Shown piece after piece: positions 1-64,000 of a DNA stretch of 64,000 bases. How positions within the stretch are numbered: position 1 is the first letter of the stretch; every line of letters starts with the position of its first letter. The notes under the pieces are model-generated. The model worked only from the letters and a program-made list of their open reading frames with translations. It did not search any database and was not told the DNA's origin. The stretch spans positions 3,762,137 through 3,826,136 of the forward strand of contig NZ_CP046640.1 of the NCBI RefSeq assembly GCF_017751145.1, in the 5' to 3' direction. Made by a program: the position numbers and the translations under genes. The stretch is from Iocasia fonsfrigidae. Its GTDB lineage: Bacteria > Bacillota > Halanaerobiia > Halanaerobiales > DTU029.

Positions 1-1111
1 ATGTTTTTAAAGAAAAATCATTCTCTACCTTTCTTCTGCCCTCTTTTCCCATTTCTTTCATTTCCTCTTTATTATCAATCATATATTCTATCTTTGCAAC
101 TAATTCATTTTTATTACCCTTATCTACTATAAAACCAGTCTTTCCATTATCAATTGCCTCATTTGTCCCTCCTGCATTAGTAGCAACTACAGGTTTAGCC
201 ATTGCCATAGCTTCTATTACTACTCTAGGCAAACCTTCATTCTTAGAACATAAAACAAATAAATCAATAGAAGATAAAAAATCAGTAATATCATCTACCC
301 AACCAACAAACTTAATTTTTTTTTCTAAATTATAGTTTTTTATTTTTCTTTTTAATTTATTATAATAAGTTACACTATTCCTTGGTGGTTCACCTGCTAT
401 TACAAATTTAATGTTTTTTGCTACTCTATTTAATTCTCTGGCCATATCAACAAAATCGTCATAGCCTTTTCTAAGAGTAATAGAACCAGCAGTCCCTATA
501 ATAATTTCTTCATCAAACTTGAATTTAGCTCCTTTATTATCGTCATATTCTTTTAAATTAAACCCCGTATATATAGTCTCAAATTTGTATGCCTTTTTTT
601 TCAAATATTTCTCATCAAATATATCTCTTACCCCTTCAGATATTGTTATTATTTTATCAGCCAATCTTGTCCCTATTTTATCGAAAATACCATTTGAAGT
701 GTCAATTCTAACATACCAGAGCAAAGGTATTGTAAGTAATTTTGCTAATATACCAATTGTTAATACTCCCCGTAAATTATTACAATATAAAATATCCGGT
801 TTTTCTTTTATTAAATACTTCAAAAATGAAATATTATATCTTATAAGACTTATTAAAACAAATAACTTCTTTAAAAAGGAATATCCCTTTATCTTTCCAT
901 CAAAAACATTTAAATTAGAAGAATACTTAATAACTTTGGCTTTAATACCTATTTTTTTAGCCTTATTAATCAATTCTCCCTTACCAGGTGTAATTACTAT
1001 TGGTTCAAATTTATCTTTATTTAAACCCTTTAAGAGCCAGTATAAAGATTGTTGAGCACCAGTAAAGGAGGAATAATACGTTTCATAAAATACTATTTTC
1101 TTCTTTTTCAA
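1..1111 (-). CDS. GT4-family glycosyltransferase, 3' end beyond the window
   Basis: About 370 codons read openly from a TTG start at 1111 to the window edge, so the C-terminus is missing. The start is chosen because AGGAG lies 8 bases upstream and no ATG is available. The N-terminus carries a donor-independent fold start with SSFTGAQQSLYWLL, the middle has GTAGSITLRKGYDDF, and the C-terminal half has EGLPRVVIEAMAMAKPVVA, the E-x7-E nucleotide-sugar motif of family GT4 (GT-B fold, retaining). It is the most downstream visible gene of the polysaccharide cluster and probably adds one sugar to the lipid-linked repeat unit on the cytoplasmic face. The sugar and linkage cannot be read from sequence. 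Confidence 0.88.
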   Translation of the reverse strand, partial: MKKKKIVFYETYYSSFTGAQQSLYWLLKGLNKDKFEPIVITPGKGELINKAKKIGIKAKVIKYSSNLNVFDGKIKGYSFLKKLFVLISLIRYNISFLKYLIKEKPDILYCNNLRGVLTIGILAKLLTIPLLWYVRIDTSNGIFDKIGTRLADKIITISEGVRDIFDEKYLKKKAYKFETIYTGFNLKEYDDNKGAKFKFDEEIIIGTAGSITLRKGYDDFVDMARELNRVAKNIKFVIAGEPPRNSVTYYNKLKRKIKNYNLEKKIKFVGWVDDITDFLSSIDLFVLCSKNEGLPRVVIEAMAMAKPVVATNAGGTNEAIDNGKTGFIVDKGNKNELVAKIEYMIDNKEEMKEMGKEGRRKVENDFSLKT

Positions 1112-1154
1112 ATCATTCACTCCTAAGACCTCTGTTTAATTAATGCATGTAAAA

Positions 1155-2288
1155 CTATGTTAATTCAATTTTATTAAGATAAATCAAAGAAATAAGAAAC
1201 CAAAAAAAAGTATGCCGTATTCCATTATGTGTAAGACCATATAAACAAATAGGAAACAAGATATATATACAGGCAAAATCGTTTTTATAAATAACCTGAA
1301 ACATTATTAAAGCAAAAATAGCAAGTCCAATTATACCATAGGAAAAAAACAAATTGCCAATTGTCGAATGTATTTCTCTTCCCCCAATTTGACTCTTAAA
1401 TCTAGAAAACATCCCCTCCCCTGCACCAAATAAAAGATACCTGGGATAATTCCATATTCTATCATATCCCCTACCTACAAGACTATCATCATTCTCTTGT
1501 CCAATTGTATAAATTCTTTCTCCAACTGTCTTAAACAAATCAGTCTCAACTATTAATCCTAAATTAAAAATCAAAACTATAAGAAGTAATATTATTAAAA
1601 ACAAATTTACCAAAAATAATTTAACATTTTTTTTAGAGAAATAAAAAAAACAAATACACATAACTAAACTACTAACTATAGCTGCCTTAGATAAAGAAAC
1701 TATAATTAAAATAATAGACGCAGCTAAAACAGAATAAAACAAATATAAATTTAATTTAATTTTATTAACTAAATAAAAAATAATAGATAAAGATAGTAGT
1801 CCAAAATATCCCAGTTGGTTGGGATTATTAAAAAAATTAGTCCTTCGATATATCCCAGGGTTAATATTAATAAAAATCAAAGCAAACTGAATTATTACTG
1901 AAACCACTACTGCATAATAAATATATTTGTAAATCCTATTCCCAATTTTTTTATGCATAACTATAATACATAAACTGGCCAAGAAATTATACAGATACCA
2001 GATAGAAGAATAAAAAATTGAAAACTCCCCACCTAATAAAATACTCCATATTCCATTAATAATTGTAGTATACATAAAAAACAAAACAACCAACATAATA
2101 TATCTTTTATTGTCTATCGTTAAATATAATTTCTTAAATACAAACGTAAGTATAAATAATACAAGTAATATAAAGTCTGCTATCTGAGGTGTTCCGCTTT
2201 TAAAGAAATAAAATGGCTTTAATAAAAAGTATAGTAAAAATAATACAAAATAGATATTAGTTTGTTGTACTTTGACTTTATAATCCAT
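1155..2288 (-). CDS. wzy: Wzy-type O-antigen/capsule polymerase
   Basis: A 377-residue, very hydrophobic protein with about ten membrane spans and little outside them. ATG at 2288 is preferred over an in-frame TTG at 2303 because GAGAGGA sits 5 bases before the ATG. Near the C-terminus a loop GAGEGMFSRF followed by GREIHSTIGNLFFSYGIIG resembles the conserved periplasmic loop of O-antigen ligase/polymerase proteins. Wzy polymerases join flipped repeat units at the outer face of the membrane. Sequence identity between Wzy proteins is low, so the call rests on topology plus position between glycosyltransferases in a cluster that also encodes Wzx and Wzz. A ligase of the same superfamily is the alternative. 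Confidence 0.78.
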   Translation of the reverse strand: MDYKVKVQQTNIYFVLFLLYFLLKPFYFFKSGTPQIADFILLVLFILTFVFKKLYLTIDNKRYIMLVVLFFMYTTIINGIWSILLGGEFSIFYSSIWYLYNFLASLCIIVMHKKIGNRIYKYIYYAVVVSVIIQFALIFININPGIYRRTNFFNNPNQLGYFGLLSLSIIFYLVNKIKLNLYLFYSVLAASIILIIVSLSKAAIVSSLVMCICFFYFSKKNVKLFLVNLFLIILLLIVLIFNLGLIVETDLFKTVGERIYTIGQENDDSLVGRGYDRIWNYPRYLLFGAGEGMFSRFKSQIGGREIHSTIGNLFFSYGIIGLAIFALIMFQVIYKNDFACIYILFPICLYGLTHNGIRHTFFWFLISLIYLNKIELT

Positions 2289-2315
2289 ATTATCCTCTCG
2301 CAATATATAATTTTA

Positions 2316-3494
2316 TTATAACAATTTACTCCATTCTTCTACAATACCTGAAACCTCAAATTCATTGGCCCTCTTAATTGATTTTTCACAATAACTGTTT
2401 CTAAGCTCTTGATTTTGCAACATTTTAATGATTTGATTCGCTAAAATATCTTCTTCTCTTGTTAACTTAACATCTGCTTGATACTTATTACCATCACATA
2501 CTGGTACTAACACACCATACTCTGCATATTCAGCCTTTTTAGTCTGTTTCTTTATATCAGTATCAGGTGCTAATATTTCCCTAGGACCTGCTTTACAATC
2601 AGTAGATATAACTGATATACCACATGCCATAGACTCTATTACTACATTTCCAAATCCCTCATATAATGATGAAAACACAAATAATTTAGATTTATTAATA
2701 TATTTAAACGGATTTTTTTGGAATCCTAAAAAATATATATCTTTCAATAATCCTAGGTTTTTAGCTAATTCTTTTAGATAATATTCTAATTCTCCCTGAC
2801 CTAATATAAATAGCTTGGCATTTTTGACTCTTTCTTTAACTTTTTTTAAAGCTCTTATTAGATGCCATTGACCCTTTTGATGTGTTAACCTACCTATATT
2901 TATTATTGTTGGGTTTTTAAATGCAATTTCATATTTTTTTTCTAACTCTTGATTAGCTAATTTTTTTATATTATAAATGTTACATGGGTTATATATAACT
3001 GTTATTTTATTTGCATCCAAATTAAAATTATCTATTAAATCTGCTTTAACCATTTTAGATATTGCAACTATAATATCAGCTTTACCATAAAAAAATCTGA
3101 TTAGAAATTTATAGATACTACCATAAACCCCTTTAAGTTGTTTCGATTTTAAATTTCGTATTGAAATTAAAGTCTTTTTCCTCTTTGTAATTATATTTAC
3201 TAAATTAGAATTACCAAGAAAACTTATTGTTACATCTAAATCATATTTTTCTTTTATTTTTTTCACTTTATAAATTCTTTTAATAAAAGCTAAGAATTTA
3301 GAAAAAGGGTTATTAGTTGTTGTAATATTTAAATCAATAATTTCTCCTTTATATGGGTAATCTATTTTACTCCCATCATATAGTATTATTTTCATATTAA
3401 CATTTTCTGATAACCCACAAGACAAATTAGAAACTACTCTTTCTGCCCCACCATTAGATAATGTAGGAATTATAATTCCTATATTTTTTTTCAT
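2316..3494 (-). CDS. GT4 glycosyltransferase (PglJ/PglH-like)
   Basis: A 392-residue soluble protein. The start at 3494 follows AAGGAATG; an upstream in-frame codon at 3521 has no such site. Order of motifs: N-terminal IIPTLSNGGAERVVSNLS acceptor-side loop, GRLTHQKGQWHLIRAL opening the second Rossmann domain, and EGFGNVVIESMACGISVIS (E-x7-E) followed by DCKAGPREIL. That last stretch is typical of HexNAc-alpha-HexNAc transferases in Campylobacter Pgl-type and capsule loci, hence the comparison. It should act on an undecaprenyl-linked acceptor in the cytoplasm. Donor specificity is inferred only from family. It is separated by 27 bases from wzy downstream and about 30 bases from the HP-motif protein upstream, so it is co-transcribed. 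Confidence 0.85.
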   Translation of the reverse strand: MKKNIGIIIPTLSNGGAERVVSNLSCGLSENVNMKIILYDGSKIDYPYKGEIIDLNITTTNNPFSKFLAFIKRIYKVKKIKEKYDLDVTISFLGNSNLVNIITKRKKTLISIRNLKSKQLKGVYGSIYKFLIRFFYGKADIIVAISKMVKADLIDNFNLDANKITVIYNPCNIYNIKKLANQELEKKYEIAFKNPTIINIGRLTHQKGQWHLIRALKKVKERVKNAKLFILGQGELEYYLKELAKNLGLLKDIYFLGFQKNPFKYINKSKLFVFSSLYEGFGNVVIESMACGISVISTDCKAGPREILAPDTDIKKQTKKAEYAEYGVLVPVCDGNKYQADVKLTREEDILANQIIKMLQNQELRNSYCEKSIKRANEFEVSGIVEEWSKLL

Positions 3495-3526
3495 ATTATC
3501 ATTCCTTATAAAATATATCAAATCCT

Positions 3527-4903
3527 TTATTTAAAAAAATACTCTTTCTCATAAGAGATCTGTCCAAACTCATTAATTTTCTCACATACTTCATCAGCAT
3601 TATCAGATACCTTTACAATATCTTGCTCAATTAAAAATTGCATATACTCTATGCCAGGCAAGTTAACTAATACAGTTTTACATCCAAAAACCAATCCTTC
3701 ATATATAGCTGTAGAAAACACTCCCACCAGATAGTTTGAACTGGCAAAATAATCATATAAATCTTTATTATTATGATCAATAACTTCAAAATTTTTTAAC
3801 TTATTTGCTAAAACAAGCTCTTCATATTCACTCTTCCATCTATCATATTCTCCAGGATGTAACTTATATATTATATTGTAATCTTTTAACCGCTGAGCTA
3901 CTTTATATGCTATTTTAGACATCTCTTGACCAATAACTCCCTGGGAAATAAACAATATCTGTTTTTCCTTTTTTTCAATATCAGAATACTTCTTTATTCT
4001 CTTATTCATATACGGAAATCCATATGAAATAATATTTTCCTCTTTTACTGGCAATTTTACTGACTCTGACCAATATTCTCCAAATATATAAAATACATCT
4101 GGGAAGTATTCTAATTCTTTATTACACTCGGGGAAATTATATCCTAAATGATATGGACTAAAAGTTCCATGCTGTATTTCTATAACCTGTATATCATTAT
4201 CTTTAGCTGCAGAAATTAATGCTGCTTTCCCATAAGAGACAACTACATAAACCTTGCTTGGCTTTCTTTTTTTGAATAATTTATTATAAAATTTATAATT
4301 ATATTTAAAATTTTTAATGCCTTTAATAAATAGTCTTTTCAGGTTAATACTAATATTAAAATAACCATTAATTTCTTTTTCAACAGTTTTTATATATTTT
4401 AACTGATACTCACTAAATTTCACCCTGTATAATTTTTTAGGTATAAATGAACTTATTGATAAATAATCAAGATATTTGCGGTTAGGTTCTTTTTTAGTCC
4501 AATGTTTCCTTAAATAAGGTCTCTCAATCACATCATAATTGTAATCATTGACATCTAAATTATCAAGCAGATATTTAGTATAAATATCTATATATTCTCC
4601 ATCAACATATATTTTCCGTGAATGATCAAATATTAATATATCTTTTTGGTAATTTCCTTTTAAAGGATTTTTTAATATGGCATTATATAAATAACATGGA
4701 AAAGCTTTAATCTTATCCCATAAACTGTTTTTAGTAGTATGGGGTTTAGTAAAGACTCCTGTCTGCTGAGCAATTTGATAATATATCTTCATTCGTAAAT
4801 ACTGCCAGACTTTAACCCCATTAATTTCTTTATATAACAAATTATATTTATCTTCTAACTCCCATATTTTTTCACAGATTTGTTTAACAGAAATTTCATA
4901 CAT
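3527..4903 (-). CDS. HP-motif GT-B transferase, candidate nonulosonate transferase (copy 1)
   Basis: A 458-residue protein that begins at ATG 4903, overlapping the stop of the broken acyltransferase upstream (TGATG), which implies translational coupling. Motifs visible in order: an N-terminal helical segment GVKVWQYLRMKIYYQ, then VIEIQHGTFSPYHLGY, YGFPYMNKRI, the KLHPGE motif, and SNYLVGVFSTAIYEGL. The same order (QHG, GYPY, KLHP, SSYSTAIYEAL) recurs in the gene at 9652-11088, so the two are paralogues. An HP motif followed by a Ser-Ser/Thr motif is known from bacterial sialyl-, polysialyl- and Kdo-type CMP-sugar transferases of GT-B fold; that family link is inferred, not proven. Location in a CMP-nonulosonate gene cluster supports it. 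CDP-glycerol glycerophosphotransferase-like proteins are the alternative. Confidence 0.6.
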   Translation of the reverse strand: MYEISVKQICEKIWELEDKYNLLYKEINGVKVWQYLRMKIYYQIAQQTGVFTKPHTTKNSLWDKIKAFPCYLYNAILKNPLKGNYQKDILIFDHSRKIYVDGEYIDIYTKYLLDNLDVNDYNYDVIERPYLRKHWTKKEPNRKYLDYLSISSFIPKKLYRVKFSEYQLKYIKTVEKEINGYFNISINLKRLFIKGIKNFKYNYKFYNKLFKKRKPSKVYVVVSYGKAALISAAKDNDIQVIEIQHGTFSPYHLGYNFPECNKELEYFPDVFYIFGEYWSESVKLPVKEENIISYGFPYMNKRIKKYSDIEKKEKQILFISQGVIGQEMSKIAYKVAQRLKDYNIIYKLHPGEYDRWKSEYEELVLANKLKNFEVIDHNNKDLYDYFASSNYLVGVFSTAIYEGLVFGCKTVLVNLPGIEYMQFLIEQDIVKVSDNADEVCEKINEFGQISYEKEYFFK

Positions 4904-5578
4904 CAATGAAACCTGCCTTCTTTTTTTAGTCTTTTATAATGTTTTATATCTCTATATTTAAATACCTTAGCTGGATGACCCCCAACAATAGCATATTGGG
5001 GAATATCTGTAACAACCACACTCCCTGCCTGAATAATTGCTCCTTCTCCTATAGTAACCCCCCCCCTAAGATTACAACTCTACTTCCTAACCAAACATTA
5101 TCTTTAATTATTATATCTCTCTTTATATAACTATTATCATAAGGTATAGCGTTACCATTATTATAATTATGATTTTGAGTAATCATTAAGCATCCTTCGC
5201 CAGAATGAAAATTATCACCTATAACTACTTTCCCTCCACCACGTATACTCATGCCATTAAAATTAACATTATTACCTAAAATAGTATTTTAGACACACTG
5301 GATTTTCTATTAGTTTTAAGTCCTATTCCCACACTATGAGCCTTAACTTTTATTTTTACATTAAAATATGGCCTCATTACATTATATTTTATAAATCTAC
5401 TAATACCAGACTTGTATTTTATAAGTATTTTAAGTATTTTTAAAAACAAATATATCACCCTATTTCTTACTATTTTTAAGATTTTGTTGTTTATACCCTC
5501 AGCAAACTTATTAGTTTTTTTGTTTAAAAGTATTTGATTATTTATAACTCCAACATTAAATAATATCTTTATCTTCAT
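4903..5578 (-). pseudogene. Hexapeptide sugar O-acetyltransferase, broken by two frameshifts
   Basis: The three reading frames together spell a WcaF/maltose-acetyltransferase-like left-handed beta-helix protein of about 224 residues. The N-terminal part runs from 5578 to a premature stop near 5276. The continuation needs one extra A in the A4 run at about 5287 to read NTILGNNVNFNGMS. The middle contains ITQNHNYNNGNAIPYDN with the catalytic-type His, then [13 protein letters not shown] run of nine C on the plus strand (5058-5066) shifts frame again; seven or ten would restore [15 protein letters not shown] and NPAK-like [12 protein letters not shown]. The gene ends in TGA overlapping the next ATG. 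Either a dead gene or sequencing errors in homopolymers. If functional it would O-acetylate a sugar of the repeat unit. Confidence 0.8.
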
Positions 5579-5926
5579 AAAAGAACCTTATCTTTAAAAA
5601 TAAAATAGTATATGGAGAATATAGTAATACAAATTTTAATTCCCAGCAAAATAAGATATGAACTTATATAATTAAACAAAATGATATAAGTAGAACTTAA
5701 TAATAATAATAAAACAAAATTAGGAATAAGCTTTCTTAAATTAATAATTTCTTCCTTTAAAACAAACCTTGCATTAGTATAATGTAAAGAAAAAAGTAAT
5801 AAATATGATGCAAAAGTCGTATAGGCAGCAACACTATAACCATATATAGGTATTAACCAATAATTAACCCTATATAACCAGCAATAAATTTATTTAAAGA
5901 AATTAACCATGTTTATTTTTCAATAT
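5575..5926 (-). pseudogene. C-terminal remnant of a second Wzx flippase
   Basis: No intact reading frame, but the minus strand encodes NYWLIPIYGYSVAAYTTFA followed by LLFSLHYTNARFVLKEE and three further hydrophobic segments, ending KDKVLL-stop at 5575. This closely matches the last quarter of the intact flippase at 11142-12572, which has NYWLIPQFGYIAAAYTTAF and HFINVKFVLKEKELI. A further frame break near 5865 separates a short upstream piece WLISLNKFIAGYIGLI. About 350 of some 470 residues are missing at the 5' end. The stop overlaps the start of the acyltransferase (ATGA), so both were once one operon segment. It indicates that part of an older, related polysaccharide cluster was replaced. 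Confidence 0.75.
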
Positions 5927-5950
5927 GAAACATATTGAAAAAATAATCAC

Positions 5951-6904
5951 TTAATCCTCATTAAATTGTGAAAGAGAATAATCAATATTATCTATTCTTC
6001 TTATCTCCTGTACCATACCAGGAATTAAATATGAATCAATTAATCTAAATTTATGGTCTAATATATATATATATCCATTTACTTTAGTTCTCTTATTTCT
6101 TTTAGCATAATCAGAACCACCAACTAACAAATATTCATCTGTAACTGATAAACCTCTCATAAAATGCTTTCCTCTAAAAACTTGAACACCATTTTTCATG
6201 AGCGACATATTCATTGAATCACAATAAAACAATTGTTCCTTATATTTAACAATATTATGAGCATTGGAAGCTTTAGTATCTATTTTTCTATTTATATTTA
6301 AATTTTCATCCAAAACTAATATCTCACTATTTCTACCTGTCTTTGTTGTTTCATTATGACACATTAATAGAAATTCTTTCTCTTTTTTATAGATAGAATT
6401 AATATGCCCATAATTTTTTGAATTTCTTCCATTTTTTAATTTACCTAACGGATAAAATTCATCGCAATCTATATTTTGTAAATCACACTTCAATATTCTA
6501 TTGTTATATGAATCTGTAATATATAGATAGTTATTAATAAAATCAATTTGGTGACACCCAGGAGATATATTATCAATTAGAATTTTACCATCCTTTTGAA
6601 ATGAATAATTTTTATTTAACGCTAAATGGATTATTCTCCCTTTTAAGTTTCCTAACCTTTCAAAAATATATAAATTATCATTGTATTTAGTTATCCCATA
6701 AAATCTTCCTTGTAATATTTTATACAATTTATTATTCCTTAAGATAAATAGTCCCCTTTTTGTTGCAACTATATAAACCCCTTCAATTTTATTTGTGTTA
6801 TTAATTACAATTGGTTCAATATCTATTTTAATAGGTCTTAAGGAATATAATTTATTTCTTAATAAGTAAAATGAACTCTTTATTTTTGCTCTATATTGGT
6901 CCAT
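5951..6904 (-). CDS. Beta-propeller (NHL/SMP-30-like) protein of unknown role
   Basis: A 317-residue protein without signal peptide or membrane span. It contains about six imperfect strand-rich repeats, for example GVYIVATKRGLFILRNNKLY, GCHQIDFINNYLYITDSYNN, SNAHNIVKYKEQLFYCDS and GLSVTDEYLLVGGSDYAKR, the pattern of a six-bladed beta-propeller. Conserved-looking His and Asp residues in CHQIDF, MCHNE and SNAHNIV could line the central channel and bind metal or sugar. The gene overlaps the 3' end of the neighbouring NeuB gene by 25 bases, so the two are made together. I do not recognise a characterised family member. A role in recognising or modifying the nonulosonate-containing glycan is only inferred from position. 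Confidence 0.62.
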   Translation of the reverse strand: MDQYRAKIKSSFYLLRNKLYSLRPIKIDIEPIVINNTNKIEGVYIVATKRGLFILRNNKLYKILQGRFYGITKYNDNLYIFERLGNLKGRIIHLALNKNYSFQKDGKILIDNISPGCHQIDFINNYLYITDSYNNRILKCDLQNIDCDEFYPLGKLKNGRNSKNYGHINSIYKKEKEFLLMCHNETTKTGRNSEILVLDENLNINRKIDTKASNAHNIVKYKEQLFYCDSMNMSLMKNGVQVFRGKHFMRGLSVTDEYLLVGGSDYAKRNKRTKVNGYIYILDHKFRLIDSYLIPGMVQEIRRIDNIDYSLSQFNED

Positions 6905-7953
6905 TTAATTAATTCATCCTCCTGAACTTTTTCTCTAGCTACTCTTCCTATAACCATATCTAAATCATCCGGCGAAATACCTGTTCCAGGCCTTTTAAAA
7001 GTTATTTTCTCTCTACTTACAATATCCCCTTTATTTATATTAACTTTGGCAACAATGCTTCTCCTCGCTTGTTTTCGAGACTCTGCTTCACATTCTAAAG
7101 GATGTTTATAATAATCACCTGTTATTTTTTTAATTAAACTAAGATTATTAGAAAACTTTTTCAAATCATCTGGATCCATAGCATGATAGTGATCATTACC
7201 TTGCAATGTCTTATCAAGAGTAAAATGCTTTTCAATAACTTTAGCACCATAAAGATATGCTGTAGTAAGGGTTATCATAGTATCATCAGGGCGTGTATGA
7301 TCAGAGAAACCCAATAAATAATCAGGAAAAACCTGTCCTAAATGTTTAATCATATTTAAATTGGCATCTTCATAACCAGTAGGATAATCTAAAACACAAT
7401 GCATTAAACAAATTTCCTCGTTCCCAGTTTCTACAATTGTATTGACCGCCTTTTCTATTTCACCTAAAGTCGATGCCCCTGTTGATAAAAATACTGGTTT
7501 ACCTTTCTCTGCCATATATTTAATAAAAGGGAGATTAGTTATATCTGATGAAGATATTTTATAAATAGGCATTAAATCGTTTAAATAATCAACAGCCTGA
7601 AAATCAAAAGGAGTAGACATAAATATAATCTCTGTAGATTCGCAATAAGCTGCCAGCTCCTCATACTCAGCCTGTCCAAATTTATCAAACTTAGTAAATA
7701 ATTCATACTGGGATGATGTAGGTTCCTCACTTTGATCCCAATAGGCAGGTGAATTTTTTGACGCTATTTTCCCTGCCTTATATGTCTGAAATTTAACGGC
7801 ATCTGCCCCATTTTCATTTGCTTTATCAATCATTAATTTAGCTGCTTCCATAAGACTGAGACCTTCTTTTTTAGCTATGTCATAATAATTAACACCTATT
7901 TCAGCAATACTAAAAACTTCATCTTCATCAATTATTCTTTGATAAATACTCAT
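6880..7953 (-). CDS. NeuB-family nonulosonate synthase with SAF domain (copy 2)
   Basis: A 357-residue enzyme that should condense phosphoenolpyruvate with a six-carbon amino sugar to make a nine-carbon nonulosonic acid. The ATG at 7953 follows AAAGGATGAG. The NeuB TIM-barrel contains AEIGVNYYDIAKKEG (usual form AEIGVNHNGD; the NHNGD loop is altered and longer), GADAVKFQTY, LGFSDHTRPDD and VIEKHFTLDKTLQGNDH; the two His of SDHT and EKHF are the metal ligands of the family. A C-terminal SAF domain (antifreeze-like) starts near residue 285 with ARRSIVAKVNINKGDIV and FKRPGTGI. It lies 6 bases after the NeuA-PseG fusion, suggesting that these two supply one CMP-sugar. Substrate (pseudaminic, legionaminic or other precursor) cannot be decided. 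Confidence 0.86.
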   Translation of the reverse strand: MSIYQRIIDEDEVFSIAEIGVNYYDIAKKEGLSLMEAAKLMIDKANENGADAVKFQTYKAGKIASKNSPAYWDQSEEPTSSQYELFTKFDKFGQAEYEELAAYCESTEIIFMSTPFDFQAVDYLNDLMPIYKISSSDITNLPFIKYMAEKGKPVFLSTGASTLGEIEKAVNTIVETGNEEICLMHCVLDYPTGYEDANLNMIKHLGQVFPDYLLGFSDHTRPDDTMITLTTAYLYGAKVIEKHFTLDKTLQGNDHYHAMDPDDLKKFSNNLSLIKKITGDYYKHPLECEAESRKQARRSIVAKVNINKGDIVSREKITFKRPGTGISPDDLDMVIGRVAREKVQEDELIKWTNIEQK

Positions 7954-7959
7954 CAAATC

Positions 7960-9618
7960 TCATCCTTTCCATTTTTCATGTTCCTTAAAAATCAAGTTTA
8001 AAACATTATTAATACCAAATTTTAAATCATTTTTCAGCATTAAATAATTACATTTTTTACGCAATTTATAATCCTTAACTAAATTTAGTAATGTATCTTT
8101 TATTTCCCTATCACTAACCTCATAACCTAAGCCCAAGTTAATAATACCATTATCAGCACAAGCAAAAGTATGACGTAATTCACGGTTGTTTTGTGCTAAG
8201 ACTATAGTTGGTGTGCCTATTGAAGCTATTTCATAAACTGTTCTTCCAGCAGAAGTAATTACTATATCTGCTTTTTTCATATATCTACTAATATCACTCA
8301 CATTTTGTCTTATCTCAACATCAATATTAAAGCTATCAATCTTCTTTTTTAAACTATCCATTCTTTCATATCCTAAGCCTACTATAATTGTGATTTTTAT
8401 ACCATCTAAGTTTAAATCATTAATTAATTTAATAATCCTACCAGTATAATTATTAGAATCAGTTCCTCCAAACGTAAGTAATATCTCTTTTACTTCTTCA
8501 CTAACTTTTTTAGGATTTAGTAAATAAAACTCTTCTCGTAGACAATAATAAGCCTTACCCCAATAATGATTATTTAACGGATATTTTTCAGTATATAGGG
8601 CATTAATAACCAAATTAGCTTTTTTTGCCCCTTCCCCCATATCCTCAAAATTAACAACAAAAATATCTCTTTTATTTAAATACTTAATGTAATCTTCGGG
8701 AGTATCTAGAATATCATTAATAACAATATCTGGTTTGTACTGTTCAATAATTTTTTTTAATTCTACATTTTTTTCAAAAGTAAGCACAGGATAATTATGA
8801 GCTTTTATTATATTAACTCCTAAATTATGTTCACTTTTTGATACAAATAAAAACTCATGATCGATTAATCTATTAGCTAATAAAAGGGTTCTATATATAT
8901 GCCCTAAGCCTATTTTTTTATACCCATCTACTCTAATAATTATTTTTTTTCTCTTTAATAACTTTTCAGCTATCCACCAATCCATTTCAGTATCTATATC
9001 GATTGCTTCAGTCTCTAGCATTTCTATTAAATCTATCTTCTTGCCAAAACGACTATTATTAGTTATAAATTTTCTTTTTGTAATTACAATACCACCTGTT
9101 TCCCTGTAATTAGGAGATAAATATTGTCTATTTTTTCTTTCTTCATAATTAGGTATATATTTACCACCTTTTTTTGTCCAAGTTAAGTGTCTATCATCTA
9201 CTACTGACAATAATGTATCTATATCATTATTCAAAAACTTTTCAATAGCATTATCAATTGTTTTAGTTGATAACAAGGGACAAGTTGCCTGTAAAGTTAC
9301 TACTAAATCATAATTTATTTTGCTTTGTTTTTCCAAAACATTAACAGCATGATTTATAACAGGATCTAATGGAACTTTATCTGTTGCCAATTTATCTGGT
9401 CTTCTTAAAGTATTAGCTCCAAACATTTCAGCTATATGACCAATTTCCATATCATCTGTTGAAACTATAACTTTATCTATATATTTACTAGCTAAAGCAT
9501 TTCTAATGGAATAACTTATTAATGGTTTGTCTGCTAAGAATCTAACATTTTTACGAGGAATTCCTTTTGAACCACCTCTAGCAGGTATTATTGCTAAAAC
9601 AGCTTTATTATCTAACAT
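7960..9618 (-). CDS. Fusion of CMP-nonulosonate cytidylyltransferase (NeuA) and PseG-like nucleotide-sugar hydrolase
   Basis: A 552-residue two-domain protein. Residues 1 to about 225 are a NeuA/PseF-type cytidylyltransferase: IIPARGGSKGIPRKNVRFL is the P-loop-like CTP site, VIVSTDDMEIGHIAEMFGA and DLVVTLQATCPLLS follow, and EAIDIDTEMDW closes the domain. Residues from about 229 are PseG-like (GT-B fold): RVDGYKKIGLGHIYRTLLLA, VNFEDMGEGAKKANLVINA, LLTFGGTDSNNYT and ITSAGRTVYEIASIGTPTIV. PseG removes UDP from a 2,4-diacetamido trideoxyhexose before condensation by PseI/NeuB. The fusion would therefore join the step before and the step after the NeuB reaction. The neighbouring NeuB completes the three-step set. 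Known length of each separate enzyme fits the domain sizes. Confidence 0.85.
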   Translation of the reverse strand: MLDNKAVLAIIPARGGSKGIPRKNVRFLADKPLISYSIRNALASKYIDKVIVSTDDMEIGHIAEMFGANTLRRPDKLATDKVPLDPVINHAVNVLEKQSKINYDLVVTLQATCPLLSTKTIDNAIEKFLNNDIDTLLSVVDDRHLTWTKKGGKYIPNYEERKNRQYLSPNYRETGGIVITKRKFITNNSRFGKKIDLIEMLETEAIDIDTEMDWWIAEKLLKRKKIIIRVDGYKKIGLGHIYRTLLLANRLIDHEFLFVSKSEHNLGVNIIKAHNYPVLTFEKNVELKKIIEQYKPDIVINDILDTPEDYIKYLNKRDIFVVNFEDMGEGAKKANLVINALYTEKYPLNNHYWGKAYYCLREEFYLLNPKKVSEEVKEILLTFGGTDSNNYTGRIIKLINDLNLDGIKITIIVGLGYERMDSLKKKIDSFNIDVEIRQNVSDISRYMKKADIVITSAGRTVYEIASIGTPTIVLAQNNRELRHTFACADNGIINLGLGYEVSDREIKDTLLNLVKDYKLRKKCNYLMLKNDLKFGINNVLNLIFKEHEKWKG

Positions 9619-9651
9619 AATTAATTTCCTTTCTTAAACAAAAAATACTTT

Positions 9652-11088
9652 TTAATTAATATTTAACCCTATCTCATTAATTAAAAATTGACTGTAGTTT
9701 GTTTTCCAACTTTCATCAAAATAATTATTATAATCATAATTTGCTTTTTTATATTTTTTATTTAATATTAGTCTCAGCAACTCATTTGGTTTACTAAATC
9801 TATACCCAATTTCAAAAGGAATTGTCGCTTCTGAAATATCATTTTTTAATATAAATATCGGTTTCTTAAAAGGCAAAGCTTCATATATAGCTGTAGAATA
9901 AGATGATATAATGTAATTAGATTGATTAATCAAATCATAAATTTCTCCTTCCTTAATTATTGAAATGTTTTTATACCGAAATAAAGAACTATATTCCTTA
10001 ACCTTTTCCTGAAACTTGGGATGAAGTTTAAATATAATATCATATTGTTTGTAATCCAAATTATTTGCCAAATATTCAGCATATCTAACAAAATCTTTTC
10101 TTATAGGCCACTGAGATAAAATCAAGACTACTTCCTTTTCATTTTTTTCTTCTTTACCATTTTCTATCTTATTGTCATATATTCCTTTTATCTTTTTAGA
10201 AAAATAGGGATATCCAATAGTGATTTTCTTAGATGGTATCCTTGTATATTGTTTCCATTTATCCCCTCTGATTATCAAATAATCAGGAAGGTACGTTTTA
10301 TATTTATCTTCAAAAAATATGTCTCCATAGTTATATGAAGGTTGTAACCCAGATATTATGCCATGTTGATATTGTGCTGTTTTAATCCTCAATTGATGAG
10401 CCCAAAGATTAATAATTTGAGGAGAAGAATTATGATAGATAATTATTTTAGGTGATATTCTTTTCATCCACCTTTTCCAATTATCTCTACAACACAATAA
10501 ATTTTTAACAGTATTTAATATACATTTTTTAAAATTATCTAGAATAATATTATCATTGTCATTTTTATTGTTAATACCTAAGATAATACCTATATTATTC
10601 ACAAACTCATTAACAACTTCGATTTCTTGTCGCTGAAAATTTAAAAATCTCCTTTTTATCCGCCCCGAAAAAGTAATTATTTCTTGTGGTATTGTAGAAC
10701 TAAAATATCTGCGTTTTTTTCTCATTAAAGCTCCACTTTCTACTATTAAAGTCCTTTCTGGGTAAGTCAAAGATAACTCATCATAATATATGTTGTAAAG
10801 TTTATTATCCCTGATTTCCCTATTTGCTTCAAAAGGGCTTAAATAAATAATGTCTTTTTCTTTCGCAAAAAAAGGGTTATTAGAAACAGATGAAATAGAG
10901 AAATTGTAAATTTTAAATATCATTTCCTTATAACTTTTTTTATCTTTTTTTCTATTAACCTCAATATCATTTCTTAATAATATTGAAAGGTAAGTCCTAC
11001 TTATTGGCCAAAGATTTATACCTCTAACCACATAATCCTTTTTTAATTTATTATCTATTTCTATAATTTTATCAATCACATTAATCAT
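9652..11088 (-). CDS. HP-motif GT-B transferase, candidate nonulosonate transferase (copy 2)
   Basis: A 478-residue protein. ATG 11088 is chosen because AAGGAGA lies 8 bases before it; an in-frame ATG at 11133 lacks such a site. It is a paralogue of the gene at 3527-4903. Shared landmarks in order: the N-terminal WPISRTYLSILLRNDI helix, TAQYQHGIISGLQPSYNYGD, TIGYPYFSKKIKGIY, VVLILSQWPIRKDF, IIFKLHPKF and QSNYIISSYSTAIYEALPF. The His-Pro pair followed by Ser-Ser/Thr is the arrangement reported in GT-B sialyl and polysialyl transferases, so transfer from a CMP-nonulosonate is a reasonable inference. It lies between the Wzx gene and the NeuA-PseG fusion. I see no signal peptide; the protein is cytoplasmic. 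Confidence 0.6.
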   Translation of the reverse strand: MINVIDKIIEIDNKLKKDYVVRGINLWPISRTYLSILLRNDIEVNRKKDKKSYKEMIFKIYNFSISSVSNNPFFAKEKDIIYLSPFEANREIRDNKLYNIYYDELSLTYPERTLIVESGALMRKKRRYFSSTIPQEIITFSGRIKRRFLNFQRQEIEVVNEFVNNIGIILGINNKNDNDNIILDNFKKCILNTVKNLLCCRDNWKRWMKRISPKIIIYHNSSPQIINLWAHQLRIKTAQYQHGIISGLQPSYNYGDIFFEDKYKTYLPDYLIIRGDKWKQYTRIPSKKITIGYPYFSKKIKGIYDNKIENGKEEKNEKEVVLILSQWPIRKDFVRYAEYLANNLDYKQYDIIFKLHPKFQEKVKEYSSLFRYKNISIIKEGEIYDLINQSNYIISSYSTAIYEALPFKKPIFILKNDISEATIPFEIGYRFSKPNELLRLILNKKYKKANYDYNNYFDESWKTNYSQFLINEIGLNIN

Positions 11089-11141
11089 TACTCTTCTCCT
11101 TAGCTTTTCATCAAACCTTAAAACAAAATCCATTTATAACC

Positions 11142-12572
11142 CTAATTAACAAAAAATTTCCATCCTGTTAAAACTATAATCACCAGCTTCACAACTACTG
11201 GTATAATTAATCCACTTAAATAAATATTTATAAAATATAAAGCAATTACAGATATAACTACCCAAACAAAGTTAATTACTATTTTTCTAAATAGAATCAA
11301 TTCTTTTTCCTTTAAAACAAACTTAACATTAATAAAATGAAAAGTAAAAAGTACTAAATATGAAAATGCAGTAGTGTATGCAGCCGCTATATATCCAAAT
11401 TGAGGAATTAACCAATAATTTAAAATTATATTTATTACCCCACTCAAAAGTGTTGCTAAAGAAATTAAGGCTGTTTTTTTTCTATAAAAAGAATATCCAC
11501 TATAAAGAATATAATAAAACATGAAAATATAACTAATAATAATAATAGGCACTAGATTTAAAGCTATATGATAACTTTTATCAGCCAGAATAATTACAAT
11601 CTCTTTAGAAAACAAGATTAATATTATTGCTGCATAATATATATAATTAGAATATTCATAAGAAAGTTTTTTAATTTTATCAAAACTTCCCTTTTTCATG
11701 TATTCATAAAAAATAGGTGTCCATGCTTTAGTTGTTGCCATTACAACAACATTCATAACCATACCTACATTATATGCAAAAGAGTATAATCCAGCATCAT
11801 TTGGTCCAGTAACCTGATTTATAATAATCCTATCAAAAAAATTTAATATAAATCTTGATAAACTATGTGGAATAAGAGGTATACCAAAAACTAATGCATA
11901 CTTAATATATTTAATTTTAAATTTGAAATGAGCAATATTAATTGACTTATATATAGTAAAACTCGAAAATACTACTGTTACAGTTAGTAGTGAATATATT
12001 TTACCATAATACCTATTCTCTTTTAATAAATAGACTAATGAAATTGATAATAATAAAATAATAATACTTTTAATAACTGATATCTCTGAATATTTCTTGC
12101 TTTGTTTGCTAAATTGAAGATAACTTAAATATATACCGATAGGAACATTTAAAGACGCCACTATAACAGCAATAATAAATACATCTACTTTTATATTAAA
12201 ATATTCAGCTATACCAGTTCTGTAAATATACATTAGATATAATGAAATTATATTAAATATTACTATAAATATTAAATTAGTTCCTAAAAAATCATTAAAT
12301 TTATTATTATTTTCATAATAATATCTAGCATTTGCACCAGCAATCCTTAAAGATAATATAACAGTAAATATCGAAATAATAGATGAAAAAATAGCAAGAA
12401 TCCCATATTCATCAGGAGTTAACAATCTAGTGAATATTGGAACAGAAATAAAACTTAAAGCTTTTGTAAAAAATTCTGCTGACATATAATTTTTAGCATG
12501 ATTAACAAATTCTAAATTTTCTCTGCCTATAACTTTCTTTATCTGATCCTTTATTATTTTCTTGTTTTGCAT
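11142..12572 (-). CDS. wzx: Wzx-type polysaccharide flippase
   Basis: A 476-residue polytopic protein with about 12 to 14 hydrophobic segments, belonging to the MATE/MOP-type polysaccharide transporter superfamily. Diagnostic pieces are the N-terminal SFISVPIFTRLLTPDEYGIL and a mid-protein FDRIIINQVTGPNDAGLYSF, both typical of Wzx/RfbX proteins. It flips the lipid-linked repeat unit from the cytoplasmic to the outer face, feeding the Wzy polymerase. It is the first gene after a 216-base gap containing a strong promoter, with GGGAG as ribosome binding site, so it heads the second transcription unit of the cluster. A degenerate relative is found at 5575-5926. Confidence 0.88.
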   Translation of the reverse strand: MQNKKIIKDQIKKVIGRENLEFVNHAKNYMSAEFFTKALSFISVPIFTRLLTPDEYGILAIFSSIISIFTVILSLRIAGANARYYYENNNKFNDFLGTNLIFIVIFNIISLYLMYIYRTGIAEYFNIKVDVFIIAVIVASLNVPIGIYLSYLQFSKQSKKYSEISVIKSIIILLLSISLVYLLKENRYYGKIYSLLTVTVVFSSFTIYKSINIAHFKFKIKYIKYALVFGIPLIPHSLSRFILNFFDRIIINQVTGPNDAGLYSFAYNVGMVMNVVVMATTKAWTPIFYEYMKKGSFDKIKKLSYEYSNYIYYAAIILILFSKEIVIILADKSYHIALNLVPIIIISYIFMFYYILYSGYSFYRKKTALISLATLLSGVINIILNYWLIPQFGYIAAAYTTAFSYLVLFTFHFINVKFVLKEKELILFRKIVINFVWVVISVIALYFINIYLSGLIIPVVVKLVIIVLTGWKFFVN

Positions 12573-12602
12573 ATTATTCTCCCTAATACATTAATAATTC
12601 AT

Positions 12603-12631
12603 ATATTATTTTAGAAAGATAAGTGTGTCAA
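12603..12631 (-). promoter_or_regulatory. Internal promoter ahead of wzx
   Basis: On the minus strand TTGACA (12631-12626) is followed after exactly 17 bases by TAATAT (12608-12603), giving a predicted start near 12596 and a leader of about 24 bases before the wzx ATG. It sits in the only large gap of the polysaccharide cluster. A weak hairpin AAGATAAA/TTTATCTT at 12703-12730 precedes it and may end the upstream transcript. Confidence 0.68.
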
Positions 12632-12788
12632 ACCCTTTTTATATGCACTCCATCTTCTCATACAAAGTGTTAGTTGTTTTTGGTTATAGTATAAAAATAG
12701 ATAAGATAAACATTATAATATTTATCTTTAATCTTTTTTATTATGCTATTATAAAAAAGTTCCACATAAACCAAAGACCATTGTTGTT

Positions 12789-13826
12789 TTAATCTATTAA
12801 ATCTCTATAATCTATCTCTTTATTTTTTTCTACGTTCCTTTTAACTACCTTACCATAAAATTGTTCAATTTCTCTAAATGTATGTTGTCTCTTTGGATTT
12901 TTAACCCTTTTAAACACTACATTTTTTCTAGTTAATCTTGTTCCTTTTACCAAATTTTCCTTGTAAACAGGCACTTTTCTGAAACTTAGGTATTCTCTTT
13001 CTCCTTTATTTAACCTAAAATCAACATTCCCAATACTCAAATGTATATTAATTAATTTTTCTTTTATATTATTTAATCTTATATTACTAAGTCCAGTAAT
13101 ATAATCTGTTCTTTCTTCTCCTTCTCCTAAAACATAATGAACTTCCTGTATGTTTGCTCCCAATGTATAAGCAGTGTAGATCAAATTTTCTTTATTTACA
13201 TCATTATATTTCGTATGGTCTGCATATCCCACTTTATACCTAATAGCTTTTTTTATCAAAGGAATTTTACTCAAGTTTATATCTTGCAATTTTGTAGGGA
13301 AATTTTGAAACCCATACATTAATACAACATTTTCAAGTTTTGCATCTTCCAAATATTCAATAATAGCTGATAGTTCCTGAAATTCAAATCCACTAATCCC
13401 AACAAAAAACACTTTATTATAATCCCTGGAGAACTTAATAGCTGCATCTAATATTTTTAAATCATTAATACAGGCTGCATGTACTTCTATCCCATCTACC
13501 AATTTATTATTCTCTCTGCAGAAATTAACACTTTCTACGTCATCAGTAAGTATTATAGTATCCAGCTTATTTAATTTTGCCTTATTTAAAATATCAAGCC
13601 AATCATTTCTTTCAAGTAACCATCCATCTAAACAACGATTTAGCTCTTCATATTCAGGAACTATATATTCACTACTATTAAATAACATATGAAATTTAAT
13701 ACAATCAACTTGTGTACCTTCTAATCTATTAATCTGTTTCAATAAATAAGATTTATCTCCCTCAAAACTATAAGCGGTTTCTGCTATTAAATAGGGTATT
13801 TTTTCTTTCAAAACTTTATTTATCAT
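12789..13826 (-). CDS. Divergent NeuB-like synthase with SAF domain (copy 3)
   Basis: A 345-residue protein recognisable as NeuB family by overall plan but strongly diverged. The entry motif is AETAYSFEGDKSYLLKQ instead of AEIGVNHNGD; GADAVKFQ has become TQVDCIKFHMLF; the first metal motif is kept as GYADHTKYND; the second, normally IEKHFTLDK, reads IQEVHYVLGEGEERTD, retaining the His but replacing the Lys. A C-terminal SAF domain from about residue 280 contains LSFRKVPVYKENLVKGTRL and FKRVKNPKRQ. It follows the SDR gene by about 37 bases. It could accept a different aldose, or use different chemistry. Loss of the conserved Lys and the NHNGD loop makes a standard sialic acid synthase activity doubtful. 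Confidence 0.75.
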   Translation of the reverse strand: MINKVLKEKIPYLIAETAYSFEGDKSYLLKQINRLEGTQVDCIKFHMLFNSSEYIVPEYEELNRCLDGWLLERNDWLDILNKAKLNKLDTIILTDDVESVNFCRENNKLVDGIEVHAACINDLKILDAAIKFSRDYNKVFFVGISGFEFQELSAIIEYLEDAKLENVVLMYGFQNFPTKLQDINLSKIPLIKKAIRYKVGYADHTKYNDVNKENLIYTAYTLGANIQEVHYVLGEGEERTDYITGLSNIRLNNIKEKLINIHLSIGNVDFRLNKGEREYLSFRKVPVYKENLVKGTRLTRKNVVFKRVKNPKRQHTFREIEQFYGKVVKRNVEKNKEIDYRDLID

Positions 13827-13863
13827 AGTAAACTCCTCAAAAAATTAAGACTGTTACCCCAAT

Positions 13864-14715
13864 CTACCATATAGTCCAACCCCCATCCACAACTAAGTTG
13901 TGTCCTGTTACATATGACGATGCTCTTGATGATAAAAATATAATAGCTCCATTTATTTCATCCGGTCTTGCTTTTCTTCCTAAAGGAGTTCTATCTGAAT
14001 AATTCTTTATAAAACTCTCTGACTCCTCTGGATAACTAACACCTCCAGGAGATATAGCATTAACCCGCACATTATATTTTCCATAGTAAGCAGCTAAGTA
14101 TTTTGTTAAAGCTATCACTCCTCCTTTGGCAGCAGGATAAACCGGATGTGAATAAATTTGTTCTTCCTCATCATCACTATTAATACTTTCATTATCTAAA
14201 TAACATTTATCCAAATTAGAACCCCTATAAATCCTTTGATCATTACCAACAATCCCATAAATAGAAGAAATATTTATAATTGAACCCTGTTTACTCTCAA
14301 CCATATCTGGAACAAAAACCTGACAGGCTAAGAAAGCAGCCGTTAGATTACCATTTATTCCTATTTTCCATCCCTCTAAAGAAACCTTCTCAAAAGGTTT
14401 ATAAAAATCTTCACCCTTTTGAGTGATTGCATTTATCAATACATCAATTTGAAAACCCTTTTCTTTTATTTCTTCTCTGACTTGCTCAATTTCATTTTTA
14501 TTTGTAGCATTACAATTATAAAAACAAAGTTTATTTGGATATTCTGTTTTTAATTGTTCTATATTATTGGTGTTAGTTTTATTAACATCTTTAATATCAA
14601 CACTATGCACTATAGCACCATACTTGAGCAAAACCTCAGTAAACTGAGTACCTAAATAACCTCTACCACCAAAAATAACTATCGATTTATTTTCTAAATC
14701 AAACAAATTATCCAT
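13864..14715 (-). CDS. PtmA-type short-chain dehydrogenase/reductase
   Basis: A 283-residue SDR. The NAD(P) site is FGGRGYLGTQF near residue 15, NISSIYGIVG holds the catalytic Ser, and SHPVYPAAKGGVIALTKYLA has the YxxxK pair, followed by VRVNAISPGGV. An insertion of acidic residues (NSDDEEEQ) before the catalytic Tyr is typical of PtmA-like flagellin and capsule modification SDRs found next to legionaminate genes. Its proposed role is reduction or oxidation of a nonulosonate or its precursor. The exact reaction in this family is not settled. It overlaps the Gfo/Idh gene by 8 bases, so both are coupled and perhaps act in sequence. Confidence 0.8.
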   Translation of the reverse strand: MDNLFDLENKSIVIFGGRGYLGTQFTEVLLKYGAIVHSVDIKDVNKTNTNNIEQLKTEYPNKLCFYNCNATNKNEIEQVREEIKEKGFQIDVLINAITQKGEDFYKPFEKVSLEGWKIGINGNLTAAFLACQVFVPDMVESKQGSIINISSIYGIVGNDQRIYRGSNLDKCYLDNESINSDDEEEQIYSHPVYPAAKGGVIALTKYLAAYYGKYNVRVNAISPGGVSYPEESESFIKNYSDRTPLGRKARPDEINGAIIFLSSRASSYVTGHNLVVDGGWTIW

Positions 14716-15691
14716 TTATATCAACTCTTTTCCCAGTTTTATTTGATTTTTCTGCAGCATCTATAACCTCCATTACTGTAATTCCAGAATAAATATCACC
14801 TGTTTTGGTATAATTTGTATTATTTAAAAAATAATCCATCTGTCTTTCGTACATTAAATCATATTCCTTACCTTTATATTTAAAAACAGTCTCATTTTCT
14901 ATCCCATACTTTGTTAGCTTTATTATACCTTCAACAAAATCATACGTTATCTTTCCTTCAGTTCCTAATATTTCTCCTTTTCGAATTAACTCAGGTTCAA
15001 GATAATTCATTTCAATATTAACTACCATATTTCCAATTTCCATATTTATCATAGCATAGTCATCAACATCTATTTCTAAATTACTAATCTTTTTAACTAC
15101 CCCAAAAACATTATCAGGCTTCTTAAATAAAAATAAACATAAATCAATTTCATGTGACAGTGTTCTTATTGCCCCACCGCCTAATTTTTTTTGAGAATAA
15201 TATACCTTCCTGTAGTCTTCATATTCATGCCAATATTTTAAATAATGACCAACCTTCATATTAGATAAAACTATATTCCCAATCACTTTATTCTGTAATA
15301 ATTCTTTTAACTTAATAAACAAATTATGAAACCTTAAGACATAACCAACCGTAATCTTCGGTTTGTACTCGTTTATTATATTATAATAACTATAAATTGA
15401 ATTTAAATTATCAGCTAATGGTTTCTCAATAAAAATAGGGCATTTATATTTCATACACTTTTTCATTGTGTTTAAATGTAAATTAGTAGGGTTAGTTATT
15501 AAAACGCGCTCAATATTCTTATTATTAATCTCATCAAAACAATATATAGATGATAACCCTTTATGTCTTTCTTTGTGATAATTGTTTCCTTTTCCACTTC
15601 TAAGTGCAAAAATATTATAATTCCCTAATTTTTTTAATATCTTGAAATATCTTGTGCCTATAGACCCTATTCCTACTATTAATATGTTCAC
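14708..15691 (-). CDS. Gfo/Idh/MocA-family oxidoreductase
   Basis: A 327-residue NAD(P)-dependent sugar oxidoreductase. The Rossmann motif GIGSIGTRYFKILKKLG opens the protein, the catalytic-site motif FIEKPLADN follows at about residue 100, and GGGAIRTLSHEIDLCLFLF matches the C-terminal sheet domain where the substrate binds. Family members oxidise or epimerise sugars at C3, C4 or C2. Together with the overlapping SDR, PtmA/PtmB-like gene pairs are repeatedly found in nonulosonate loci, so a tailoring step such as epimerisation of the CMP-sugar or its precursor is likely. The specific position modified is unknown. Confidence 0.82.
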   Translation of the reverse strand: MNILIVGIGSIGTRYFKILKKLGNYNIFALRSGKGNNYHKERHKGLSSIYCFDEINNKNIERVLITNPTNLHLNTMKKCMKYKCPIFIEKPLADNLNSIYSYYNIINEYKPKITVGYVLRFHNLFIKLKELLQNKVIGNIVLSNMKVGHYLKYWHEYEDYRKVYYSQKKLGGGAIRTLSHEIDLCLFLFKKPDNVFGVVKKISNLEIDVDDYAMINMEIGNMVVNIEMNYLEPELIRKGEILGTEGKITYDFVEGIIKLTKYGIENETVFKYKGKEYDLMYERQMDYFLNNTNYTKTGDIYSGITVMEVIDAAEKSNKTGKRVDING

Positions 15692-15695
15692 TCAT

Positions 15696-16448
15696 CTATA
15701 CCTCCAATTTATTTTGCGACTGCCATCTCTTTTTATAAAGTTTCTCACAATTTTTATTAATATCTACCACTGATTTATTATTATCTAGATAATTAATAAT
15801 ATCATCAAGTGTGAGGGTATAAATATCTTCTTTAAAGTGTTCGAATATTATTTTAAAAAACTCAAAATCTTCAGGATAGTCCAGGGTCATACGTAAATCA
15901 GGTCGTTTGTGTTCTGCATCCACTTCTAAATCAATTACTTTAAATCTCCCAGTATCTGTAAAATACCTACCCCAAACCTCTGTATCGCTACTCTTTTTAA
16001 ATGAAAGTATTTTTTTTATTGCTTTTGGTTTTATCCCATAAGAATACGCTCCATGAGGCAAGTCAAAGACACGAATTAGATCAACATCACTATTTTTTTT
16101 ATAATAATCTATTATTCTCTCCACATACTCAATGCTAACTAGTGGGCAATCTGCGGTAATATTTACTATATAGTCTAAATTAAATTTAACAGCCGCATTA
16201 TATAATCGCTTTAATACATCATTTTCACTACCTCTAAAACATTTAACTTTTAGCTTTTTTGCTATCTTTTCCAATGGTTTATCTTGAACATTAGTTGAAG
16301 TGCAAATGATTATTTCATTTATAGCTTTAGAGTATTTTAATCTTTGTATCATATAAGTTATCATTTCTGTGCCATTAATTTTTAATAATAATTTTTTTGG
16401 TAATCTTGTTGATTTTAATCTAGCCGTAACTAAATAACCTATTTTCAT
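15696..16448 (-). CDS. SpsF/LegF-type CMP-nonulosonate cytidylyltransferase
   Basis: A 250-residue GT-A-like nucleotidyltransferase. MKIGYLVTARLKSTRLPKKL is the CTP-binding loop of the SpsF/PtmB branch rather than the ARGGSK form seen in the NeuA half of the 7960-9618 fusion. IIICTSTNVQDKP and NITADCPLVS contain the expected Asp and Cys-Pro-Leu of the active site. It would activate the product of the LegI-type synthase as a CMP-sugar. The stop overlaps the start of the epimerase gene upstream (4-base ATGA type), placing it directly in the LegG-LegI transcription block. The cluster therefore holds two different cytidylyltransferases. Confidence 0.82.
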   Translation of the reverse strand: MKIGYLVTARLKSTRLPKKLLLKINGTEMITYMIQRLKYSKAINEIIICTSTNVQDKPLEKIAKKLKVKCFRGSENDVLKRLYNAAVKFNLDYIVNITADCPLVSIEYVERIIDYYKKNSDVDLIRVFDLPHGAYSYGIKPKAIKKILSFKKSSDTEVWGRYFTDTGRFKVIDLEVDAEHKRPDLRMTLDYPEDFEFFKIIFEHFKEDIYTLTLDDIINYLDNNKSVVDINKNCEKLYKKRWQSQNKLEV

Positions 16449-17629
16449 ATTTTCACCTCAAATGATATATTATAAAATTTTTTCTTTAAATTAATCTTAC
16501 CACTTTTTAATCTATCTTCAATAACTTTTAATATTTTTTTTGAAGTACCATGTTTTTCATAGGGATTAACTATTTTTTTAAAGCTATTGTGATATTCCTT
16601 TTCTCCAATTAACTTTAAACATTTAAGAATATCTTCACTTTTAGGTCCACAATCTAATACTGAATTAGTCTTAATTCTACCTTTCTGTCTATCGCCTATA
16701 TTAATAGTATGCACTTTAAAACTTGGAGCTTCCAAAATACCACTAGAAGAATTACCAATTATAGCATAGCTATGTTTTAATAAACTTAAATAATCCTCAA
16801 TTAACAAAGATGTAAAATTATAAGCATTCTTATTTTTATCAGTAAATTGATCAATCATTTGATTTATAACTCGACCATCAGTATCAGAATTGCCTTTTAT
16901 AAAAATTTTAGTTAATTCTTCATCATAATCATTTAATGCCTTTAATATTTCTTCAAATTGACTACTGGCTGTATTCTTTTCCAGTGTTACTGGATGAAAT
17001 ACTATTAAAACATATCTATTGCCTAATTTTATCTTTAATTTTTTCTCTAATTTACTTTTAGATAATGTATCTATATTTAATATATTTTCAACCCCTAATG
17101 CACCAACATTAAAAACCCTAGCCGGCTCTTCTCCTAATTGTATAACCCTTTTTCTATATTCCTCTGTTGAAGTAAAATGCAAATATGCCATCTTGGTCAT
17201 GCTGTGGCGAAAAGAATCATCAAAAGCACCTTCTGTTATTTCTCCACCATGAATATGAGCCACAGGTATTTTAGCAACTGCAGCTGCTGCCATAGCAGAA
17301 AATGTTTCAAACCTATCCCCTAAAATGACTATTAAATCAGGTTTTAACCTTGCATAGGCTTCTGAAAAACTAATCAGGGTTAAACCCATTGCTTTTGAAA
17401 TGCCTACTGAGGTATCTGAACTTAATAGTACTTCTATTTTTTCATCAATATTAAAACAATCTTTTTCTATGTCCTTATAGGTTAGTCCAAACTCAGGTGA
17501 TAAGTGCATTCCCGTAGCAATTAACTGTAATTCTAAAATATTAGATTCATTTATTCTATTTATTAATAGTTTTAATAACCCATACTCTGCCCTTGTACCA
17601 GTTACTACACAAACCTTCTTCTTTCTCAT
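16445..17629 (-). CDS. LegG/NeuC-type UDP-GlcNAc 2-epimerase (hydrolysing)
   Basis: A 394-residue GT-B-fold epimerase. VCVVTGTRAEYGLLKLLINR is the NeuC/LegG N-terminal signature (non-hydrolysing WecB enzymes read GTRPE). VAHIHGGEITEGAFDDSFRH and a late GNSSSGILEAPSFKVHTINIG hold the UDP-binding His and Ser/Glu. The enzyme hydrolyses and epimerises a UDP- or GDP-2,4-diacetamido-trideoxyhexose, releasing the free sugar used by the synthase. Start and stop codons overlap both neighbours by 4 bases (legF side and legI side), a tightly coupled LegG-LegI-LegF block. Specificity for 2,4-diacetamido sugar rather than plain UDP-GlcNAc is inferred from the dehydratase, aminotransferase and acetyltransferase upstream. 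Confidence 0.88.
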   Translation of the reverse strand: MRKKKVCVVTGTRAEYGLLKLLINRINESNILELQLIATGMHLSPEFGLTYKDIEKDCFNIDEKIEVLLSSDTSVGISKAMGLTLISFSEAYARLKPDLIVILGDRFETFSAMAAAAVAKIPVAHIHGGEITEGAFDDSFRHSMTKMAYLHFTSTEEYRKRVIQLGEEPARVFNVGALGVENILNIDTLSKSKLEKKLKIKLGNRYVLIVFHPVTLEKNTASSQFEEILKALNDYDEELTKIFIKGNSDTDGRVINQMIDQFTDKNKNAYNFTSLLIEDYLSLLKHSYAIIGNSSSGILEAPSFKVHTINIGDRQKGRIKTNSVLDCGPKSEDILKCLKLIGEKEYHNSFKKIVNPYEKHGTSKKILKVIEDRLKSGKINLKKKFYNISFEVKI

Positions 17630-18624
17630 AACTCTATCATCTCATCTTTTTTGTAATTCCTTCTAGCAATTTTCCCAAGTACATTTTCCCACTGCATAGG
17701 GCTAATACCACAACCAGGACGTTTAATTGCTAAATTTTTTTCAGAAAACCTTTCTCCCTTTTTAATATCTCTAGCTGCTACAATACTCTTCCTGGCAATT
17801 TCTTTATTTTTTAATTCAGACTTAGAAGGTTTTTTAATACCATTACCCATAGCCTTTTCTATATTTCTAATAGAATCTACCATCTCTTTTAATTCTTCAG
17901 GCTCAAGACTGGCCCTATGGTCAGGTCCTTCCATTGTTTTATCCAAAGTAAAATGTTTTTCGATTACTTCTGCTCCCATAGCAGCTGCAGCTATGGGAAC
18001 TTCTATTCCCCTGGTATGATCTGAATACCCTACTTTAACTTTAAAAGCATCTTTAATAGTCTGCATGGCTTTTAAATTTACATCTTCTAATGGTGTTGGA
18101 TATTCTGTATTACAATGTAAGACAGTTATATCACTTGTGCCTGCTTTTCTTAATACATCAAGGGCGGCTTCTATTTCTCCCAGATTAGACATCCCGGTAG
18201 ATAATATTACTTTATCTTTAAATCCACCGATTTTTTTCAGATAAGGTAAATTTGTTATTTCTCCTGACGGTATTTTCCATATCTTCATTCCTAAATTAAA
18301 CAATAAATCTATGCTTTCTAAATCAAAAGGAGAAGAAAGAAAGATGATATTATTTTTTCTACAATGGGTAATTAACTCTTTATGTGCCTCATAATCTATT
18401 TCAAGTTTTTCTAACATTGTATATTGACTATCTTTTTTTTCAGTAGTTTCAAGTTGATACTCAGCTTTTTGGGCATTTTTTGTTACCAGATTATCGGCTT
18501 TAAAGGTTTGAAATTTCACAGCATCTGCCCCTGCCCAGGCTGCTTTTTCTGTTAATTTTTTTGCTGTTTCTAGATTGCCATTATGATTAACCCCTGCTTC
18601 TGCTATTATAAAAATTTTTGTCAT
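17626..18624 (-). CDS. LegI/NeuB-type nonulosonate synthase (copy 1, canonical)
   Basis: A 332-residue enzyme with the complete family signature: IAEAGVNHNGNLETAKKL, AGADAVKFQTFKADNLV, VGYSDHTRGIEVPIAAAAMG and VIEKHFTLDKTMEGPDH, then a SAF domain from about residue 275 with ARKSIVAARDIKKGERF and KRPGCGISP. The PEP-binding Lys, both metal-binding His and the substrate loop are intact. It should condense PEP with 6-deoxy-2,4-diacetamido-mannose to legionaminic acid, or with ManNAc to Neu5Ac. The presence of all LegB, LegC, LegH-like steps upstream favours the legionaminate route. It is coupled to the epimerase and abuts the deacetylase gene. Confidence 0.9.
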   Translation of the reverse strand: MTKIFIIAEAGVNHNGNLETAKKLTEKAAWAGADAVKFQTFKADNLVTKNAQKAEYQLETTEKKDSQYTMLEKLEIDYEAHKELITHCRKNNIIFLSSPFDLESIDLLFNLGMKIWKIPSGEITNLPYLKKIGGFKDKVILSTGMSNLGEIEAALDVLRKAGTSDITVLHCNTEYPTPLEDVNLKAMQTIKDAFKVKVGYSDHTRGIEVPIAAAAMGAEVIEKHFTLDKTMEGPDHRASLEPEELKEMVDSIRNIEKAMGNGIKKPSKSELKNKEIARKSIVAARDIKKGERFSEKNLAIKRPGCGISPMQWENVLGKIARRNYKKDEMIEL

Positions 18625-19298
18625 TAAGATAACTCCCTTATTAATATAAAGGATTCTGCATAATCATAACCTACCTGATTACCACGATGTTGACTACAAT
18701 TAATAATTGATTTAAGCGACCTAGGATGTGGATAATCTCTTAATTCAGTTTTATATTTCTCCATAGCTAAACATTTTTTGTTTATTTGTTTCTTATTTAA
18801 AGTAACATATATATTAGGAATAAAATAATCTTTTGTTTTGTTATCTCCCCATTCAGTCGAAGAAGGCACCTCATAGGAATATATTTTTTTAATATTATTA
18901 CCTGGTAAAGGACGACAAACAACAAGTGTTGATTCAAATATCAATTTATGATCTTTATTAACATCACCTGAATGATGAGTAAATATTATTTCTGGTTCAA
19001 TTTTATTAGTGATTTTTTCTATTTCATTGTTAATCTTAACATGAGAAATTGTATCTAATTTCATATCTGGCAAATTTCCAAAAATAACTTCTTTAACTCC
19101 TAAAATGTCATTTGCTTTAAAGGTTTCTTCTTTTTTTTGGTTTAGTTTTTTAGTATCACCATAATACTGAGTACTTGAACCGTCTGTTAATATATAGGTA
19201 TATATTTCATAATCTTTTTCTACTAACTTAATTATTGTTCCCCCTACACCTAAGACTTCATCATCAGGATGAGCAGCTATTACTAATACTTTTTTCAT
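18624..19298 (-). CDS. PIG-L/LmbE-family N-deacetylase
   Basis: A 224-residue Zn-dependent deacetylase. VIAAHPDDEVLGVGGTI carries the AHPDDE zinc motif and FTHHSGDVNKDHK supplies the second His ligands, the standard LmbE arrangement. Family members remove N-acetyl from GlcNAc-type sugars. In this position, between the formyltransferase and LegI genes, it may free an amino group on a precursor or nonulosonate so that the formyltransferase can place a formyl group there. The gene shares its last base region with the legI start, so it is translated in the same block. Which N-acetyl is removed is not visible in sequence. Confidence 0.84.
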   Translation of the reverse strand: MKKVLVIAAHPDDEVLGVGGTIIKLVEKDYEIYTYILTDGSSTQYYGDTKKLNQKKEETFKANDILGVKEVIFGNLPDMKLDTISHVKINNEIEKITNKIEPEIIFTHHSGDVNKDHKLIFESTLVVCRPLPGNNIKKIYSYEVPSSTEWGDNKTKDYFIPNIYVTLNKKQINKKCLAMEKYKTELRDYPHPRSLKSIINCSQHRGNQVGYDYAESFILIRELS

Positions 19299-19324
19299 AA
19301 TTAAATATTAACCCCCAATCCCAA

Positions 19325-20281
19325 TCAAGTAATATTAATTTGTTTTAACTGCAAATACAAATCATATAAATCATCAAATTTAATACCAGGAAACTCAAAT
19401 AATTCACTAGCAATCATAAACTTTCCTAGATACTCTATTTCATGAATAAGTAATAGTCCATCTCCTGTTTTTACCTTTACACCTTTTCCAGAAATTATTT
19501 CAACTATTTGTCCATGTTTAGCAATATGATTGTCTTTATTTAATAGTTCTGAACTCCAAATAATTAGTTTTTTACCTTTGTAATAAGTGTAAGCCCCTGG
19601 ATAAGGCTTAGTAGTTGCCCTAATTAATTTATCTATATTATAAGCAGATTTATTCCAATCAATAATCCCATCACGTGGAGTTCTCTTGGCACAATATGTT
19701 GCTTTATTAGCATCCTGCTTAATCAAATTAATATTACCTTGCAAAATATCATTAATATTATTTCTTATTACCTTTTTCAAAGCTTTTATAACTTTATCAT
19801 ACAATGTTCTAGCTGTTTCTCTCTCATCTATATTTATTTTTTTTTGAGCAATTATATCCCCACTATCCATTCCTTCATCAAGATAAAAAAGAGTTACCCC
19901 TGTTTCTTTTATTTCTCTTAAAATAGTCCATGGTATAACACCCCTCCCTCTATTTTTAGGGAGCAAAGAAGGATGAAAACCTATACAACCATATTTAGGT
20001 ATTTTTAATATCTGCTTTTTGACAATTTGAGATATCCCAATAACAAAAATAAAGTCCGGTTTTATTTGCTTTAATCTTTCTATATTTTCTTGATTATTTA
20101 TATTTTTTATTAAATATGTCTTTATACCTGCATTTTCAGCCAAAGGTTTTAGCCTTTTAAAATCAGAATTATATTTATTTTTATCCAGAGTAAAAATAGC
20201 ATCAATATCAATATTATTTCTCAATAATTCTTCTAATGCGGCATAGCTGGACTCAACAGTACCTATGAACACAGTTTTCAT
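19325..20281 (-). CDS. Sugar N-formyltransferase (Fmt/ArnA family)
   Basis: A 318-residue protein with a formyltransferase N-domain and a Fmt C-terminal domain. CIGFHPSLLPKNRGRGVIPW holds the catalytic His; LFYLDEGMDSGDI has the catalytic Asp. In methionyl-tRNA formyltransferases the motif reads N-x-H; here the Asn position is Gly, a form I associate with formyltransferases in surface-sugar loci. N10-formyl-tetrahydrofolate would be the donor. Location between an acetyltransferase and a deacetylase in a legionaminate-type cluster suggests formylation of a 4-amino or 7-amino group. It is not the housekeeping fmt gene: that usually sits with def and priA, absent here. Spacing to both neighbours is under 30 bases. 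Confidence 0.82.
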   Translation of the reverse strand: MKTVFIGTVESSYAALEELLRNNIDIDAIFTLDKNKYNSDFKRLKPLAENAGIKTYLIKNINNQENIERLKQIKPDFIFVIGISQIVKKQILKIPKYGCIGFHPSLLPKNRGRGVIPWTILREIKETGVTLFYLDEGMDSGDIIAQKKINIDERETARTLYDKVIKALKKVIRNNINDILQGNINLIKQDANKATYCAKRTPRDGIIDWNKSAYNIDKLIRATTKPYPGAYTYYKGKKLIIWSSELLNKDNHIAKHGQIVEIISGKGVKVKTGDGLLLIHEIEYLGKFMIASELFEFPGIKFDDLYDLYLQLKQINIT

Positions 20282-20283
20282 AA

Positions 20284-20922
20284 TTAAAATACCCCTGTTT
20301 TATTATTCTTCTTTACAATTTTTTTTACTTCACTATAATAAATTTTATCTGAAGACAATGACTTTAAAACTTTACTATTTAAACCAATAATATTGTTATC
20401 TCCTATTTTTAATTCATCTTTTATATGAGAACCACTACCTATAAAATTATTTTTACCTATTTTTGTATTACCTCCTATGGAGCAGTTAAACCCAATAAAA
20501 CTCATATCACTAACAACTACATCATGTCCAATAGAAGTATTCCCAGATATAACAACATTATCACCTAAACATACATTAGAAGCAATTATAGTCCCAGGAT
20601 AAATAATACAACCCTTACCCATTCTAGCATCTTCACTTACAAAACATTGCTTTGAAATTATTGATATATAATTAACATTATCTTTTTTTATTTTTTGATG
20701 TATTTTATGTTTTAATATAGGATCCCCAAAAGCTAAGACTATAAAACAGTCATTATAATCATTTTTAACAGCATCATAATTAAATATTTTTATACCACTT
20801 ATTTTATTCCCAGCTTTAAAATCATCAATAAAGCCAAGTACTTCTATATCTGTCTTTGTAGAAACTATTTGAAATACATCTCTACCTAAGCCACCAGCCC
20901 CATAAATAAATAGCTTTTTCAT
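20284..20922 (-). CDS. PglD/NeuD-type sugar N-acetyltransferase
   Basis: A 212-residue protein. Residues 1 to about 85 form a small Rossmann-like UDP-sugar domain (FIYGAGGLGRDVFQIV, FIDD), followed by a left-handed beta-helix made of hexapeptide repeats (GKGCIIYPGTIIASNVCLG, GNTSIGHDVVVSDMSFIGF). The His of IGHDV is the catalytic base of PglD-like enzymes. It should transfer acetyl from acetyl-CoA to the 4-amino group made by the aminotransferase encoded next to it, the LegH-equivalent step. NeuD-type O-acetyltransfer is the alternative in the same family. It lies 1 base after the aminotransferase stop codon. Confidence 0.85.
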   Translation of the reverse strand: MKKLFIYGAGGLGRDVFQIVSTKTDIEVLGFIDDFKAGNKISGIKIFNYDAVKNDYNDCFIVLAFGDPILKHKIHQKIKKDNVNYISIISKQCFVSEDARMGKGCIIYPGTIIASNVCLGDNVVISGNTSIGHDVVVSDMSFIGFNCSIGGNTKIGKNNFIGSGSHIKDELKIGDNNIIGLNSKVLKSLSSDKIYYSEVKKIVKKNNKTGVF

Positions 20923-22095
20923 CTAATCACCTTTAGCTCTGAATGACTTTAACTTATCCACAACTTGACAAACTTCTTCTTTTGTCAGATTAGTACTACA
21001 TGGTATATTAAGTAGATTATCAACATAGTATTTGGCTTTGTTAATTTTATAAGCCTCACAGTCCTGGTATGGTTTTTGTCTGCTTATCAGACCCCAGAGT
21101 GGTCTTGCCTGAATACCGACTTCATTTAATTCGCATAATAGTTTATCTCTATTAATTCCATATTTATCTTTATCTACTATAAGTGAATAAAACCAGTAAT
21201 TAGGTCTTGTCCCTTTATTAAATGCTAAAAGTTCAAGTCCATCTATTTTATTTATTATTTCTTGATATAAATTATAATTCCTTTTCTTTATTTCAACAAA
21301 TTCCTCTAGTTTATCTATTTGTTCTGTTCCAAAGGCTGCTGCAATATTTGTTAATCTATAGTTATAACCAATATCATCATGTTTAAAATAAAGAGGGTCA
21401 GTTTTAGCCTGGACAGAAAGGAATCTAGCTTTTTCTAATAAATCATTATCACTAGAAACAATCATTCCTCCACCACCAGTGGTTAATATTTTATTGGCAT
21501 TGAAGGAGTAAATCCCTATATCACCTATGGTTCCTGCATGTTTGCCCTTATATTTGCCTTTTGTATAAAAAGAACCCAGGGCCTCAGTTGCATCTTCGAC
21601 TACCTTTAATTTATATTTTTGGGCTATTTCCATTACCCTTGCCATATCAATTGGGTTTCCAAATACATGGACAACACAGATGGCTTTGATGATTTTTCCA
21701 GTCTTTTTATTCTTTGTTCCAGACGGAGTAATTTCACACTGTGAACTTAAAAATTCATCTAGTTTATCTAAATCCATATTTAAGGAATCATCACAGTCCA
21801 TAAAGATAGGTTTTGCCCCTAAATAGGTAATAGGGTTAATTGCAGCAATAAAAGTCACCGTTGGAGCAATTACCTCATCACCTGGGCCTACTCCTAGCAA
21901 TTGATAGGCAAGGTGAAGTGCTGCTGTACCGCTCTGTACACCTACAGCTTCTTCTATCCCAATATAATCTGCTATTTTATTTTCAAATTCATTAATAAAC
22001 CTTCCACCTGTAGAAACCCAGCCGGTTTCAATACATTCCTTAATATTATTCAGTATATCTAAAGATAAATTAGGAACTGATAACGGTATATTCAT
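20923..22095 (-). CDS. LegC-type PLP aminotransferase (DegT/DnrJ/EryC1)
   Basis: A 390-residue PLP enzyme. ATG 22095 is chosen because GGGGAG precedes it; it overlaps the end of the dehydratase gene by 26 bases. MNIPLSVPNLSLDILNNIKE and TGWVSTGGRFINEFE match the N-terminus of the LegC subfamily. VQSGTAALHLAYQLLGVGPG, VVEDATEALGS and SFNANKILTTGGGGM show the phosphate site, the Asp that binds the pyridine nitrogen and the Lys that forms the Schiff base. It would aminate the C4 keto group made by the preceding dehydratase, giving a UDP-4-amino-4,6-dideoxy sugar for the acetyltransferase downstream. Confidence 0.9.
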   Translation of the reverse strand: MNIPLSVPNLSLDILNNIKECIETGWVSTGGRFINEFENKIADYIGIEEAVGVQSGTAALHLAYQLLGVGPGDEVIAPTVTFIAAINPITYLGAKPIFMDCDDSLNMDLDKLDEFLSSQCEITPSGTKNKKTGKIIKAICVVHVFGNPIDMARVMEIAQKYKLKVVEDATEALGSFYTKGKYKGKHAGTIGDIGIYSFNANKILTTGGGGMIVSSDNDLLEKARFLSVQAKTDPLYFKHDDIGYNYRLTNIAAAFGTEQIDKLEEFVEIKKRNYNLYQEIINKIDGLELLAFNKGTRPNYWFYSLIVDKDKYGINRDKLLCELNEVGIQARPLWGLISRQKPYQDCEAYKINKAKYYVDNLLNIPCSTNLTKEEVCQVVDKLKSFRAKGD

Positions 22096-23527
22096 TAGCA
22101 ATCTCCCCATTAATATTATAATCAACCTCTTGATAGGTAGGTACCAATTCTTTTAATTTTAATTTCATTTTTTTACTATCAAATGTATCTAACAATTTTT
22201 TAAGTTCTTTTAATCCCTGGTCAATATTTACAGCTTCTTTTTTTAACTTAGCAATATATATTCTTTCATTTTGTGTCTTTTGACATGATTTTGCATCATA
22301 CAGTAATTCTTCATATAACTTCTCCCCTGGCCGTAAACCAGTTATATTAATATTTACATCCTTGCCAAGTTCTAGTCCAGATAGTTCTATCATCTTCTTT
22401 GCTAAATCCATTATTCTTACAGGCTTACCCATGTCCAAAACAAATACCTCACCACCGTTAGCAATATACCCTGCTTCTAATACAAGTTGAGCTGCCTCGG
22501 GTATAGTCATAAAGTATCTGCTTACTTCTTCATGTGTCACGGTTAAATCCTTACCTTCTTGTAATAAGCTTTTAAATAAGGGTACCACACTCCCATTACT
22601 ACCCAGTACATTGCCAAATCTTACTGCTGTAAACTTTGTGCTGGATAGCTTGCTATATTTTTCAATAATCAACTCCGCCAGCCTTTTTGTCGCACCCATT
22701 ACATTTGTGGGATTAACCGCTTTATCAGTTGAAACTAAAACAAATTTAGCTACATTATATTTGTCTGCTGAAATTACTATATTTTCAGTCCCAAATACAT
22801 TATTTTTAACAGCCTCTTCTATGTTTTTTTCCATAAGGGGTACGTGTTTATGGGCTGCAGCGTGAAAAACAATATCTGGTTGATATTTATTAAATAAATA
22901 ATCTAATTTATACAGTTCTCTAATATTACATATTTCTACGCTTGTCTTTACTTTAAAATGCCGCTGTATATATAAATCTAAAAAATATAAATCATTTTCA
23001 TTAATATCCAATAATATCAACTTGCTTGGTTCATATCGTACTATCTGACGGCACAACTCACTCCCTATAGACCCAGCAGCACCTGTAACAAGCACAATCC
23101 TATTCTTCAAATATTCTTTTACACTTTGACTATTTATATTAATTGTATCCCTACCTAATAAATCATCTACCTTAATTTCTCTTAATTGTTTAGTAAAGGG
23201 TTCATTTAATAATAGCTCTTCAATAGGGGGTAAGACACGAAAGTTAGCCTCTGCCTTATTAACCTGTCTATATAGTCTGTCTAAATCTTTATGATTAATT
23301 GCTGTAGTAGCAATTATTACCTCATCAATATTATATTTCTTAATATAAAACATAATATTATCATGATGCCCCAGGACTTTATATCCACTAATAGACATAC
23401 CGTGTTTTTTTGAGTCAGCATCCAGGAAACCTATAATATTATACCCTAATTTCTTATCTTTTTTTAAGAGTTCACTTAGTAAATGTTTCCCAGCACCACC
23501 TGCACCAATTATTAGTAAGTTTTTCAT
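22070..23527 (-). CDS. UDP-HexNAc 4,6-dehydratase, soluble PglF/CapD-like (LegB role)
   Basis: A 485-residue protein from ATG 23527 (GGGTGAG upstream). Residues 1-130 form a CoA-binding-like domain (LIIGAGGAGKHLLSELL); residues from about 145 form the SDR domain with NRIVLVTGAAGSIGSELCRQ, the key VSTDKAVNPTNVMGATKR and RFGNVLGSNGSVVPLF. Met replaces the usual catalytic Tyr in the NVMGATK stretch, a feature of PglF/WbpM-type dehydratases. The four N-terminal membrane helices of typical 600-residue PglF/WbpM are absent, so this version is cytosolic. It makes the UDP-4-keto-6-deoxy sugar that starts the pathway. It lies at the promoter side of the biosynthetic genes, next to wzz. Confidence 0.88.
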   Translation of the reverse strand: MKNLLIIGAGGAGKHLLSELLKKDKKLGYNIIGFLDADSKKHGMSISGYKVLGHHDNIMFYIKKYNIDEVIIATTAINHKDLDRLYRQVNKAEANFRVLPPIEELLLNEPFTKQLREIKVDDLLGRDTININSQSVKEYLKNRIVLVTGAAGSIGSELCRQIVRYEPSKLILLDINENDLYFLDLYIQRHFKVKTSVEICNIRELYKLDYLFNKYQPDIVFHAAAHKHVPLMEKNIEEAVKNNVFGTENIVISADKYNVAKFVLVSTDKAVNPTNVMGATKRLAELIIEKYSKLSSTKFTAVRFGNVLGSNGSVVPLFKSLLQEGKDLTVTHEEVSRYFMTIPEAAQLVLEAGYIANGGEVFVLDMGKPVRIMDLAKKMIELSGLELGKDVNINITGLRPGEKLYEELLYDAKSCQKTQNERIYIAKLKKEAVNIDQGLKELKKLLDTFDSKKMKLKLKELVPTYQEVDYNINGEIANEYTVISS

Positions 23528-23582
23528 ATACTCACCCATTCTATTTGGTTAACGTTAATATTGTGAAATTATTATTCTTAAT

Positions 23583-24467
23583 TTAATCCCTATCTTCCCT
23601 CATAAACTCCACAAAAAACACCATAAAAAAAGCTATCATTAACCCCAAAACCCCTGCAATAGCCATGTTCAATTTCTTTCTCGATTTAATGGCTGAGGTA
23701 GGTACTACTGCTTTATCTATTATCTCAACTGGATGAGAAGCCATTAATTCCTGTTCTAGTTTATATTTCTTTTCCCTCAAGTCTTTCCTCAACTGCAGAT
23801 AGCAGGCTAACTGGTCAGATAGGCCTGTCTGCAGGATAAGACCTTCTGTCCCTCTATTAATATTTGCTGGTAGTGTATTTAATCTGCTATTGGTTTCTGC
23901 TATCCTATTGTTATAAGTATTTATATCATCATTAATTTCATCCAGATATGCCTGTTTACTAGCTATTATCTTGTTATAATACTGGTCTGCTTCTTTTTTA
24001 AATACATTTGCTATCTCTGTTAAATTCTGATGTATCTCTTCAGAGTCATTTCCTGTTAAAGTCAGTTTTATTATGTTAGTACCTTTTGATTGTTCAACTT
24101 TCAGTTTGTTTTCCTTAAGGTCTATCCTATTATTCTGTACAAATTCATTACCTGCAAAATATTCCACAGCTAATTTGGCATCACTGTATTTGTTATTCGA
24201 CAGGTTAGCCTTCCTATCCTTTAGATAATTCACACCATTTACCTCTAGGTTAATCAAGGCCTGGGTATTATTCAGACTACTTAAGATAAGTGAAGCCTCA
24301 GTCTGATAGACTGGTACTGCAATATAAAAAGTATAGATGCCAGCCAGCAGCAAGGCTGTGATGGTTATCGTTAGTATAAGCCATTTTTTGCTCCATAAAA
24401 GCAATACATATTCCTTTAAGTCTATCTCATATTCACCATAGCTATATTCATTGTCTCTTTCTTCCAA
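23583..24467 (-). CDS. wzz: Wzz/YveK-type chain-length determinant protein
   Basis: A 294-residue membrane protein starting at TTG 24467 (GGAAGGGTG upstream). The cytoplasmic start YEIDLKEYVLLLWSKKW runs into a first membrane helix, then a long coiled-coil-prone extracellular domain (residues about 60-260), a Pro-rich KAVVPTSAIKSRKK segment and a second helix AIAGVLGLMIAFFMVFFVEF. This is the layout of Wzz/polysaccharide co-polymerase proteins. The tyrosine kinase domain of fused BY-kinases is absent, and no separate kinase gene is seen in the window. It sets polymer length with Wzy and is the first gene of the polysaccharide operon. Confidence 0.87.
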   Translation of the reverse strand: MEERDNEYSYGEYEIDLKEYVLLLWSKKWLILTITITALLLAGIYTFYIAVPVYQTEASLILSSLNNTQALINLEVNGVNYLKDRKANLSNNKYSDAKLAVEYFAGNEFVQNNRIDLKENKLKVEQSKGTNIIKLTLTGNDSEEIHQNLTEIANVFKKEADQYYNKIIASKQAYLDEINDDINTYNNRIAETNSRLNTLPANINRGTEGLILQTGLSDQLACYLQLRKDLREKKYKLEQELMASHPVEIIDKAVVPTSAIKSRKKLNMAIAGVLGLMIAFFMVFFVEFMREDRD

Positions 24468-24517
24468 AGCACTAACACCCTTCCAAATATTATTCGCTAA
24501 CCATTATACTATATTCA

Positions 24518-24570
24518 ACAAAAAACACAAATCTCCTTTTGTATTTTAACATATTTTTAGGAAATTTGTG
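24518..24570 (-). terminator. Terminator-like hairpin in the wzz leader (possible attenuator)
   Basis: On the minus strand CACAAATTTCC (24570-24560) pairs with GGAGATTTGTG (24536-24526) around a 23-base AT-rich loop, followed directly by TTTTTTG. A TATAAT lies upstream at 24584-24579 and a second one, with TTGTGT 16 bases before it, lies just downstream before the wzz start. The hairpin therefore falls between candidate promoters and the first polysaccharide gene, as an attenuator would. Confidence 0.45.
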
Positions 24571-24631
24571 CTATCAACATTATAGACAAGTACAGTTATC
24601 TTTTGTACTTATAAGAATAAAAATTTATACT

Positions 24632-24702
24632 TTAACTCTGACATAACAAAACCCATTGTAAGTAAATTTCCTTACAATAGGTTTATAATTCTTCCAGGTT
24701 TA
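24632..24702 (-). repeat. 71-bp repeat containing a terminator hairpin (copy 1)
   Basis: The stretch is about 93% identical to 36526-36596. Its core is an inverted repeat, CTTACAATAGGTT/AACCCATTGTAAG at 24650-24683, one mismatch in 13. In the minus direction the hairpin is followed by GGGTTTTGTTATG, so it can act as a terminator for the DUF1537/PdxA transcript that ends at 24712. Confidence 0.65.
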
Positions 24703-24711
24703 ATCAAACAG

Positions 24712-24983
24712 TTACTTATTTAAAGACATTTCTCTAGCCAGTTTAACAGCCTCTACCAGGCTAGTCTCTATGGCTATTCCCTGCCAGGCTAGATCAAAGG
24801 CTGTTCCATGGTCTACCGAAGTTCGGATAATTGGTAGAAATGTTCCAATACTCCTGCATCACCTATGACCATATGTTGTCCCAGCCCTTGAATCTTTTGA
24901 TTCTTAATGGCTTTTAAGATAATCTCAGGTCCAATACCTGCCGGATCCCCCATAGTTATACCATATACAAAAGTAGACACCAA
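24712..24983 (-). pseudogene. pdxA2: PdxA2 remnant with internal deletion
   Basis: A 4-phospho-threonate dehydrogenase (PdxA2-type) gene reduced to its two ends. From TTG 24983 (GGAGGAGGGG upstream) the frame reads VSTFVYGITMGDPAGIGPEI and [16 protein letters not shown], the PdxA N-terminus. It then jumps, near 24842, into another frame reading [20 protein letters not shown] and ends MSLNK-stop at 24712, the PdxA C-terminus with its metal-binding SVDHGTAFD motif. About 230 codons are missing. It starts 2 bases after the stop of the DUF1537 kinase gene, the usual kinase-PdxA2 operon order for D-threonate use. The deletion joins the two ends out of frame, so the gene is dead. Confidence 0.85.
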
Positions 24984-24985
24984 GT

Positions 24986-27900
24986 TTAGCCCCTCCTCCT
25001 CAAATAATTAAATATCTCTACTATTGCTTCTTTGTCACCAAAAGGTCGAGTAAGCGGGGCTTTACAACCCCAACTCCTCACAGAACCGTACGTGCCCTAT
25101 TTAGGCATACGGCTCTTCACTCGATTATTCACCTAACATAACTAGCACCAGCACCTAATCTATATAAATTTACTTTTATTCTTGGCTTGACAATAGGATA
25201 TTTCTCCAAGAATATTTCGAACTTCTCCCAGTCAAAGCTTTTCTTTTGACTGCGTCTGTTTAACCATTTATAAACTAGCTTTTGAACCTCATCATACAGG
25301 CTATCAATACTTTTGCTGTTATCTGATACTGCATAATAGTTGTATGTTCCTGTTAGTTTTCTGTTTAACTTCCTCATTAGTTCTTTTACTGGAAGAGTTC
25401 TATTATATTTTAGCCAGGATTTACATCTCATTATACTACGATGATGTCGCTTATTACTTGTCTTTCTCTTTAGTCGTTTGATTCCATCCTTACATTTACC
25501 CATATAATGGGTAAATCCAAGAAAATCAAATGTGTCATTGTCATCATCAGCAGATACATTTACTATCTTAGTTTTCTCTTCTGATAACTCTAAACCGAAT
25601 TTGGATATTCTTTCTTTCATTGCTTTATAGAAGTATTTTACATCTTCTTTATACTGTAGGCAAAATATTATATCATCTGCGTATCTCACCATGTAAGCTT
25701 TACCCTTTAACTCTTTACGCATTGTTTTATTAAACCATAGGTCAACAACATGATGTAGATATAAATTCGCCATAATTGGAGAACAGACTCCACCTTGCGG
25801 TGTTCCTTGTGGAGTGTCATATTTTATTCCTGCCTCCATGACTCCAGCTCGAAGAAGTCTCGATATGAGTCGTTGTATATTAGGATCTTTAATTCGATGG
25901 TCAATGAATTTCATCATCCACCCGTGGTCTACATTATCAAAGAATTCTTTAATATCTGTATCAACTACATAGTTAATATCATCTCTGTTAACTATTCTTC
26001 CTAATATTCTCAAGGCATCATGACAGTTTCTTCCTGGACGAAAACCAAATGAACATTCAAGAAAGTCTTCTTCATATATCGCATTTAGAATCTTTGATAG
26101 TGCCTTTTGAACTAGTTTGTCTTCGTATGCTGGAATCCCTAGCGGTCTCTTCTTCCCATTTTCTTTTGGAATATATACCCTTTTCGCAGGTAATGGCCTA
26201 TATGCCCATCTTTTCATTCTAGCTATTAAGCTCTTAACATTCCCTGGAAGATTCTTTCCATACTCCGCTTTTGTTACTTCATCTACTCCAGCTGCTTTGT
26301 TTCCAGCTAGTTCATGATGACATTTGACTATCAATTCATAATTAATTAGATGTATTAGTGATGTAAATCTTTCATTAGGTCTATTTCTAGCTACTTCAGC
26401 TATTCTTGCAAGTTTCGTTTCCACATTTTCACCTATCTCTGTGTATAGAATATGTTTCCCTTTTAAGATTAATCTTGTGTAATCGCCTTCCCATCCACAG
26501 GCATTACTCTGCTTCCTCGGTACTATGCGATTATCCGACTCCCTGTAATATTAGATGTCCTTACTTTGTTATCGCTTGGTTACATCCTATCTCTCTGCGT
26601 AGAAATTACAGGGCCTCCCAAGTTAACAATATCATATCTATGTATAGCATGCGGAGGTCTCCGACCCCGGGGTGTTATTGTATTCTCGCTTATCGAATAC
26701 TATAATGTTGCCTTCTGCTCAGTCGACAGCATCGGCCTTTCCCAATCTCCAAGATTTCGAGGCTCAATCCCTTCAGCTAAATGCTTACCGCCTACTACCT
26801 AACTGTTTACGCTTAACATCTATGGTTACCCATTAAATGTCCAAAACTCGCTATGAGTGGTTTGCTAAACCTTCCTCAGTAGGAATCCCACCTACTATAT
26901 GATATGCTCTTTTCTTGGCGCACCGCCTGCCTTGGTGACTACCGGGGTTGCAGGAAGATTTTCCCCTTTAAATGTCCCCACAGGAATTCCTGGTAAAACT
27001 TCATTGTCAATTATTGTTGCCTCAGCCCCAATTAATGAAGCTGATTTAACAGCAATATCTCCACCAGTTAGTAAAAGCCCTTGAACCTTTTTGTGCAGAT
27101 AGAGTTCTTTGGCAATAGTACCAAGGAAATGAGCAATCAGATTGCTAATCTCTAAACTATTCATTCCCCTCTGATGAGCAATCTCTTTTACTCTCTTAAC
27201 CACTTCCCTACTCCTGGCAGAGCGGATTATAATATCTCCTCTTTTCTCCTTGATAAATTGTTTAGCCCTGGTAATTATTCTAGTTAATTCTTCTTCATAT
27301 TCACCTTTTAGGAGATTTTCTACATCCACATCAATTACATTTAATTTTAATTTCTTCTCTGCGTATTCAACCTGTCTTCTGCTTACCTTACTAACACTTC
27401 CGACTATTCCTACTATTACACCTGTTGTTTTTTTATCTGTTTCCCTGTTAATTAAGCCTAAAGCAACTGGCAGACTCTCAGCGAAACCTGCGGAACCTAC
27501 TAATAGATAATCCTTTTCTAATAATCCTAGTAGACTAGCTATCAAATCCAGATCTTCATCTGCAACTGCATCAATGAGCAGTATTGGCACACCTTGATTT
27601 ATTTTCTTAGTAAGCTCTTTCCTTAATGTTTCTTTACCCTTAAGTACATATTTTAAAGCAATAGTCCCTATTTTTTTATCTGTCTGTCCCCTGATAATAT
27701 CAGGTATATAGGAACAATTAATCGGAGTTACCGGGTCATTGGCTATTTCTGTTCTTTCTAGTGGTACACCACGAACTAACTGATTAGCTCCAATAGTAAC
27801 CCGTCCATTGGCAGGCAAAGCCGGGGCAACAATTGCTAAATTATAGCTGCCGGCTTCCAGTGCTGCTTCTATTTCTGAGCCGATATTCCCTCTCAGGGTA

Positions 27901-28160
27901 GAATCTAGTTTCTTATAAATATAATTTACCCCCATATCTTTTAAAGCCCGGACAGTACTAAAGACTTTCTTATATGCCCTTTCTTTGCTATCAAATCTAC
28001 TATCTATATCTACAACAATAACATCATAAGAACCGTCTATTGCTGGTAGATTATCCAAATTAGAAATTACGACTGTCTTTAATCCCTTTTTACTAAACTG
28101 TACCCCTGTGTCATTAGCACCAGTAAAATCATCAGCAATTACTGCTAATTGTGTTATCAT
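24986..28160 (-). CDS. dtnK: DUF1537 four-carbon acid sugar kinase, gene split by a group II intron
   Basis: Exon 1 is 28160-26924 and exon 2 is 25044-24986. Removing 25045-26923 joins them into exactly 432 codons. Across the junction the protein reads VVTKAG-AFGDKEAIVEIF, the conserved ATP-site end of DUF1537 kinases. Without splicing the frame runs into the intron and stops at 26895. The N-domain has LAVIADDFTGANDTGVQFSK and DSTLRGNIGSEIEAAL; VGSAGFAESLP and LLLTGGDIAVKSA lie in the C-domain. DUF1537 enzymes phosphorylate D-threonate, D-erythronate or related acids at O4. Pairing with a PdxA2 remnant favours D-threonate kinase. ATG 28160 (GGAGG upstream) overlaps nothing and follows the permease stop. 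Confidence 0.85.
25045..26923 (-). mobile_element. Full-length group II intron with maturase, inserted in the DUF1537 kinase gene
   Basis: The 5' end at 26923 is GTGCGCCAAGAAAAGAG and the 3' end at 25045 is CTTACTCGAC, matching the GTGYG...AY rule. A domain V-like hairpin GAGCCGTATGC...GCACGTACGGTTC lies at about 25112-25080. The length is 1,879 bases, and the maturase lies in the middle. Orientation is the same as the host gene, so splicing from its mRNA is possible. Exon joining is exactly in frame, which fixes both boundaries. Confidence 0.88.
25129..26424 (-). CDS. ltrA: Group II intron reverse transcriptase/maturase
   Basis: A 431-residue protein starting at GTG 26424. RT blocks are visible in order: VYIPKENGKKRPLGIPAYED, FGFRPGRNCHDAL, VVDTDIKEFFDNVDH, QGTPQGGVCSPIMANLYLH, the YADD catalytic box in VRYADDIIF, and FDFLGFTHY. 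A maturase (X) domain follows, ending around LYRLGAG. There is no HNH endonuclease domain at the C-terminus, as in endonuclease-free group II intron proteins. It promotes splicing of the host intron and its retrohoming. All catalytic residues look intact, so the element may still be active. Confidence 0.93.
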   Translation of the reverse strand: METKLARIAEVARNRPNERFTSLIHLINYELIVKCHHELAGNKAAGVDEVTKAEYGKNLPGNVKSLIARMKRWAYRPLPAKRVYIPKENGKKRPLGIPAYEDKLVQKALSKILNAIYEEDFLECSFGFRPGRNCHDALRILGRIVNRDDINYVVDTDIKEFFDNVDHGWMMKFIDHRIKDPNIQRLISRLLRAGVMEAGIKYDTPQGTPQGGVCSPIMANLYLHHVVDLWFNKTMRKELKGKAYMVRYADDIIFCLQYKEDVKYFYKAMKERISKFGLELSEEKTKIVNVSADDDNDTFDFLGFTHYMGKCKDGIKRLKRKTSNKRHHRSIMRCKSWLKYNRTLPVKELMRKLNRKLTGTYNYYAVSDNSKSIDSLYDEVQKLVYKWLNRRSQKKSFDWEKFEIFLEKYPIVKPRIKVNLYRLGAGASYVR

Positions 28161-28165
28161 CTTTA

Positions 28166-29140
28166 TCAACCTCCAGCTTCGTTTGCTGCACTCTCTTCAC
28201 TCTCTATAGTATCACCATGATTATTAACCCGTTTTGCCATATAAGCTGTAATGGCAGGAGTTAGTAAGGCTGTGGTTATCGTTGAAGCAGCTACCTGTGG
28301 GGTAGCTAAAGTTGCCAGTGACTTGATTGCCGGGTCAGCAACAGCAACTGCCTGGGGTGTGGCTACAGCATTACCTGCCGTGCTAGAGGCCGCTGCTCCA
28401 GCAATACCAGTACCTCCTGTTTTCTTGTCAGCCATAATGTTAAAAAATCCACCTACAATACTGGTCATTGCCCCTAATAATATACCTGACAGTCCTGCTT
28501 TAATTAACATGCTAAAATTAATACCTGCCCCCAGGGCAAAGGCGAAAAAGGGAATTAACATAGCACCACCTTTGCTTAGAAACTCCTTTAACTCCTGGTC
28601 AAGGTTACCTAAAATCATCCCTACAATAATTGGTAAAATAACTGCCACTAGACTTATAAAAGGTATATTAGCAATACCCGCTGTCCCCAGGGCAATCATG
28701 GTTAAGAAAGGACCACCATTAATTGAAACAATCGCTATGGCCCCTACATCTGTTTCATCACCAAACTCACCTGTTAAGGCTGCATATAGTCCACCATTAG
28801 TATTGGTCATAGCAGCAATTATGGCCAGCGAAGATAAGCCAAATAGATTATTCCCTATGAATTTAGATACTAATAAGCCGATTGCTACCCCCACTAAAAA
28901 CTTAGTCGCTGTAATAACTAAACCCTTTTTAGCCGCTTTAGGGGCTGCCTTAACACTAAGCCCTGCCCCCATACAAACTAAAAACACCCCAATCAGGGGA
29001 AGTGCCCCACTAGCAATGGCAGTTGTAAACCCACCTATCTTAAGTAGCTGTGGGAAAAAGGTATTGAACAAAGCCCCTATAATTAAAGGAACTATCATCA
29101 TCCCACCAGGTATCTTTTCTATCAACTGTTTGATTTTCAT
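28166..29140 (-). CDS. kdgT: KdgT-type 2-keto-3-deoxygluconate/sugar-acid permease
   Basis: A 324-residue membrane protein with about ten helices and a KdgT N-terminus, [40 protein letters not shown] and [14 protein letters not shown] are the conserved substrate-side segments. It is a proton symporter family for keto-deoxy-gluconate and, in DUF1537/PdxA2 operons, for four-carbon acids such as D-threonate or D-erythronate. The stop codon TGA at 28166 lies 5 bases before the kinase ATG and both share the GGAGG region. It is the first gene of the operon. A mirror-image frame on the plus strand is an artefact of its Gly/Ala-rich composition. Confidence 0.87.
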
Positions 29141-29302
29141 GATTATAACTCTCCTCCTATTTTTGAAGATTTCAAATCATACATCTGACCATCAATCCTT
29201 CCCCAGGCATAGAACCAGAGAGAAAGATTAAAATTTTTTAAATACTCTCATCATTCGCTAAAGGTGCTGAATACATGAATAGCTCTTTGTTAATTCCCAC
29301 AG

Positions 29303-29338
29303 AAAAAAATGGGCCGGGAAAAATAAATTTTCCGGCCC
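29303..29338 (-). terminator. Rho-independent terminator
   Basis: On the minus strand GGGCCGGAAAA pairs with TTTTCCCGGCCC (29338-29311) and is followed by ATTTTTTTCTG. It lies directly after the small gene ending at 29362 and before the permease gene, so it separates the two transcription units. Confidence 0.8.
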
Positions 29339-29361
29339 AGGGCCCCAGGTTAAACAATAAA

Positions 29362-29508
29362 TTATTTACTTTTTAATCTGGCAATTTCTATGATAAATTC
29401 TTCATTTTTACCTTTAATACGTACTTTATTATGATTAAATAACTTGTATATCTTATCCCCCGGTTGATATTCTGGAATATCCCTCTGCCGCTTCTCTCCT
29501 TTCTGCAC
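29362..29508 (-). CDS. Small uncharacterised basic protein, 48 residues
   Basis: Starts at GTG 29508 with GGGAGGG 6 bases upstream and ends before a strong terminator. The product begins VQKGEKRQRDIPEYQPGDKI and ends FIIEIARLKSK; it is Lys/Arg-rich with an EYQPGDKIYKL stretch that could be a small beta-barrel. No family recognised. It could be the tail of a larger gene that has decayed, since no promoter is obvious upstream, but the matched ribosome binding site and terminator argue for a real short gene. Confidence 0.4.
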   Translation of the reverse strand: MQKGEKRQRDIPEYQPGDKIYKLFNHNKVRIKGKNEEFIIEIARLKSK

Positions 29509-29694
29509 AGCAATCCCTCCCGGGAAGCATTTTTAAAATCGTCACTAAAATAAAGCAATTTTAAAGATTCAGCTTTTTACAAAAAACAAAGCTACCACAA
29601 ATTTACAGAGACCTGCCTATATGGTATAATTGTTATACAAGACATCCATACCACTATCTGGCACCATCAGAAGAATGAAAATAGTCTTTTTACA

Positions 29695-29826
29695 CCCAGC
29701 ATAATTATGCTTTATGGAGCGACTTTGACTTTTCATGGAGGCATGGACGCCGGAATGAAAAGTCGTAAGAGTGAACAAAGCAGGACGCGGAGTGAACGGC
29801 AAGCGGAATAAACATAATTATGGGAC
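29695..29826. repeat. MITE-like structured element
   Basis: A 132-base island much richer in G and C than its surroundings, bounded by inverted CATAATTATG boxes (29700-29709 and 29813-29822) with flanking CCCA/TTTAT complementarity. Inside, GACTTTTCAT (29727-29736) pairs perfectly with ATGAAAAGTC (29755-29764) around an 18-base G/C-rich loop. A downstream arm repeats GTGAAC twice. No protein is convincing in any frame. It may be a miniature transposable element or a structured RNA. Confidence 0.5.
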
Positions 29827-30124
29827 AATGTTAAATTTATTTTCAGGGAAGGCTAACTGACATAATAATCAACCACTACTATCCGTTGCCCTAATTTATT
29901 ATGTACCTCCTTTCTAATTAAGAAAGAGTTTAGGGCTATTTCTATCTTAATTTACATGATTTTTTTGTTTGCTTTTATTGAGGTTTTACTGTGTCTGAAC
30001 ACTAGAGTTATTTCTATTTTTTTGAAAATAATTTATACTACTACCTCCTTTTTTTCTGATAAACTGTTTACAAATTGATTACATATTCATTATATTATCA
30101 GATTTTGATATTGTCAAGGTAAAT

Positions 30125-30141
30125 AAATCAATTTTTGATTT
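30125..30141 (+). promoter_or_regulatory. Candidate XRE repressor operator
   Basis: AAATCAA-TTT-TTGATTT is a perfect 7-bp inverted repeat with a 3-base spacer, 40 bases before the regulator ATG at 30182. Autoregulation by the XRE protein is the likely purpose. The region upstream (29830-30120) shows no gene. Confidence 0.5.
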
Positions 30142-30181
30142 ATTTTAATAAGAAAATTAATATTTGTTATAGGTGATGATA

Positions 30182-30676
30182 ATGGAAGAAAACAAAAAAT
30201 TAAAAATTGATAGACTAAAAACTTTAAGAAAAAAATATAATTTAACTCAAAAAGAATTAGCAATACGATTACGTATTGGACAATCAACAGTTGCTACAGT
30301 CGAAAAAACAGGGAATCTCTCTGATCAATTCATATATATCTTAAGTAAAGAATTTGGGATAAGAGAGGAATGGATCAAGACAGGGGAAGGGGAGATGAAA
30401 AAATCCCCTGAAGAGATTATACAAGAAGCTGTTAATAAATTATCCCCAGAGAAAGCCAAAAAGGAACTACATAAGTTTTTATCCAAAATGGACGGAGAAG
30501 ATGAGATATTAGACCCTCGTCAAGAAAAAGATAAACCAGAATTTATAAGGATTTTAGATTACCTAAAAAAGAAATACTATGATTCAGATCGAGATATGCA
30601 AGGCTGGTTGACTGTAGAAATCAAAAATGCCTTTCCTGAATATGAGGAAGATATTAAAAACAAATCATCAGAATGA
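30182..30676 (+). CDS. XRE-family HTH transcriptional regulator
   Basis: A 164-residue protein, one of the few on the plus strand. ATG 30182 follows AGGTGATG. The helix-turn-helix covers residues about 8-60 (LRKKYNLTQKELAIRLRIGQ, then EKTGNLSDQFIYILSKEFG), followed by EWIKTGEGEMKK, typical of phage-like XRE regulators. The C-terminal half is helical and highly charged. The last residues, KNKSSE, come from a 60-base repeat also found at 36724-36785, so the original C-terminus may have been replaced by recombination. Target unknown; a palindrome directly upstream suggests autoregulation. Confidence 0.82.
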   Translation: MEENKKLKIDRLKTLRKKYNLTQKELAIRLRIGQSTVATVEKTGNLSDQFIYILSKEFGIREEWIKTGEGEMKKSPEEIIQEAVNKLSPEKAKKELHKFLSKMDGEDEILDPRQEKDKPEFIRILDYLKKKYYDSDRDMQGWLTVEIKNAFPEYEEDIKNKSSE

Positions 30677-30715
30677 TTAAGGCTATGAGAGATATAATTA
30701 TCCTACTGAAAAATA
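30656..30715 (+). repeat. 60-bp repeat shared with 36724-36785 (copy 1)
   Basis: The run AAACAAATCATCAGAATGAT and the following AAGGCTATGA are identical in both copies, with a few changes and a 3-base gap after that. In this copy it spans the end of the regulator gene; in the other the same bases read DVKQIIRMIKAMI in a gene fragment. Both copies run into a hairpin of the CCCTATCCC family. Confidence 0.7.
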
Positions 30716-30717
30716 GA

Positions 30718-30753
30718 AATCCTATCCCAGAGTTTTCTCTCTGGAATAGGATT
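30718..30753. terminator. CCTATCCC/GGAATAGG hairpin (family copy 1)
   Basis: AATCCTATCCCAGAG pairs with CTCTGGAATAGGATT around a 6-base loop, one wobble pair. It lies between the convergent regulator gene and the nuclease fragment and could stop transcription both ways. Related hairpins occur at 35389, 36404, 37959 and 44352. Confidence 0.65.
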
Positions 30754-30772
30754 CAAAGCCATCAAAACAGCA

Positions 30773-31147
30773 TTAATTTTTATAAATAACCTCTCTAAAC
30801 TCATCAAAATTATTCTTCTCTCGAATTAATTCTTTTATACCTTTAATTCTGGATAAATCTTTAATCTTTCTAATATCATCCATTAAAATTAAAGCCTCTT
30901 TACCATATTTTAATTCTATAGCTATTTCTATGCCTTCAATAATTCCTTCTAATTTCCCTTCTTTTCTAAGCTTCTCCGCAATAGTCATAATATCTTCACT
31001 CCTTTCAAGGGATACTTTTTTGGCTATTTTTCTCAATTTATTTAAGGATAACTCCTCTTTTGCGTTCATAATATATCTAATAACAGTTTCAAAATATTCC
31101 ATACCTGTTTCTTGTTCAGCAAGTCTATTTAATAAAATACATCCGGC
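30773..31147 (-). pseudogene. C-terminal fragment of an Rpn-family nuclease/transposase
   Basis: An open segment ending at 30773 encodes LLNRLAEQETGMEYFETVIR, EDIMTIAEKLRKEGKLEGII and a Lys/Glu-rich end. This is the characteristic C-terminal tail of Rpn (recombination-promoting nuclease, PD-(D/E)xK) proteins of about 290 residues. Upstream of 31147 the frame stops, and the catalytic N-terminal domain is absent. The remaining part could start at an internal ATG at 31102 but would have no catalytic residues. It is a relic of a mobile nuclease gene. Confidence 0.7.
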
Positions 31148-31223
31148 ACTTTTTTAATAATTATCTGCTAAATTTAAGCCGATATCTTAAAACTTCAGGC
31201 AAACAAAACACACATGCTTAGTC

Positions 31224-31928
31224 TCATTCATTAGATAAATATTTTCTAGAATATTCACTCAATGTCAATTCTAATAAAATTATAAGGTTGGCAGTAAAGA
31301 AGTTTGGTAAATAGTACGCTGTATCTGATTTTATTCCTGCTACTTCAAGTGTTATATGAGATATTTTCGCCAGTGGTGAATCTTTATTGGAAGTAAAAAC
31401 TACAACCTTAAAATTATTTCTGATAGCCTCATTAACCTTTTCAATAATCTCTGCTCTACATCCAGAATAAGAAAAGAAAAAGTAAAGTCCGGATTTACTT
31501 TTTCTAAAAGCTTCATAATGATAACTACTAGCTGCATTAAAACCAAATATCAATAATTTTTGCAAGTAATATTCTCTAGCACTATCACAAACCCCTAATG
31601 AATCCAGATAAATTTTTTGATTTCTAAATTCTCTTAATACTTTTACAAGCATATTAATATCCTCTTTTAAGTGCTCATTCATATATATACTGCTATTATT
31701 AGAAAAGTCTATTTTTAGTGCATTATTAGTGGATGCAAGAATAGTATAATACATTTCACTATACCCACTATATCCAAGCTTTTTGGATAACTTTATAACT
31801 GCTGACTTTGAAACAAAACACTCCTTTGCTATTATAGCTATACCAACTTTTTCATTTTTACTGATATGATTTTGTATCTTATTTAAAATTCCTTTTTCAA
31901 GTTCTGTTAATGTTACATTATCTACCAT
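31224..31928 (-). CDS. RpiR-family transcriptional regulator
   Basis: A 234-residue protein; ATG 31928 follows AGAAGGTG. The N-terminal HTH_6 domain contains IAIIAKECFVSKSAVIKLSK and LGYSGYSEMYYTI; the C-terminal SIS sugar-phosphate domain includes IYLDSLGVCDSAREYYLQKL and FFFSYSGCRAEIIEKVNEA. RpiR proteins sense phosphosugars. It lies 250 bases downstream of the phospho-alpha-glucosidase gene on the same strand and most likely controls that PTS operon, possibly from its own promoter in the gap. Effector (for example maltose 6-phosphate) is inferred from the operon. Confidence 0.85.
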   Translation of the reverse strand: MVDNVTLTELEKGILNKIQNHISKNEKVGIAIIAKECFVSKSAVIKLSKKLGYSGYSEMYYTILASTNNALKIDFSNNSSIYMNEHLKEDINMLVKVLREFRNQKIYLDSLGVCDSAREYYLQKLLIFGFNAASSYHYEAFRKSKSGLYFFFSYSGCRAEIIEKVNEAIRNNFKVVVFTSNKDSPLAKISHITLEVAGIKSDTAYYLPNFFTANLIILLELTLSEYSRKYLSNE

Positions 31929-32178
31929 TTATAAACACCTTCTGCTCATAAAATAATACCTATATTTATAAAATACATTTATATCATTACGTTAGCATTT
32001 AGTCTATAGGTCATCATTTAGAGTTTCCTTAAAATTCAAACCACCATTCTATTATAAATTTTAATATGCTCCTATTTTTTCTATGTATTATATGAGTTTT
32101 TATAAAAAAACATTCTTGATTGCACCTATTCAATAACAATCAAAAGTATTTATTATGTTACTATGCGCTGTCTAAAAT

Positions 32179-33516
32179 CTAATAAAGTTCATTCCAATAT
32201 CCTTTATTAGCTTCAATTAAATCTTTTAATAATTCTTTAGCAACATCAGTATTTATAACTGTACGGTTTAGTACAAGTGCTTGTAGTGCTTTTTTATAAC
32301 TTCCTTCTAAACAAGCATCTACTGCTAATTTTTCATATGCATATTGATTTTCCATAAGTCCCTTGTAAAACGTTGGTATACTCCCTACACTCAACGGTTC
32401 AACTCCATTACTTCCAACACGGCATGGAACTTCTACCAGCATCTCAGATGAAACATTATTAATAACTCCATAGTTTTCTGTAATTATTAGGAAAATTTCG
32501 TTTGTGTTATTAGCAATTGAGGTTGCTAAATCTACTATATATTCAGCATGACACCCTACATCACTAGTAATCTCATAATCTGTGCCATGCATTTTCCCTA
32601 ATGATATAATTTTATGTAGCCTGTCATAAGTTTCTTTTTCGTTTCCATCCATTACTTCATTAGCTCTTGTATACTCTTGATTTTCTTTATCCTTCATCTT
32701 AGCTGGATATAAATAATATTGTAAATATGTGTTTGGCAAATATTCATCATAATCATTTATCATCTGGCTCATAAATTCAAAAGTTAATCTCCAAGATTTC
32801 TCCTGAAAAAGAGGTTCTGTTTGTACATCCACTGGAGTCTTTAATATTTCTCTTAGCTTAGGTAAATAATCTTTTCCTGTCTTCTTGTCCAAAACATGTG
32901 TAAACCATCCAAAATGATTTAAACCAAAATATTTGGGTTCGAAATCCCTTCTATTTACTCCAAGCACACTTGCATAAATATCCATAATTGCAATTGGCAT
33001 ATCACAAATATTAATAATGCGATAATCTCCAGGAAATACTCTTTTCGTTGCTTCTGCTACAATTGCAGCAGGATTAGAATAATTCAAAATCCAACATTTT
33101 GGAGAGTAAATTCTAATGCTTTTTATTAAATCAATAACAGCAGGAACACTCCTTAAACCATATGCAAATCCTCCAGCACCACAGGTCTCCTGACCAATAC
33201 ACCCATGTTTTAAGGGAATCTTTTCATCCTTTTCACGCATTTTTAACCTTCCTGCACGAATTTGCATAAAAGCAAAATCTATATCCTGAAATGCCTCTTT
33301 TTCATCAGTAGTCCATATCACTTCCTCTAATTCAGGATAATATTCTTTAAATAATATTTTTGCATATTGTCCAACTACTTCTTGACGTTCACTTTCATTA
33401 TCATATAATACAATCTTTCTCAAAAGAAATCTTTCTTTTTGATTACATAACATTGCAAGCATATCCGGTGTATAGCGGCTTCCTCCACCAATAATACAAA
33501 TTGAATGTTTTTTCAT
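32179..33516 (-). CDS. GH4 6-phospho-alpha-glucosidase
   Basis: A 445-residue NAD- and metal-dependent glycosidase of family 4. IICIIGGGSRYTPDMLA-type start (SICIIGGGSRYTPDML) is the NAD site; ILNYSNPAAIVAEATKRVF and NICDMPIAIMDI follow. The Cys-Asp-Met-Pro motif distinguishes phospho-alpha-glucosidases (GlvA/MalH) from phospho-beta-glucosidases, and its Cys is a metal ligand. It hydrolyses maltose 6-phosphate or a related alpha-glucoside phosphate delivered by the adjacent PTS permease. The ATG overlaps the permease stop by 4 bases. Length and spacing are typical of a mal/glv PTS operon. Confidence 0.92.
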   Translation of the reverse strand: MKKHSICIIGGGSRYTPDMLAMLCNQKERFLLRKIVLYDNESERQEVVGQYAKILFKEYYPELEEVIWTTDEKEAFQDIDFAFMQIRAGRLKMREKDEKIPLKHGCIGQETCGAGGFAYGLRSVPAVIDLIKSIRIYSPKCWILNYSNPAAIVAEATKRVFPGDYRIINICDMPIAIMDIYASVLGVNRRDFEPKYFGLNHFGWFTHVLDKKTGKDYLPKLREILKTPVDVQTEPLFQEKSWRLTFEFMSQMINDYDEYLPNTYLQYYLYPAKMKDKENQEYTRANEVMDGNEKETYDRLHKIISLGKMHGTDYEITSDVGCHAEYIVDLATSIANNTNEIFLIITENYGVINNVSSEMLVEVPCRVGSNGVEPLSVGSIPTFYKGLMENQYAYEKLAVDACLEGSYKKALQALVLNRTVINTDVAKELLKDLIEANKGYWNELY

Positions 33517-35075
33517 TTCACATTACCCCTTTTTGCATTTAATAATTTAACAAGTTTTTCTTTTGCGTTTTCTACAGCCATACCAATAATAATTTGTACA
33601 TTGTTCCCTTTAATAACGATACCCTTTTGCTCAGCTTTACTTATTATTTGTTTTTCTACCTTACTGACATCCTTTACATCAATTCTCAAGCGTGTAAAAC
33701 AGTTATTTACCTCTATAATATTCTCAGCTCCACCTAGCCCTTCAATAAATAGTTCTGAATCTTGATTGCTGTTACCAGTTTTTACAGAAATACTATCATC
33801 TGCCCGGCTGTTTGTCTTATCGTTAACAGAATTTTCTCTACCAGGCGTTTTAATATCTAATCTTCTAATTAAAAAAACAAAGACAAAATACCATACTGCG
33901 GCCATTATAACACCAACGGTAAAGAAAATATATATCTTAGAAAGCTTAGGACTTATTACAAAATTACAAACTATTGTATCCAATAAGCCATAAATTGAAT
34001 ACGTTCTTGACCCTAGTATCCATAATAGTGTTTCCGAAAAACCAGTAATAAGACCATGAACTACCCAAAGTAATGGGGATATAAAAAGAAATGTGAAATC
34101 AAGAGGTTCTGTAATACCTGCTACCACTGCAACGAAAAGTGCAGGTATAAGCAATCCCCTTACAGCTTTTTTATTTTGGGATTTTGCAGTTTTTATCATA
34201 GCAAGAACAATACCTATACTTCCAAAAATTTTTGCAAACCCAAAGGTTGCAAATCTTATTGATGGATCAATAGCTGTCAAAGCAGCACTATTACTCATTT
34301 CAGAATAAAAAATATTAACAGCTCCTTGTACAGACTTGCCAACAATATTCAAAGTACCACCAATTCCAGTAAAACAAAATGGCATCCACAATAAATGATG
34401 TAACCCTGTTGGTACTAAAAATTTATTACCAAATGAATATACAAATACACCTAATGCTCCTGCACTTTTCATAAAACCAGATAAGCAATTAATACCACAA
34501 TTTACTACAGGCCATACATAACTAAGCACAATCGCTAATATTAAAGTAATTGGAACCATGACTATAAATACAAACCTTGTCCCTCCATATACCCTAAACA
34601 TATCTCCAAACTGTACATTAGAGAATTTGTTAAATATGTATCCAGTAATACATCCCAATATTATTCCTAAGAATACATTCATATCTACTACCTGGAACCC
34701 TAAAACAGTATTTTGTCCAGTTCCAAATAAGTCCATAACTCCTGGCTTAGCTAGCATATTTTGTGAAGTAAGCCAAGCATTATTACTTGCTAAGAACACA
34801 ATGTAAACTATTACGCTAATAATAGCTGCATCCACCTTTTTGTTTTTTGCAAATGCTGTTGTTAATCCAACACAGAATATAATAGATAAATTATTTAACA
34901 TAGCATCCATCATTTTTTTTAATAACATACCAAAAAAAACTATTAACGATGGCATAAAACTAAGTTGCATGATAACAGCAATTGCAAGAATAATACCCAT
35001 AATTGCCAAAAACATAACTGATTGTACTGCAGCTTGTGAAAATTTTTGGCTTAATAATAATATATTTTTTTTCAT
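33513..35075 (-). CDS. PTS EIICB permease, alpha-glucoside/glucose type
   Basis: A 520-residue protein. Residues 1 to about 410 form the EIIC channel (ten or so membrane spans, with FGNKFLVPTGLHHLLWMPF and GITEPLDFTFLFISPLLW, the NxxxxPTGLHH and GITEP motifs of the glucose superfamily). A hydrophilic linker leads to EIIB (about 445-520), where NNCFTRLRIDV holds the phosphorylated Cys. There is no EIIA domain; the EIIA-Glc gene at 61316-61806 could supply it. It imports and phosphorylates an alpha-glucoside for the GH4 enzyme encoded next to it. AAAGGAGGAG gives a strong ribosome binding site. Confidence 0.92.
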   Translation of the reverse strand: MKKNILLLSQKFSQAAVQSVMFLAIMGIILAIAVIMQLSFMPSLIVFFGMLLKKMMDAMLNNLSIIFCVGLTTAFAKNKKVDAAIISVIVYIVFLASNNAWLTSQNMLAKPGVMDLFGTGQNTVLGFQVVDMNVFLGIILGCITGYIFNKFSNVQFGDMFRVYGGTRFVFIVMVPITLILAIVLSYVWPVVNCGINCLSGFMKSAGALGVFVYSFGNKFLVPTGLHHLLWMPFCFTGIGGTLNIVGKSVQGAVNIFYSEMSNSAALTAIDPSIRFATFGFAKIFGSIGIVLAMIKTAKSQNKKAVRGLLIPALFVAVVAGITEPLDFTFLFISPLLWVVHGLITGFSETLLWILGSRTYSIYGLLDTIVCNFVISPKLSKIYIFFTVGVIMAAVWYFVFVFLIRRLDIKTPGRENSVNDKTNSRADDSISVKTGNSNQDSELFIEGLGGAENIIEVNNCFTRLRIDVKDVSKVEKQIISKAEQKGIVIKGNNVQIIIGMAVENAKEKLVKLLNAKRGNVK

Positions 35076-35106
35076 AAAATAGTAACTCCTCCTTTTGTTT
35101 ATCTAC

Positions 35107-35135
35107 ACTATACTCTAATTCACCTCCCCAATCAA
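35107..35135 (-). promoter_or_regulatory. Promoter of the alpha-glucoside PTS operon
   Basis: On the minus strand TTGATT (35135-35130), 17 bases, then TATAGT (35112-35107). The transcript would start near 35100, giving a short leader before the PTS start codon at 35075. Confidence 0.6.
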
Positions 35136-35222
35136 TACAATTTCAATTATTGTAAAAATATTTACATAAAATAAAATAATTCACTGTTTTATAAGCCAAA
35201 AAAACTGACAATATAGATTGTC
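35136..35222 (-). promoter_or_regulatory. Two palindromes upstream of the PTS promoter, candidate RpiR sites
   Basis: TACAAT-N7-ATTGTA (35136-35154) abuts the -35 box, and GACAAT-ATAG-ATTGTC (35207-35222) is a perfect inverted repeat about 60 bases further upstream. They share the ACAAT/ATTGT half-site. Binding by the RpiR protein encoded in the operon is a guess. No gene is seen in 35160-35445. Confidence 0.4.
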
Positions 35223-35388
35223 GCAAACTCTTTTGCACTACAAGCTATATTATGATAAACCCACAACCTGCTTCATTCACTGCTAACTAGATTTTAACAG
35301 GCTGACAGAAACAAACAAAGCTACTCAACAATAACTTAAAAAAATCTTTTGAAGAATACCTGAAGTAGATTCATTTCCCAAATAGAAA

Positions 35389-35423
35389 AACCCTATCCCG
35401 GGTTTTTCTACTGGAATAGGGTG
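35389..35423. repeat. CCCTATCCC/GGAATAGGG hairpin (family copy 2)
   Basis: AACCCTATCCC and GGAATAGGGT flank a T-rich loop. It lies after the PIN-domain fragment (ending at 35446) on the minus strand, where a terminator would be expected. Confidence 0.6.
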
Positions 35424-35445
35424 ATTTCCTAAATCTAGTTTCAAC

Positions 35446-35692
35446 TTACATATCATACTTTAATATATCATTCTCTAATTCTTTTGATATTCTAAAATTA
35501 GTGTCTTTTAACCTTTCTAAAACTTCTTTGATAGAAGTAATTATATTTTTTCTCTTAGCATTTATTATAACTCCTAAAGTACCTGTCATTTCTATATTTA
35601 ACTTTTTCGCTAGCTTCCTTGCTTTTAAATCATCTAATATTGTAATATTATTATCTGTTTCTAAAGCTAATGCAATTGTACTCGCTTCTCCT
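35446..35692 (-). pseudogene. C-terminal fragment of a DUF3368/PIN-type nuclease
   Basis: The minus strand reads GEASTIALALETDNNITILD, DDLKARKLAKKLNIEMTGTL and ends ENDILKYDM-stop at 35446. The GEA-S and LDD-x-K-AR patterns are those of DUF3368 PIN-like toxins, about 160 residues when complete; only the last 80 remain. The fragment runs directly into the truncated AAA gene upstream, so a deletion fused the two. Confidence 0.72.
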
Positions 35693-36266
35693 CAAGCTTA
35701 ATATTTTTAATATCATGGACACCACCCAGAATAACACTCTTAAAGCTAATATCCTCATCTGCTTTCATAGCCAGATACTTATTTCTGAGAACAGCTAAAA
35801 ACTGCATAAAAACCCTGTTGCCACTACTTTTATCAACCTCATCAATAATTAGAACACATTCTTTATCCATAGATTCAACTATGTCTGTTAAGTTATTTGA
35901 TAACTCATTAAAATTCCTGGTCCTATCTATATATTCTTTAAAAATATTATATAGACCTTTATCGGTAAATCTCACACTCCTGGCTAATACAAGAAAAATA
36001 TTCTGGCAAAAGGCCCCTTCCGTTGCAAACATACTATCTCCAACACCTTCAAAACTGGTTTTAATAACAATATACCTCTTAGTTAATGCCTTTGTAAGTA
36101 AAAACATAGTTGTAGTTTTACCATATTGACGGGGCCTATTAATAGTAAAATAAGCGCCTTCATCTACCATTTTTTCTATCTTTTCGATTTTCTTGCTTAT
36201 ATCAACCATATAATGCTCTTCTGGTATACAAACCCCGGTTACATTAAATTTTTTCAAGCTATCCAC
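35667..36266 (-). pseudogene. Truncated AAA-ATPase of the AAA_9/DUF1703 nuclease family
   Basis: The first 199 residues of a protein normally around 520-570 long. It begins LKKFNVTGVCIPEEHYMVDI, has a Walker A-like INRPRQYGKTTTMFLLTKAL and a Walker B CVLIIDEVDKS. After GGVHDIKNIKLEE the sequence leaves the family and continues as the DUF3368 fragment in another frame. The DUF1703 (PD-(D/E)xK) domain is therefore lost. A matching relic with the complementary loss pattern is found at 55619-56149. The fragment may be translated, but no function is expected. Confidence 0.78.
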
Positions 36267-36403
36267 CTCATTTATGGCAATTTTCTTGATACTTTAATCC
36301 CTCATAGATTAATTTATACAAATATCTGTTTTCTAGTATTTATTTTATCACAGCAATATAAAAACTACCAGTTTTATAATGAACTGCTAATTAAAAACAA
36401 AGA

Positions 36404-36430
36404 CCCTATCCCAAATTCACTGGAATAGGG
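36404..36430. repeat. CCCTATCCC/GGAATAGGG hairpin (family copy 3)
   Basis: CCCTATCC(C) pairs with (T)GGAATAGGG around AAATTCAC; followed on the plus strand by CCTATTTTTT, so in that direction it has a terminator-like T run. It lies in the gene-poor stretch 36267-36913. Confidence 0.6.
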
Positions 36431-36525
36431 CCTATTTTTTATAATTTTTATAGTAAACTAGCAGCTTCTTCATCTATAATAAGTGTTACCCTCTGGATGG
36501 GTCTGTAATAATGAGGAAGGAACCA

Positions 36526-36596
36526 TTAACTCTGACAGGACAAAACCTATTGTAAGTATATTTCCTTACAATAGGTTTATAATTTTTCCAGGTTTA
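36526..36596. repeat. 71-bp repeat containing a terminator hairpin (copy 2)
   Basis: This copy has a perfect 13-bp stem, AACCTATTGTAAG/CTTACAATAGGTT (36544-36577). About 93% identical to 24632-24702, including non-stem flanks, so it is a duplicated module and not merely a convergent terminator. Confidence 0.65.
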
Positions 36597-36723
36597 AACA
36601 AATACTTATCTATTCCTGTTTCCCAAAGAGTCCATTCATGGGAATTTTCTGGGATAAACTCTCCCAGCATGAAGACCTACAGTCTTTTATTTAAACAAAC
36701 TAAAAATATGGATCCAAGTGATG

Positions 36724-36785
36724 TAAAACAAATCATCAGAATGATTAAGGCTATGATAGATAATGATTATCCTAGTGAAGAATAG
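36724..36785 (+). repeat. 60-bp repeat shared with 30656-30715 (copy 2)
   Basis: Reads DVKQIIRMIKAMIDNDYPSEE-stop in one plus-strand frame, probably the tail of a lost gene whose front is not recognisable. It is followed by a half copy of the hairpin family, CTCTATTCCAGGGG at 36791-36804. Confidence 0.65.
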
Positions 36786-36841
36786 AGAAACTCTATTCCA
36801 GGGGTTTTTACTTATACTTTGACCGTAATGTTGATTTTAAA

Positions 36842-36870
36842 TTTACATATCGCACATTATATAGTATAAT
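36842..36870 (+). promoter_or_regulatory. Promoter of the PIN toxin-antitoxin pair
   Basis: TTTACA (36842-36847), 17 bases, TATAAT (36865-36870). AGGAGG at 36901 precedes the antitoxin GTG at 36914. Confidence 0.65.
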
Positions 36871-36913
36871 ATAATAAAGATTGTGCATAATATGTTTTTA
36901 AGGAGGTATACTT

Positions 36914-37147
36914 GTGTTACAAATAAGTTCTACAGAGTTTAAAAGGAATTTAGGTAAATATTTATCACTTGTCAGCAAAGAAGATATTATTATTACTCGT
37001 AATGGTACCCCCATCGCTCAAGTCAGCATTCCTAAAAATGAAGAAGTAAGTTTAGTAAGCCAACTTACTGGCATTATACCTAATGATGGTTACACCACTG
37101 AAGATGCAAGGAAGGAGCGGCTAATAAAATATGAAGATAGTCATTGA
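36914..37147 (+). CDS. Phd/YefM-family antitoxin
   Basis: A 77-residue protein from GTG 36914 (AGGAGG 7 bases upstream). ISSTEFKRNLGKYLSLVSKE and DIIITRNGTPIAQVSI are the Phd/YefM DNA-binding fold; the C-terminal TTEDARKERLIKYED tail is the toxin-neutralising segment. Its last 17 bases overlap the toxin gene, so it is made first and coupled, normal for type II modules. It should also repress its own promoter. Confidence 0.9.
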   Translation: MLQISSTEFKRNLGKYLSLVSKEDIIITRNGTPIAQVSIPKNEEVSLVSQLTGIIPNDGYTTEDARKERLIKYEDSH

Positions 37148-37553
37148 TAATAATGTTATTTTAGATGTTTTCCAAAACAGAGAACCCTTTGTTAAATCTT
37201 CCTCCAAAGTCTTGCGTTTAGTGGAAACAAAACAAATTAGAGGCTATATAACTGCCAATTCAGTAACAGATATCTATTATGTTTTAAATAGGGGATTAAA
37301 AAACAAGCAAAAGTTATATTCTATCATGGAAATACTCTTAAAACTTGTCGATATTATAGATGTCACCGCAAGGGACATTTATAAAGCATTTCATCCTGAA
37401 GTTATTGATTTTGAAGATGAATTAATCTATGTCTGTGCTGAACGTGCTAATATAGATTATATCATCACCCGAAATAAAAAAGATTTTACAAACTCCACCA
37501 TAACAGTTATAACTCCTGAAGAATTTTTAACATCATTTTTTAAAAAATTTTAG
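37131..37553 (+). CDS. PIN-domain toxin (VapC-like ribonuclease)
   Basis: A 140-residue PIN protein. KIVIDNNVILDVFQNREPF holds the first acidic residue (with Asn replacing the second Asp of the usual D-x-N/D motif), ITANSVTDIYYVLNRG the Glu/Asp region, and FEDELIYVCAERANIDYIIT plus RNKKDF the last metal ligands. It is predicted to cleave RNA. Overlap with the antitoxin gene by 17 bases supports a functional pair, and both frames are intact, unlike the debris around them. Confidence 0.88.
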   Translation: MKIVIDNNVILDVFQNREPFVKSSSKVLRLVETKQIRGYITANSVTDIYYVLNRGLKNKQKLYSIMEILLKLVDIIDVTARDIYKAFHPEVIDFEDELIYVCAERANIDYIITRNKKDFTNSTITVITPEEFLTSFFKKF

Positions 37554-37860
37554 CTTATTCTACGGACATTTTGGACCAGTAGTATTTCTAACTGACCATC
37601 ACCATCCAGGTCACCAAACCTGATACTCTTCCCTGTACCAAAACCAGGAATCTCCAGTCTGTACCATAAAACTAGCCGGGGTAATCCAGCCCTTTCCTCT
37701 ACCAGCTTTTCTTGCTTTTCTCTCTTCTACTTAATAAATAATTAGTATTTCTCTGCTTCCATACTAAGCTCTACCCAATCATAACGAACCGGGGCATTTG
37801 CTGCCAGGGCAATTTTACCCTTAGTATAAACGCTTATCCCTGACTACTAATTCCCTATCG
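37550..37860 (-). pseudogene. Ghost of an FG-GAP/polysaccharide-lyase-like secreted enzyme
   Basis: Two short in-frame pieces are readable on the minus strand. The later one ends at 37550 with YRLEIPGFGTGKSIRFGDLD and GDGQLEILLVQNVRRIS-stop; FGDLDGDGQ is the calcium-binding FG-GAP motif seen in rhamnogalacturonan lyases. The earlier one (about 37742-37830) reads VYTKGKIALAANAPVRYDWV, the end of a LamG/levanase-like sugar-binding domain. Frameshifts and stops separate them. It suggests a lost plant-polysaccharide lyase. Confidence is limited by the shortness of the pieces. Confidence 0.45.
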
Positions 37861-37958
37861 GCAAGCAAAACCCTTAAATAATCACAGTACTATCTCTCCA
37901 TTCTCATCCCTAATATTTAATTTATCTGCAAGCTCTTTTCAAAGTAAGATAAAATTTT

Positions 37959-37993
37959 AACCCTATCCCAAGAGTTTCCACTGGAATAGGGTT
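37959..37993. terminator. CCCTATCCC/GGAATAGGG hairpin (family copy 4)
   Basis: AACCCTATCCC pairs with GGAATAGGGTT around AAGAGTTTCCACT. It begins 24 bases after the transketolase stop at 38017 on the minus strand, so it most likely terminates the TRAP/transketolase operon. Confidence 0.7.
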
Positions 37994-38016
37994 ATACTCT
38001 TTTACTGACGTTACTT

Positions 38017-38949
38017 TTATAATAAAATAGTTTTACAGGTGTTAATAATATTATTAACTGATAAACCATATTGTTTTAGCAGTTGCTCTGGTTTGCCTGA
38101 TTTACCAAATTTATCATTTATTCCTATGCGAGCAAATTTTATTGATGATTTTCCTGCTATAACTTCAGCAATAGCGGAACCAAGTCCACCGATAATAGAA
38201 TGCTCCTCAACAGAAACCAGGGCCTTGCACTTATTAGCCATTTCTAAAATACATTCTTCATCAATGGGTTTTATGGTGTGAAAATTAACAACAGCTGTAG
38301 AAATATGCTGATTTTCTAATTCCTTAGCAGCTTCAAGGGCTTTACTTACCATAATACCAGTTGTTAATAAGGCAATATCAGATCCTTCTTTTAATATATT
38401 TGCTTTACCTGGGATATACGGCGTCATCTCATCTGTGATATTTTTACAAATAGGTCTAGCAGTCCTTATATATACTGGACCATTAATCTCAGTTGCTGCA
38501 TATACCGCTTTTTTTGTTTCAATAGGATCACAGGGTACAAATATAGTCATATTAGGTATAACTCTCATTAGTGCAATGTCTTCAATACTCTGATGACTTC
38601 CCCCATCTTCTCCTACAGTTAATCCAGAATGAGATAAACCAAATTTTACATTGGCATTAACATATGCAATTGAATTCCTGATTTGCTCATAACCCCGCCC
38701 AGCACCAAATAACGCAAAAGTACTAACAAAAGGTATTAACCCAGAATGAGCAAAACCTGCTGCAGCACATATCATATTTGCTTCGGCAATACCAAAATTA
38801 AAAAACCTTTCAGGAAACTTTTCCGAAAATATATTTGTCATTGTTGCATGGGCTAAATCTGCATCTAAAACAACTACTTTACTGTTTTTACTGCCAATTT
38901 CAGCCAAAGATTCTCCATAGGCAACTCTAATAGACTTAGGTTCATTCAT
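38017..38949 (-). CDS. Transketolase C-terminal subunit (split enzyme)
   Basis: A 310-residue protein with the pyrimidine-binding (PYR) and C-terminal transketolase domains: NFGIAEANMICAAAGFAHSG, FALFGAGRGYEQIRNSIAY, THDS-equivalent GEDGGSHQSIEDIALMR, and VSVEEHSIIGGLGSAIAEV. The Glu of GIAEAN activates the thiamine cofactor. It pairs with the N-terminal subunit whose gene overlaps by 8 bases. Split transketolases move two-carbon ketol units; substrate choice in this operon is unknown. It lies last in the TRAP operon. Confidence 0.9.
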   Translation of the reverse strand: MNEPKSIRVAYGESLAEIGSKNSKVVVLDADLAHATMTNIFSEKFPERFFNFGIAEANMICAAAGFAHSGLIPFVSTFALFGAGRGYEQIRNSIAYVNANVKFGLSHSGLTVGEDGGSHQSIEDIALMRVIPNMTIFVPCDPIETKKAVYAATEINGPVYIRTARPICKNITDEMTPYIPGKANILKEGSDIALLTTGIMVSKALEAAKELENQHISTAVVNFHTIKPIDEECILEMANKCKALVSVEEHSIIGGLGSAIAEVIAGKSSIKFARIGINDKFGKSGKPEQLLKQYGLSVNNIINTCKTILL

Positions 38950-39760
38950 GAATATCCACTCCTAGCTCTTTCATTGCTTGAACATATTGGCTTTTATTAG
39001 GTGCCTTACCATGCCAATCAACATTATCCTCCATAAAAGAGACTCCGTAACCCTTATGTGTATGACAGCATATGAACTTTGGTTTGCCATTATGAGGTTT
39101 TTTTACCTTCTTTACAATTTCTTCTATATTGTGTCCATCAGCTTCATAACATTCAAAACCAAAAGCCCTATACTTCTCCATTATATTGCTTATATCCATT
39201 ATTTCAGCATTAAATCCATCAAGTTGTAATCCATTATAATCTAAAATTACTGTTAGGTTATCTAAATGAAAATGAGCAGCAGACATAGCTGCTTCCCAGA
39301 CCAGGCCTTCCTGAACCTCTCCATCTCCTATAATCGCAAATACTTGATAATTTTTTTTCTTATATTTAGCGGCCATAGCCATACCACCCGCAACAGAAAC
39401 TCCCTGTCCCAGAGATCCTGTATTAACATCAACCCCTAATGTCTTATTCATATCAGGGTGTCCCTGTAAATGGGAATCTATTTGTCGCAAATTCCACAGA
39501 TCTTCTCTACTAAAAAACCCCAAATCAGCCAGGATGGCATAAAGTGCTGGACATGCATGTCCTTTACTTAAAATAACCCTGTCTCTATCCTCCCAGTGAG
39601 GATTTTTAGAATCTACATTAATGACATTATAATAAAGGGCCATTAATATTTCCAGACAGGAAAAAGACCCTCCTATATGTCCTGATTGACTCTTATAGAC
39701 CATATGAAGTATATCTTCCCTTAATTGTGTTGCTTTTTCATATTGTTCTCCTATATTCAT
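38942..39760 (-). CDS. Transketolase N-terminal subunit (split enzyme)
   Basis: A 272-residue subunit; ATG 39760 follows AGGAGTGATGAA, preferred over an in-frame upstream codon at 39811 without a site. KSQSGHIGGSFSCLEILMAL, LSKGHACPALYAIL and the thiamine diphosphate motif from GDGEVQEGLVWEAAMSAAHF to LDYN are all present. With the overlapping C-terminal subunit it forms a complete enzyme. Split transketolases are also part of the sulfo-TK route of sulfoquinovose breakdown, which is of note because a sulfoquinovose operon lies about 5 kb upstream. Confidence 0.9.
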   Translation of the reverse strand: MNIGEQYEKATQLREDILHMVYKSQSGHIGGSFSCLEILMALYYNVINVDSKNPHWEDRDRVILSKGHACPALYAILADLGFFSREDLWNLRQIDSHLQGHPDMNKTLGVDVNTGSLGQGVSVAGGMAMAAKYKKKNYQVFAIIGDGEVQEGLVWEAAMSAAHFHLDNLTVILDYNGLQLDGFNAEIMDISNIMEKYRAFGFECYEADGHNIEEIVKKVKKPHNGKPKFICCHTHKGYGVSFMEDNVDWHGKAPNKSQYVQAMKELGVDIHE

Positions 39761-39827
39761 TTCATCACTCCTAAATCTCCTAAATAGCACATTATCTAAA
39801 TTTAATATCAAAAAATATATTTATCTG

Positions 39828-40514
39828 CTAATTATTACACAAATCTTTTAAGGCCTGCCTCATATGCAATAGGCTTTCCTTAGCAGCTTTATCTTCATCT
39901 TGGATAATAATAGAATCTAATATTTTTTGATGAGGTAATATAGCATGTTTTGCATTTTCTTCAAATTTAAAACTATTTTTTCTCAATACTTTAAAAAAAT
40001 CATTTACTATTCTACCTAATACAACCAATAAATCATTGTTAGAAGCCAGAGCTATTCTTTCATGAAATTTGGCATCCAGTTCAGCCATTTTCTCATAATC
40101 AGAGTTCTCAACACTTGCAACAAATAATTCTTGCATCTCCTTCAAGCTATTGATATCTTCCTTTGTCCTATTTTTAGCAGCTAATCTTGCAGAAAGCGGA
40201 TCCATAGCTATTCTTACTTCTATATAATCACTCATTTCAATTTTATGTTTTCTAATCCATTCTGTTGCGTCCTGCATGAAATTCTCCTTTTTACTTAAAA
40301 CAAATGCACCTTTCCCAGTTTTAATATTAATATAGCCTTTAGATTGAAGAACCCTAAATGCTTCCCGGATAGTTGTCCTGCTAACATTCATCTGTTTGCA
40401 TAATTCATTTTCACTTGGGAGCTTATCACCAATAATGGCCTCTCCATCCTTAATATAATTAATTAAATTTTCAACAGTTAAATCAACAGCTGTTTTTTTT
40501 ATAATAGGTTTCAT
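39828..40514 (-). CDS. GntR/FadR-family transcriptional regulator
   Basis: A 228-residue protein; ATG 40514 follows GAGGGGG. Winged helix: LPSENELCKQMNVSRTTIRE and LQSKGYINIKTGKGAFV. The C-terminal FCD domain has VRIAMDPLSARLAAKNRT, AKFHERIALASNN and a late His (HMRQALKD), a metal/ligand pocket for small organic acids. It sits between the TRAP permease and the transketolase genes with its own promoter, and probably controls the TRAP operon; TTGTATGAC-type sites overlap the dctP promoter. Confidence 0.88.
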   Translation of the reverse strand: MKPIIKKTAVDLTVENLINYIKDGEAIIGDKLPSENELCKQMNVSRTTIREAFRVLQSKGYINIKTGKGAFVLSKKENFMQDATEWIRKHKIEMSDYIEVRIAMDPLSARLAAKNRTKEDINSLKEMQELFVASVENSDYEKMAELDAKFHERIALASNNDLLVVLGRIVNDFFKVLRKNSFKFEENAKHAILPHQKILDSIIIQDEDKAAKESLLHMRQALKDLCNN

Positions 40515-40593
40515 TAATACCCCCTCTTTTTTCAAGCCCTATAATATTTACATAATTTTGATAAAAGTTTTGTTTTCTTTCCTTCTTGCATAA

Positions 40594-40622
40594 ATTATAT
40601 TAAAAACACCAAATCATAGCAA
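40594..40622 (-). promoter_or_regulatory. Candidate promoter of the regulator-transketolase genes
   Basis: Minus strand TTGCTA (40622-40617), 17 bases, TATAAT (40599-40594), in the 120-base gap between dctM and the FadR-type gene. Allows the regulator and transketolase to be made apart from the transporter. Confidence 0.55.
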
Positions 40623-40635
40623 GAAAATAATGTAA

Positions 40636-41916
40636 TTAAAATGATTTTCCTAATAATAATTTAGGTATTGTTAAAGTTATCTGTGGAAAAATATTAATAA
40701 GAATTAAAACAATTATTAATCCTATATAGTATGGTTTTACCGCTTTAAATGCTCTTTGGAAAGATATACCGCCTAATTTTGATGTTAAAAATAATGTAAT
40801 TGCCATTGGTGGTGTTAATAGACCTATCATTAAAGCAAAGACCATTATAACACCAAACTGAATAGGATGCATGCCAATTTGATTAACAATTGGCATTAAA
40901 ATAGGTGTTAAAATCAATATACTTGCATTTGTTTCCATAAATGTCCCCATAAAAATAAGTAAGATATTAATTAATACTAAAATGATAACATTACTGTCTG
41001 TTATTCCAAACAATAAACTTGTTGCAAGTTCTGTTATTTTTTCCATTCCTAAAACCCAGGCAAAAATTTTACCTGATGCCATTAATAACATTACTAAACC
41101 AAGATTTTCAATACCATTTACCAAAACCCGCAATATATCTTTTATTTTAAGTTCCTTATAGATAAAAATTCCAACAATCAATGAATAAAACACTGCTACT
41201 GCTGCTGCTTCTGTTGGAGTAAAAAAACCAGATAATATTCCACCTACCAAAATTATTGGCGATAAAAGTGCAGGGACAGCTGATAAAAATGCATCAAATA
41301 ATTCTTTGAATTTTGCTCTTTTATGCTTTGGATAGTTTCTATTTTTAGCTGTTAAATATACTGTAATCATCATAAAAAGGCCCATAATAATTCCAACACT
41401 TATACCTCCCATAAATAATGACCCTATAGAAATGCTCGCAGCAATACCAAACAAAACCATCGGACTACTGGGGGGTATTATTGGACCTATAATAGATGAA
41501 ACAGCTGTAATGCCGACTGAAAAATCCGCATCAAATCCTTCATTTTTCATAGCTTCTATTTCTATTGCCCCTAAACCAGCACAATCAGCAACTGCTGCCC
41601 CTGACATACCAGCAAACAACATACTTGATAAAACATTTACATGTCCTAATCCACCTGTAATATGACCAACACAACAATTCGCAAATCTAAAAATTCTCTT
41701 TGTAATTCCAGAACTATTCATTAATTCCCCTACAATCATAAAGAAAGGTATTGCCAGCATTGTATATGATGATACTCCACTTACCATAGCTTGAGGTACA
41801 AATGTTAAGGAAACAGAGTTTGCAGATAGAATATATGTCATCGCAGTTAGAACCATTGAAAAACCTACTGGAACTCCCAATGCAATCATAATAAGAAATA
41901 TAATTATAATTAGCAT
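40636..41916 (-). CDS. dctM: TRAP transporter large permease (DctM)
   Basis: A 426-residue protein with about twelve membrane segments. FMIVGELMNSSGITKRIFRF, GMSGAAVADCAGLG, IGPIIPPSSPMVLFGIAASI and LTPPMAITLFL are signatures of the DctM/SiaM subunit that carries substrate driven by the sodium gradient. The gene follows dctQ by 21 bases. The operon order P-Q-M is the usual one for TRAP uptake of organic acids, sugar acids or sulfonates. Confidence 0.93.
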   Translation of the reverse strand: MLIIIIFLIMIALGVPVGFSMVLTAMTYILSANSVSLTFVPQAMVSGVSSYTMLAIPFFMIVGELMNSSGITKRIFRFANCCVGHITGGLGHVNVLSSMLFAGMSGAAVADCAGLGAIEIEAMKNEGFDADFSVGITAVSSIIGPIIPPSSPMVLFGIAASISIGSLFMGGISVGIIMGLFMMITVYLTAKNRNYPKHKRAKFKELFDAFLSAVPALLSPIILVGGILSGFFTPTEAAAVAVFYSLIVGIFIYKELKIKDILRVLVNGIENLGLVMLLMASGKIFAWVLGMEKITELATSLLFGITDSNVIILVLINILLIFMGTFMETNASILILTPILMPIVNQIGMHPIQFGVIMVFALMIGLLTPPMAITLFLTSKLGGISFQRAFKAVKPYYIGLIIVLILINIFPQITLTIPKLLLGKSF

Positions 41917-41937
41917 GAATTACTCTCCTCCTTTTTT

Positions 41938-42438
41938 TCAATTATTACACTTTTTTAATAAGACTAATTCTTGAAGTATATTGTCAAAAGTAAAAAACGC
42001 TGTAAATATCATACCTATCGGAAATGATATATACCAATACCCTGACTTAAATGGCAAAACAGTCATTGGAATCATCATCTTTCTTTCAGCTAATTGAAAT
42101 CCATAATCTGTGAGCACAATACATGCTATCATGATCATAATGTTAATTAATAATTTCAATAAATGATTAATAGTAAAAGGAAACTTACTTGTTAAGACAT
42201 CAATTTGAACATGAACTTTTTTTCTAGCAGCATATGCTGTTGATAAAAAAGCCAACCAGGATGCCAATACAATAGAAAACTCCTCAATTTCAATAATAGA
42301 TCTACTCGTTATTATTCTTCTAGAAACCTGAAAGAATACGATGGTTATTAATACAACTAATACAAAAATAGTTAGCACTTTTACTATTTGTTCTAAATAA
42401 TCTGCACACCTTGAAATACATTTAATAATTTTCTCCAT
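41938..42438 (-). CDS. dctQ: TRAP transporter small permease (DctQ)
   Basis: A 166-residue protein with four membrane helices: VLTIFVLVVLITIVFFQVSR near the start, then IEIEEFSIVLASWLAFLSTA (the conserved W of DctQ), and two later spans. It ties the periplasmic binding protein to the DctM channel. RBS AAGGAGG lies just before its ATG. Two GGAGG-type sites and a short direct repeat of AAGTTGGA occur in the 150-base gap to dctP. Confidence 0.9.
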   Translation of the reverse strand: MEKIIKCISRCADYLEQIVKVLTIFVLVVLITIVFFQVSRRIITSRSIIEIEEFSIVLASWLAFLSTAYAARKKVHVQIDVLTSKFPFTINHLLKLLINIMIMIACIVLTDYGFQLAERKMMIPMTVLPFKSGYWYISFPIGMIFTAFFTFDNILQELVLLKKCNN

Positions 42439-42590
42439 CTTACAGACCTCCTTTTTAAATATAAGTTGAATAATTTAATTGACCTCCTCCTTAAAATATC
42501 ATTAAATAAAATCAAAACAAAATAATTTTTAGGAGGAAGTCATAATCAAATATAATTTGAGTTTGGTCCAACTTTATCCAACTTATTATA

Positions 42591-43604
42591 CTAATTATTT
42601 AAAGCCTGTATTCTTTCGTAAGCCCCTTCAGGATAACTATCTTCATTTTCTTTTAATAATTGAGGCACTATTTCTTTTCTAAAAGATTCAATATCAATCT
42701 CTTCTTTAGGAATAAATATCATTCCTTTTTCTTTAAACTTTGCTAACAATTCTTCATCTGTCTTATTTACCTGTTCATTATGCCATGCAAAACCTTCATC
42801 AATAGCTTCTGAAATAATTTGTTTATGTTCATCACTTAAGCCCTCATACCAATTATTATTAAAATACATAAAATAATTGGTATATTGGTGTTCTGTCTGC
42901 ATTAAATGACTTTGAACCTGATACAAGCCTGCCTGATCAATATTTGCCAATGGGTTTTCTTGAGCTGCTACTATTCCTGTTTGTAATGCTCCAAATAATT
43001 CTCCCCATGATACTGGTGTAACATTTGCACCTGTTGCTCTCCATGAAGCAATTACACCAGGATTATTAGGCGTTCTTAGCTTTAAGCCTGTTATGTCTTC
43101 AACATTATAAACTGCTTTATTGGCTGTTAAATATCTCGGCCCTCTTAAAGCAATTGCATTAATATATGCCCTTACATTAAACTTTTCTAATAATATATTA
43201 GCCAAATCTACACCCATATCACTTTCCCAAAACTTTTGAAGGTGCTCTTGACTATCAAAAATAAAAGCCATATTAAATAATTCCATCCATTCTGGTGATG
43301 CCCAGTTGAATAACATTTCGGCATTTAATAGCATCTCATAATGTCCTTCAACAATTCCTGAACATAAATCTTCATCATTATCTCCAAGCTGACCTTCTAA
43401 ATACAATATTGGTTTTAACGACCCATTAGATTTTTCTTCAATAATGGCCGCTATTTTTTTTGCTGCCTGTGTTGAGAGAAGTGATGAATTATTACCAACC
43501 ATTTTAAAAGATATCACTTCATTTGATGCTGCATAACTACATACGCTTAATAATAATACCCCAATTAATGCTAAAGTCGTTACCACTAATACTTTTTTTC
43601 TCAT
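42591..43604 (-). CDS. dctP: TRAP transporter substrate-binding protein (DctP)
   Basis: A 337-residue exported protein; ATG 43604 follows AAAGGAG, with a signal peptide MRKKVLVVTTLALIGVLLLS cut after SYA. The ligand-pocket region ALRGPRYLTANKAVYNVEDI and LKLRTPNNPGVIASWRATGA contains the Arg that binds the carboxylate, or sulfonate, of TRAP substrates. A Cys precedes the cleavage site, but the -1 Val does not fit a lipobox well. Substrate is unknown. It is the first gene of the operon and has a textbook promoter with an overlapping repeat. Confidence 0.92.
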   Translation of the reverse strand: MRKKVLVVTTLALIGVLLLSVCSYAASNEVISFKMVGNNSSLLSTQAAKKIAAIIEEKSNGSLKPILYLEGQLGDNDEDLCSGIVEGHYEMLLNAEMLFNWASPEWMELFNMAFIFDSQEHLQKFWESDMGVDLANILLEKFNVRAYINAIALRGPRYLTANKAVYNVEDITGLKLRTPNNPGVIASWRATGANVTPVSWGELFGALQTGIVAAQENPLANIDQAGLYQVQSHLMQTEHQYTNYFMYFNNNWYEGLSDEHKQIISEAIDEGFAWHNEQVNKTDEELLAKFKEKGMIFIPKEEIDIESFRKEIVPQLLKENEDSYPEGAYERIQALNN

Positions 43605-43661
43605 TTTTATTCTCCTTTTCTGATAAATTTTTACAGCCATACAATATGTATTTTTGTCGTA

Positions 43662-43718
43662 TTGTATGACTATCAGTTTGTATGACAATATTATATACCC
43701 GAAAATTGCATTTGTCAA
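43662..43718 (-). promoter_or_regulatory. dctP promoter with overlapping TTGTATGAC operator repeats
   Basis: Minus strand TTGACA (43718-43713), 17 bases, TATAAT (43695-43690). Immediately downstream, over the predicted start, TTGTATGACAA (43678-43688, a TTGT-N3-ACAA palindrome) and a second TTGTATGAC (43662-43670) repeat at 16-base spacing. Size and symmetry suit a FadR/GntR repressor. Confidence 0.72.
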
Positions 43719-43736
43719 ACATTTCAAAAATTAAGT

Positions 43737-44340
43737 TAGGAGGAAAATAATCAGTTTATTTTCCGTCCTCTCACACCACCAAGCGTACCGTTCGGCACTT
43801 GGCGGTTCATTAAGAATTAATTGCTTGTGCATATCTTTCCATAAAACTAAAGTATCCTAACTTCTTTAATCTCTGATTAGTAAAAGCACGATTAAGTATG
43901 GGGCTATTGAATATTCTCCAGTAACCTTACTTTAGCTTTCGCTCAATAAAATCAGTCACACTTTGCATAACTCTTTCTGCTGCTTTCTTACTCTTGACAT
44001 ATAGTTGCTTATCATCACACTCATTCCATCAACTCCATGGCTACCTTTATTTCTCACAACTCTCTTATATGCTTGATTCCTATTAAGAATTCTTTCTATC
44101 AGATTATTTGATAATGCACTTTCATCGTTTCTTCTGTCATCTAACACCGTAGAAATACTCTGCACTTTCCCATTATCTCCAGTTTCCAACCTTACCTCCT
44201 GGGAATAGCCTTCATATGAAGTTGTCTGTTTCGGATAGTTTGGGCCTTGTAATAGACACCCTTGTCTTAAGCTAACGGTTGGCACTATCAACCTCCGTAT
44301 CGGACTTTCACCGACTAGAAAGCACCCATGCTGGACGCAC
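43737..44340 (-). mobile_element. Decayed group II intron, maturase mostly deleted
   Basis: The 5' end at 44340 reads GTGCGTCCAGCATGGGTGC and TTTCTAGTCGGTGAAAGTCC, standard for group II introns. A maturase start survives as LIERILNRNQAYKRVVRNKG and SHGVDGM, then skips to the C-terminus, PILNRAFTNQRLKKLGYFSF and MERYAQAINS-stop (about 43820). A domain V-like GAACCGCC...GGTACGCTTGG and a domain VI arm end near 43737. Over 1 kb of the maturase, including the YADD active site, is missing. It is unrelated in sequence to the intact intron at 25045-26923. Confidence 0.8.
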
Positions 44341-44344
44341 AACA

Positions 44345-44386
44345 AAGAAAAACCCTATCCCGGGGGGTTTTTCTCTGGAATAGGGT
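44345..44386 (-). terminator. Terminator of the sulfoquinovose operon (hairpin family copy 5)
   Basis: Minus strand ACCCTATTCC ... GGGATAGGGT followed by TTTTTC. It lies about 30 bases after the aldolase stop (44416) and ends 5 bases before the first base of the decayed intron. Same hairpin family as 30718, 35389, 36404 and 37959. Confidence 0.8.
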
Positions 44387-44415
44387 ATTGATAGTTCTTT
44401 CCTCTATAACTCAAC

Positions 44416-45249
44416 TTATAAATTGGAACGAAATAAATTAATCTTTTCAATCACTTTTTCTTTAACCCCTTCTCTGGCAGCCCCCATAATTACAGTACAT
44501 TCTATCTCTTCGGGATTCTCTTCCCAGACAGATTTAATGCCATTATTAAAAGCAACTTTTAACTCTGTCCCTACATTTACCTTAGAAATACCAATTTTAA
44601 TTGCTTTTTTAATACTTTTTTCTGGTACTCCTGAGCCTCCATGTAATACAAGGGGGATATCTACTCTATCTCTAATTGCTTTTAATCTTTCAAAATCTAA
44701 TTTAGGTTCTCCACTATAAAAACCGTGGGCTGTACCAATCGCTACAGCTAAAGCGGAAATCCCTGTTTCTTTAACAAAGTATTCTGCTTCATCAGGAGCA
44801 GTTAAAGTACTCCCTGTCGACTCTTTTCCATCTTCAATCCCTTGTAACTCACCTAATTCTGCTTCAGCATAAATACCATATTCTTTAGCTCTCTTTACTA
44901 CCAGTTTAGTGTTTTGGATATTATCTTCTAAGGAAAGATGAGAACCATCATACATAACTGAAGAAAAACCAGCTTCAATACATTCAAAAACAACAGCTAA
45001 ATTATCACCGTGATCTAAATGTAAACACAAAGGGACTGAACAATTTTTTTCAGCGGCTTTAACAGTATTGACTAAATAATTTATGCCATAATATCTTAAT
45101 GGTCGTTCAGTAATTCCTATAATTACTGGTGACTGAGTGGCTCTGGCAGCTTCTACTACTCCCTGTACATATTCTAAATTATGAACATTAAATTGACCTA
45201 TGGCATAGCCTTTTTCTGTATCATCTAAAATCTCTTTTAAAGTAATCAT
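44416..45249 (-). CDS. Class II aldolase, predicted 6-deoxy-6-sulfofructose-1-phosphate aldolase
   Basis: A 277-residue FbaA/GatY/KbaY-type protein. Metal ligands are visible in PLCLHLDHGDNLAVV and later VPLVLHGGSGVP; HGFYSGEPKLDF and SKVNVGTELK complete the phosphate site. Class II enzymes cleave ketose 1-phosphates or bisphosphates. In this operon, with a PfkB kinase encoded directly before it, the expected substrate is 6-deoxy-6-sulfofructose 1-phosphate, giving dihydroxyacetone phosphate and sulfolactaldehyde; this is the sulfo-EMP2 arrangement rather than the class I YihT of E. coli. Tagatose or fructose bisphosphate cleavage is the alternative. Start overlaps the kinase stop by 4 bases. 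Confidence 0.82.
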   Translation of the reverse strand: MITLKEILDDTEKGYAIGQFNVHNLEYVQGVVEAARATQSPVIIGITERPLRYYGINYLVNTVKAAEKNCSVPLCLHLDHGDNLAVVFECIEAGFSSVMYDGSHLSLEDNIQNTKLVVKRAKEYGIYAEAELGELQGIEDGKESTGSTLTAPDEAEYFVKETGISALAVAIGTAHGFYSGEPKLDFERLKAIRDRVDIPLVLHGGSGVPEKSIKKAIKIGISKVNVGTELKVAFNNGIKSVWEENPEEIECTVIMGAAREGVKEKVIEKINLFRSNL

Positions 45250-46391
45250 TCTACTACCCCCTGTTTATTAAAATATGATGGATATTCAATTAAAAAACTA
45301 ATTAGTTCTTCTCTACTTGGTGGTATACCATTTCTAATAAAATAACCTGCTGTTCCACTGGCAATAGCTAATCTCCCTTCAGCTTGATTACTACATAATA
45401 AACCTAAAATGTAGCCACCATTAAAAGTATCACCGGCCCCAGTAGTGACTACTGGATTTTCACAATAGGGTTGCTTTAATATCTTAATACCCTCCTGGTT
45501 ACTACTAGCAGCAAATCGATTTGTATGTACTACCACATTAGATATCCTTGTTTTTTCTCTCACTTTATCCAAAATTTCTACTAACTCCATCTTTATATGC
45601 TCAGTAACAATACCTAGAGCTTTTGCTGTATCTAATAATTCACTTCTATTAAAACTAAGTGTTAGCTTGAAATATTCTTCTAGCTGAGATAAGCTACTGC
45701 AAATAAAGGCCAAATCTTGAGCACTCCTCTTTTTAACATTTCCAAAATCCATAAATAATTGACGCGATTTACGACTTAACTTGGGGCCAACCTCTTTTTT
45801 TATTCCTTTACAGATAGTATGATAATAAGGCATATTAGCCCAATACCCTAAACCTATTAAGTCAGCCTCTTCAATCAAATCAATTAATTTAGCTAAACCT
45901 ACTTTATTTTTTATTTTTTCCCAGTCCATATTCCTTATATTTTGATTAGCAGGAAACATTAACTTCCCATCTGCAAATTCAAAAATATGAGCAATACAGG
46001 GATCCCCTAAAGAAATGACTTCTGTCATTTCTACTAAATTAGAAAATCTTTTGTTTATTTTTTTATCTCCAAACAAAGATATCAAAGTAGTGTCTATTCC
46101 TAATTTTCCTAACACCCTTCCTGTATTGGCACTAAACCCTCCAGCACGCTGGTCTTTTTTTAATATCTCAGTACTTAAACCACCACCAGCTACTTCCTTG
46201 ATTCTTTGATTTAAAGTTAGCATTGACTCCATAATTTGATAATCAGTAGCTGAATTTCTCTCTTCTACTAAGTGCCAAACATTATCAACAAAACCATCCC
46301 AACCTAAAATTACTTTTTTATTAAAAGTAATTTTTTTTAATCTATTAATTGCCTGTTGGGTATAAATTTTAATCCTTTTTTCGTTAGACAA
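45246..46391 (-). CDS. PfkB-family kinase, predicted 6-deoxy-6-sulfofructose kinase
   Basis: A 381-residue ribokinase-fold protein, longer than the usual 300-330 because of an N-terminal extension and an insert around residues 190-260. RAGGFSANTGRVLGKLG is the substrate loop and VVTTGAGDTFNGGYILGLL the C-terminal PfkB signature with the catalytic Asp. Unlike typical kinases it begins VILGWDGFVDNVWHLVEER. It would phosphorylate O1 of sulfofructose. The role comes from its place between the DUF4867-like gene and the class II aldolase; the family alone does not define the substrate. Confidence 0.8.
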   Translation of the reverse strand: MSNEKRIKIYTQQAINRLKKITFNKKVILGWDGFVDNVWHLVEERNSATDYQIMESMLTLNQRIKEVAGGGLSTEILKKDQRAGGFSANTGRVLGKLGIDTTLISLFGDKKINKRFSNLVEMTEVISLGDPCIAHIFEFADGKLMFPANQNIRNMDWEKIKNKVGLAKLIDLIEEADLIGLGYWANMPYYHTICKGIKKEVGPKLSRKSRQLFMDFGNVKKRSAQDLAFICSSLSQLEEYFKLTLSFNRSELLDTAKALGIVTEHIKMELVEILDKVREKTRISNVVVHTNRFAASSNQEGIKILKQPYCENPVVTTGAGDTFNGGYILGLLCSNQAEGRLAIASGTAGYFIRNGIPPSREELISFLIEYPSYFNKQGVVE

Positions 46392-46422
46392 TTAACTTCC
46401 CCCTTTATAGGTTTTAGATAAT

Positions 46423-47091
46423 CTAATTAATTTTTATTCTTATATTTTCACCTAAAATACCTGCTTTAGCTCCTTGTTCTACTAGGTTATTTCTAGAAGG
46501 ATGAACTAAAAGCCACTTGTTTTTAGCAAATAATAAATCCTGATTATCTTTTTTCTTATCCTGCTTATTAAGTGGTAGATTTGTACCTGCAGGTAAGATA
46601 ACTACAGATTTGAATCCCCTTTTTTCTACTTTACAAGGGGCGTAATGAAGAGTAGTGCTGTAGATTTCAATAGCGGTACCTTTAGGAAGATAAAATGCTT
46701 CAACTTGCTTAGCATCATAAGTCCCCTCTTGGATATCCTGAACCTGTCCTAATAATAAAATTAAATTTGTAATAGCTATATTTATTTCAGCCCCTTTATG
46801 ATATTCAAGACCATTTAAAGAAGAATTCTTCCCATTACAGTACCCAATCTCAATTAACATCTCACCATAGAAATCCTCTTCTATTCTTTTTTTGATAGCT
46901 AATTTATCCAGCTCAAGTATTTTAGCTTCATATTTATTTCCCTGCCTAGGTATTTCAGTCTTTTTTTCTACATAATCAATAATATTTTTAAAATCATAAT
47001 TTTTAATTATCTTTCCATATTTTTTAAAACTATCATCCTCTATATTTTTAATTACAAGTTTTGGGTTTAATTTTCTAATTTTATTAATCAT
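46423..47091 (-). CDS. DUF4867-like cupin protein of unknown function in the sulfoquinovose operon
   Basis: A 222-residue cytoplasmic protein. The middle is cupin-like: LEYHKGAEINIAITNLILLL (His98, Glu102) and FYLPKGTAIEIYSTTLHYAP (Glu142, His149) give a plausible four-residue metal site. The N-terminal 60 residues are helical and charged. I associate this plan with DUF4867 proteins, which occur beside aldolase genes, but the reaction is not known to me. In this operon it could be a mutarotase, a lactonase or an auxiliary isomerase acting on sulfoquinovose or sulfofructose. It ends 31 bases before the kinase and starts where the sulfoquinovosidase stops. Confidence 0.6.
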   Translation of the reverse strand: MINKIRKLNPKLVIKNIEDDSFKKYGKIIKNYDFKNIIDYVEKKTEIPRQGNKYEAKILELDKLAIKKRIEEDFYGEMLIEIGYCNGKNSSLNGLEYHKGAEINIAITNLILLLGQVQDIQEGTYDAKQVEAFYLPKGTAIEIYSTTLHYAPCKVEKRGFKSVVILPAGTNLPLNKQDKKKDNQDLLFAKNKWLLVHPSRNNLVEQGAKAGILGENIRIKIN

Positions 47092-49101
47092 TATATTTTT
47101 GATAGCTCCTTAAATAATTCTACATAATCAGAATTTTTTCTATAAAACACTGGCGGACAACCTAAGGGGGCATCTATCTCCACAATACCTCCTTGATATT
47201 CTTCTCCTGTCCACAAATGAGCCCAATTATCCTCTGGTAGATATACCTCCCAGTTTTTTTTCCCCAGCCTTATAAACAGGTGCAATCAGGAGATCTGGGC
47301 CAAATAAATATTCATACTTCAGGTCATAAGTCTTAGAGTCATCTTCGTAATGCATAAAAAGTGGTCTTTGAACAGGAACACCTCTTTGCGAGTTAATTTC
47401 CACTAAATCTTTAATATATGGTTTTAATGTAATATAGACCTTAGTCATTTTTGCTAAATGTTCAATGGCTTCATCATCATCATAAACCTGGAAGTTTTCA
47501 TCAGGTCTATTACCCTCATGCGACCTCATCACTGGTGTAAAGGCTGCCATTTCAGCCCAGCGCATGAATAATTCTTTACTTCTAATATTTCCGTGTAAAC
47601 TGGTATAACCCCCTATATCACTATGATGCAAACCACAACCACTCATTCCCAATGACAATGCCCCGGGAATAACTGAAGCCAAACCATCATCTAAACTCCA
47701 ATTTACACTCTGATCCCCTGCCCACATTAATGTACAATATTTTTGATTGCCAGTAAAGCCTGCCCGCATAAAATATACTATTTTTTCTAATTTACCAGCC
47801 TCTTTTACAGCATCATAGTTAAGCTTAGCCCAGATAACCGGCCAGGCATTATGCATAATTTCAGCACTTACGCCATTACTAAGATGACAGTCTACTGGTA
47901 AATACTCACCAAAGTCTGCCATCCAACCGTCTAGCCCAAAATCGATTAAATTTTCCTTAATAACTCCTTTATACCATTCTACAGCAGCTTGATTAGTAAA
48001 ATCTACAACCCCACAGTAAAACTCTCCGAAATCAACTAAATATATTTCACCATCAACATTTAAGGCTAAATATCCTTCTTGAGCAGCTTGCTCATACAAT
48101 CTTCCTTCCTGGGCTAGATATGGGTTAATATAGCCCATAAAGCGAATGCCTTTTTCTTTTAGTTGATGAATCTTTTTATCTAAATCAGGATAGAGTTCAC
48201 TATTCCATTCCCAATCCCACATTAACCGTTTCCCAAAGGAAGTATGCCTAACCCCCTGCCAGTCTTGACACCATAACGCTGAAATTGCAACACCTTTGTC
48301 AATTAACTTATAAGCCTTCTCAATTACAAAATCTGTTCCACCTTGAATCCCTAATATAAAACCGTTATAGATCCAATCAGGTAATTTTGGCTGTCTCCCT
48401 AAAAATGCAGTTAATTTCTCCACTAATTCCAAATAACTGTCCCCAGTTTCAAATATTATATACTCTGGAATATCCCACACCTGTAATTCATGGAATTGAT
48501 CATTTCTAAAATCAAAATCTAAATAAGCAGTACTTGCTAGATGGCAGTAATATTTTCTAGTAGATATATAAGTAGGTTGAGGATAATTAGTTGTATAATA
48601 ATCTCCCCCTGCTTTATCTTTAAGATCAGCTTGCCAGGTCGTATAGCTTTTTTTATTTCTGCCCACTCCTGGTTCAGAAGTCCACAAAGGAAAACTCTTA
48701 CCTCGCAGATTAAAATATGATAATTGTTCACCACAACCATATACTTTTTCATTTTCTGTTGCCATAATTCTAATCCACAACCTATTAATTGATTCCGCAT
48801 GGTTTTCAAAATAGATTTTTAATTGGTTATTTTCCATTTTAACCAATAATTTTATCTGAATATTATCTCCTTTAAACCTCCTCAATGCAATTGAATAACC
48901 TTCACTTCGCCTTTTTATAGTTGCATCTTCTAGGGGAATCCGCTTAATAAGATAATCCTCTATCTTAAAATTTCCCCGGTACATATCAATCCTGGCTTCC
49001 CCATAACCAAGGTAAATAAAAGGTCTTTGAGGAGAATGGAAGATAATATCTCTCCCCTTTAAGCTAATTATAAAATTGTCTTCATTCTGGACTAATTCCA
49101 T
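47091..49101 (-). pseudogene. yihQ: GH31 sulfoquinovosidase (YihQ-type), broken by one base
   Basis: Two frames together give a 669-residue protein (E. coli YihQ 678). Catalytic nucleophile Asp396 in GWMADFGEYLP, acid Asp463 in MWAGDQSVNWSLDDG. The sulfonate pocket is complete: Arg292 and Trp295 in GKRLMWDWEWN and Tyr499 in HHSDIGGYT; all five residues have a constant offset of 9 from E. coli R301, W304, D405, D472 and Y508. The enzyme releases sulfoquinovose from plant sulfolipid glycosides. An A8 run (47254-47261) has one base too many: frame 1 ends GEKKLGGISTRG, while the other frame continues KNWEVYLPEDNWAHLWTGEE. Either slippage, a recent mutation or a sequencing error; every other site is conserved, which argues for a recent event. 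Confidence 0.9.
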
Positions 49102-49104
49102 AAT

Positions 49105-50883
49105 TTATAACTCCTCTCCTATGGTGCTATTATTATTCTCTGTCTTTTGCTGCTTGATTAAATATTCACTATATTTTTCATACCAATTATTAAGACTAAA
49201 ATATCCTAATATAATAGTAACTATAACTTGAATAGCAACAATTTTCCAAAATGATGGATATACAATCCCATCTGTATATGCTAAACCAAATTTTGAAAAT
49301 AGTATATAAGTAAAGACAATGGCAGAAGCTAATAACACTGAAATTAATAACGAATAACGCCAAGGTTTCATATCAACTTTGGCTTTACTCTGATAAGTCC
49401 ATGCCTCCTTTTTAGGTGTAAACTTAGAAATAACTAACATAATTCCTACCTCAACCCAAAATAAAATGAAATACACATGTACAAAGTGAATCGGTACCTT
49501 CCAGCCAATTAAATCTTCTAGACCCCAAACTAATAAATAATAAGTAATCACATGGAAATAAACAACTACCTTAGCAGCTAAAGCCGGAACACGCCTCGTT
49601 AATACTCCTACCATAACTAATACGATAATTGGAATATTAAAGAATCCCGTAAATCTACGAATTAAATCCCACACTCCATCTGGGGCATTCATTAACATTG
49701 GAGCTACAAGAAATGAAATTAAAGCTACTATAATACCAAACCATTTACTAACCCTAATCTGTTCTTCATCAGAGGCATCCGGATTAAAATGTGGTTGATA
49801 AATATCTAAAACAAACATTGTTGCTGCACTATTTAATAAAGAGTTAAAAGAACTTAATACTGCTCCTAACAATACTGCTAAGAAAAAACCAGATAAAGCC
49901 ACTGGCAATAAATTACTCACTAAAGTAGGAAAGGCTAAATCTACTGATGCTAAGTTGCCTCCATACAAGTGAAAAGCAATAACTCCAGGTAGCATCATCA
50001 TAAAAGGCACTAATATTTTAAAAAATCCTGTAAAAATTGCTCCTTTCTGTCCTTCAGCTAAGTCTTTAGCACCTAATGTCCGCTGGATCACATATTGATT
50101 GGTACCCCAATAAAATAAGTTAGCATAAATCATTCCTGTAAAAAGGGTTCCAAAAGGAATAGAATCAGTAACCCTACCTATGGCATTTAATTTTTCAGCA
50201 TGATTAACAGCAATATACTTCATTCCAGAAATAATACTCCCATCACCTAAAGCCATGAAACCTAATACAGGCATTAAGATCCCAATAATTAATAAGCCAA
50301 TACCATTAATTGTATCGGAAACTGCTACTGCTTTTAGCCCCCCAAAAATAGCATAAATTGCTCCAATAATACCAACAATCCAAACCACCAGCCAAACTGA
50401 CTGACTATATGAAATATTGAGTATATTGGGTACATCAAACAGTTTTAATACAGCTAACGACCCTGAATATAATACTGATGGAATAGTAACAAAGACATAT
50501 CCTAGCATAAATAAATAAACAGATAATCTTCTAACCCCTTCATCATAACGATCACTTAAAAAAGCTGGTAATGTTGTGAATGCCCCACGTAAATATTTAG
50601 GTAATAAATAAAGAGCAAAGATAATAATAGCAAATCCAGCTGTAACTTCCCAGCCCATATTAGACATATTTAAGCGATAAGACTGACCATTTAAGCCAAT
50701 TAACTGTTCAGCGGATAAGTTTGTTAATAGTAACGAACCTGCAATAAAAATACCAGTTAAACCTCTGCCAGCTAAAAAATATCCATCTGCACTTGAAACT
50801 TCTCCCTTAGTCTTCTGATAAGCAATCCAGGCAACCAGTGCCATAAACAACGCAGCAGTTATAATTGTATAAGTAATGTTCAT
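49105..50883 (-). CDS. Sodium/solute symporter (SSS family), predicted sulfoquinovose or sulfoquinovosyl-glycerol importer
   Basis: A 592-residue membrane protein from ATG 50883 (GGAGGGG upstream; the longer in-frame start at 50928 lacks one). About 13-14 helices. GYFLAGRGLTGIFIAGSLLL and LSAEQLIGLNGQSYRLNMS are the SGLT/SSS N-terminal signature, and TFMPAFLSD-like TLPAFLSDRYDEGVRRLSV follows. SSS members carry sugars, sugar acids and osmolytes with Na+. Its place directly in front of the sulfoquinovosidase gene, 3 bases away, argues for uptake of the sulfosugar or its glyceryl glycoside. The substrate is inferred. Confidence 0.85.
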   Translation of the reverse strand: MNITYTIITAALFMALVAWIAYQKTKGEVSSADGYFLAGRGLTGIFIAGSLLLTNLSAEQLIGLNGQSYRLNMSNMGWEVTAGFAIIIFALYLLPKYLRGAFTTLPAFLSDRYDEGVRRLSVYLFMLGYVFVTIPSVLYSGSLAVLKLFDVPNILNISYSQSVWLVVWIVGIIGAIYAIFGGLKAVAVSDTINGIGLLIIGILMPVLGFMALGDGSIISGMKYIAVNHAEKLNAIGRVTDSIPFGTLFTGMIYANLFYWGTNQYVIQRTLGAKDLAEGQKGAIFTGFFKILVPFMMMLPGVIAFHLYGGNLASVDLAFPTLVSNLLPVALSGFFLAVLLGAVLSSFNSLLNSAATMFVLDIYQPHFNPDASDEEQIRVSKWFGIIVALISFLVAPMLMNAPDGVWDLIRRFTGFFNIPIIVLVMVGVLTRRVPALAAKVVVYFHVITYYLLVWGLEDLIGWKVPIHFVHVYFILFWVEVGIMLVISKFTPKKEAWTYQSKAKVDMKPWRYSLLISVLLASAIVFTYILFSKFGLAYTDGIVYPSFWKIVAIQVIVTIILGYFSLNNWYEKYSEYLIKQQKTENNNSTIGEEL

Positions 50884-51004
50884 TTTAAATCCCCTCCATA
50901 AAAATAATATAACAAGTTCTATTTTCAAAACACTCTCTCTATCTTATATCAACTTATTATTAATTATAAAAGAGGGTATGGATTTTTAATTAAATTAAAA
51001 AATT

Positions 51005-52321
51005 TTATTTGATTACCTTCCATCCTTTTAATTGCGCAAAGATTTCAAATGGTCTAATAAAATCTCCATAAACTACAGAAATATGATGGGCAATACCATT
51101 ACCTATCACTGTATTTAAAACATTTTTAATATCTTTTTCAAACTCAGCTTTAAAATAAGTCCCTTTTAATTCTTTTTCCATTGGAATACTTTCACCCTTT
51201 TGCAAAAAGACCCTATATTCCCCCTGAGCAGAGTCAAAGCGCAGAACAGAAAATTCTCCACTTTTCATTACAAAATCAGCTGTTACACCTCTGCCCCCAG
51301 CAAAATAAGTATCTAAAGAAATATTACACTTGCCATCCCATAAATTACATGGTGCCACTCCACAGTGCCATAATAAGGCATAATCTTCTTCTAAATCAAC
51401 TTGAGATAAGTCAGCTAAAAATGGTGTCTTCGCCCCTACAGCCTGTTGAGCTAACATGGAAATAGTTCCTTCAATATCCCCTTCACAGCCTAAGATATAA
51501 TTTTCTGCCTGTAAAAAAGACATTGCTGCACATGGTGAAATGCCAAAATCTCGAGCAAATTCTGGCCAGCATCTAATTGCTAAAGCAGATAGTCTATTAT
51601 CATCAACGAATTTTTGTAATTTAACAACTAACCGTGCAACATCTTTTAACTGTTCTACTGTAATGCCAGAGGCATCAAAAATTTCTTTTAATTGCTGCTC
51701 TTTTTTTTCAACGTCTTCTCTTAAAACCTCTAAATTCATTACTTCATTTAATTCATAGTGATCTATTAACATGCCCATTTCACTAAAACTATTTAACTCA
51801 TCAATAGCCAAATTAAAAAATCCCTGTGCCCGATAACCCAAAATACCAATATGAGCTTCTTCCAAAGCAGCATTGATTCTAAGCGCATCAATCCAGTCTT
51901 GCTCAATAGTATCAGCTACTATAGCATGATATTTTCTATTACCAGCTTTGTATAAATTTGAGGCATCTAGATTAACACCACAAACTGAATTCAAACGAAT
52001 CTTGCCGCCATCATAAGGGAGTTCATTTAACCCCCAAAGTAAAATTGGTTTCCTAATTGCTTTGTCCAATTCTAATACTAAGTGGCCCAAATGAAAAGTC
52101 CCACTAATAACAACTAGTCCATCAATATTACTCTCAAGCAACTTATTAGCAGCTTTTTTAGCATCTTTAACTTCGATTACCAAATCATTTATAAAGGTAT
52201 ACGCTGTATTTTCAATTTTTTTAAGCCCCTTTTTAAGCTCTTGATAAATTTTTTCAGCAGCTTTATAATCAAAAGTTTTTCTAGCTAAGCAAACTACTCC
52301 TAGTTTAACCCCTTTTTTCAT
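51005..52321 (-). CDS. FucI/AraA-like isomerase, predicted sulfoquinovose isomerase (SqvD/SqiD-type)
   Basis: A 438-residue protein with the L-fucose/L-arabinose isomerase fold: N-terminal VCLARKTFDYKAAEKIYQEL, VVISGTFHLGHLVLELDKAI in the first Rossmann domain, and a C-terminal metal site with AIRCWPEFARDFGISPCAAM, CEGDIEGTISMLA and a late NGIAHHISVVYGDF. This class replaces the unrelated YihS isomerase in sulfo-TAL, sulfo-EMP2 and sulfo-TK operons. It would convert sulfoquinovose to 6-deoxy-6-sulfofructose with a divalent metal. GGAGGG precedes its ATG. The 120-base gap downstream before the symporter gene holds no gene. Confidence 0.8.
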   Translation of the reverse strand: MKKGVKLGVVCLARKTFDYKAAEKIYQELKKGLKKIENTAYTFINDLVIEVKDAKKAANKLLESNIDGLVVISGTFHLGHLVLELDKAIRKPILLWGLNELPYDGGKIRLNSVCGVNLDASNLYKAGNRKYHAIVADTIEQDWIDALRINAALEEAHIGILGYRAQGFFNLAIDELNSFSEMGMLIDHYELNEVMNLEVLREDVEKKEQQLKEIFDASGITVEQLKDVARLVVKLQKFVDDNRLSALAIRCWPEFARDFGISPCAAMSFLQAENYILGCEGDIEGTISMLAQQAVGAKTPFLADLSQVDLEEDYALLWHCGVAPCNLWDGKCNISLDTYFAGGRGVTADFVMKSGEFSVLRFDSAQGEYRVFLQKGESIPMEKELKGTYFKAEFEKDIKNVLNTVIGNGIAHHISVVYGDFIRPFEIFAQLKGWKVIK

Positions 52322-52336
52322 TTTTTTCCCTCCATA

Positions 52337-53245
52337 TTAAATCCATTTAAAGATCAGCCACATTAAAATAAAACTAATGATATTGCTAATATTAACAATA
52401 CTCCCTGTTATTTTAGTATTTAATTTGTTCTCTATAGAATAAGGAATTATGGCCATCCCAGCAGGCATAATTAAACCTAATAAAATAACTCCTTTAAATA
52501 ATTTACTATAAGGTAACAAAAAATATAAACTGCCCCCAACTATTAATCCCAAAATATATTTAATACTAATAGACTTGATAATATTTTTTAATTCAAGCTT
52601 ATCTAAAGAAAATTCTAAATAAAGACCCAAAATTAATAGAACTAAAGGCCCATTCATTACAGCTAACCTTTGTAATATTTGTAGTGGAATGCCACTAAGC
52701 CTAAGATGAAGAAGGTTTAAAGAAATAGCTAATACATAACTCATTAATGGAACAAATTTCATTAATATAATTAATATCTCCTTTAATAAAAGTTTTTTGC
52801 TATTTGGGGCATAAAAACTGGAAACTATATAGGTCAAACCAAAGATAATAAATGCATTGCCCATATCAAAAATAGCTATATACTTTAATCCTAGTTTCCC
52901 CCAGATAGTCTCTACAAAAGGGTACGCAAATAAACCAATATTAAAACCCAGCAAAGATATAATTAGACTCCCTTTATTAGCTCTTAGGTCTTTTTTAAAC
53001 AAATACCTTCCTAAGAGTAATGCCAATAAAGCAAAAATAATATTAATTAATGGTAATAAAATTAATTTTAAACTTAGTTCAAGACTAGAAAATACTGTTA
53101 TAATCAAAGCCGGTAGAGTTACATTCATTACTAATTTGACCAAAATTTGACCATCATCTTTAGTTAATAGCCTAATTCTTTTAAGTATATATCCCAATAA
53201 AATAATTGAAGATGATATTACAAATATTTGATTGATCTTCTCCAT
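52337..53245 (-). CDS. AEC-family membrane transporter, candidate sulfonate exporter
   Basis: A 302-residue, ten-helix protein of the auxin efflux carrier family. LGYILKRIRLLTKDDGQILV at the start, NVTLPALIITVFSSLE in helix 2-3, LGFNIGLFAYPFVETIWGKL mid-protein and GVILLGLIMPAGMAIIPYSI near the end match AEC permeases. Fermenting sulfoquinovose degraders must excrete 2,3-dihydroxypropane-1-sulfonate or sulfolactate; an exporter is otherwise missing from the operon. The direction of transport is inferred. It lies between the isomerase and reductase genes with gaps of 4 and 15 bases. Confidence 0.75.
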   Translation of the reverse strand: MEKINQIFVISSSIILLGYILKRIRLLTKDDGQILVKLVMNVTLPALIITVFSSLELSLKLILLPLINIIFALLALLLGRYLFKKDLRANKGSLIISLLGFNIGLFAYPFVETIWGKLGLKYIAIFDMGNAFIIFGLTYIVSSFYAPNSKKLLLKEILIILMKFVPLMSYVLAISLNLLHLRLSGIPLQILQRLAVMNGPLVLLILGLYLEFSLDKLELKNIIKSISIKYILGLIVGGSLYFLLPYSKLFKGVILLGLIMPAGMAIIPYSIENKLNTKITGSIVNISNIISFILMWLIFKWI

Positions 53246-53249
53246 CTTC

Positions 53250-54113
53250 TTAATTTCTGTTTTGAACTACTTTGATTGTTGCTGAAAAATCTTCTTTACC
53301 ATAGTTAGCTTCCATAGCTTCTTGATAAATTGTGTGAACTATTTCTGTCCCTGGTAAAGTTAGATTAAATTCTTCTATCAAATCCTTAGCTATACTAACA
53401 TCCTTACTCATATTTTTAATTGAGAAAGCAGTCGTAAAATCCTGCTGTTTAATATTTTTCCCTTTAGTATCTAAATAAAAGTTCTGTCCACCACCATAAG
53501 AAATAGCAGTAATAAAATCATCAATTTCAATATTAGCTTTATTTGCCAGAGTAATCATTTCATTAACAGCATTTTGAATTTGGCCCACCAACATATTATG
53601 ACAGATTTTCATTACTAATCCTGCCCCATTATCTCCTAGATAGATAATATCCTGACCCATACACAATAAAATATCTTCTATCTTTTGATAGCTTTTTTTA
53701 TCCCCACCAACATAAATACCTAATGTTCCATCAATAGCTGCTGACTTACTTTTAACCACTGGAGCATCAATCATAACTGCCCCTGTTTCCCGTACTTTAG
53801 CAGCCAATTCTTTAGACACAGCAGGTTTAATCGTGCTCATGTCTATCCAAATTTTATTCGCAGATAATACTGGCAATAACTCTTGACCTACTGCTTTAAC
53901 ATGTTCACTTTTAGGCACCATAGAAATAATAACGTCAGCCTTTTCTCCTACTTCTTTAGCTGAACTAGCAGCAATAGCACCTAATTGAACTAATCGTTTA
54001 ATTTTTTCTTCCTTAATATCAAAAACAATTACTTTTTCATCTCTTTTTTTCAAAATATTAGCACACATTGATTCTCCCATAATCCCTAAACCAATAAAGC
54101 CTATTTTTTTCAT
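53250..54113 (-). CDS. Beta-hydroxyacid dehydrogenase, predicted 3-sulfolactaldehyde reductase (YihU-type)
   Basis: A 287-residue enzyme. IGFIGLGIMGESMCANILKK is the NAD site; Lys169 and Asn173 in LVMKICHNML are the catalytic pair. The substrate motif of ordinary members (DAPVSGG) here reads DAPVVKSKSAAIDGTLG. In E. coli YihU the same place is GRTSANA, whose Arg123 holds the sulfonate; Lys121 occupies that position here, so a sulfonate or similar anion is expected. It reduces sulfolactaldehyde to 2,3-dihydroxypropane-1-sulfonate, recycling NADH during fermentation. It is the first structural gene of the operon, next to the promoter. Confidence 0.83.
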   Translation of the reverse strand: MKKIGFIGLGIMGESMCANILKKRDEKVIVFDIKEEKIKRLVQLGAIAASSAKEVGEKADVIISMVPKSEHVKAVGQELLPVLSANKIWIDMSTIKPAVSKELAAKVRETGAVMIDAPVVKSKSAAIDGTLGIYVGGDKKSYQKIEDILLCMGQDIIYLGDNGAGLVMKICHNMLVGQIQNAVNEMITLANKANIEIDDFITAISYGGGQNFYLDTKGKNIKQQDFTTAFSIKNMSKDVSIAKDLIEEFNLTLPGTEIVHTIYQEAMEANYGKEDFSATIKVVQNRN

Positions 54114-54147
54114 TAACTATTCCTCCCTCTTTAAAATTTTTTCACTA

Positions 54148-54170
54148 ATTGATTAAACCTTTTAATTAAT
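54148..54170 (-). promoter_or_regulatory. Candidate ROK operator of the sulfoquinovose operon
   Basis: Palindrome ATTGATTAAA-N3-TTTAATTAAT, lying 30-50 bases downstream of the predicted transcription start and upstream of the reductase ribosome binding site. Identical arms recur at 54300-54322. A position inside the leader would allow roadblock repression by the ROK protein encoded upstream. Confidence 0.55.
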
Positions 54171-54207
54171 ACAACAAAAAATTTTTTCTTACCCTTTGTT
54201 TATCTTA

Positions 54208-54236
54208 AGTATACAATAATGGCTGTTAATTGTCAA
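54208..54236 (-). promoter_or_regulatory. Promoter of the sulfoquinovose operon
   Basis: Minus strand TTGACA (54236-54231), exactly 17 bases, TATACT (54213-54208). It is the only strong promoter seen ahead of the eight-gene unit that runs to the terminator at 44386. Confidence 0.75.
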
Positions 54237-54291
54237 ATAATAAATAAAAACACACCGATTATAGCACTTTTTTTAATTAATCAACAAGAAT

Positions 54292-54330
54292 AAAAGGCAA
54301 TTAATTAAATCTTTTAATCAATTGCCTTTT
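54292..54330 (-). terminator. Hairpin overlapping the ROK gene stop codon
   Basis: AAAAGGCAATT (54330-54320 on the minus strand) pairs perfectly with AATTGCCTTTT (54302-54292), and the loop contains the second copy of the ATTGATTAAA-N3-TTTAATTAAT palindrome. It may terminate the ROK transcript before the operon promoter, bind the ROK protein, or both. Confidence 0.6.
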
Positions 54331-55538
54331 ATCGTTAATTTAGGGATAATTCCTCCTGTTTTAAAAAAGAAATTTTGAATAGCTATTGAAGTACCACTAA
54401 TATATCCCTCTTTCAATTCACTTAATAAAATAAATCCTTTTAGATTATTATTAGGTAGCATATTTTTTAAATTATTCTTTAATTCAAGCATAAATATCTT
54501 ATATTTAAATAGTTCACCATGTAAAATGACTTTATTAGGGTCATAAATAGTAATCACATTAGATATACCTAAGCCCATATAAAATGCCATTTCATTAATA
54601 AGCTTAATTATATCTCCTTTTTCCAATTCAGTTTCATCTAATAAAGTTTTAAAATTTAAATCTTTATACATATTTAAATCTAAAGTAGTATCCTGGGGAG
54701 TTTTTTCTTGTAGTTTGTTTATAACTGCCTTTTTCGATACTATAGTTTCCAAACAACCCCTTTTCCCGCAACGGCATAGTGAACCATTACTATCTAAAAT
54801 CATATGCCCTATCTCTCCGGCCATATTTGTACTACCATAATATATTTCTTTATTAATAATCATAGCCGAACCAATTCCCGGCCCATGCTTTACAAACAAA
54901 ATATTATTACCTCTAGTTTGATTATTATGGTCGATTTCTGCTAAGGCAAGAGCCCTTACATTGTTATCTACAATGACATTTGCCTGTAAAATATCCTCTA
55001 AAATCTTTTTAATTGGAACCTCTTGATTCCACAACCCATAGGCATGTTTACTAATCCCCTTTTTAAAATCTACTACACCAATAATCCCCACTCCAAAGCC
55101 TAAAATATTCTCCTTAAGAACATTATTACTCCATAAAAAACTCATACACTTTTGTGCCAGCTCTTTTAAAAATTCTTTGGGTTTTAAATCTTTATTTGTA
55201 GTAATAAGCATTGAGTTTAAAATATTACCTTTTAAATTGGCTATTCCTATCTTAGTAAATTCTAAACCAATATCTACCCCAATTACATAATATTTATTAT
55301 AATTAATATCAACTAATATTTTTTTTCTACCTACTTTTTTTGTACTATCTTCTACTTCTCCTCTCTCCTTAACTATTTTTTCTGAAATTAACTCACCAAC
55401 TAAAATACTTACAGCTGCTGGAGTAAGCCCTATTTTATTAGCTATATCTTTTCTAGATAAAGAACCTTCACTTTTTAATACTCTTAAAATAGAAGCCCTA
55501 TTTTTTATTTTCACATTGGACATATTAATTCCTGTCAT
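54318..55538 (-). CDS. ROK-family (NagC/XylR) transcriptional regulator
   Basis: A 406-residue protein; ATG 55538 follows GGGAGGTGC. The N-terminal winged helix is RKDIANKIGLTPAAVSILVG and LISEKIVKERGEVED. The ROK domain follows: VIGVDIGLEFTKIGIANLKG, VKHGPGIGSAMIINKEIYYG, GEIGHMIL and the zinc motif CRCGKRGCLET. As in transcriptional ROK proteins, a sugar (here most likely sulfoquinovose or sulfofructose) would relieve DNA binding. It lies immediately upstream of the sulfoquinovose operon on the same strand, with palindromes nearby, so it is the likely repressor. Confidence 0.88.
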   Translation of the reverse strand: MTGINMSNVKIKNRASILRVLKSEGSLSRKDIANKIGLTPAAVSILVGELISEKIVKERGEVEDSTKKVGRKKILVDINYNKYYVIGVDIGLEFTKIGIANLKGNILNSMLITTNKDLKPKEFLKELAQKCMSFLWSNNVLKENILGFGVGIIGVVDFKKGISKHAYGLWNQEVPIKKILEDILQANVIVDNNVRALALAEIDHNNQTRGNNILFVKHGPGIGSAMIINKEIYYGSTNMAGEIGHMILDSNGSLCRCGKRGCLETIVSKKAVINKLQEKTPQDTTLDLNMYKDLNFKTLLDETELEKGDIIKLINEMAFYMGLGISNVITIYDPNKVILHGELFKYKIFMLELKNNLKNMLPNNNLKGFILLSELKEGYISGTSIAIQNFFFKTGGIIPKLTIKGN

Positions 55539-55618
55539 AATAGCACCTCCCTTTACAACGAATAACAAAAACATAGGTAACACTAAATTCCTATCAAAAA
55601 AAAAATTTAACTTATTCT

Positions 55619-56149
55619 CTATACACTTACTTCAAAAATACCTTTACCCTCTATTTCTAACCATTCTGCTTTATATTCTTTATTCTTATTAAAGTTAAAT
55701 ACCAGCATATATCCTGTCTCTAATCCCTGTATTTCTAAATATTCACTAACATTAACCATTCTGCTTTATATTCTTTATTCTTATTAAAGTTAAATACCAG
55801 CATATATCCTGTCTCTAATCCCTGTATTTCTAAATATTCACTAAGCTGTTTTAAGCCTTTTTCTTCATATTTCTTACCATTCCAGAGCTTAAGTTCTACG
55901 ATATATTTTTTCCGACCAAAGGTTATAACTACATTCATCCTTCTTTTATTCCTGGTTTCACTTGCCAGCAGCTTTGTATCCATCTTTATGCCAGTTTCTT
56001 TTTCATATTCTAAGAGCATTGTCTCTATTTCTTCTGCTGAAAAAGACATCTCTACAGGAAAATCAGTTCTATCTTTTCTATTTTCTTACTCCATCAACCA
56101 TATAATGCTCTTATGGGATACAAAGCCCGGTTACATTAAATTTCTTCAA
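55619..56149 (-). pseudogene. AAA_9/DUF1703 nuclease relic with internal deletion and tandem duplication
   Basis: The start at 56149 reads LKKFNVTGLCIP then a stop, nearly the same as the N-terminus of the truncated gene at 35667-36266. After a deletion the frame resumes as MSFSAEEIETMLLEYEKETG, NVVITFGRKKYIVELKLWNG and GLETGYMLVFNFNKNKEY, the PD-(D/E)xK domain (DUF1703) with its ExK core. The true end, AEWLEIEGKGIFEVSV-stop at 55619, is cut off by a 95-base tandem duplication. The 104-residue nuclease-like piece (55735-56049) could be translated, but no function is expected without the ATPase part. Confidence 0.75.
55659..55844. repeat. 91-bp direct tandem duplication, period 95
   Basis: 55659-55749 and 55754-55844 are identical, both beginning AACCATTCTGCTTTATATTC. 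The 95-base period is not a multiple of three and shifts the nuclease relic out of frame. Perfect identity marks it as recent, or as an assembly artefact. Confidence 0.85.
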
Positions 56150-56303
56150 GGCATTCCCCCTCTTTTACCAATTTTGTTGATAATATTTTTAAATAAATAT
56201 GTAACAACTTTCTAGTATTTATTTTATCACAACAAAATAAATACTACCGGTTTTATAATAAACTAGTAGTTTTTATATACGCATACAGTTTAAGCACCTT
56301 TAA

Positions 56304-56771
56304 CTATGGTTTCAAAACATCATATTTAGCCTGATTTTCCTGAATCTGATATGGGCTTAACAAAAAACCCAGTATATTAAAATGACTATCAAAACCAAAT
56401 ATCTTTTGAACCTTTATTTCTTTACATATTGCAAAAGAAGTGCAATCAGTAAAAGATAATCTGTGTTCAGAAAATTTATAGAAAATTTCCCATGCTTCCT
56501 TTGAAATTGCTTTGTCTACCCAGTAAATTTTTAAAGAATTATTTTTCTCAGCTTCCTGCCACAGACCCATTACTTTAACAGCTATATCATGTAAATTATG
56601 ATAGCTAAACCAGGTCAGTGTTTCATCTATAACATAATTAGATGTAATTAAAGGTGTCTGTTTTTTTCTCAATTCCATCATATATGAAACAGAGGATTGA
56701 TGATGTATATCACTTTTATTCATACAGGCAATCCAGGCCCCTGTATCTATAAAAATCTTATCATTAAGCAT
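56304..56771 (-). CDS. PIN-domain toxin
   Basis: A 155-residue protein; ATG 56771 overlaps the antitoxin stop by 8 bases and follows GGAGGAAAG. KIFIDTGAWIACMNKSDIHH holds the first Asp, SNYVIDETLTWFSYHN the Glu, and HRLSFTDCTSFAICKEIKV plus FGFDSHF the last acidic residues, so the metal site of a PIN ribonuclease is complete. It pairs with the ribbon-helix-helix antitoxin encoded upstream. Different in sequence and partner type from the PIN toxin at 37131. Confidence 0.88.
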   Translation of the reverse strand: MLNDKIFIDTGAWIACMNKSDIHHQSSVSYMMELRKKQTPLITSNYVIDETLTWFSYHNLHDIAVKVMGLWQEAEKNNSLKIYWVDKAISKEAWEIFYKFSEHRLSFTDCTSFAICKEIKVQKIFGFDSHFNILGFLLSPYQIQENQAKYDVLKP

Positions 56772-57009
56772 TATTCTTTCCTCCGTAAATATAGTCATCA
56801 TGGTTTTCAGAACCATCTGCTAGCGGCAGATCAACTATACCAAGTAATTCTTGCAGAGGATCTTTAATCTTTCCCTTTACTTGTTCATTTTTAATATACT
56901 CAAACAATGACCGACGAATTACTTCAGACTGTGAAATATTTTTATCTACTGCTATTTTCCGAATCTGAGTAATCATTGTTTCATCAAGATAAATTTGCTT
57001 TCTAATCAT
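56764..57009 (-). CDS. Ribbon-helix-helix (CopG/Arc-type) antitoxin
   Basis: An 81-residue protein. RKQIYLDETMITQIRKIAVD starts the beta strand and first helix, and NISQSEVIRRSLFEYI the second helix of an RHH DNA-binding dimer. The acidic C-terminal tail (ADGSENHDDYIYGGKNN) would contact the toxin. It is translated first. An inverted repeat lies 21 bases upstream of its start, consistent with autorepression. Confidence 0.87.
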   Translation of the reverse strand: MIRKQIYLDETMITQIRKIAVDKNISQSEVIRRSLFEYIKNEQVKGKIKDPLQELLGIVDLPLADGSENHDDYIYGGKNNA

Positions 57010-57029
57010 AATAAAAACCTCCTATACGC

Positions 57030-57060
57030 TGGTGTATATATCCATTATCATTGTACACCA
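57030..57060 (-). promoter_or_regulatory. Antitoxin operator candidate
   Basis: TGGTGTA and TACACCA form inverted half-sites 17 bases apart, just upstream of the antitoxin gene and next to a TATAAT-like box (57067-57062). Typical of RHH autoregulation. Confidence 0.5.
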
Positions 57061-57234
57061 TTATATTGAGCTTAGCAAGCCAGACATTCTAATCAAAAAG
57101 GGTCATATACAGCTAAAACATTTGTTCTTTTTTGATTGCTTTTCACCCCTTTTTATGATATTATAATTACATAATTTGGACCTATAATAACAATTTACTT
57201 ATAGACATATTACTATGCAAAGGAGGGAAAATTA

Positions 57235-57735
57235 TTGAGTAATGAGGAATTAATTAATAGTATTCGTGAAGTAGTTCATAGTGAGGTCTCCGGTCTAAAA
57301 GATGATGTTGCTGATTTGAAAAATGATGTTAAAGTATTAAGTGAGAAAGTGGATGAAAATACTGCCAGACTGGATAGCTTGAATGAGAAAGTGGACGAAA
57401 ATACTGTCAGACTAGATAACCTGGATGAAAAAGTAGATCAAAACACTGCCAGGTTAAATAACTTAAATGAAAAGGTCACTGATAATACTGCTAGATTGGA
57501 GATTTTAAATAAGAAAGTAAGTGGAAATACCAAGAAACTGGATGATTTAAATATTAAGGTCGATAACATTAGTAACCGTCAGCTGGCTATCTTTGAACAA
57601 ACTGCTGGTTTACTGGAATTTCGGACAACAGTTAATGAAAAACTGGATAATATCAGTGAAGATATCGCTTTCTTGAAACATAAGGAACAGCAAAATGAAC
57701 GGGATATATTTATTTTAAAAAGAAAAATAAATTAA
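57235..57735 (+). CDS. Coiled-coil repeat protein
   Basis: A 166-residue plus-strand gene from TTG 57235, preceded by AAGGAGGG at a good distance. The body is made of about five 14-residue units of the type EKVDENTARLDSLN (variants EKVDQNTARLNNLN, EKVTDNTARLEILN, KKVSGNTKKLDDLN), i.e. two heptads each with hydrophobic V and L at the a/d positions, giving a long parallel coiled coil. No signal peptide or membrane segment. The C-terminus EQQNERDIFILKRKIN is also helical. Function unknown; phage-tail-like or scaffold proteins share this look. Regular repeats could vary in number between strains. Confidence 0.82.
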   Translation: MSNEELINSIREVVHSEVSGLKDDVADLKNDVKVLSEKVDENTARLDSLNEKVDENTVRLDNLDEKVDQNTARLNNLNEKVTDNTARLEILNKKVSGNTKKLDDLNIKVDNISNRQLAIFEQTAGLLEFRTTVNEKLDNISEDIAFLKHKEQQNERDIFILKRKIN

Positions 57736-57745
57736 TTTTTTTAAA

Positions 57746-57770
57746 CCCTCTCAACATATCGCTGAGAGGG
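57746..57770. terminator. Bidirectional terminator
   Basis: CCCTCTCA and TGAGAGGG pair perfectly between two convergent genes. T runs lie on both sides (CTTTGCTGTTTG on the plus strand; AAACCC preceded by TTTTTTT at 57736 reads as T-rich on neither, so termination is stronger for the minus gene with GGGTTTAAAAAAATT less typical). Confidence 0.65.
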
Positions 57771-57796
57771 CTTTGCTGTTTGTTTATCATTCTCTT

Positions 57797-59047
57797 TTAC
57801 TCATGCTGCCAGCCACTGAGATAAGCCTCTTGTTCTTTTGATAATTCATCTACAGCTAATCCCAGGGACTTGAGTTTAAGTCTGGCTACTTTATTATCTA
57901 TCTCTACCGGCACTTTATGGACAGCATTAGTCATTTTATTATCTAATAGGTATAATAGGGAAGACAACTGTAAGGCAAAACTCATATCCATTATCTCTGC
58001 CGGATGACCGTCACCTGCTGCCAGGTTTACCAGTCTACCTTCGGCCAGCAGGTATATTTTTCGTCCGTCTGCCAGTTCATAGAGCTGGATATTATTTCTG
58101 GCTTCTTCTTCTTTAACAGCCAGCTCCCTTAAGTCCGGCTTGCTTATCTCTACATCGAAATGACCAGCATTGGCCAAAACAGCCCCATCCTTCATAACCT
58201 TAAAGTGTTCTCTACAGATAACATCTTTACAGCCGGTTACAGTAATAAAAAAGTCTCCTACCTTTGCAGCCTCCTGCATCGGCATTACCTGGAATCCATC
58301 CATCCAGGCCTCACTGGCTTTAATGGGGTCTACCTCAGTTACTATGACCCGGCCGCCTAGACCCTTTGCCCTCATAGCTACACCTTTACCACACCAGCCG
58401 TAACCAGCCACTACTACATTCTTACCAGCTACTACTAGATTAGTAGTCCGCATAATACCGTCCCAGACAGATTGCCCAGTACCATACCTGTTATCAAAAA
58501 GGTATTTACAGAGGGCATCATTAACAGCCATCATGGGAAAGGCCAGGACTCCATCATTTTCCATGGCTTTTAAACGATGGATACCAGTAGTTGTTTCCTC
58601 TGAACCACCAATAATCTTATCTATCAAGTCCTTACGCTTTGTATGGACTAATTCTACCAGGTCACCACCATCATCTATAATCAGGTCTGGTTTAATATCC
58701 AAGACTTTATTGATATGCTCCCTATATTCCTCATCTGTTGCCCCATACCAGCTGTGTACTTCCACACCATGGGCGGCCAGACCAGCAGCCACATCATCCT
58801 GGGTTGATAGGGGATTACTCCCACAGATAGCTACCCTGGCCCCCAGTTTATTAGCGACATAGGCCATATAGGCTGTCTTGGCCTCCAGATGAAGACAGAT
58901 AGCCAGGTTCTTTCCAGCTAAAGGCTGTTCATCCTCATATTCCTTTAAAATCTCATTCAAGATATCCATCCTACCGGCCACCCACTGGATCTTCTTCCAG
59001 CCCTTATCAGCCAGTTCGGGATCTCTGATAGTTGATTTTTCTATCAT
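57797..59047 (-). CDS. ahcY: S-adenosylhomocysteinase
   Basis: A 416-residue NAD-dependent enzyme that splits S-adenosylhomocysteine into adenosine and homocysteine. [49 protein letters not shown] and [20 protein letters not shown] (the NAD site) are diagnostic; NAGHFDVEI and the C-terminal GWQHE follow the family pattern. Length is that of bacterial/archaeal short-form enzymes. It stands alone with its own ribosome binding site. Part of methyl-cycle recycling; no SAM/SAH riboswitch is visible upstream. Confidence 0.95.
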
Positions 59048-59132
59048 ATAATTTTTCCCTCCTAATTTATATGCTTCCTATTTTTTATTTAATAATCATT
59101 ATATAAATTATTTTATCATACAAAAGCAAAAA

Positions 59133-59156
59133 CTACCAGCCTATATAAGCTGGTAG
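59133..59156 (-). terminator. Terminator of the PTS operon
   Basis: CTACCAGC/GCTGGTAG perfect 8-bp stem with an 8-base loop, followed on the minus strand by TTTTTGC. It lies downstream of ptsI and its adjoining relic. Confidence 0.7.
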
Positions 59157-59275
59157 CACCAACAGTCTTCCTATACTATCTGCTAATTCCATAATCACTT
59201 TAAAACCTGCTGGATTTACCAGATCTCTATCAGCTGATACAATTATTTCTGCATCAGTCAGTAAAACCCTTTCTT
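59133..59275 (-). pseudogene. Possible ETF alpha-subunit remnant
   Basis: An open minus-strand segment directly after ptsI reads VLLTDAEIIVSADRDLVNPA and GFKVIMELADSIGRLL. This resembles the FAD-domain start of electron transfer flavoprotein alpha (EAkIVVSGGRGL..ENFkLIEeLADvLG). It ends in the terminator hairpin after about 47 codons. Only one motif is available, so the call is weak. Confidence 0.3.
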
Positions 59276-59276
59276 T

Positions 59277-60999
59277 TTACCTTTTGATACCATGTAGATA
59301 TTCTTTAACATCAGCTGCACTCTTTAACTGACATGCCTCTTCAGCAACCCTCCTGGCATCCTTTATTATCCATTTGCTAATTAATTCCTTGGTCTCCAGT
59401 ATAGAAGAAGAACTCATACTTAATTTATTTATTCCAGTCCCCAGTAAAAAGGGTAGTAGTAATTCATCAGCTGCTGCCTCACCACAGATACTAAGTGGAA
59501 TATTGTATTGTTGCGCATCTGTAATTATTTTCTTAAGTATCCTTAGTACAGCAGGGTAATATGGTGTATACAGGTCTTTGACCTTACTATTATTCCTATC
59601 AACAGCATTGGTATATTGGATAAGGTCATTAGTTCCTATACTTAAAAAATCAGCCTCCTCAGCCAGCAAATCTATGATCATTGCTGTAGCAGGTATTTCT
59701 ACCATAATTCCAACTTCTATATCTTTATTAAAATCTATTCCGGCACTTAGCAGTTCTTTTTTAACCTCATTTACTATTTCTTTTGCCTTCCTTAATTCCT
59801 CTACAGCAGTTATAAAGGGAAACATTATTTTCAACTTTCCAAAGTTACTGGCCCTGAGAATAGCCCGTAATTGTTTTTTGAATATTTCAGCAGTATCAAG
59901 CATTACTCTGGTTGCCCGATATCCTAGAAAGGGATTTTCTTCTGCTGGCAGATCAAAAAACGGGAGGTTTTTATCACCACCTATATCAAGGGTTCTGATT
60001 GTTACTGGTAGTTCCTTGAATTTTTCGGCTACTATTTTATATACATTAAATTGTTCTTCCTCTGTGGGTAATTCATTCCTGTTCATAAAGAGAAACTCGG
60101 TGCGAAACAAACCAATTCCCTGTCCGCCATTTTCTAAAACATTAGAGGTCTCAGCAACATCTCCAATATTACCCAATATTTCTAGCTCTACACCATCTGC
60201 TGTAAGAGCTTTTTTATCAATAAACTTAACTAATCTCTCCTGTTTATGCTGTTGCTCTACTATTTTATCTTCATATTTCTTTATTGTTTCTTTCTCCGGA
60301 TTGATAATAATCTTACCAGGTATTACCATCAACAATTATTTTTTTCCCCTGATTTTCCTTTGTGAGTAATCTCTCCTCAACAGCAACCTACTGCCTGGCA
60401 ATCCCTAAGGAGCGGGCCATAATAGCCACATGAGAGGTCTTCGAGCCTTCTCTAGTAATGATGGCCTTAACCATCTCTGTATCAATATTAACAATATCAG
60501 CAGCTGTCAAATCCTCAGCTACTAAAATACTGTCAGCACTTAGGGCTTCACTCTCTTCATGGCTGCCCGACAATATTTTTAAAACCCTATCACCAGCATG
60601 TCTTACATCTGCTGCCCGCTCTCGCATATATTCATCAGGCATACTTTTAAATATAAGGACATATTCCTCAATTGATTCAGCAAGGGCTGCTGCTGCATTT
60701 AGCTTATCATTTTTTATTTTATTCTCTATTAAATCCAGCAAGTCAGGATCACTTAGTATTGTGACCTGGACTGCAAATATCTCTGCTTCTTCTTCACCCA
60801 TCTTATCCCTAGCATTTTCCTGTAATATTTCCAATTCTTTAATAGCTTTTTTTAATGAACTCATTAAAGAATTAATTTCTTTATCTATTTCATCTTCCTT
60901 TATTTTATTAGTAGTATAGCTTAACTTGTTTTTTTGTTTAAGCTGAACCTTTCCTATAGCTATACCCGACGAAGCGGCTACACCTATTAACTCCTCCAT
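59277..60999 (-). pseudogene. ptsI: PTS enzyme I, broken by clustered single-base insertions
   Basis: The two frames together make a 572-residue enzyme I, the usual length. The N-part contains the phosphorylated His in GSKTSHVAIMARSLGI; the C-part holds FRTEFLFMNRNELPTEEEQF, RTLDIGGDKNLPFFDLP and the PEP-site Cys in LSICGEAAADELLLPFLL. Between 60315 and 60400 the sequence has three extra G (normal IPAVVAVEE becomes IARQ-stop) and one extra C (NTGKIIINP becomes NTW-stop). If the sequence is right, the cell lacks a linked working enzyme I and the PTS would fail. Four insertions within 85 bases also look like a low-quality stretch. It is last in the licT-crr-ptsH-ptsI operon. Confidence 0.88.
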
Positions 61000-61013
61000 T
61001 TTAACACCCTCTT

Positions 61014-61277
61014 TTAGTCAGCTAATTCTTCTTCAATAAATGAAATCAATCCTTCTACAGCTTCTTTATCATCTTCACCACTAGCTTTAATAGTAATTTG
61101 GGCGTCTTTTTTTGCACCCAGACTCATTACTCCAAGGATACTTTTCCCATTGACCTCCTTCTCTCCTAAAATTAGTTTTATATCTGATTTATAATTCTTA
61201 GCTTTGTTAACAAATAATGAAGCAGGTCTGGCATGAAGGCCTGTTTCATTTGGAATTATTGCTTTTCCCTCCATCAT
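61014..61277 (-). CDS. ptsH: Phosphocarrier protein HPr
   Basis: An 87-residue protein. His16 in NETGLHARPASLFVNKAK is phosphorylated by enzyme I; the Ser in GKSILGVMSLGAKKD (regulatory Ser46 equivalent, for HPr kinase and catabolite control in Firmicutes) is present. The start may be the first or second of two adjacent ATGs. It passes phosphate to the EIIA-Glc encoded just upstream, and to the alpha-glucoside EIICB through it. The only intact PTS phosphotransfer gene of this operon. Confidence 0.95.
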   Translation of the reverse strand: MMEGKAIIPNETGLHARPASLFVNKAKNYKSDIKLILGEKEVNGKSILGVMSLGAKKDAQITIKASGEDDKEAVEGLISFIEEELAD

Positions 61278-61315
61278 AACCCCACCACCTTGAAAGATTT
61301 AATTTTATTTGCTTA

Positions 61316-61806
61316 TCAGCTGGTAATAACCCTATATAAATCATCACCAACCGAAAGCTCTCCCTCTACCAAAACTTCCATTTTTTCTACTACTTCCATA
61401 TTAGTGATTACTACTGGTGTTATTGTTGATACTGCCTTTTCCCGTATTATATCCCAATCTACTTCAAACAACTTATCACCAGTTCTAACCTGCTGTTTCT
61501 CTTCAACCAGTGCTGTAAATCCCTCTCCTTTAAGTTTAACAGTATCTAAACCTAGGTGCAGGAGTAATTCCAAGCCACCAGCTATTTCGATACCCAGGGC
61601 ATGGTTTGTATGAAACAATTGAACAATTTTACCACTAACCGGGGCATATACATTCTTATCAAGAGGTTTAATGGCTACACCATCCCCTATCATCTTTTCA
61701 GCAAAAACAGGATCTGGTACATCAACCAGGTTAACAAGCTTTCCCTTTAAGGGGGATTTTATTACTATTGTTTTCGGTTTTTTAATAAAATTAATATTTT
61801 TTTCAT
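61316..61806 (-). pseudogene. crr: PTS EIIA glucose-type protein, frameshift after the start codon
   Basis: From 61750 the gene encodes a full EIIA-Glc: SPLKGKLVNLVDVPDPVFAE, GDGVAIKPLDKNVYAPVSGK, HTNHALGIEIAGGLELLLHL with the active His (LLLHLGLDTVKL) and DLYRVITS at the end. The best start, ATG 61806 with AAGGAG before it, is followed by A7; with A8 the frame reads KKNINFIKKPKTIVIKSP and gives 163 residues, the family size. With A7 it stops after 13 codons. A fallback start is ATG 61693, which loses the first strands. Slippage on the A run could rescue it. It would serve the EIICB encoded at 33513. Confidence 0.82.
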
Positions 61807-61840
61807 CTTTTCAACTCCTTCATATTTATAAATTATTGCA

Positions 61841-62686
61841 TTACAATGTCTCCTTTAACCTCTGTAGGTGAATAGCCATATATCCCTGTTCAGCCTCATT
61901 TATCTGTATACCAAGTTTATCTTTAATAAGCTGACTTAATTTTCCAGCCAGGTGGTAAGAATCCACAAACTCAGTCTTAACCCTGTCTATTAAAGGGTTC
62001 CTAACCTTTGACTTTTTCCTGGCCCTCTCAATACTAAAATGTAGATGATTAATCAAGCGAATATAACTTAACTCTCCAACCTGCAAAGATATCTCTAACT
62101 CTTTTTCTATAGTATTTACAAGTTCATTTATAAGAGAGATATCTCTTAGTGTATTTTTCACATCACTATTTTCCCGGGCAGCATAAAGGTGCATCGTAAT
62201 AAATCCAATTTCAGCCTCAGGTAGATTTATATCCAATCGTTTACTAATTATCTCTACAGCCTTTATGGCTACTTTGTACTCTTCATTGTATAAAACTTTT
62301 ATTTCTTCCAAAAAGGGGTTATCAATCAGCATTCCCTCAGAAAGTCTTTCTACTGCAAAGCTGATGTGGTCAGTAAGGGCAATATGAATATGCTGGTTAA
62401 GTCTACCTAGTTCTTTTTCTGCAAGTGAGATAATCTCTTCACAGAGACCTATTATCTCTCCATCCAGGTCATTGAGCAGATTAAAGTACTGTTTTTTGAA
62501 TTTTTCATCATAGGTTACAAACGATTTCTCTATTTTAGATGGTTCCAATTCTAATAATTGACCTCTCTTTTTCCCAAAACCAATTCCCTTACCGAGCAGG
62601 ACTTCTTCTTCACCGTTTTTTCTCTTAATAAGAATCACATTATTATTAAACACCTTTTTAACTCTACAGCTTACCTTGTCTGACAT
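61841..62686 (-). CDS. licT: BglG/LicT-family transcriptional antiterminator
   Basis: A 281-residue protein. Residues 1-55 are the RNA-binding (CAT) domain: VKKVFNNNVILIKRKNGEEE and LLGKGIGFGKKRGQLLE with the conserved GKGIGF. PRD1 (about 65-170) has ALTDHISFAVERL and FITMHLYAA; PRD2 (about 175-280) has LINHLHFSIERAR and GYMAIHLQRL, each with a phosphorylatable His. It prevents termination at RAT-terminator leaders when unphosphorylated. A perfect RAT site lies in its own leader, so it controls the whole licT-crr-ptsH-ptsI operon, like GlcT of ptsG. Confidence 0.92.
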   Translation of the reverse strand: MSDKVSCRVKKVFNNNVILIKRKNGEEEVLLGKGIGFGKKRGQLLELEPSKIEKSFVTYDEKFKKQYFNLLNDLDGEIIGLCEEIISLAEKELGRLNQHIHIALTDHISFAVERLSEGMLIDNPFLEEIKVLYNEEYKVAIKAVEIISKRLDINLPEAEIGFITMHLYAARENSDVKNTLRDISLINELVNTIEKELEISLQVGELSYIRLINHLHFSIERARKKSKVRNPLIDRVKTEFVDSYHLAGKLSQLIKDKLGIQINEAEQGYMAIHLQRLKETL

Positions 62687-62714
62687 CTGCTACCCCCTTG
62701 AGTTAAAATAATTA

Positions 62715-62781
62715 AAAAACCAGGAAAAGAGAGATAACTCCCCCCTCTTCCTGGTTTATGCCTGCTAATCAGTAACACACC
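62715..62781 (-). promoter_or_regulatory. RAT antiterminator site overlapping a terminator, leader of licT
   Basis: Minus strand 62781-62753 reads GGTGTGTTACTGATTAGCAG then GCATAAACC, matching the BglG/SacY-family RAT consensus (GGRTTGTTACTG...GCAGGC.AAACC). The AAACC end is also the 5' arm of a terminator: AAACCAGGAAGAG with CTCTTTTCCTGGTTTTTT (62757-62715). LicT binding would exclude the terminator. The arrangement is the standard one. Confidence 0.88.
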
Positions 62782-62823
62782 ATTTAATAGTCTGTATTAT
62801 AATGTATATAATGTATTATTTTT

Positions 62824-62852
62824 ATAATATATTATTTTTTCCAAATTGTCAA
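62824..62852 (-). promoter_or_regulatory. Promoter of the licT-pts operon
   Basis: Minus strand TTGACA (62852-62847), 17 bases, TATTAT (62829-62824); transcription would begin near 62816, about 35 bases before the RAT site. Confidence 0.75.
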
Positions 62853-62913
62853 TGATTATTCCAAATAAATGAGTTTCCCCATTTTTAAAAATAGCAAAAA
62901 CTAACCTTTACTG

Positions 62914-64000
62914 TCATAGTGGTAAAGAAAGTTGTAAATTGTTTTGTGATCGCTGTTTTTGGTAATAACTTTTTAAAAACGAATTTATTCCAGTGTATGA
63001 TTTCTCTAAAATAGCTTTAAAACCATCTGCTATTGCATAATAATCAAAATCCGGGAGATTAAATATTCTATCAGAAACCTTCTTTACAATTATCTTGAGT
63101 TCGGTCTGTTTTTTCTTGTTTGAAAATAGAGCTAAAAATCCTATTGCTATTGATAAAATTAAATCTAAATTTCTTATTCTTTTTAAAGATCTTACTCTAA
63201 AATTTTCAAAGTCAAACTTCTGTTTTTTGAATCTAAAATATTCTTCTATTCTCCATCTTTTAATATATGCTTTTAAAATGGTAAGAGTAAGTTTTTTAGC
63301 CTTTGGCCTTAAATTTGTAATTAACATCATTGGATTATTTCCAAGGCCTCTAACGATTACAAGAGTTAACTTTTTATCTTTTAAAGCTGGTAATTTAATT
63401 GGAGCATAACTAAATTTTAATTTTCTTTCTTTGTTATCCTGGTTGGTATAGCAATAGACATATTTACCTTTGTATAGATCAGCTATTTTCTTAATATTTA
63501 TGCTTCTGCCTTTATAAATAAGATTGCGGTTACTTTTAGCCCTAATTACAAAATCTTTATTGCTATCAGTAAAATATTTATAATAAAGATTGGCATCATA
63601 GCCTCTATCAAGGGCATAAATACCTTTTTTTCCAAAATGCTTTTCAATAAAATTAAGACCTTTTAATGCTTCAATATTTCTACTTTTAAAACCAGATTCT
63701 AAACTTGAGTAGATATGAGAGTATACTTCTATAGGCAGTTCTTTATTATCAGTTAGAGCAGCTATTTCAAAAGTATCATAACCTTTTTCAGTTTCACATT
63801 TGCTACCATCTCTAACTCTATCAAGAGCCTCCAGTTCTTTACTATAGGGTTTTACTATATCTGATTTGTCACAGCAGAAAACAGTATTATCATCAATATG
63901 TGGTTTAATCTTATTTAGATAATCAGTAATTAGTTCTTCTTGTTGATTAAAATTTTCAAGGTTTCTGGATAAACGTTCAACAGTTTTTTTGAAAAGGATA
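62914..64000 (-). CDS. IS4-family transposase, 5' part beyond the window
   Basis: About 361 residues read openly from the window edge to the stop at 62914. The DDE residues are visible: Asp in VFCCDKSDIVKPY, Asp in GIYALDRGYDANLYYK and Glu in the Y-x2-R-x3-E-x6-K box YIKRWRIEEYFRFKK, which defines IS4 elements. The N-terminal DNA-binding part is outside. The frame is intact, so the element may be active. Its right end should lie in 62860-62910, but no terminal repeat can be defined without the other end. Confidence 0.88.
   Translation of the reverse strand, partial: ILFKKTVERLSRNLENFNQQEELITDYLNKIKPHIDDNTVFCCDKSDIVKPYSKELEALDRVRDGSKCETEKGYDTFEIAALTDNKELPIEVYSHIYSSLESGFKSRNIEALKGLNFIEKHFGKKGIYALDRGYDANLYYKYFTDSNKDFVIRAKSNRNLIYKGRSINIKKIADLYKGKYVYCYTNQDNKERKLKFSYAPIKLPALKDKKLTLVIVRGLGNNPMMLITNLRPKAKKLTLTILKAYIKRWRIEEYFRFKKQKFDFENFRVRSLKRIRNLDLILSIAIGFLALFSNKKKQTELKIIVKKVSDRIFNLPDFDYYAIADGFKAILEKSYTGINSFLKSYYQKQRSQNNLQLSLPL

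Follow-up and report, generated by a model that had tools for sequence, protein, structure and literature searches.

A predicted sulfoquinovose degradation operon with a ketohexokinase-family kinase in Iocasia fonsfrigidae

Introduction

Sulfoquinovose (SQ), a plant sulfosugar, is among the most abundant organosulfur compounds. One way of degrading it is sulfo-EMP2, the SqvD-SqiK-SqiA route of Bacillus urumqiensis and Megamonas. The genome of Iocasia fonsfrigidae, a halophilic fermenting bacterium of the order Halanaerobiales, holds an operon which the first-pass annotation described as a complete operon of this type. We asked whether the operon serves SQ degradation and, if so, whether it is sulfo-EMP2 or another version of sulfoglycolysis. 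The analysis concerned a stretch of 64,000 nucleotides, referred to here as the window, and compared the operon with related loci in other genomes.

Results

Gene content of the operon

There are nine minus-strand genes between positions 44416 and 55538 of the window. All genes named in the first-pass annotation were found there in a single direction, and the E-values of the family matches exclude chance.

54318..55538, minus strand: ROK-family regulator (HTH and ROK domains), probable sulfosugar-responsive repressor (PF00480, 3e-43; HTH_24)
53250..54113, minus strand: beta-hydroxyacid-dehydrogenase-type reductase, probable NADH-dependent sulfolactaldehyde reductase (30% identity to YihU, E 5e-43)
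52337..53245, minus strand: AEC-family transporter, possible exporter of sulfonate (dihydroxypropanesulfonate, DHPS) (PF03547; 58-59% to its counterparts in both Halanaerobium operons)
51005..52321, minus strand: FucI-fold aldose-ketose isomerase related to SftI/SqvD, predicted to convert SQ to sulfofructose (only NCBIfam match, sulfoquinovose isomerase NF048012)
49105..50883, minus strand: SSS-family sodium symporter, probable SQ/SQ-glycerol importer (PF00474; NF007790, 720 bits)
47227..49101, minus strand: GH31 sulfoquinovosidase (SQase), open reading frame of 624 aa in the assembly, its C-terminal end cut off by a frameshift (56% identity to YihQ)
46423..47091, minus strand: DUF4867 cupin of the SqvB/SftX type, predicted sulfoglycolysis accessory protein (PF16161, 9e-82)
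45246..46391, minus strand: ketohexokinase-family kinase, proposed sulfofructose 1-kinase (PF25270, 241 bits; orthologues at the same place in both Halanaerobium operons)
44416..45249, minus strand: class II aldolase, proposed sulfofructose-1-phosphate aldolase (PF01116, 323 bits)

The start of the ROK gene at 55538 is sound (ATG with GGAGG about 7 nt upstream; the longest ORF begins at 55583). The symporter has an ATG start at 50883, its longest ORF beginning at 50928. DUF4867 proteins of the SqvB/SftX type have been linked to sulfoglycolysis (PMC11968277), and the closest solved structure to the one found here is 9gyy (257 bits).

The same gene set is also present in two Halanaerobium species (loci L036 and L037), where it is kept despite rearrangement and a transporter swap. 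The symporter has an 81% identical orthologue in L036, while L037 carries an ABC importer instead. The combination of SSS, AEC and ROK genes, thought possibly new, does exist in this operon and its AEC part recurs in both Halanaerobium operons, but the transporter set as a whole varies.

Sulfoquinovosidase and its reading frame

We aligned the GH31 enzyme with YihQ. The residues Q253, Q279, R292, W295 and Y499 correspond to Q262, Q288, R301, W304 and Y508 of the QQRWY sulfonate/substrate motif, and D396 and D463 to the catalytic D405 and D472. All seven catalytic and pocket residues are conserved, in agreement with the full sulfonate pocket first described. The closest solved structure is 8r56 (1001 bits).

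Alternatively, the GH31 enzyme might have changed its specificity and the operon might serve an ordinary sugar (tagatose, fucose or fructose) or a glucoside with a different modification at position 6. Ordinary sugars are among the substrates of the families to which the isomerase, aldolase, reductase and kinase belong. The order even has clusters of GH31, isomerase, aldolase and PfkB genes that lack the sulfonate pocket (L039 and L040). The full QQRWY pocket speaks against such a reading. So do the isomerase and the operator, both of which recur in a sulfo-TK cluster with a gene complement that is sensible only for sulfosugars. We regard it as very improbable. The operon very probably breaks down SQ.

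The SQase ORF is short (624 aa, compared with 669-671 aa in relatives) because of a +1 shift in a homopolymer run.

47254..47261, minus strand: A8 run in which the SQase frame breaks (+1); reading error, slippage site or young mutation
47091..47253, minus strand: leftover SQase C-terminal codons in the neighbouring frame (translation matches the C-termini of the L036 and L037 SQases)

The operon was called complete. This holds for the gene set but not for the SQase, whose full-length frame is interrupted at the A8 run. One reading of the frameshift is decay of the operon: with the C-terminal end of the SQase lost, the strain would use only free SQ, or none. This would be compatible with the explanation we prefer. 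We consider decay unlikely, as no other gene is interrupted and the C-terminal codons can still be read in the neighbouring frame as far as the TAATG shared with the DUF4867 start. This suggests a very recent change, a homopolymer reading error or slippage.

Isomerase, aldolase and reductase

The isomerase scored 209 bits with NF048012, under the cut-off of 700, and just above the cut-off with PF02952. Residues E280, D304 and H413 are invariant among the 19 isomerases compared. It is 65% identical to the isomerase of the Halanaerobiales sulfo-TK cluster L038 and 25-29% identical to canonical SqvD.

The aldolase is 37-42% identical to canonical sulfo-EMP2 aldolases. The arginine that binds the C6-phosphate (DPR arginine) is absent from it, from the other sulfo-operon aldolases including the canonical sulfo-EMP2 ones, and from 8q57/8q58. 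House-keeping FBP aldolases have this arginine, and FBP/TBP aldolases keep it. It is also missing from aldolases of several non-sulfo operons, so its absence is not specific to sulfo-operons.

In the reductase, Lys171 and Asp31 of YihU are kept, and Arg123 of YihU is replaced by Lys121, as in the sulfo-EMP2 locus L142. A YihU-like reductase with an altered substrate motif, as had been noted, is what we observed. Little of the YihU substrate motif is kept, and the tartronate semialdehyde reductase model scored higher than the YihU model (210 vs 174 bits).

Kinase

The kinase had been annotated as PfkB. This name is right for the superfamily (45 bits), but the actual family is PF25270, of ketohexokinase type (241 bits against a family cut-off of 35). 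The orthologues in the two Halanaerobium operons are 59-62% identical. In a tree of 18 PF25270 members the kinase fell into its own clade, and G318, G320 and D321 of the GAGD catalytic motif were universal among these members. It is about 30% identical to haloarchaeal members of the family, which phosphorylate C1 of ketohexoses, giving fructose-1-phosphate (PMC11519228). Only a weak alignment was obtained with YihV (103 residues, E 3e-4). We propose that the substrate is sulfofructose, phosphorylated at C1. AlphaFold models made from two-sequence alignments (pLDDT 51 for the kinase, 40 for the isomerase) were too poor for inspection of the substrate pocket.

The kinase of sulfo-EMP2, SqiK, belongs to PF00365 (PMC9594981), as do the kinases of two other Bacillota SQase loci, L140 and L142. 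Family profiles detected no PF00365 gene in the operon or in its two Halanaerobium orthologues, and all three keep the PF25270 gene. The PF25270 kinases at other loci retrieved from the phylum and from the strain's own genome lie in other contexts, none beside a YihQ-type GH31 gene. A scan of genome contigs with two short patterns from the kinase alignment gave a single species, Halanaerobium kushneri; this is a weak test of rarity.

These results bear on the label sulfo-EMP2. The FucI-type isomerase of SqvD type (PF02952), the PF01116 aldolase, the YihU-like reductase and DUF4867 agree with it, and a tree test did not reject a grouping of the aldolase with canonical SqiA (p-AU 0.28). An ordinary Bacillota sulfo-EMP2 operon, in which the kinase difference is trivial or a true SqiK is encoded at another place in the genome, seems nonetheless improbable, given the kinase family kept in all three operons and the low identities of isomerase and aldolase to the canonical enzymes. 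The label thus stands for the types of the other enzymes and fails for the kinase.

Regulation

Upstream of the catabolic genes and at the end of the operon we located the following elements.

54301..54321, minus strand: second operator-like site (one mismatch) within a 20-pair hairpin (sequence match)
54208..54236, minus strand: promoter of the catabolic genes, TTGACA-17-TATACT (11/12 consensus match)
54149..54169, minus strand: candidate operator TTAATTAAAAGGTTTAATCAA between promoter and first gene (sole perfect match in its own genome)
44345..44386, minus strand: probable intrinsic terminator CCCTATTCC...GGGATAGGG followed by a T-run (z -1.8, weak)

Four genomes hold six perfect copies of the candidate operator TTAATTAAAAGNNTTAATYAA between them, each at one of these sulfosugar loci. 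With up to one mismatch, two sites were found in the window, where 0.01 were expected. The ROK regulator has orthologues at three related loci (55%, 55% and 48% identity, the last at L038). Its proposed role in this operon gains support from the conserved operator, which the first-pass annotation had not seen. The hairpin at the second site may also terminate transcription of the ROK gene.

The promoter at 54236 had been called strong. It ranks second among 70 such sites in the region, where 67 are expected by chance, and it is convincing only because of the adjoining operator. L036, L037 and L038 have TTGACA-type promoters in the corresponding position. The terminator proposed at 44345 is plausible, although weak.

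Discussion

Proposed pathway

The sodium symporter would import SQ or SQ-glycerol, and the GH31 enzyme would free SQ from the glycoside, its function in this strain hinging on the frameshift. Judging from family and neighbourhood, the FucI-fold isomerase, helped by DUF4867, would make sulfofructose. The ketohexokinase-family kinase would phosphorylate sulfofructose at C1, and the aldolase, lacking the C6-phosphate arginine, would give DHAP and sulfolactaldehyde. The YihU-like reductase would then make DHPS and regenerate NAD+ for fermentation, with export possibly by the AEC transporter. With no sulfosugar bound, the ROK protein would keep the operon repressed from its site immediately downstream of the promoter.

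The pathway probably stops at DHPS, because the sole PFL-like glycyl radical enzyme in the genome scored far under the DHPS-dehydratase cut-offs (524 vs 1000 bits). DHPS breakdown by such an enzyme was dropped for this reason. The first suggestion, that SQ is degraded along an EMP-type route and that DHPS is the likely product, is well supported.

On the sequence evidence, we find it highly likely that the operon encodes an EMP-type sulfoglycolysis in which the sulfofructose kinase comes from a third family, orthologous neither to YihV nor to SqiK. The pathway seems to have been assembled once more from different parts. It is also likely, with somewhat less confidence, that PF25270 ketohexokinases were recruited independently as a third family of sulfofructose-1-kinases and mark out a sulfo-EMP version of its own in anaerobic halophiles. 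The ROK regulon that controls this version would also govern sulfo-TK operons of the same order, and two different sulfofructose-splitting modules would then share one isomerase and one switch.

Our literature search found no paper reporting sulfoglycolysis in hypersaline anaerobes and no description of a ketohexokinase-family kinase in an SQ pathway. If our reading is true, sulfoglycolysis reaches hypersaline anaerobes and the sulfofructose kinases gain one family. Searches would also improve, as those built on SqiK or YihV miss the PF25270 version. The operator would offer a sequence-defined handle for finding further sulfosugar genes.

Comparison with known systems

The operon shares with sulfo-EMP2 the predicted intermediates, the types of isomerase, aldolase and reductase, DUF4867 and a YihQ-type SQase. 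It differs in the kinase (PF25270 instead of PF00365), in the isomerase and aldolase, which lie on separate branches, and in a ROK regulator with its own operator.

With the yih sulfo-EMP operon of E. coli it has in common a YihQ-type SQase, a YihU-type reductase and a kinase of the ribokinase superfamily. Unlike that operon, it holds no relatives of YihS, YihT or YihR in comparison with the yih proteins, and the set YihS, YihV and YihT is not present. The sulfofructose transaldolase family PF00923 of sulfo-TAL is absent among the nine genes, as is the SqwGH split transketolase with RpiB-type SqwI of sulfo-TK.

L038, from a family member within the Halanaerobiales, is a complete sulfo-TK cluster: it encodes a split transketolase, RpiB, an aldehyde dehydrogenase and CoA ligase subunits. 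It shares the isomerase, the ROK regulator and the same operator sequence with our operon, whereas sulfofructose is split there by transketolase and the pathway ends in sulfoacetate genes; the cluster lacks a kinase, an aldolase and an SQase. The split transketolase encoded at 38017-39811 of the window was rejected as a part of the pathway. Its genes belong to a TRAP/GntR operon, and it is 47-53% identical to a non-sulfo pair vs 41-42% to that of L038.

The haloarchaeal ketohexokinase of Haloarcula hispanica/marismortui (PMC11519228) belongs to the same family as our kinase and likewise phosphorylates a ketohexose at C1, but its substrate is fructose, whereas sulfofructose is predicted here.

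Gene content and conservation of the operon

We found all nine genes named in the first-pass annotation on the minus strand between 44416 and 55538, with family matches far beyond chance. The genome around them is a single contig of 3.93 Mb and belongs to the Halanaerobiales, which are anaerobic halophiles. The elements that open the operon are the following.

55538-54318, minus strand, ROK regulator, first in transcription order
54236-54208, minus strand, promoter of the catabolic genes, after the ROK gene

Past the promoter the order was reductase, AEC transporter, FucI-fold isomerase, SSS symporter, GH31 glycosidase, DUF4867, kinase and aldolase. The operon closes with a weak terminator at about 44345. 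The two transporters presumably serve the pathway.

Our class-level search took in 59 genomes. In two Halanaerobium genomes (L036 and L037) the reductase, AEC transporter, isomerase, GH31, DUF4867, kinase, aldolase and ROK protein were all 53-83% identical to those of the window. Gene order was not kept across the three loci, the ROK gene either precedes the operon or follows it, and L037 carries an ABC importer instead of the SSS symporter. Since a close isomerase was present in only 2 of 12 Halanaerobium genomes, the trait is patchy in this genus.

Sulfoquinovosidase

Aligned over 612 residues, the GH31 protein and E. coli YihQ shared 56% identity. In the alignment YihQ Q262, Q288, R301, W304 and Y508, which from published structures we take to be the pocket, correspond to Q253, Q279, R292, W295 and Y499, and D405 and D472, presumably nucleophile and acid/base, to D396 and D463. 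The closest solved structure was 8r56 (1001 bits), which we take to be E. rectale SftG, followed by 6pnr and YihQ. The pocket residues discriminate, because the GH31 of a related but different cluster (L039, genus g17, same order) is without them.

The glycosidase had been described as having a full sulfonate pocket. The pocket residues are indeed there; the full-length reading frame is not, as a +1 shift at an A8 run (47254-47261, minus strand) ends it early. The rest of the C-terminus is intact in the adjoining frame, up to a TAATG shared with the DUF4867 start. The shift may thus come from an error in sequencing the homopolymer, from slippage in transcription or from a mutation of very recent date. 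The frame was unbroken in both Halanaerobium loci.

Isomerase

An isomerase 65% identical to that of the window was found in a genome of the same family (G014), inside a sulfo-TK gene set: split transketolase, RpiB-type isomerase, aldehyde dehydrogenase, two CoA-ligase subunits and a sodium:sulfate-type transporter. A sulfo-TK pathway with such genes, ending in sulfoacetate, has been described (PMC9594981). This context links the clade of the isomerase to sulfofructose without recourse to the sulfoquinovosidase.

Kinase

The kinase had been called PfkB. The superfamily was right (45 bits), and the family is corrected to Pfam PF25270, 'prokaryotic ketohexokinase' (241 bits), as in the two Halanaerobium orthologues. 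When 18 family members were compared, these three grouped in a clade apart from the rest, with different residues at many polar positions, N149, R153, Y183 and N186 included. By our own reading of the alignment, these four appear to lie near stretches with YihV Asn109 and Arg138, which we take to be sulfonate-binding residues.

Haloarchaeal ketohexokinases of the PF25270 type phosphorylate fructose at C1 (PMC11519228), and the window kinase has relatives in haloarchaea at about 30% identity. C1 is the position required to make sulfofructose-1-phosphate, and sulfofructose is the predicted substrate here. The PF25270 cut-off was exceeded in 18 of 398 genomes of the phylum, and no YihQ-type sulfoquinovosidase was detected in the other PF25270 neighbourhoods fetched. 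Our literature search found no paper treating sulfoquinovose and ketohexokinase together.

A second PF25270 kinase of the same genome (L107, 9179-10282, at about 3738.2 kb) adjoins a SIS-like protein, an ABC transporter and a ROK gene, possibly a fructosamine-type pathway. From this it seems that several ketoses serve as substrates in the PF25270 family.

Aldolase

In the aldolase tree the three Halanaerobiales aldolases made up one of four groups (100/100). The others were the house-keeping FBP and TBP aldolases, the aldolases of canonical sulfo-EMP2 (100/100), and 8q57/8q58, presumably the SqiA structures from Hafnia and Yersinia. Since unions of the groups were not rejected by AU tests (p 0.13-0.28), independent recruitment is no more than possible. 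The arginine of the DPR motif, kept in house-keeping FBP aldolases, was absent from all three sulfo groups. Its counterpart is E. coli FBA Arg331, which contacts the C6 phosphate. Its loss is consistent with a sulfonate at C6 and is no proof of it, since the aldolases of some other operons share the loss.

Reductase and product

The reductase keeps YihU Lys171 and the NAD-type Asp31 and has Lys121 in place of Arg123, a lysine also found in a canonical sulfo-EMP2 locus (L142). The operon contains no sulfolactaldehyde dehydrogenase, and the sole PFL-like glycyl radical enzyme of the genome fell below the cut-offs for DHPS dehydratase. The proposed product, dihydroxypropanesulfonate (DHPS), is thus likely.

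Proposed operator of the ROK regulator

The proposed operator, TTAATTAAAAGNNTTAATYAA, has a perfect copy at 54149-54169 (minus strand). At 4/4 loci it stands just downstream of a TTGACA-type promoter, 7-38 nt past the -10 box. Perfect matches numbered one in the own genome, one in the sulfo-TK genome, and one and three in two related genomes (G019 and G022), all at sulfosugar loci. The pattern was derived from these loci, so its presence there is by construction; the weight is carried by the fact that no other perfect site occurs in the AT-rich DNA searched, about 14 Mb. Two sites were found in the window against 0.01 expected, and the pattern read backward, as control, was rarer at up to 2 mismatches. 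Because perfect copies of the operator are confined to these loci and the ROK orthologues are 48-55% identical, we predict a sulfosugar ROK regulon, with a presumed effector, common to EMP-type and TK-type operons.

Neighbouring elements and related clusters

Straight after the terminator lies an apparent truncated group II intron (43956-44343, minus strand) with a GUGCG-type 5' end and a reverse-transcriptase-like ORF start. Rfam and Pfam did not detect it, and 46 nt of it are repeated at 35384-35426 (89%). Some group II introns insert behind terminators, and its position is as expected. Another group II intron (25045-26888, minus strand) matched D1-D4-6 and domain V/VI. The adjoining operon (38017-43727, minus strand), with a TRAP transporter, FCD/GntR regulator and split transketolase, has a perfect TTGACA-17-TATAAT promoter (43718-43690) and is a separate operon for a sugar or sugar acid.

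The g17 clusters (L039 and L040) combine a YicI-like GH31, a class II aldolase that has no DPR arginine, a PfkB kinase, ROK and an ABC transporter. Against the model for sulfoquinovose isomerase their isomerase scored 347 bits, but the sulfoquinovosidase pocket is absent. The canonical L142 cluster (G299, 6028-18196) has an inserted dihydroxyacetone kinase and iron alcohol dehydrogenase, which perhaps serve glycerol from SQ-glycerol. Its sulfoquinovosidase has K and E where two pocket glutamines stand.

Comparison with known pathways

Judged from its genes, the operon very probably carries out sulfoglycolysis by the EMP route. The gene content, the key residues, their conservation and the operator are observations, and the substrates of isomerase, kinase, aldolase and reductase are predictions. 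Of the sulfo-EMP2 assignment, the way of working stands, while one defining feature, the kinase family, does not. The kinase of canonical sulfo-EMP2 is SqiK, of PF00365 (PMC9594981; PMC11968277), and PF00365 kinase genes were present in both canonical-type Bacillota loci scanned (L140 and L142), whereas the window kinase belongs to PF25270. It also differs from that of sulfo-EMP, aligning with YihV over 103 residues only (E 3e-4). Since hybrid sulfo-EMP clusters with swapped enzymes are already known (PMC9594981; PMC10991401; PMC13372026), we do not count the operon as a new kind of pathway.
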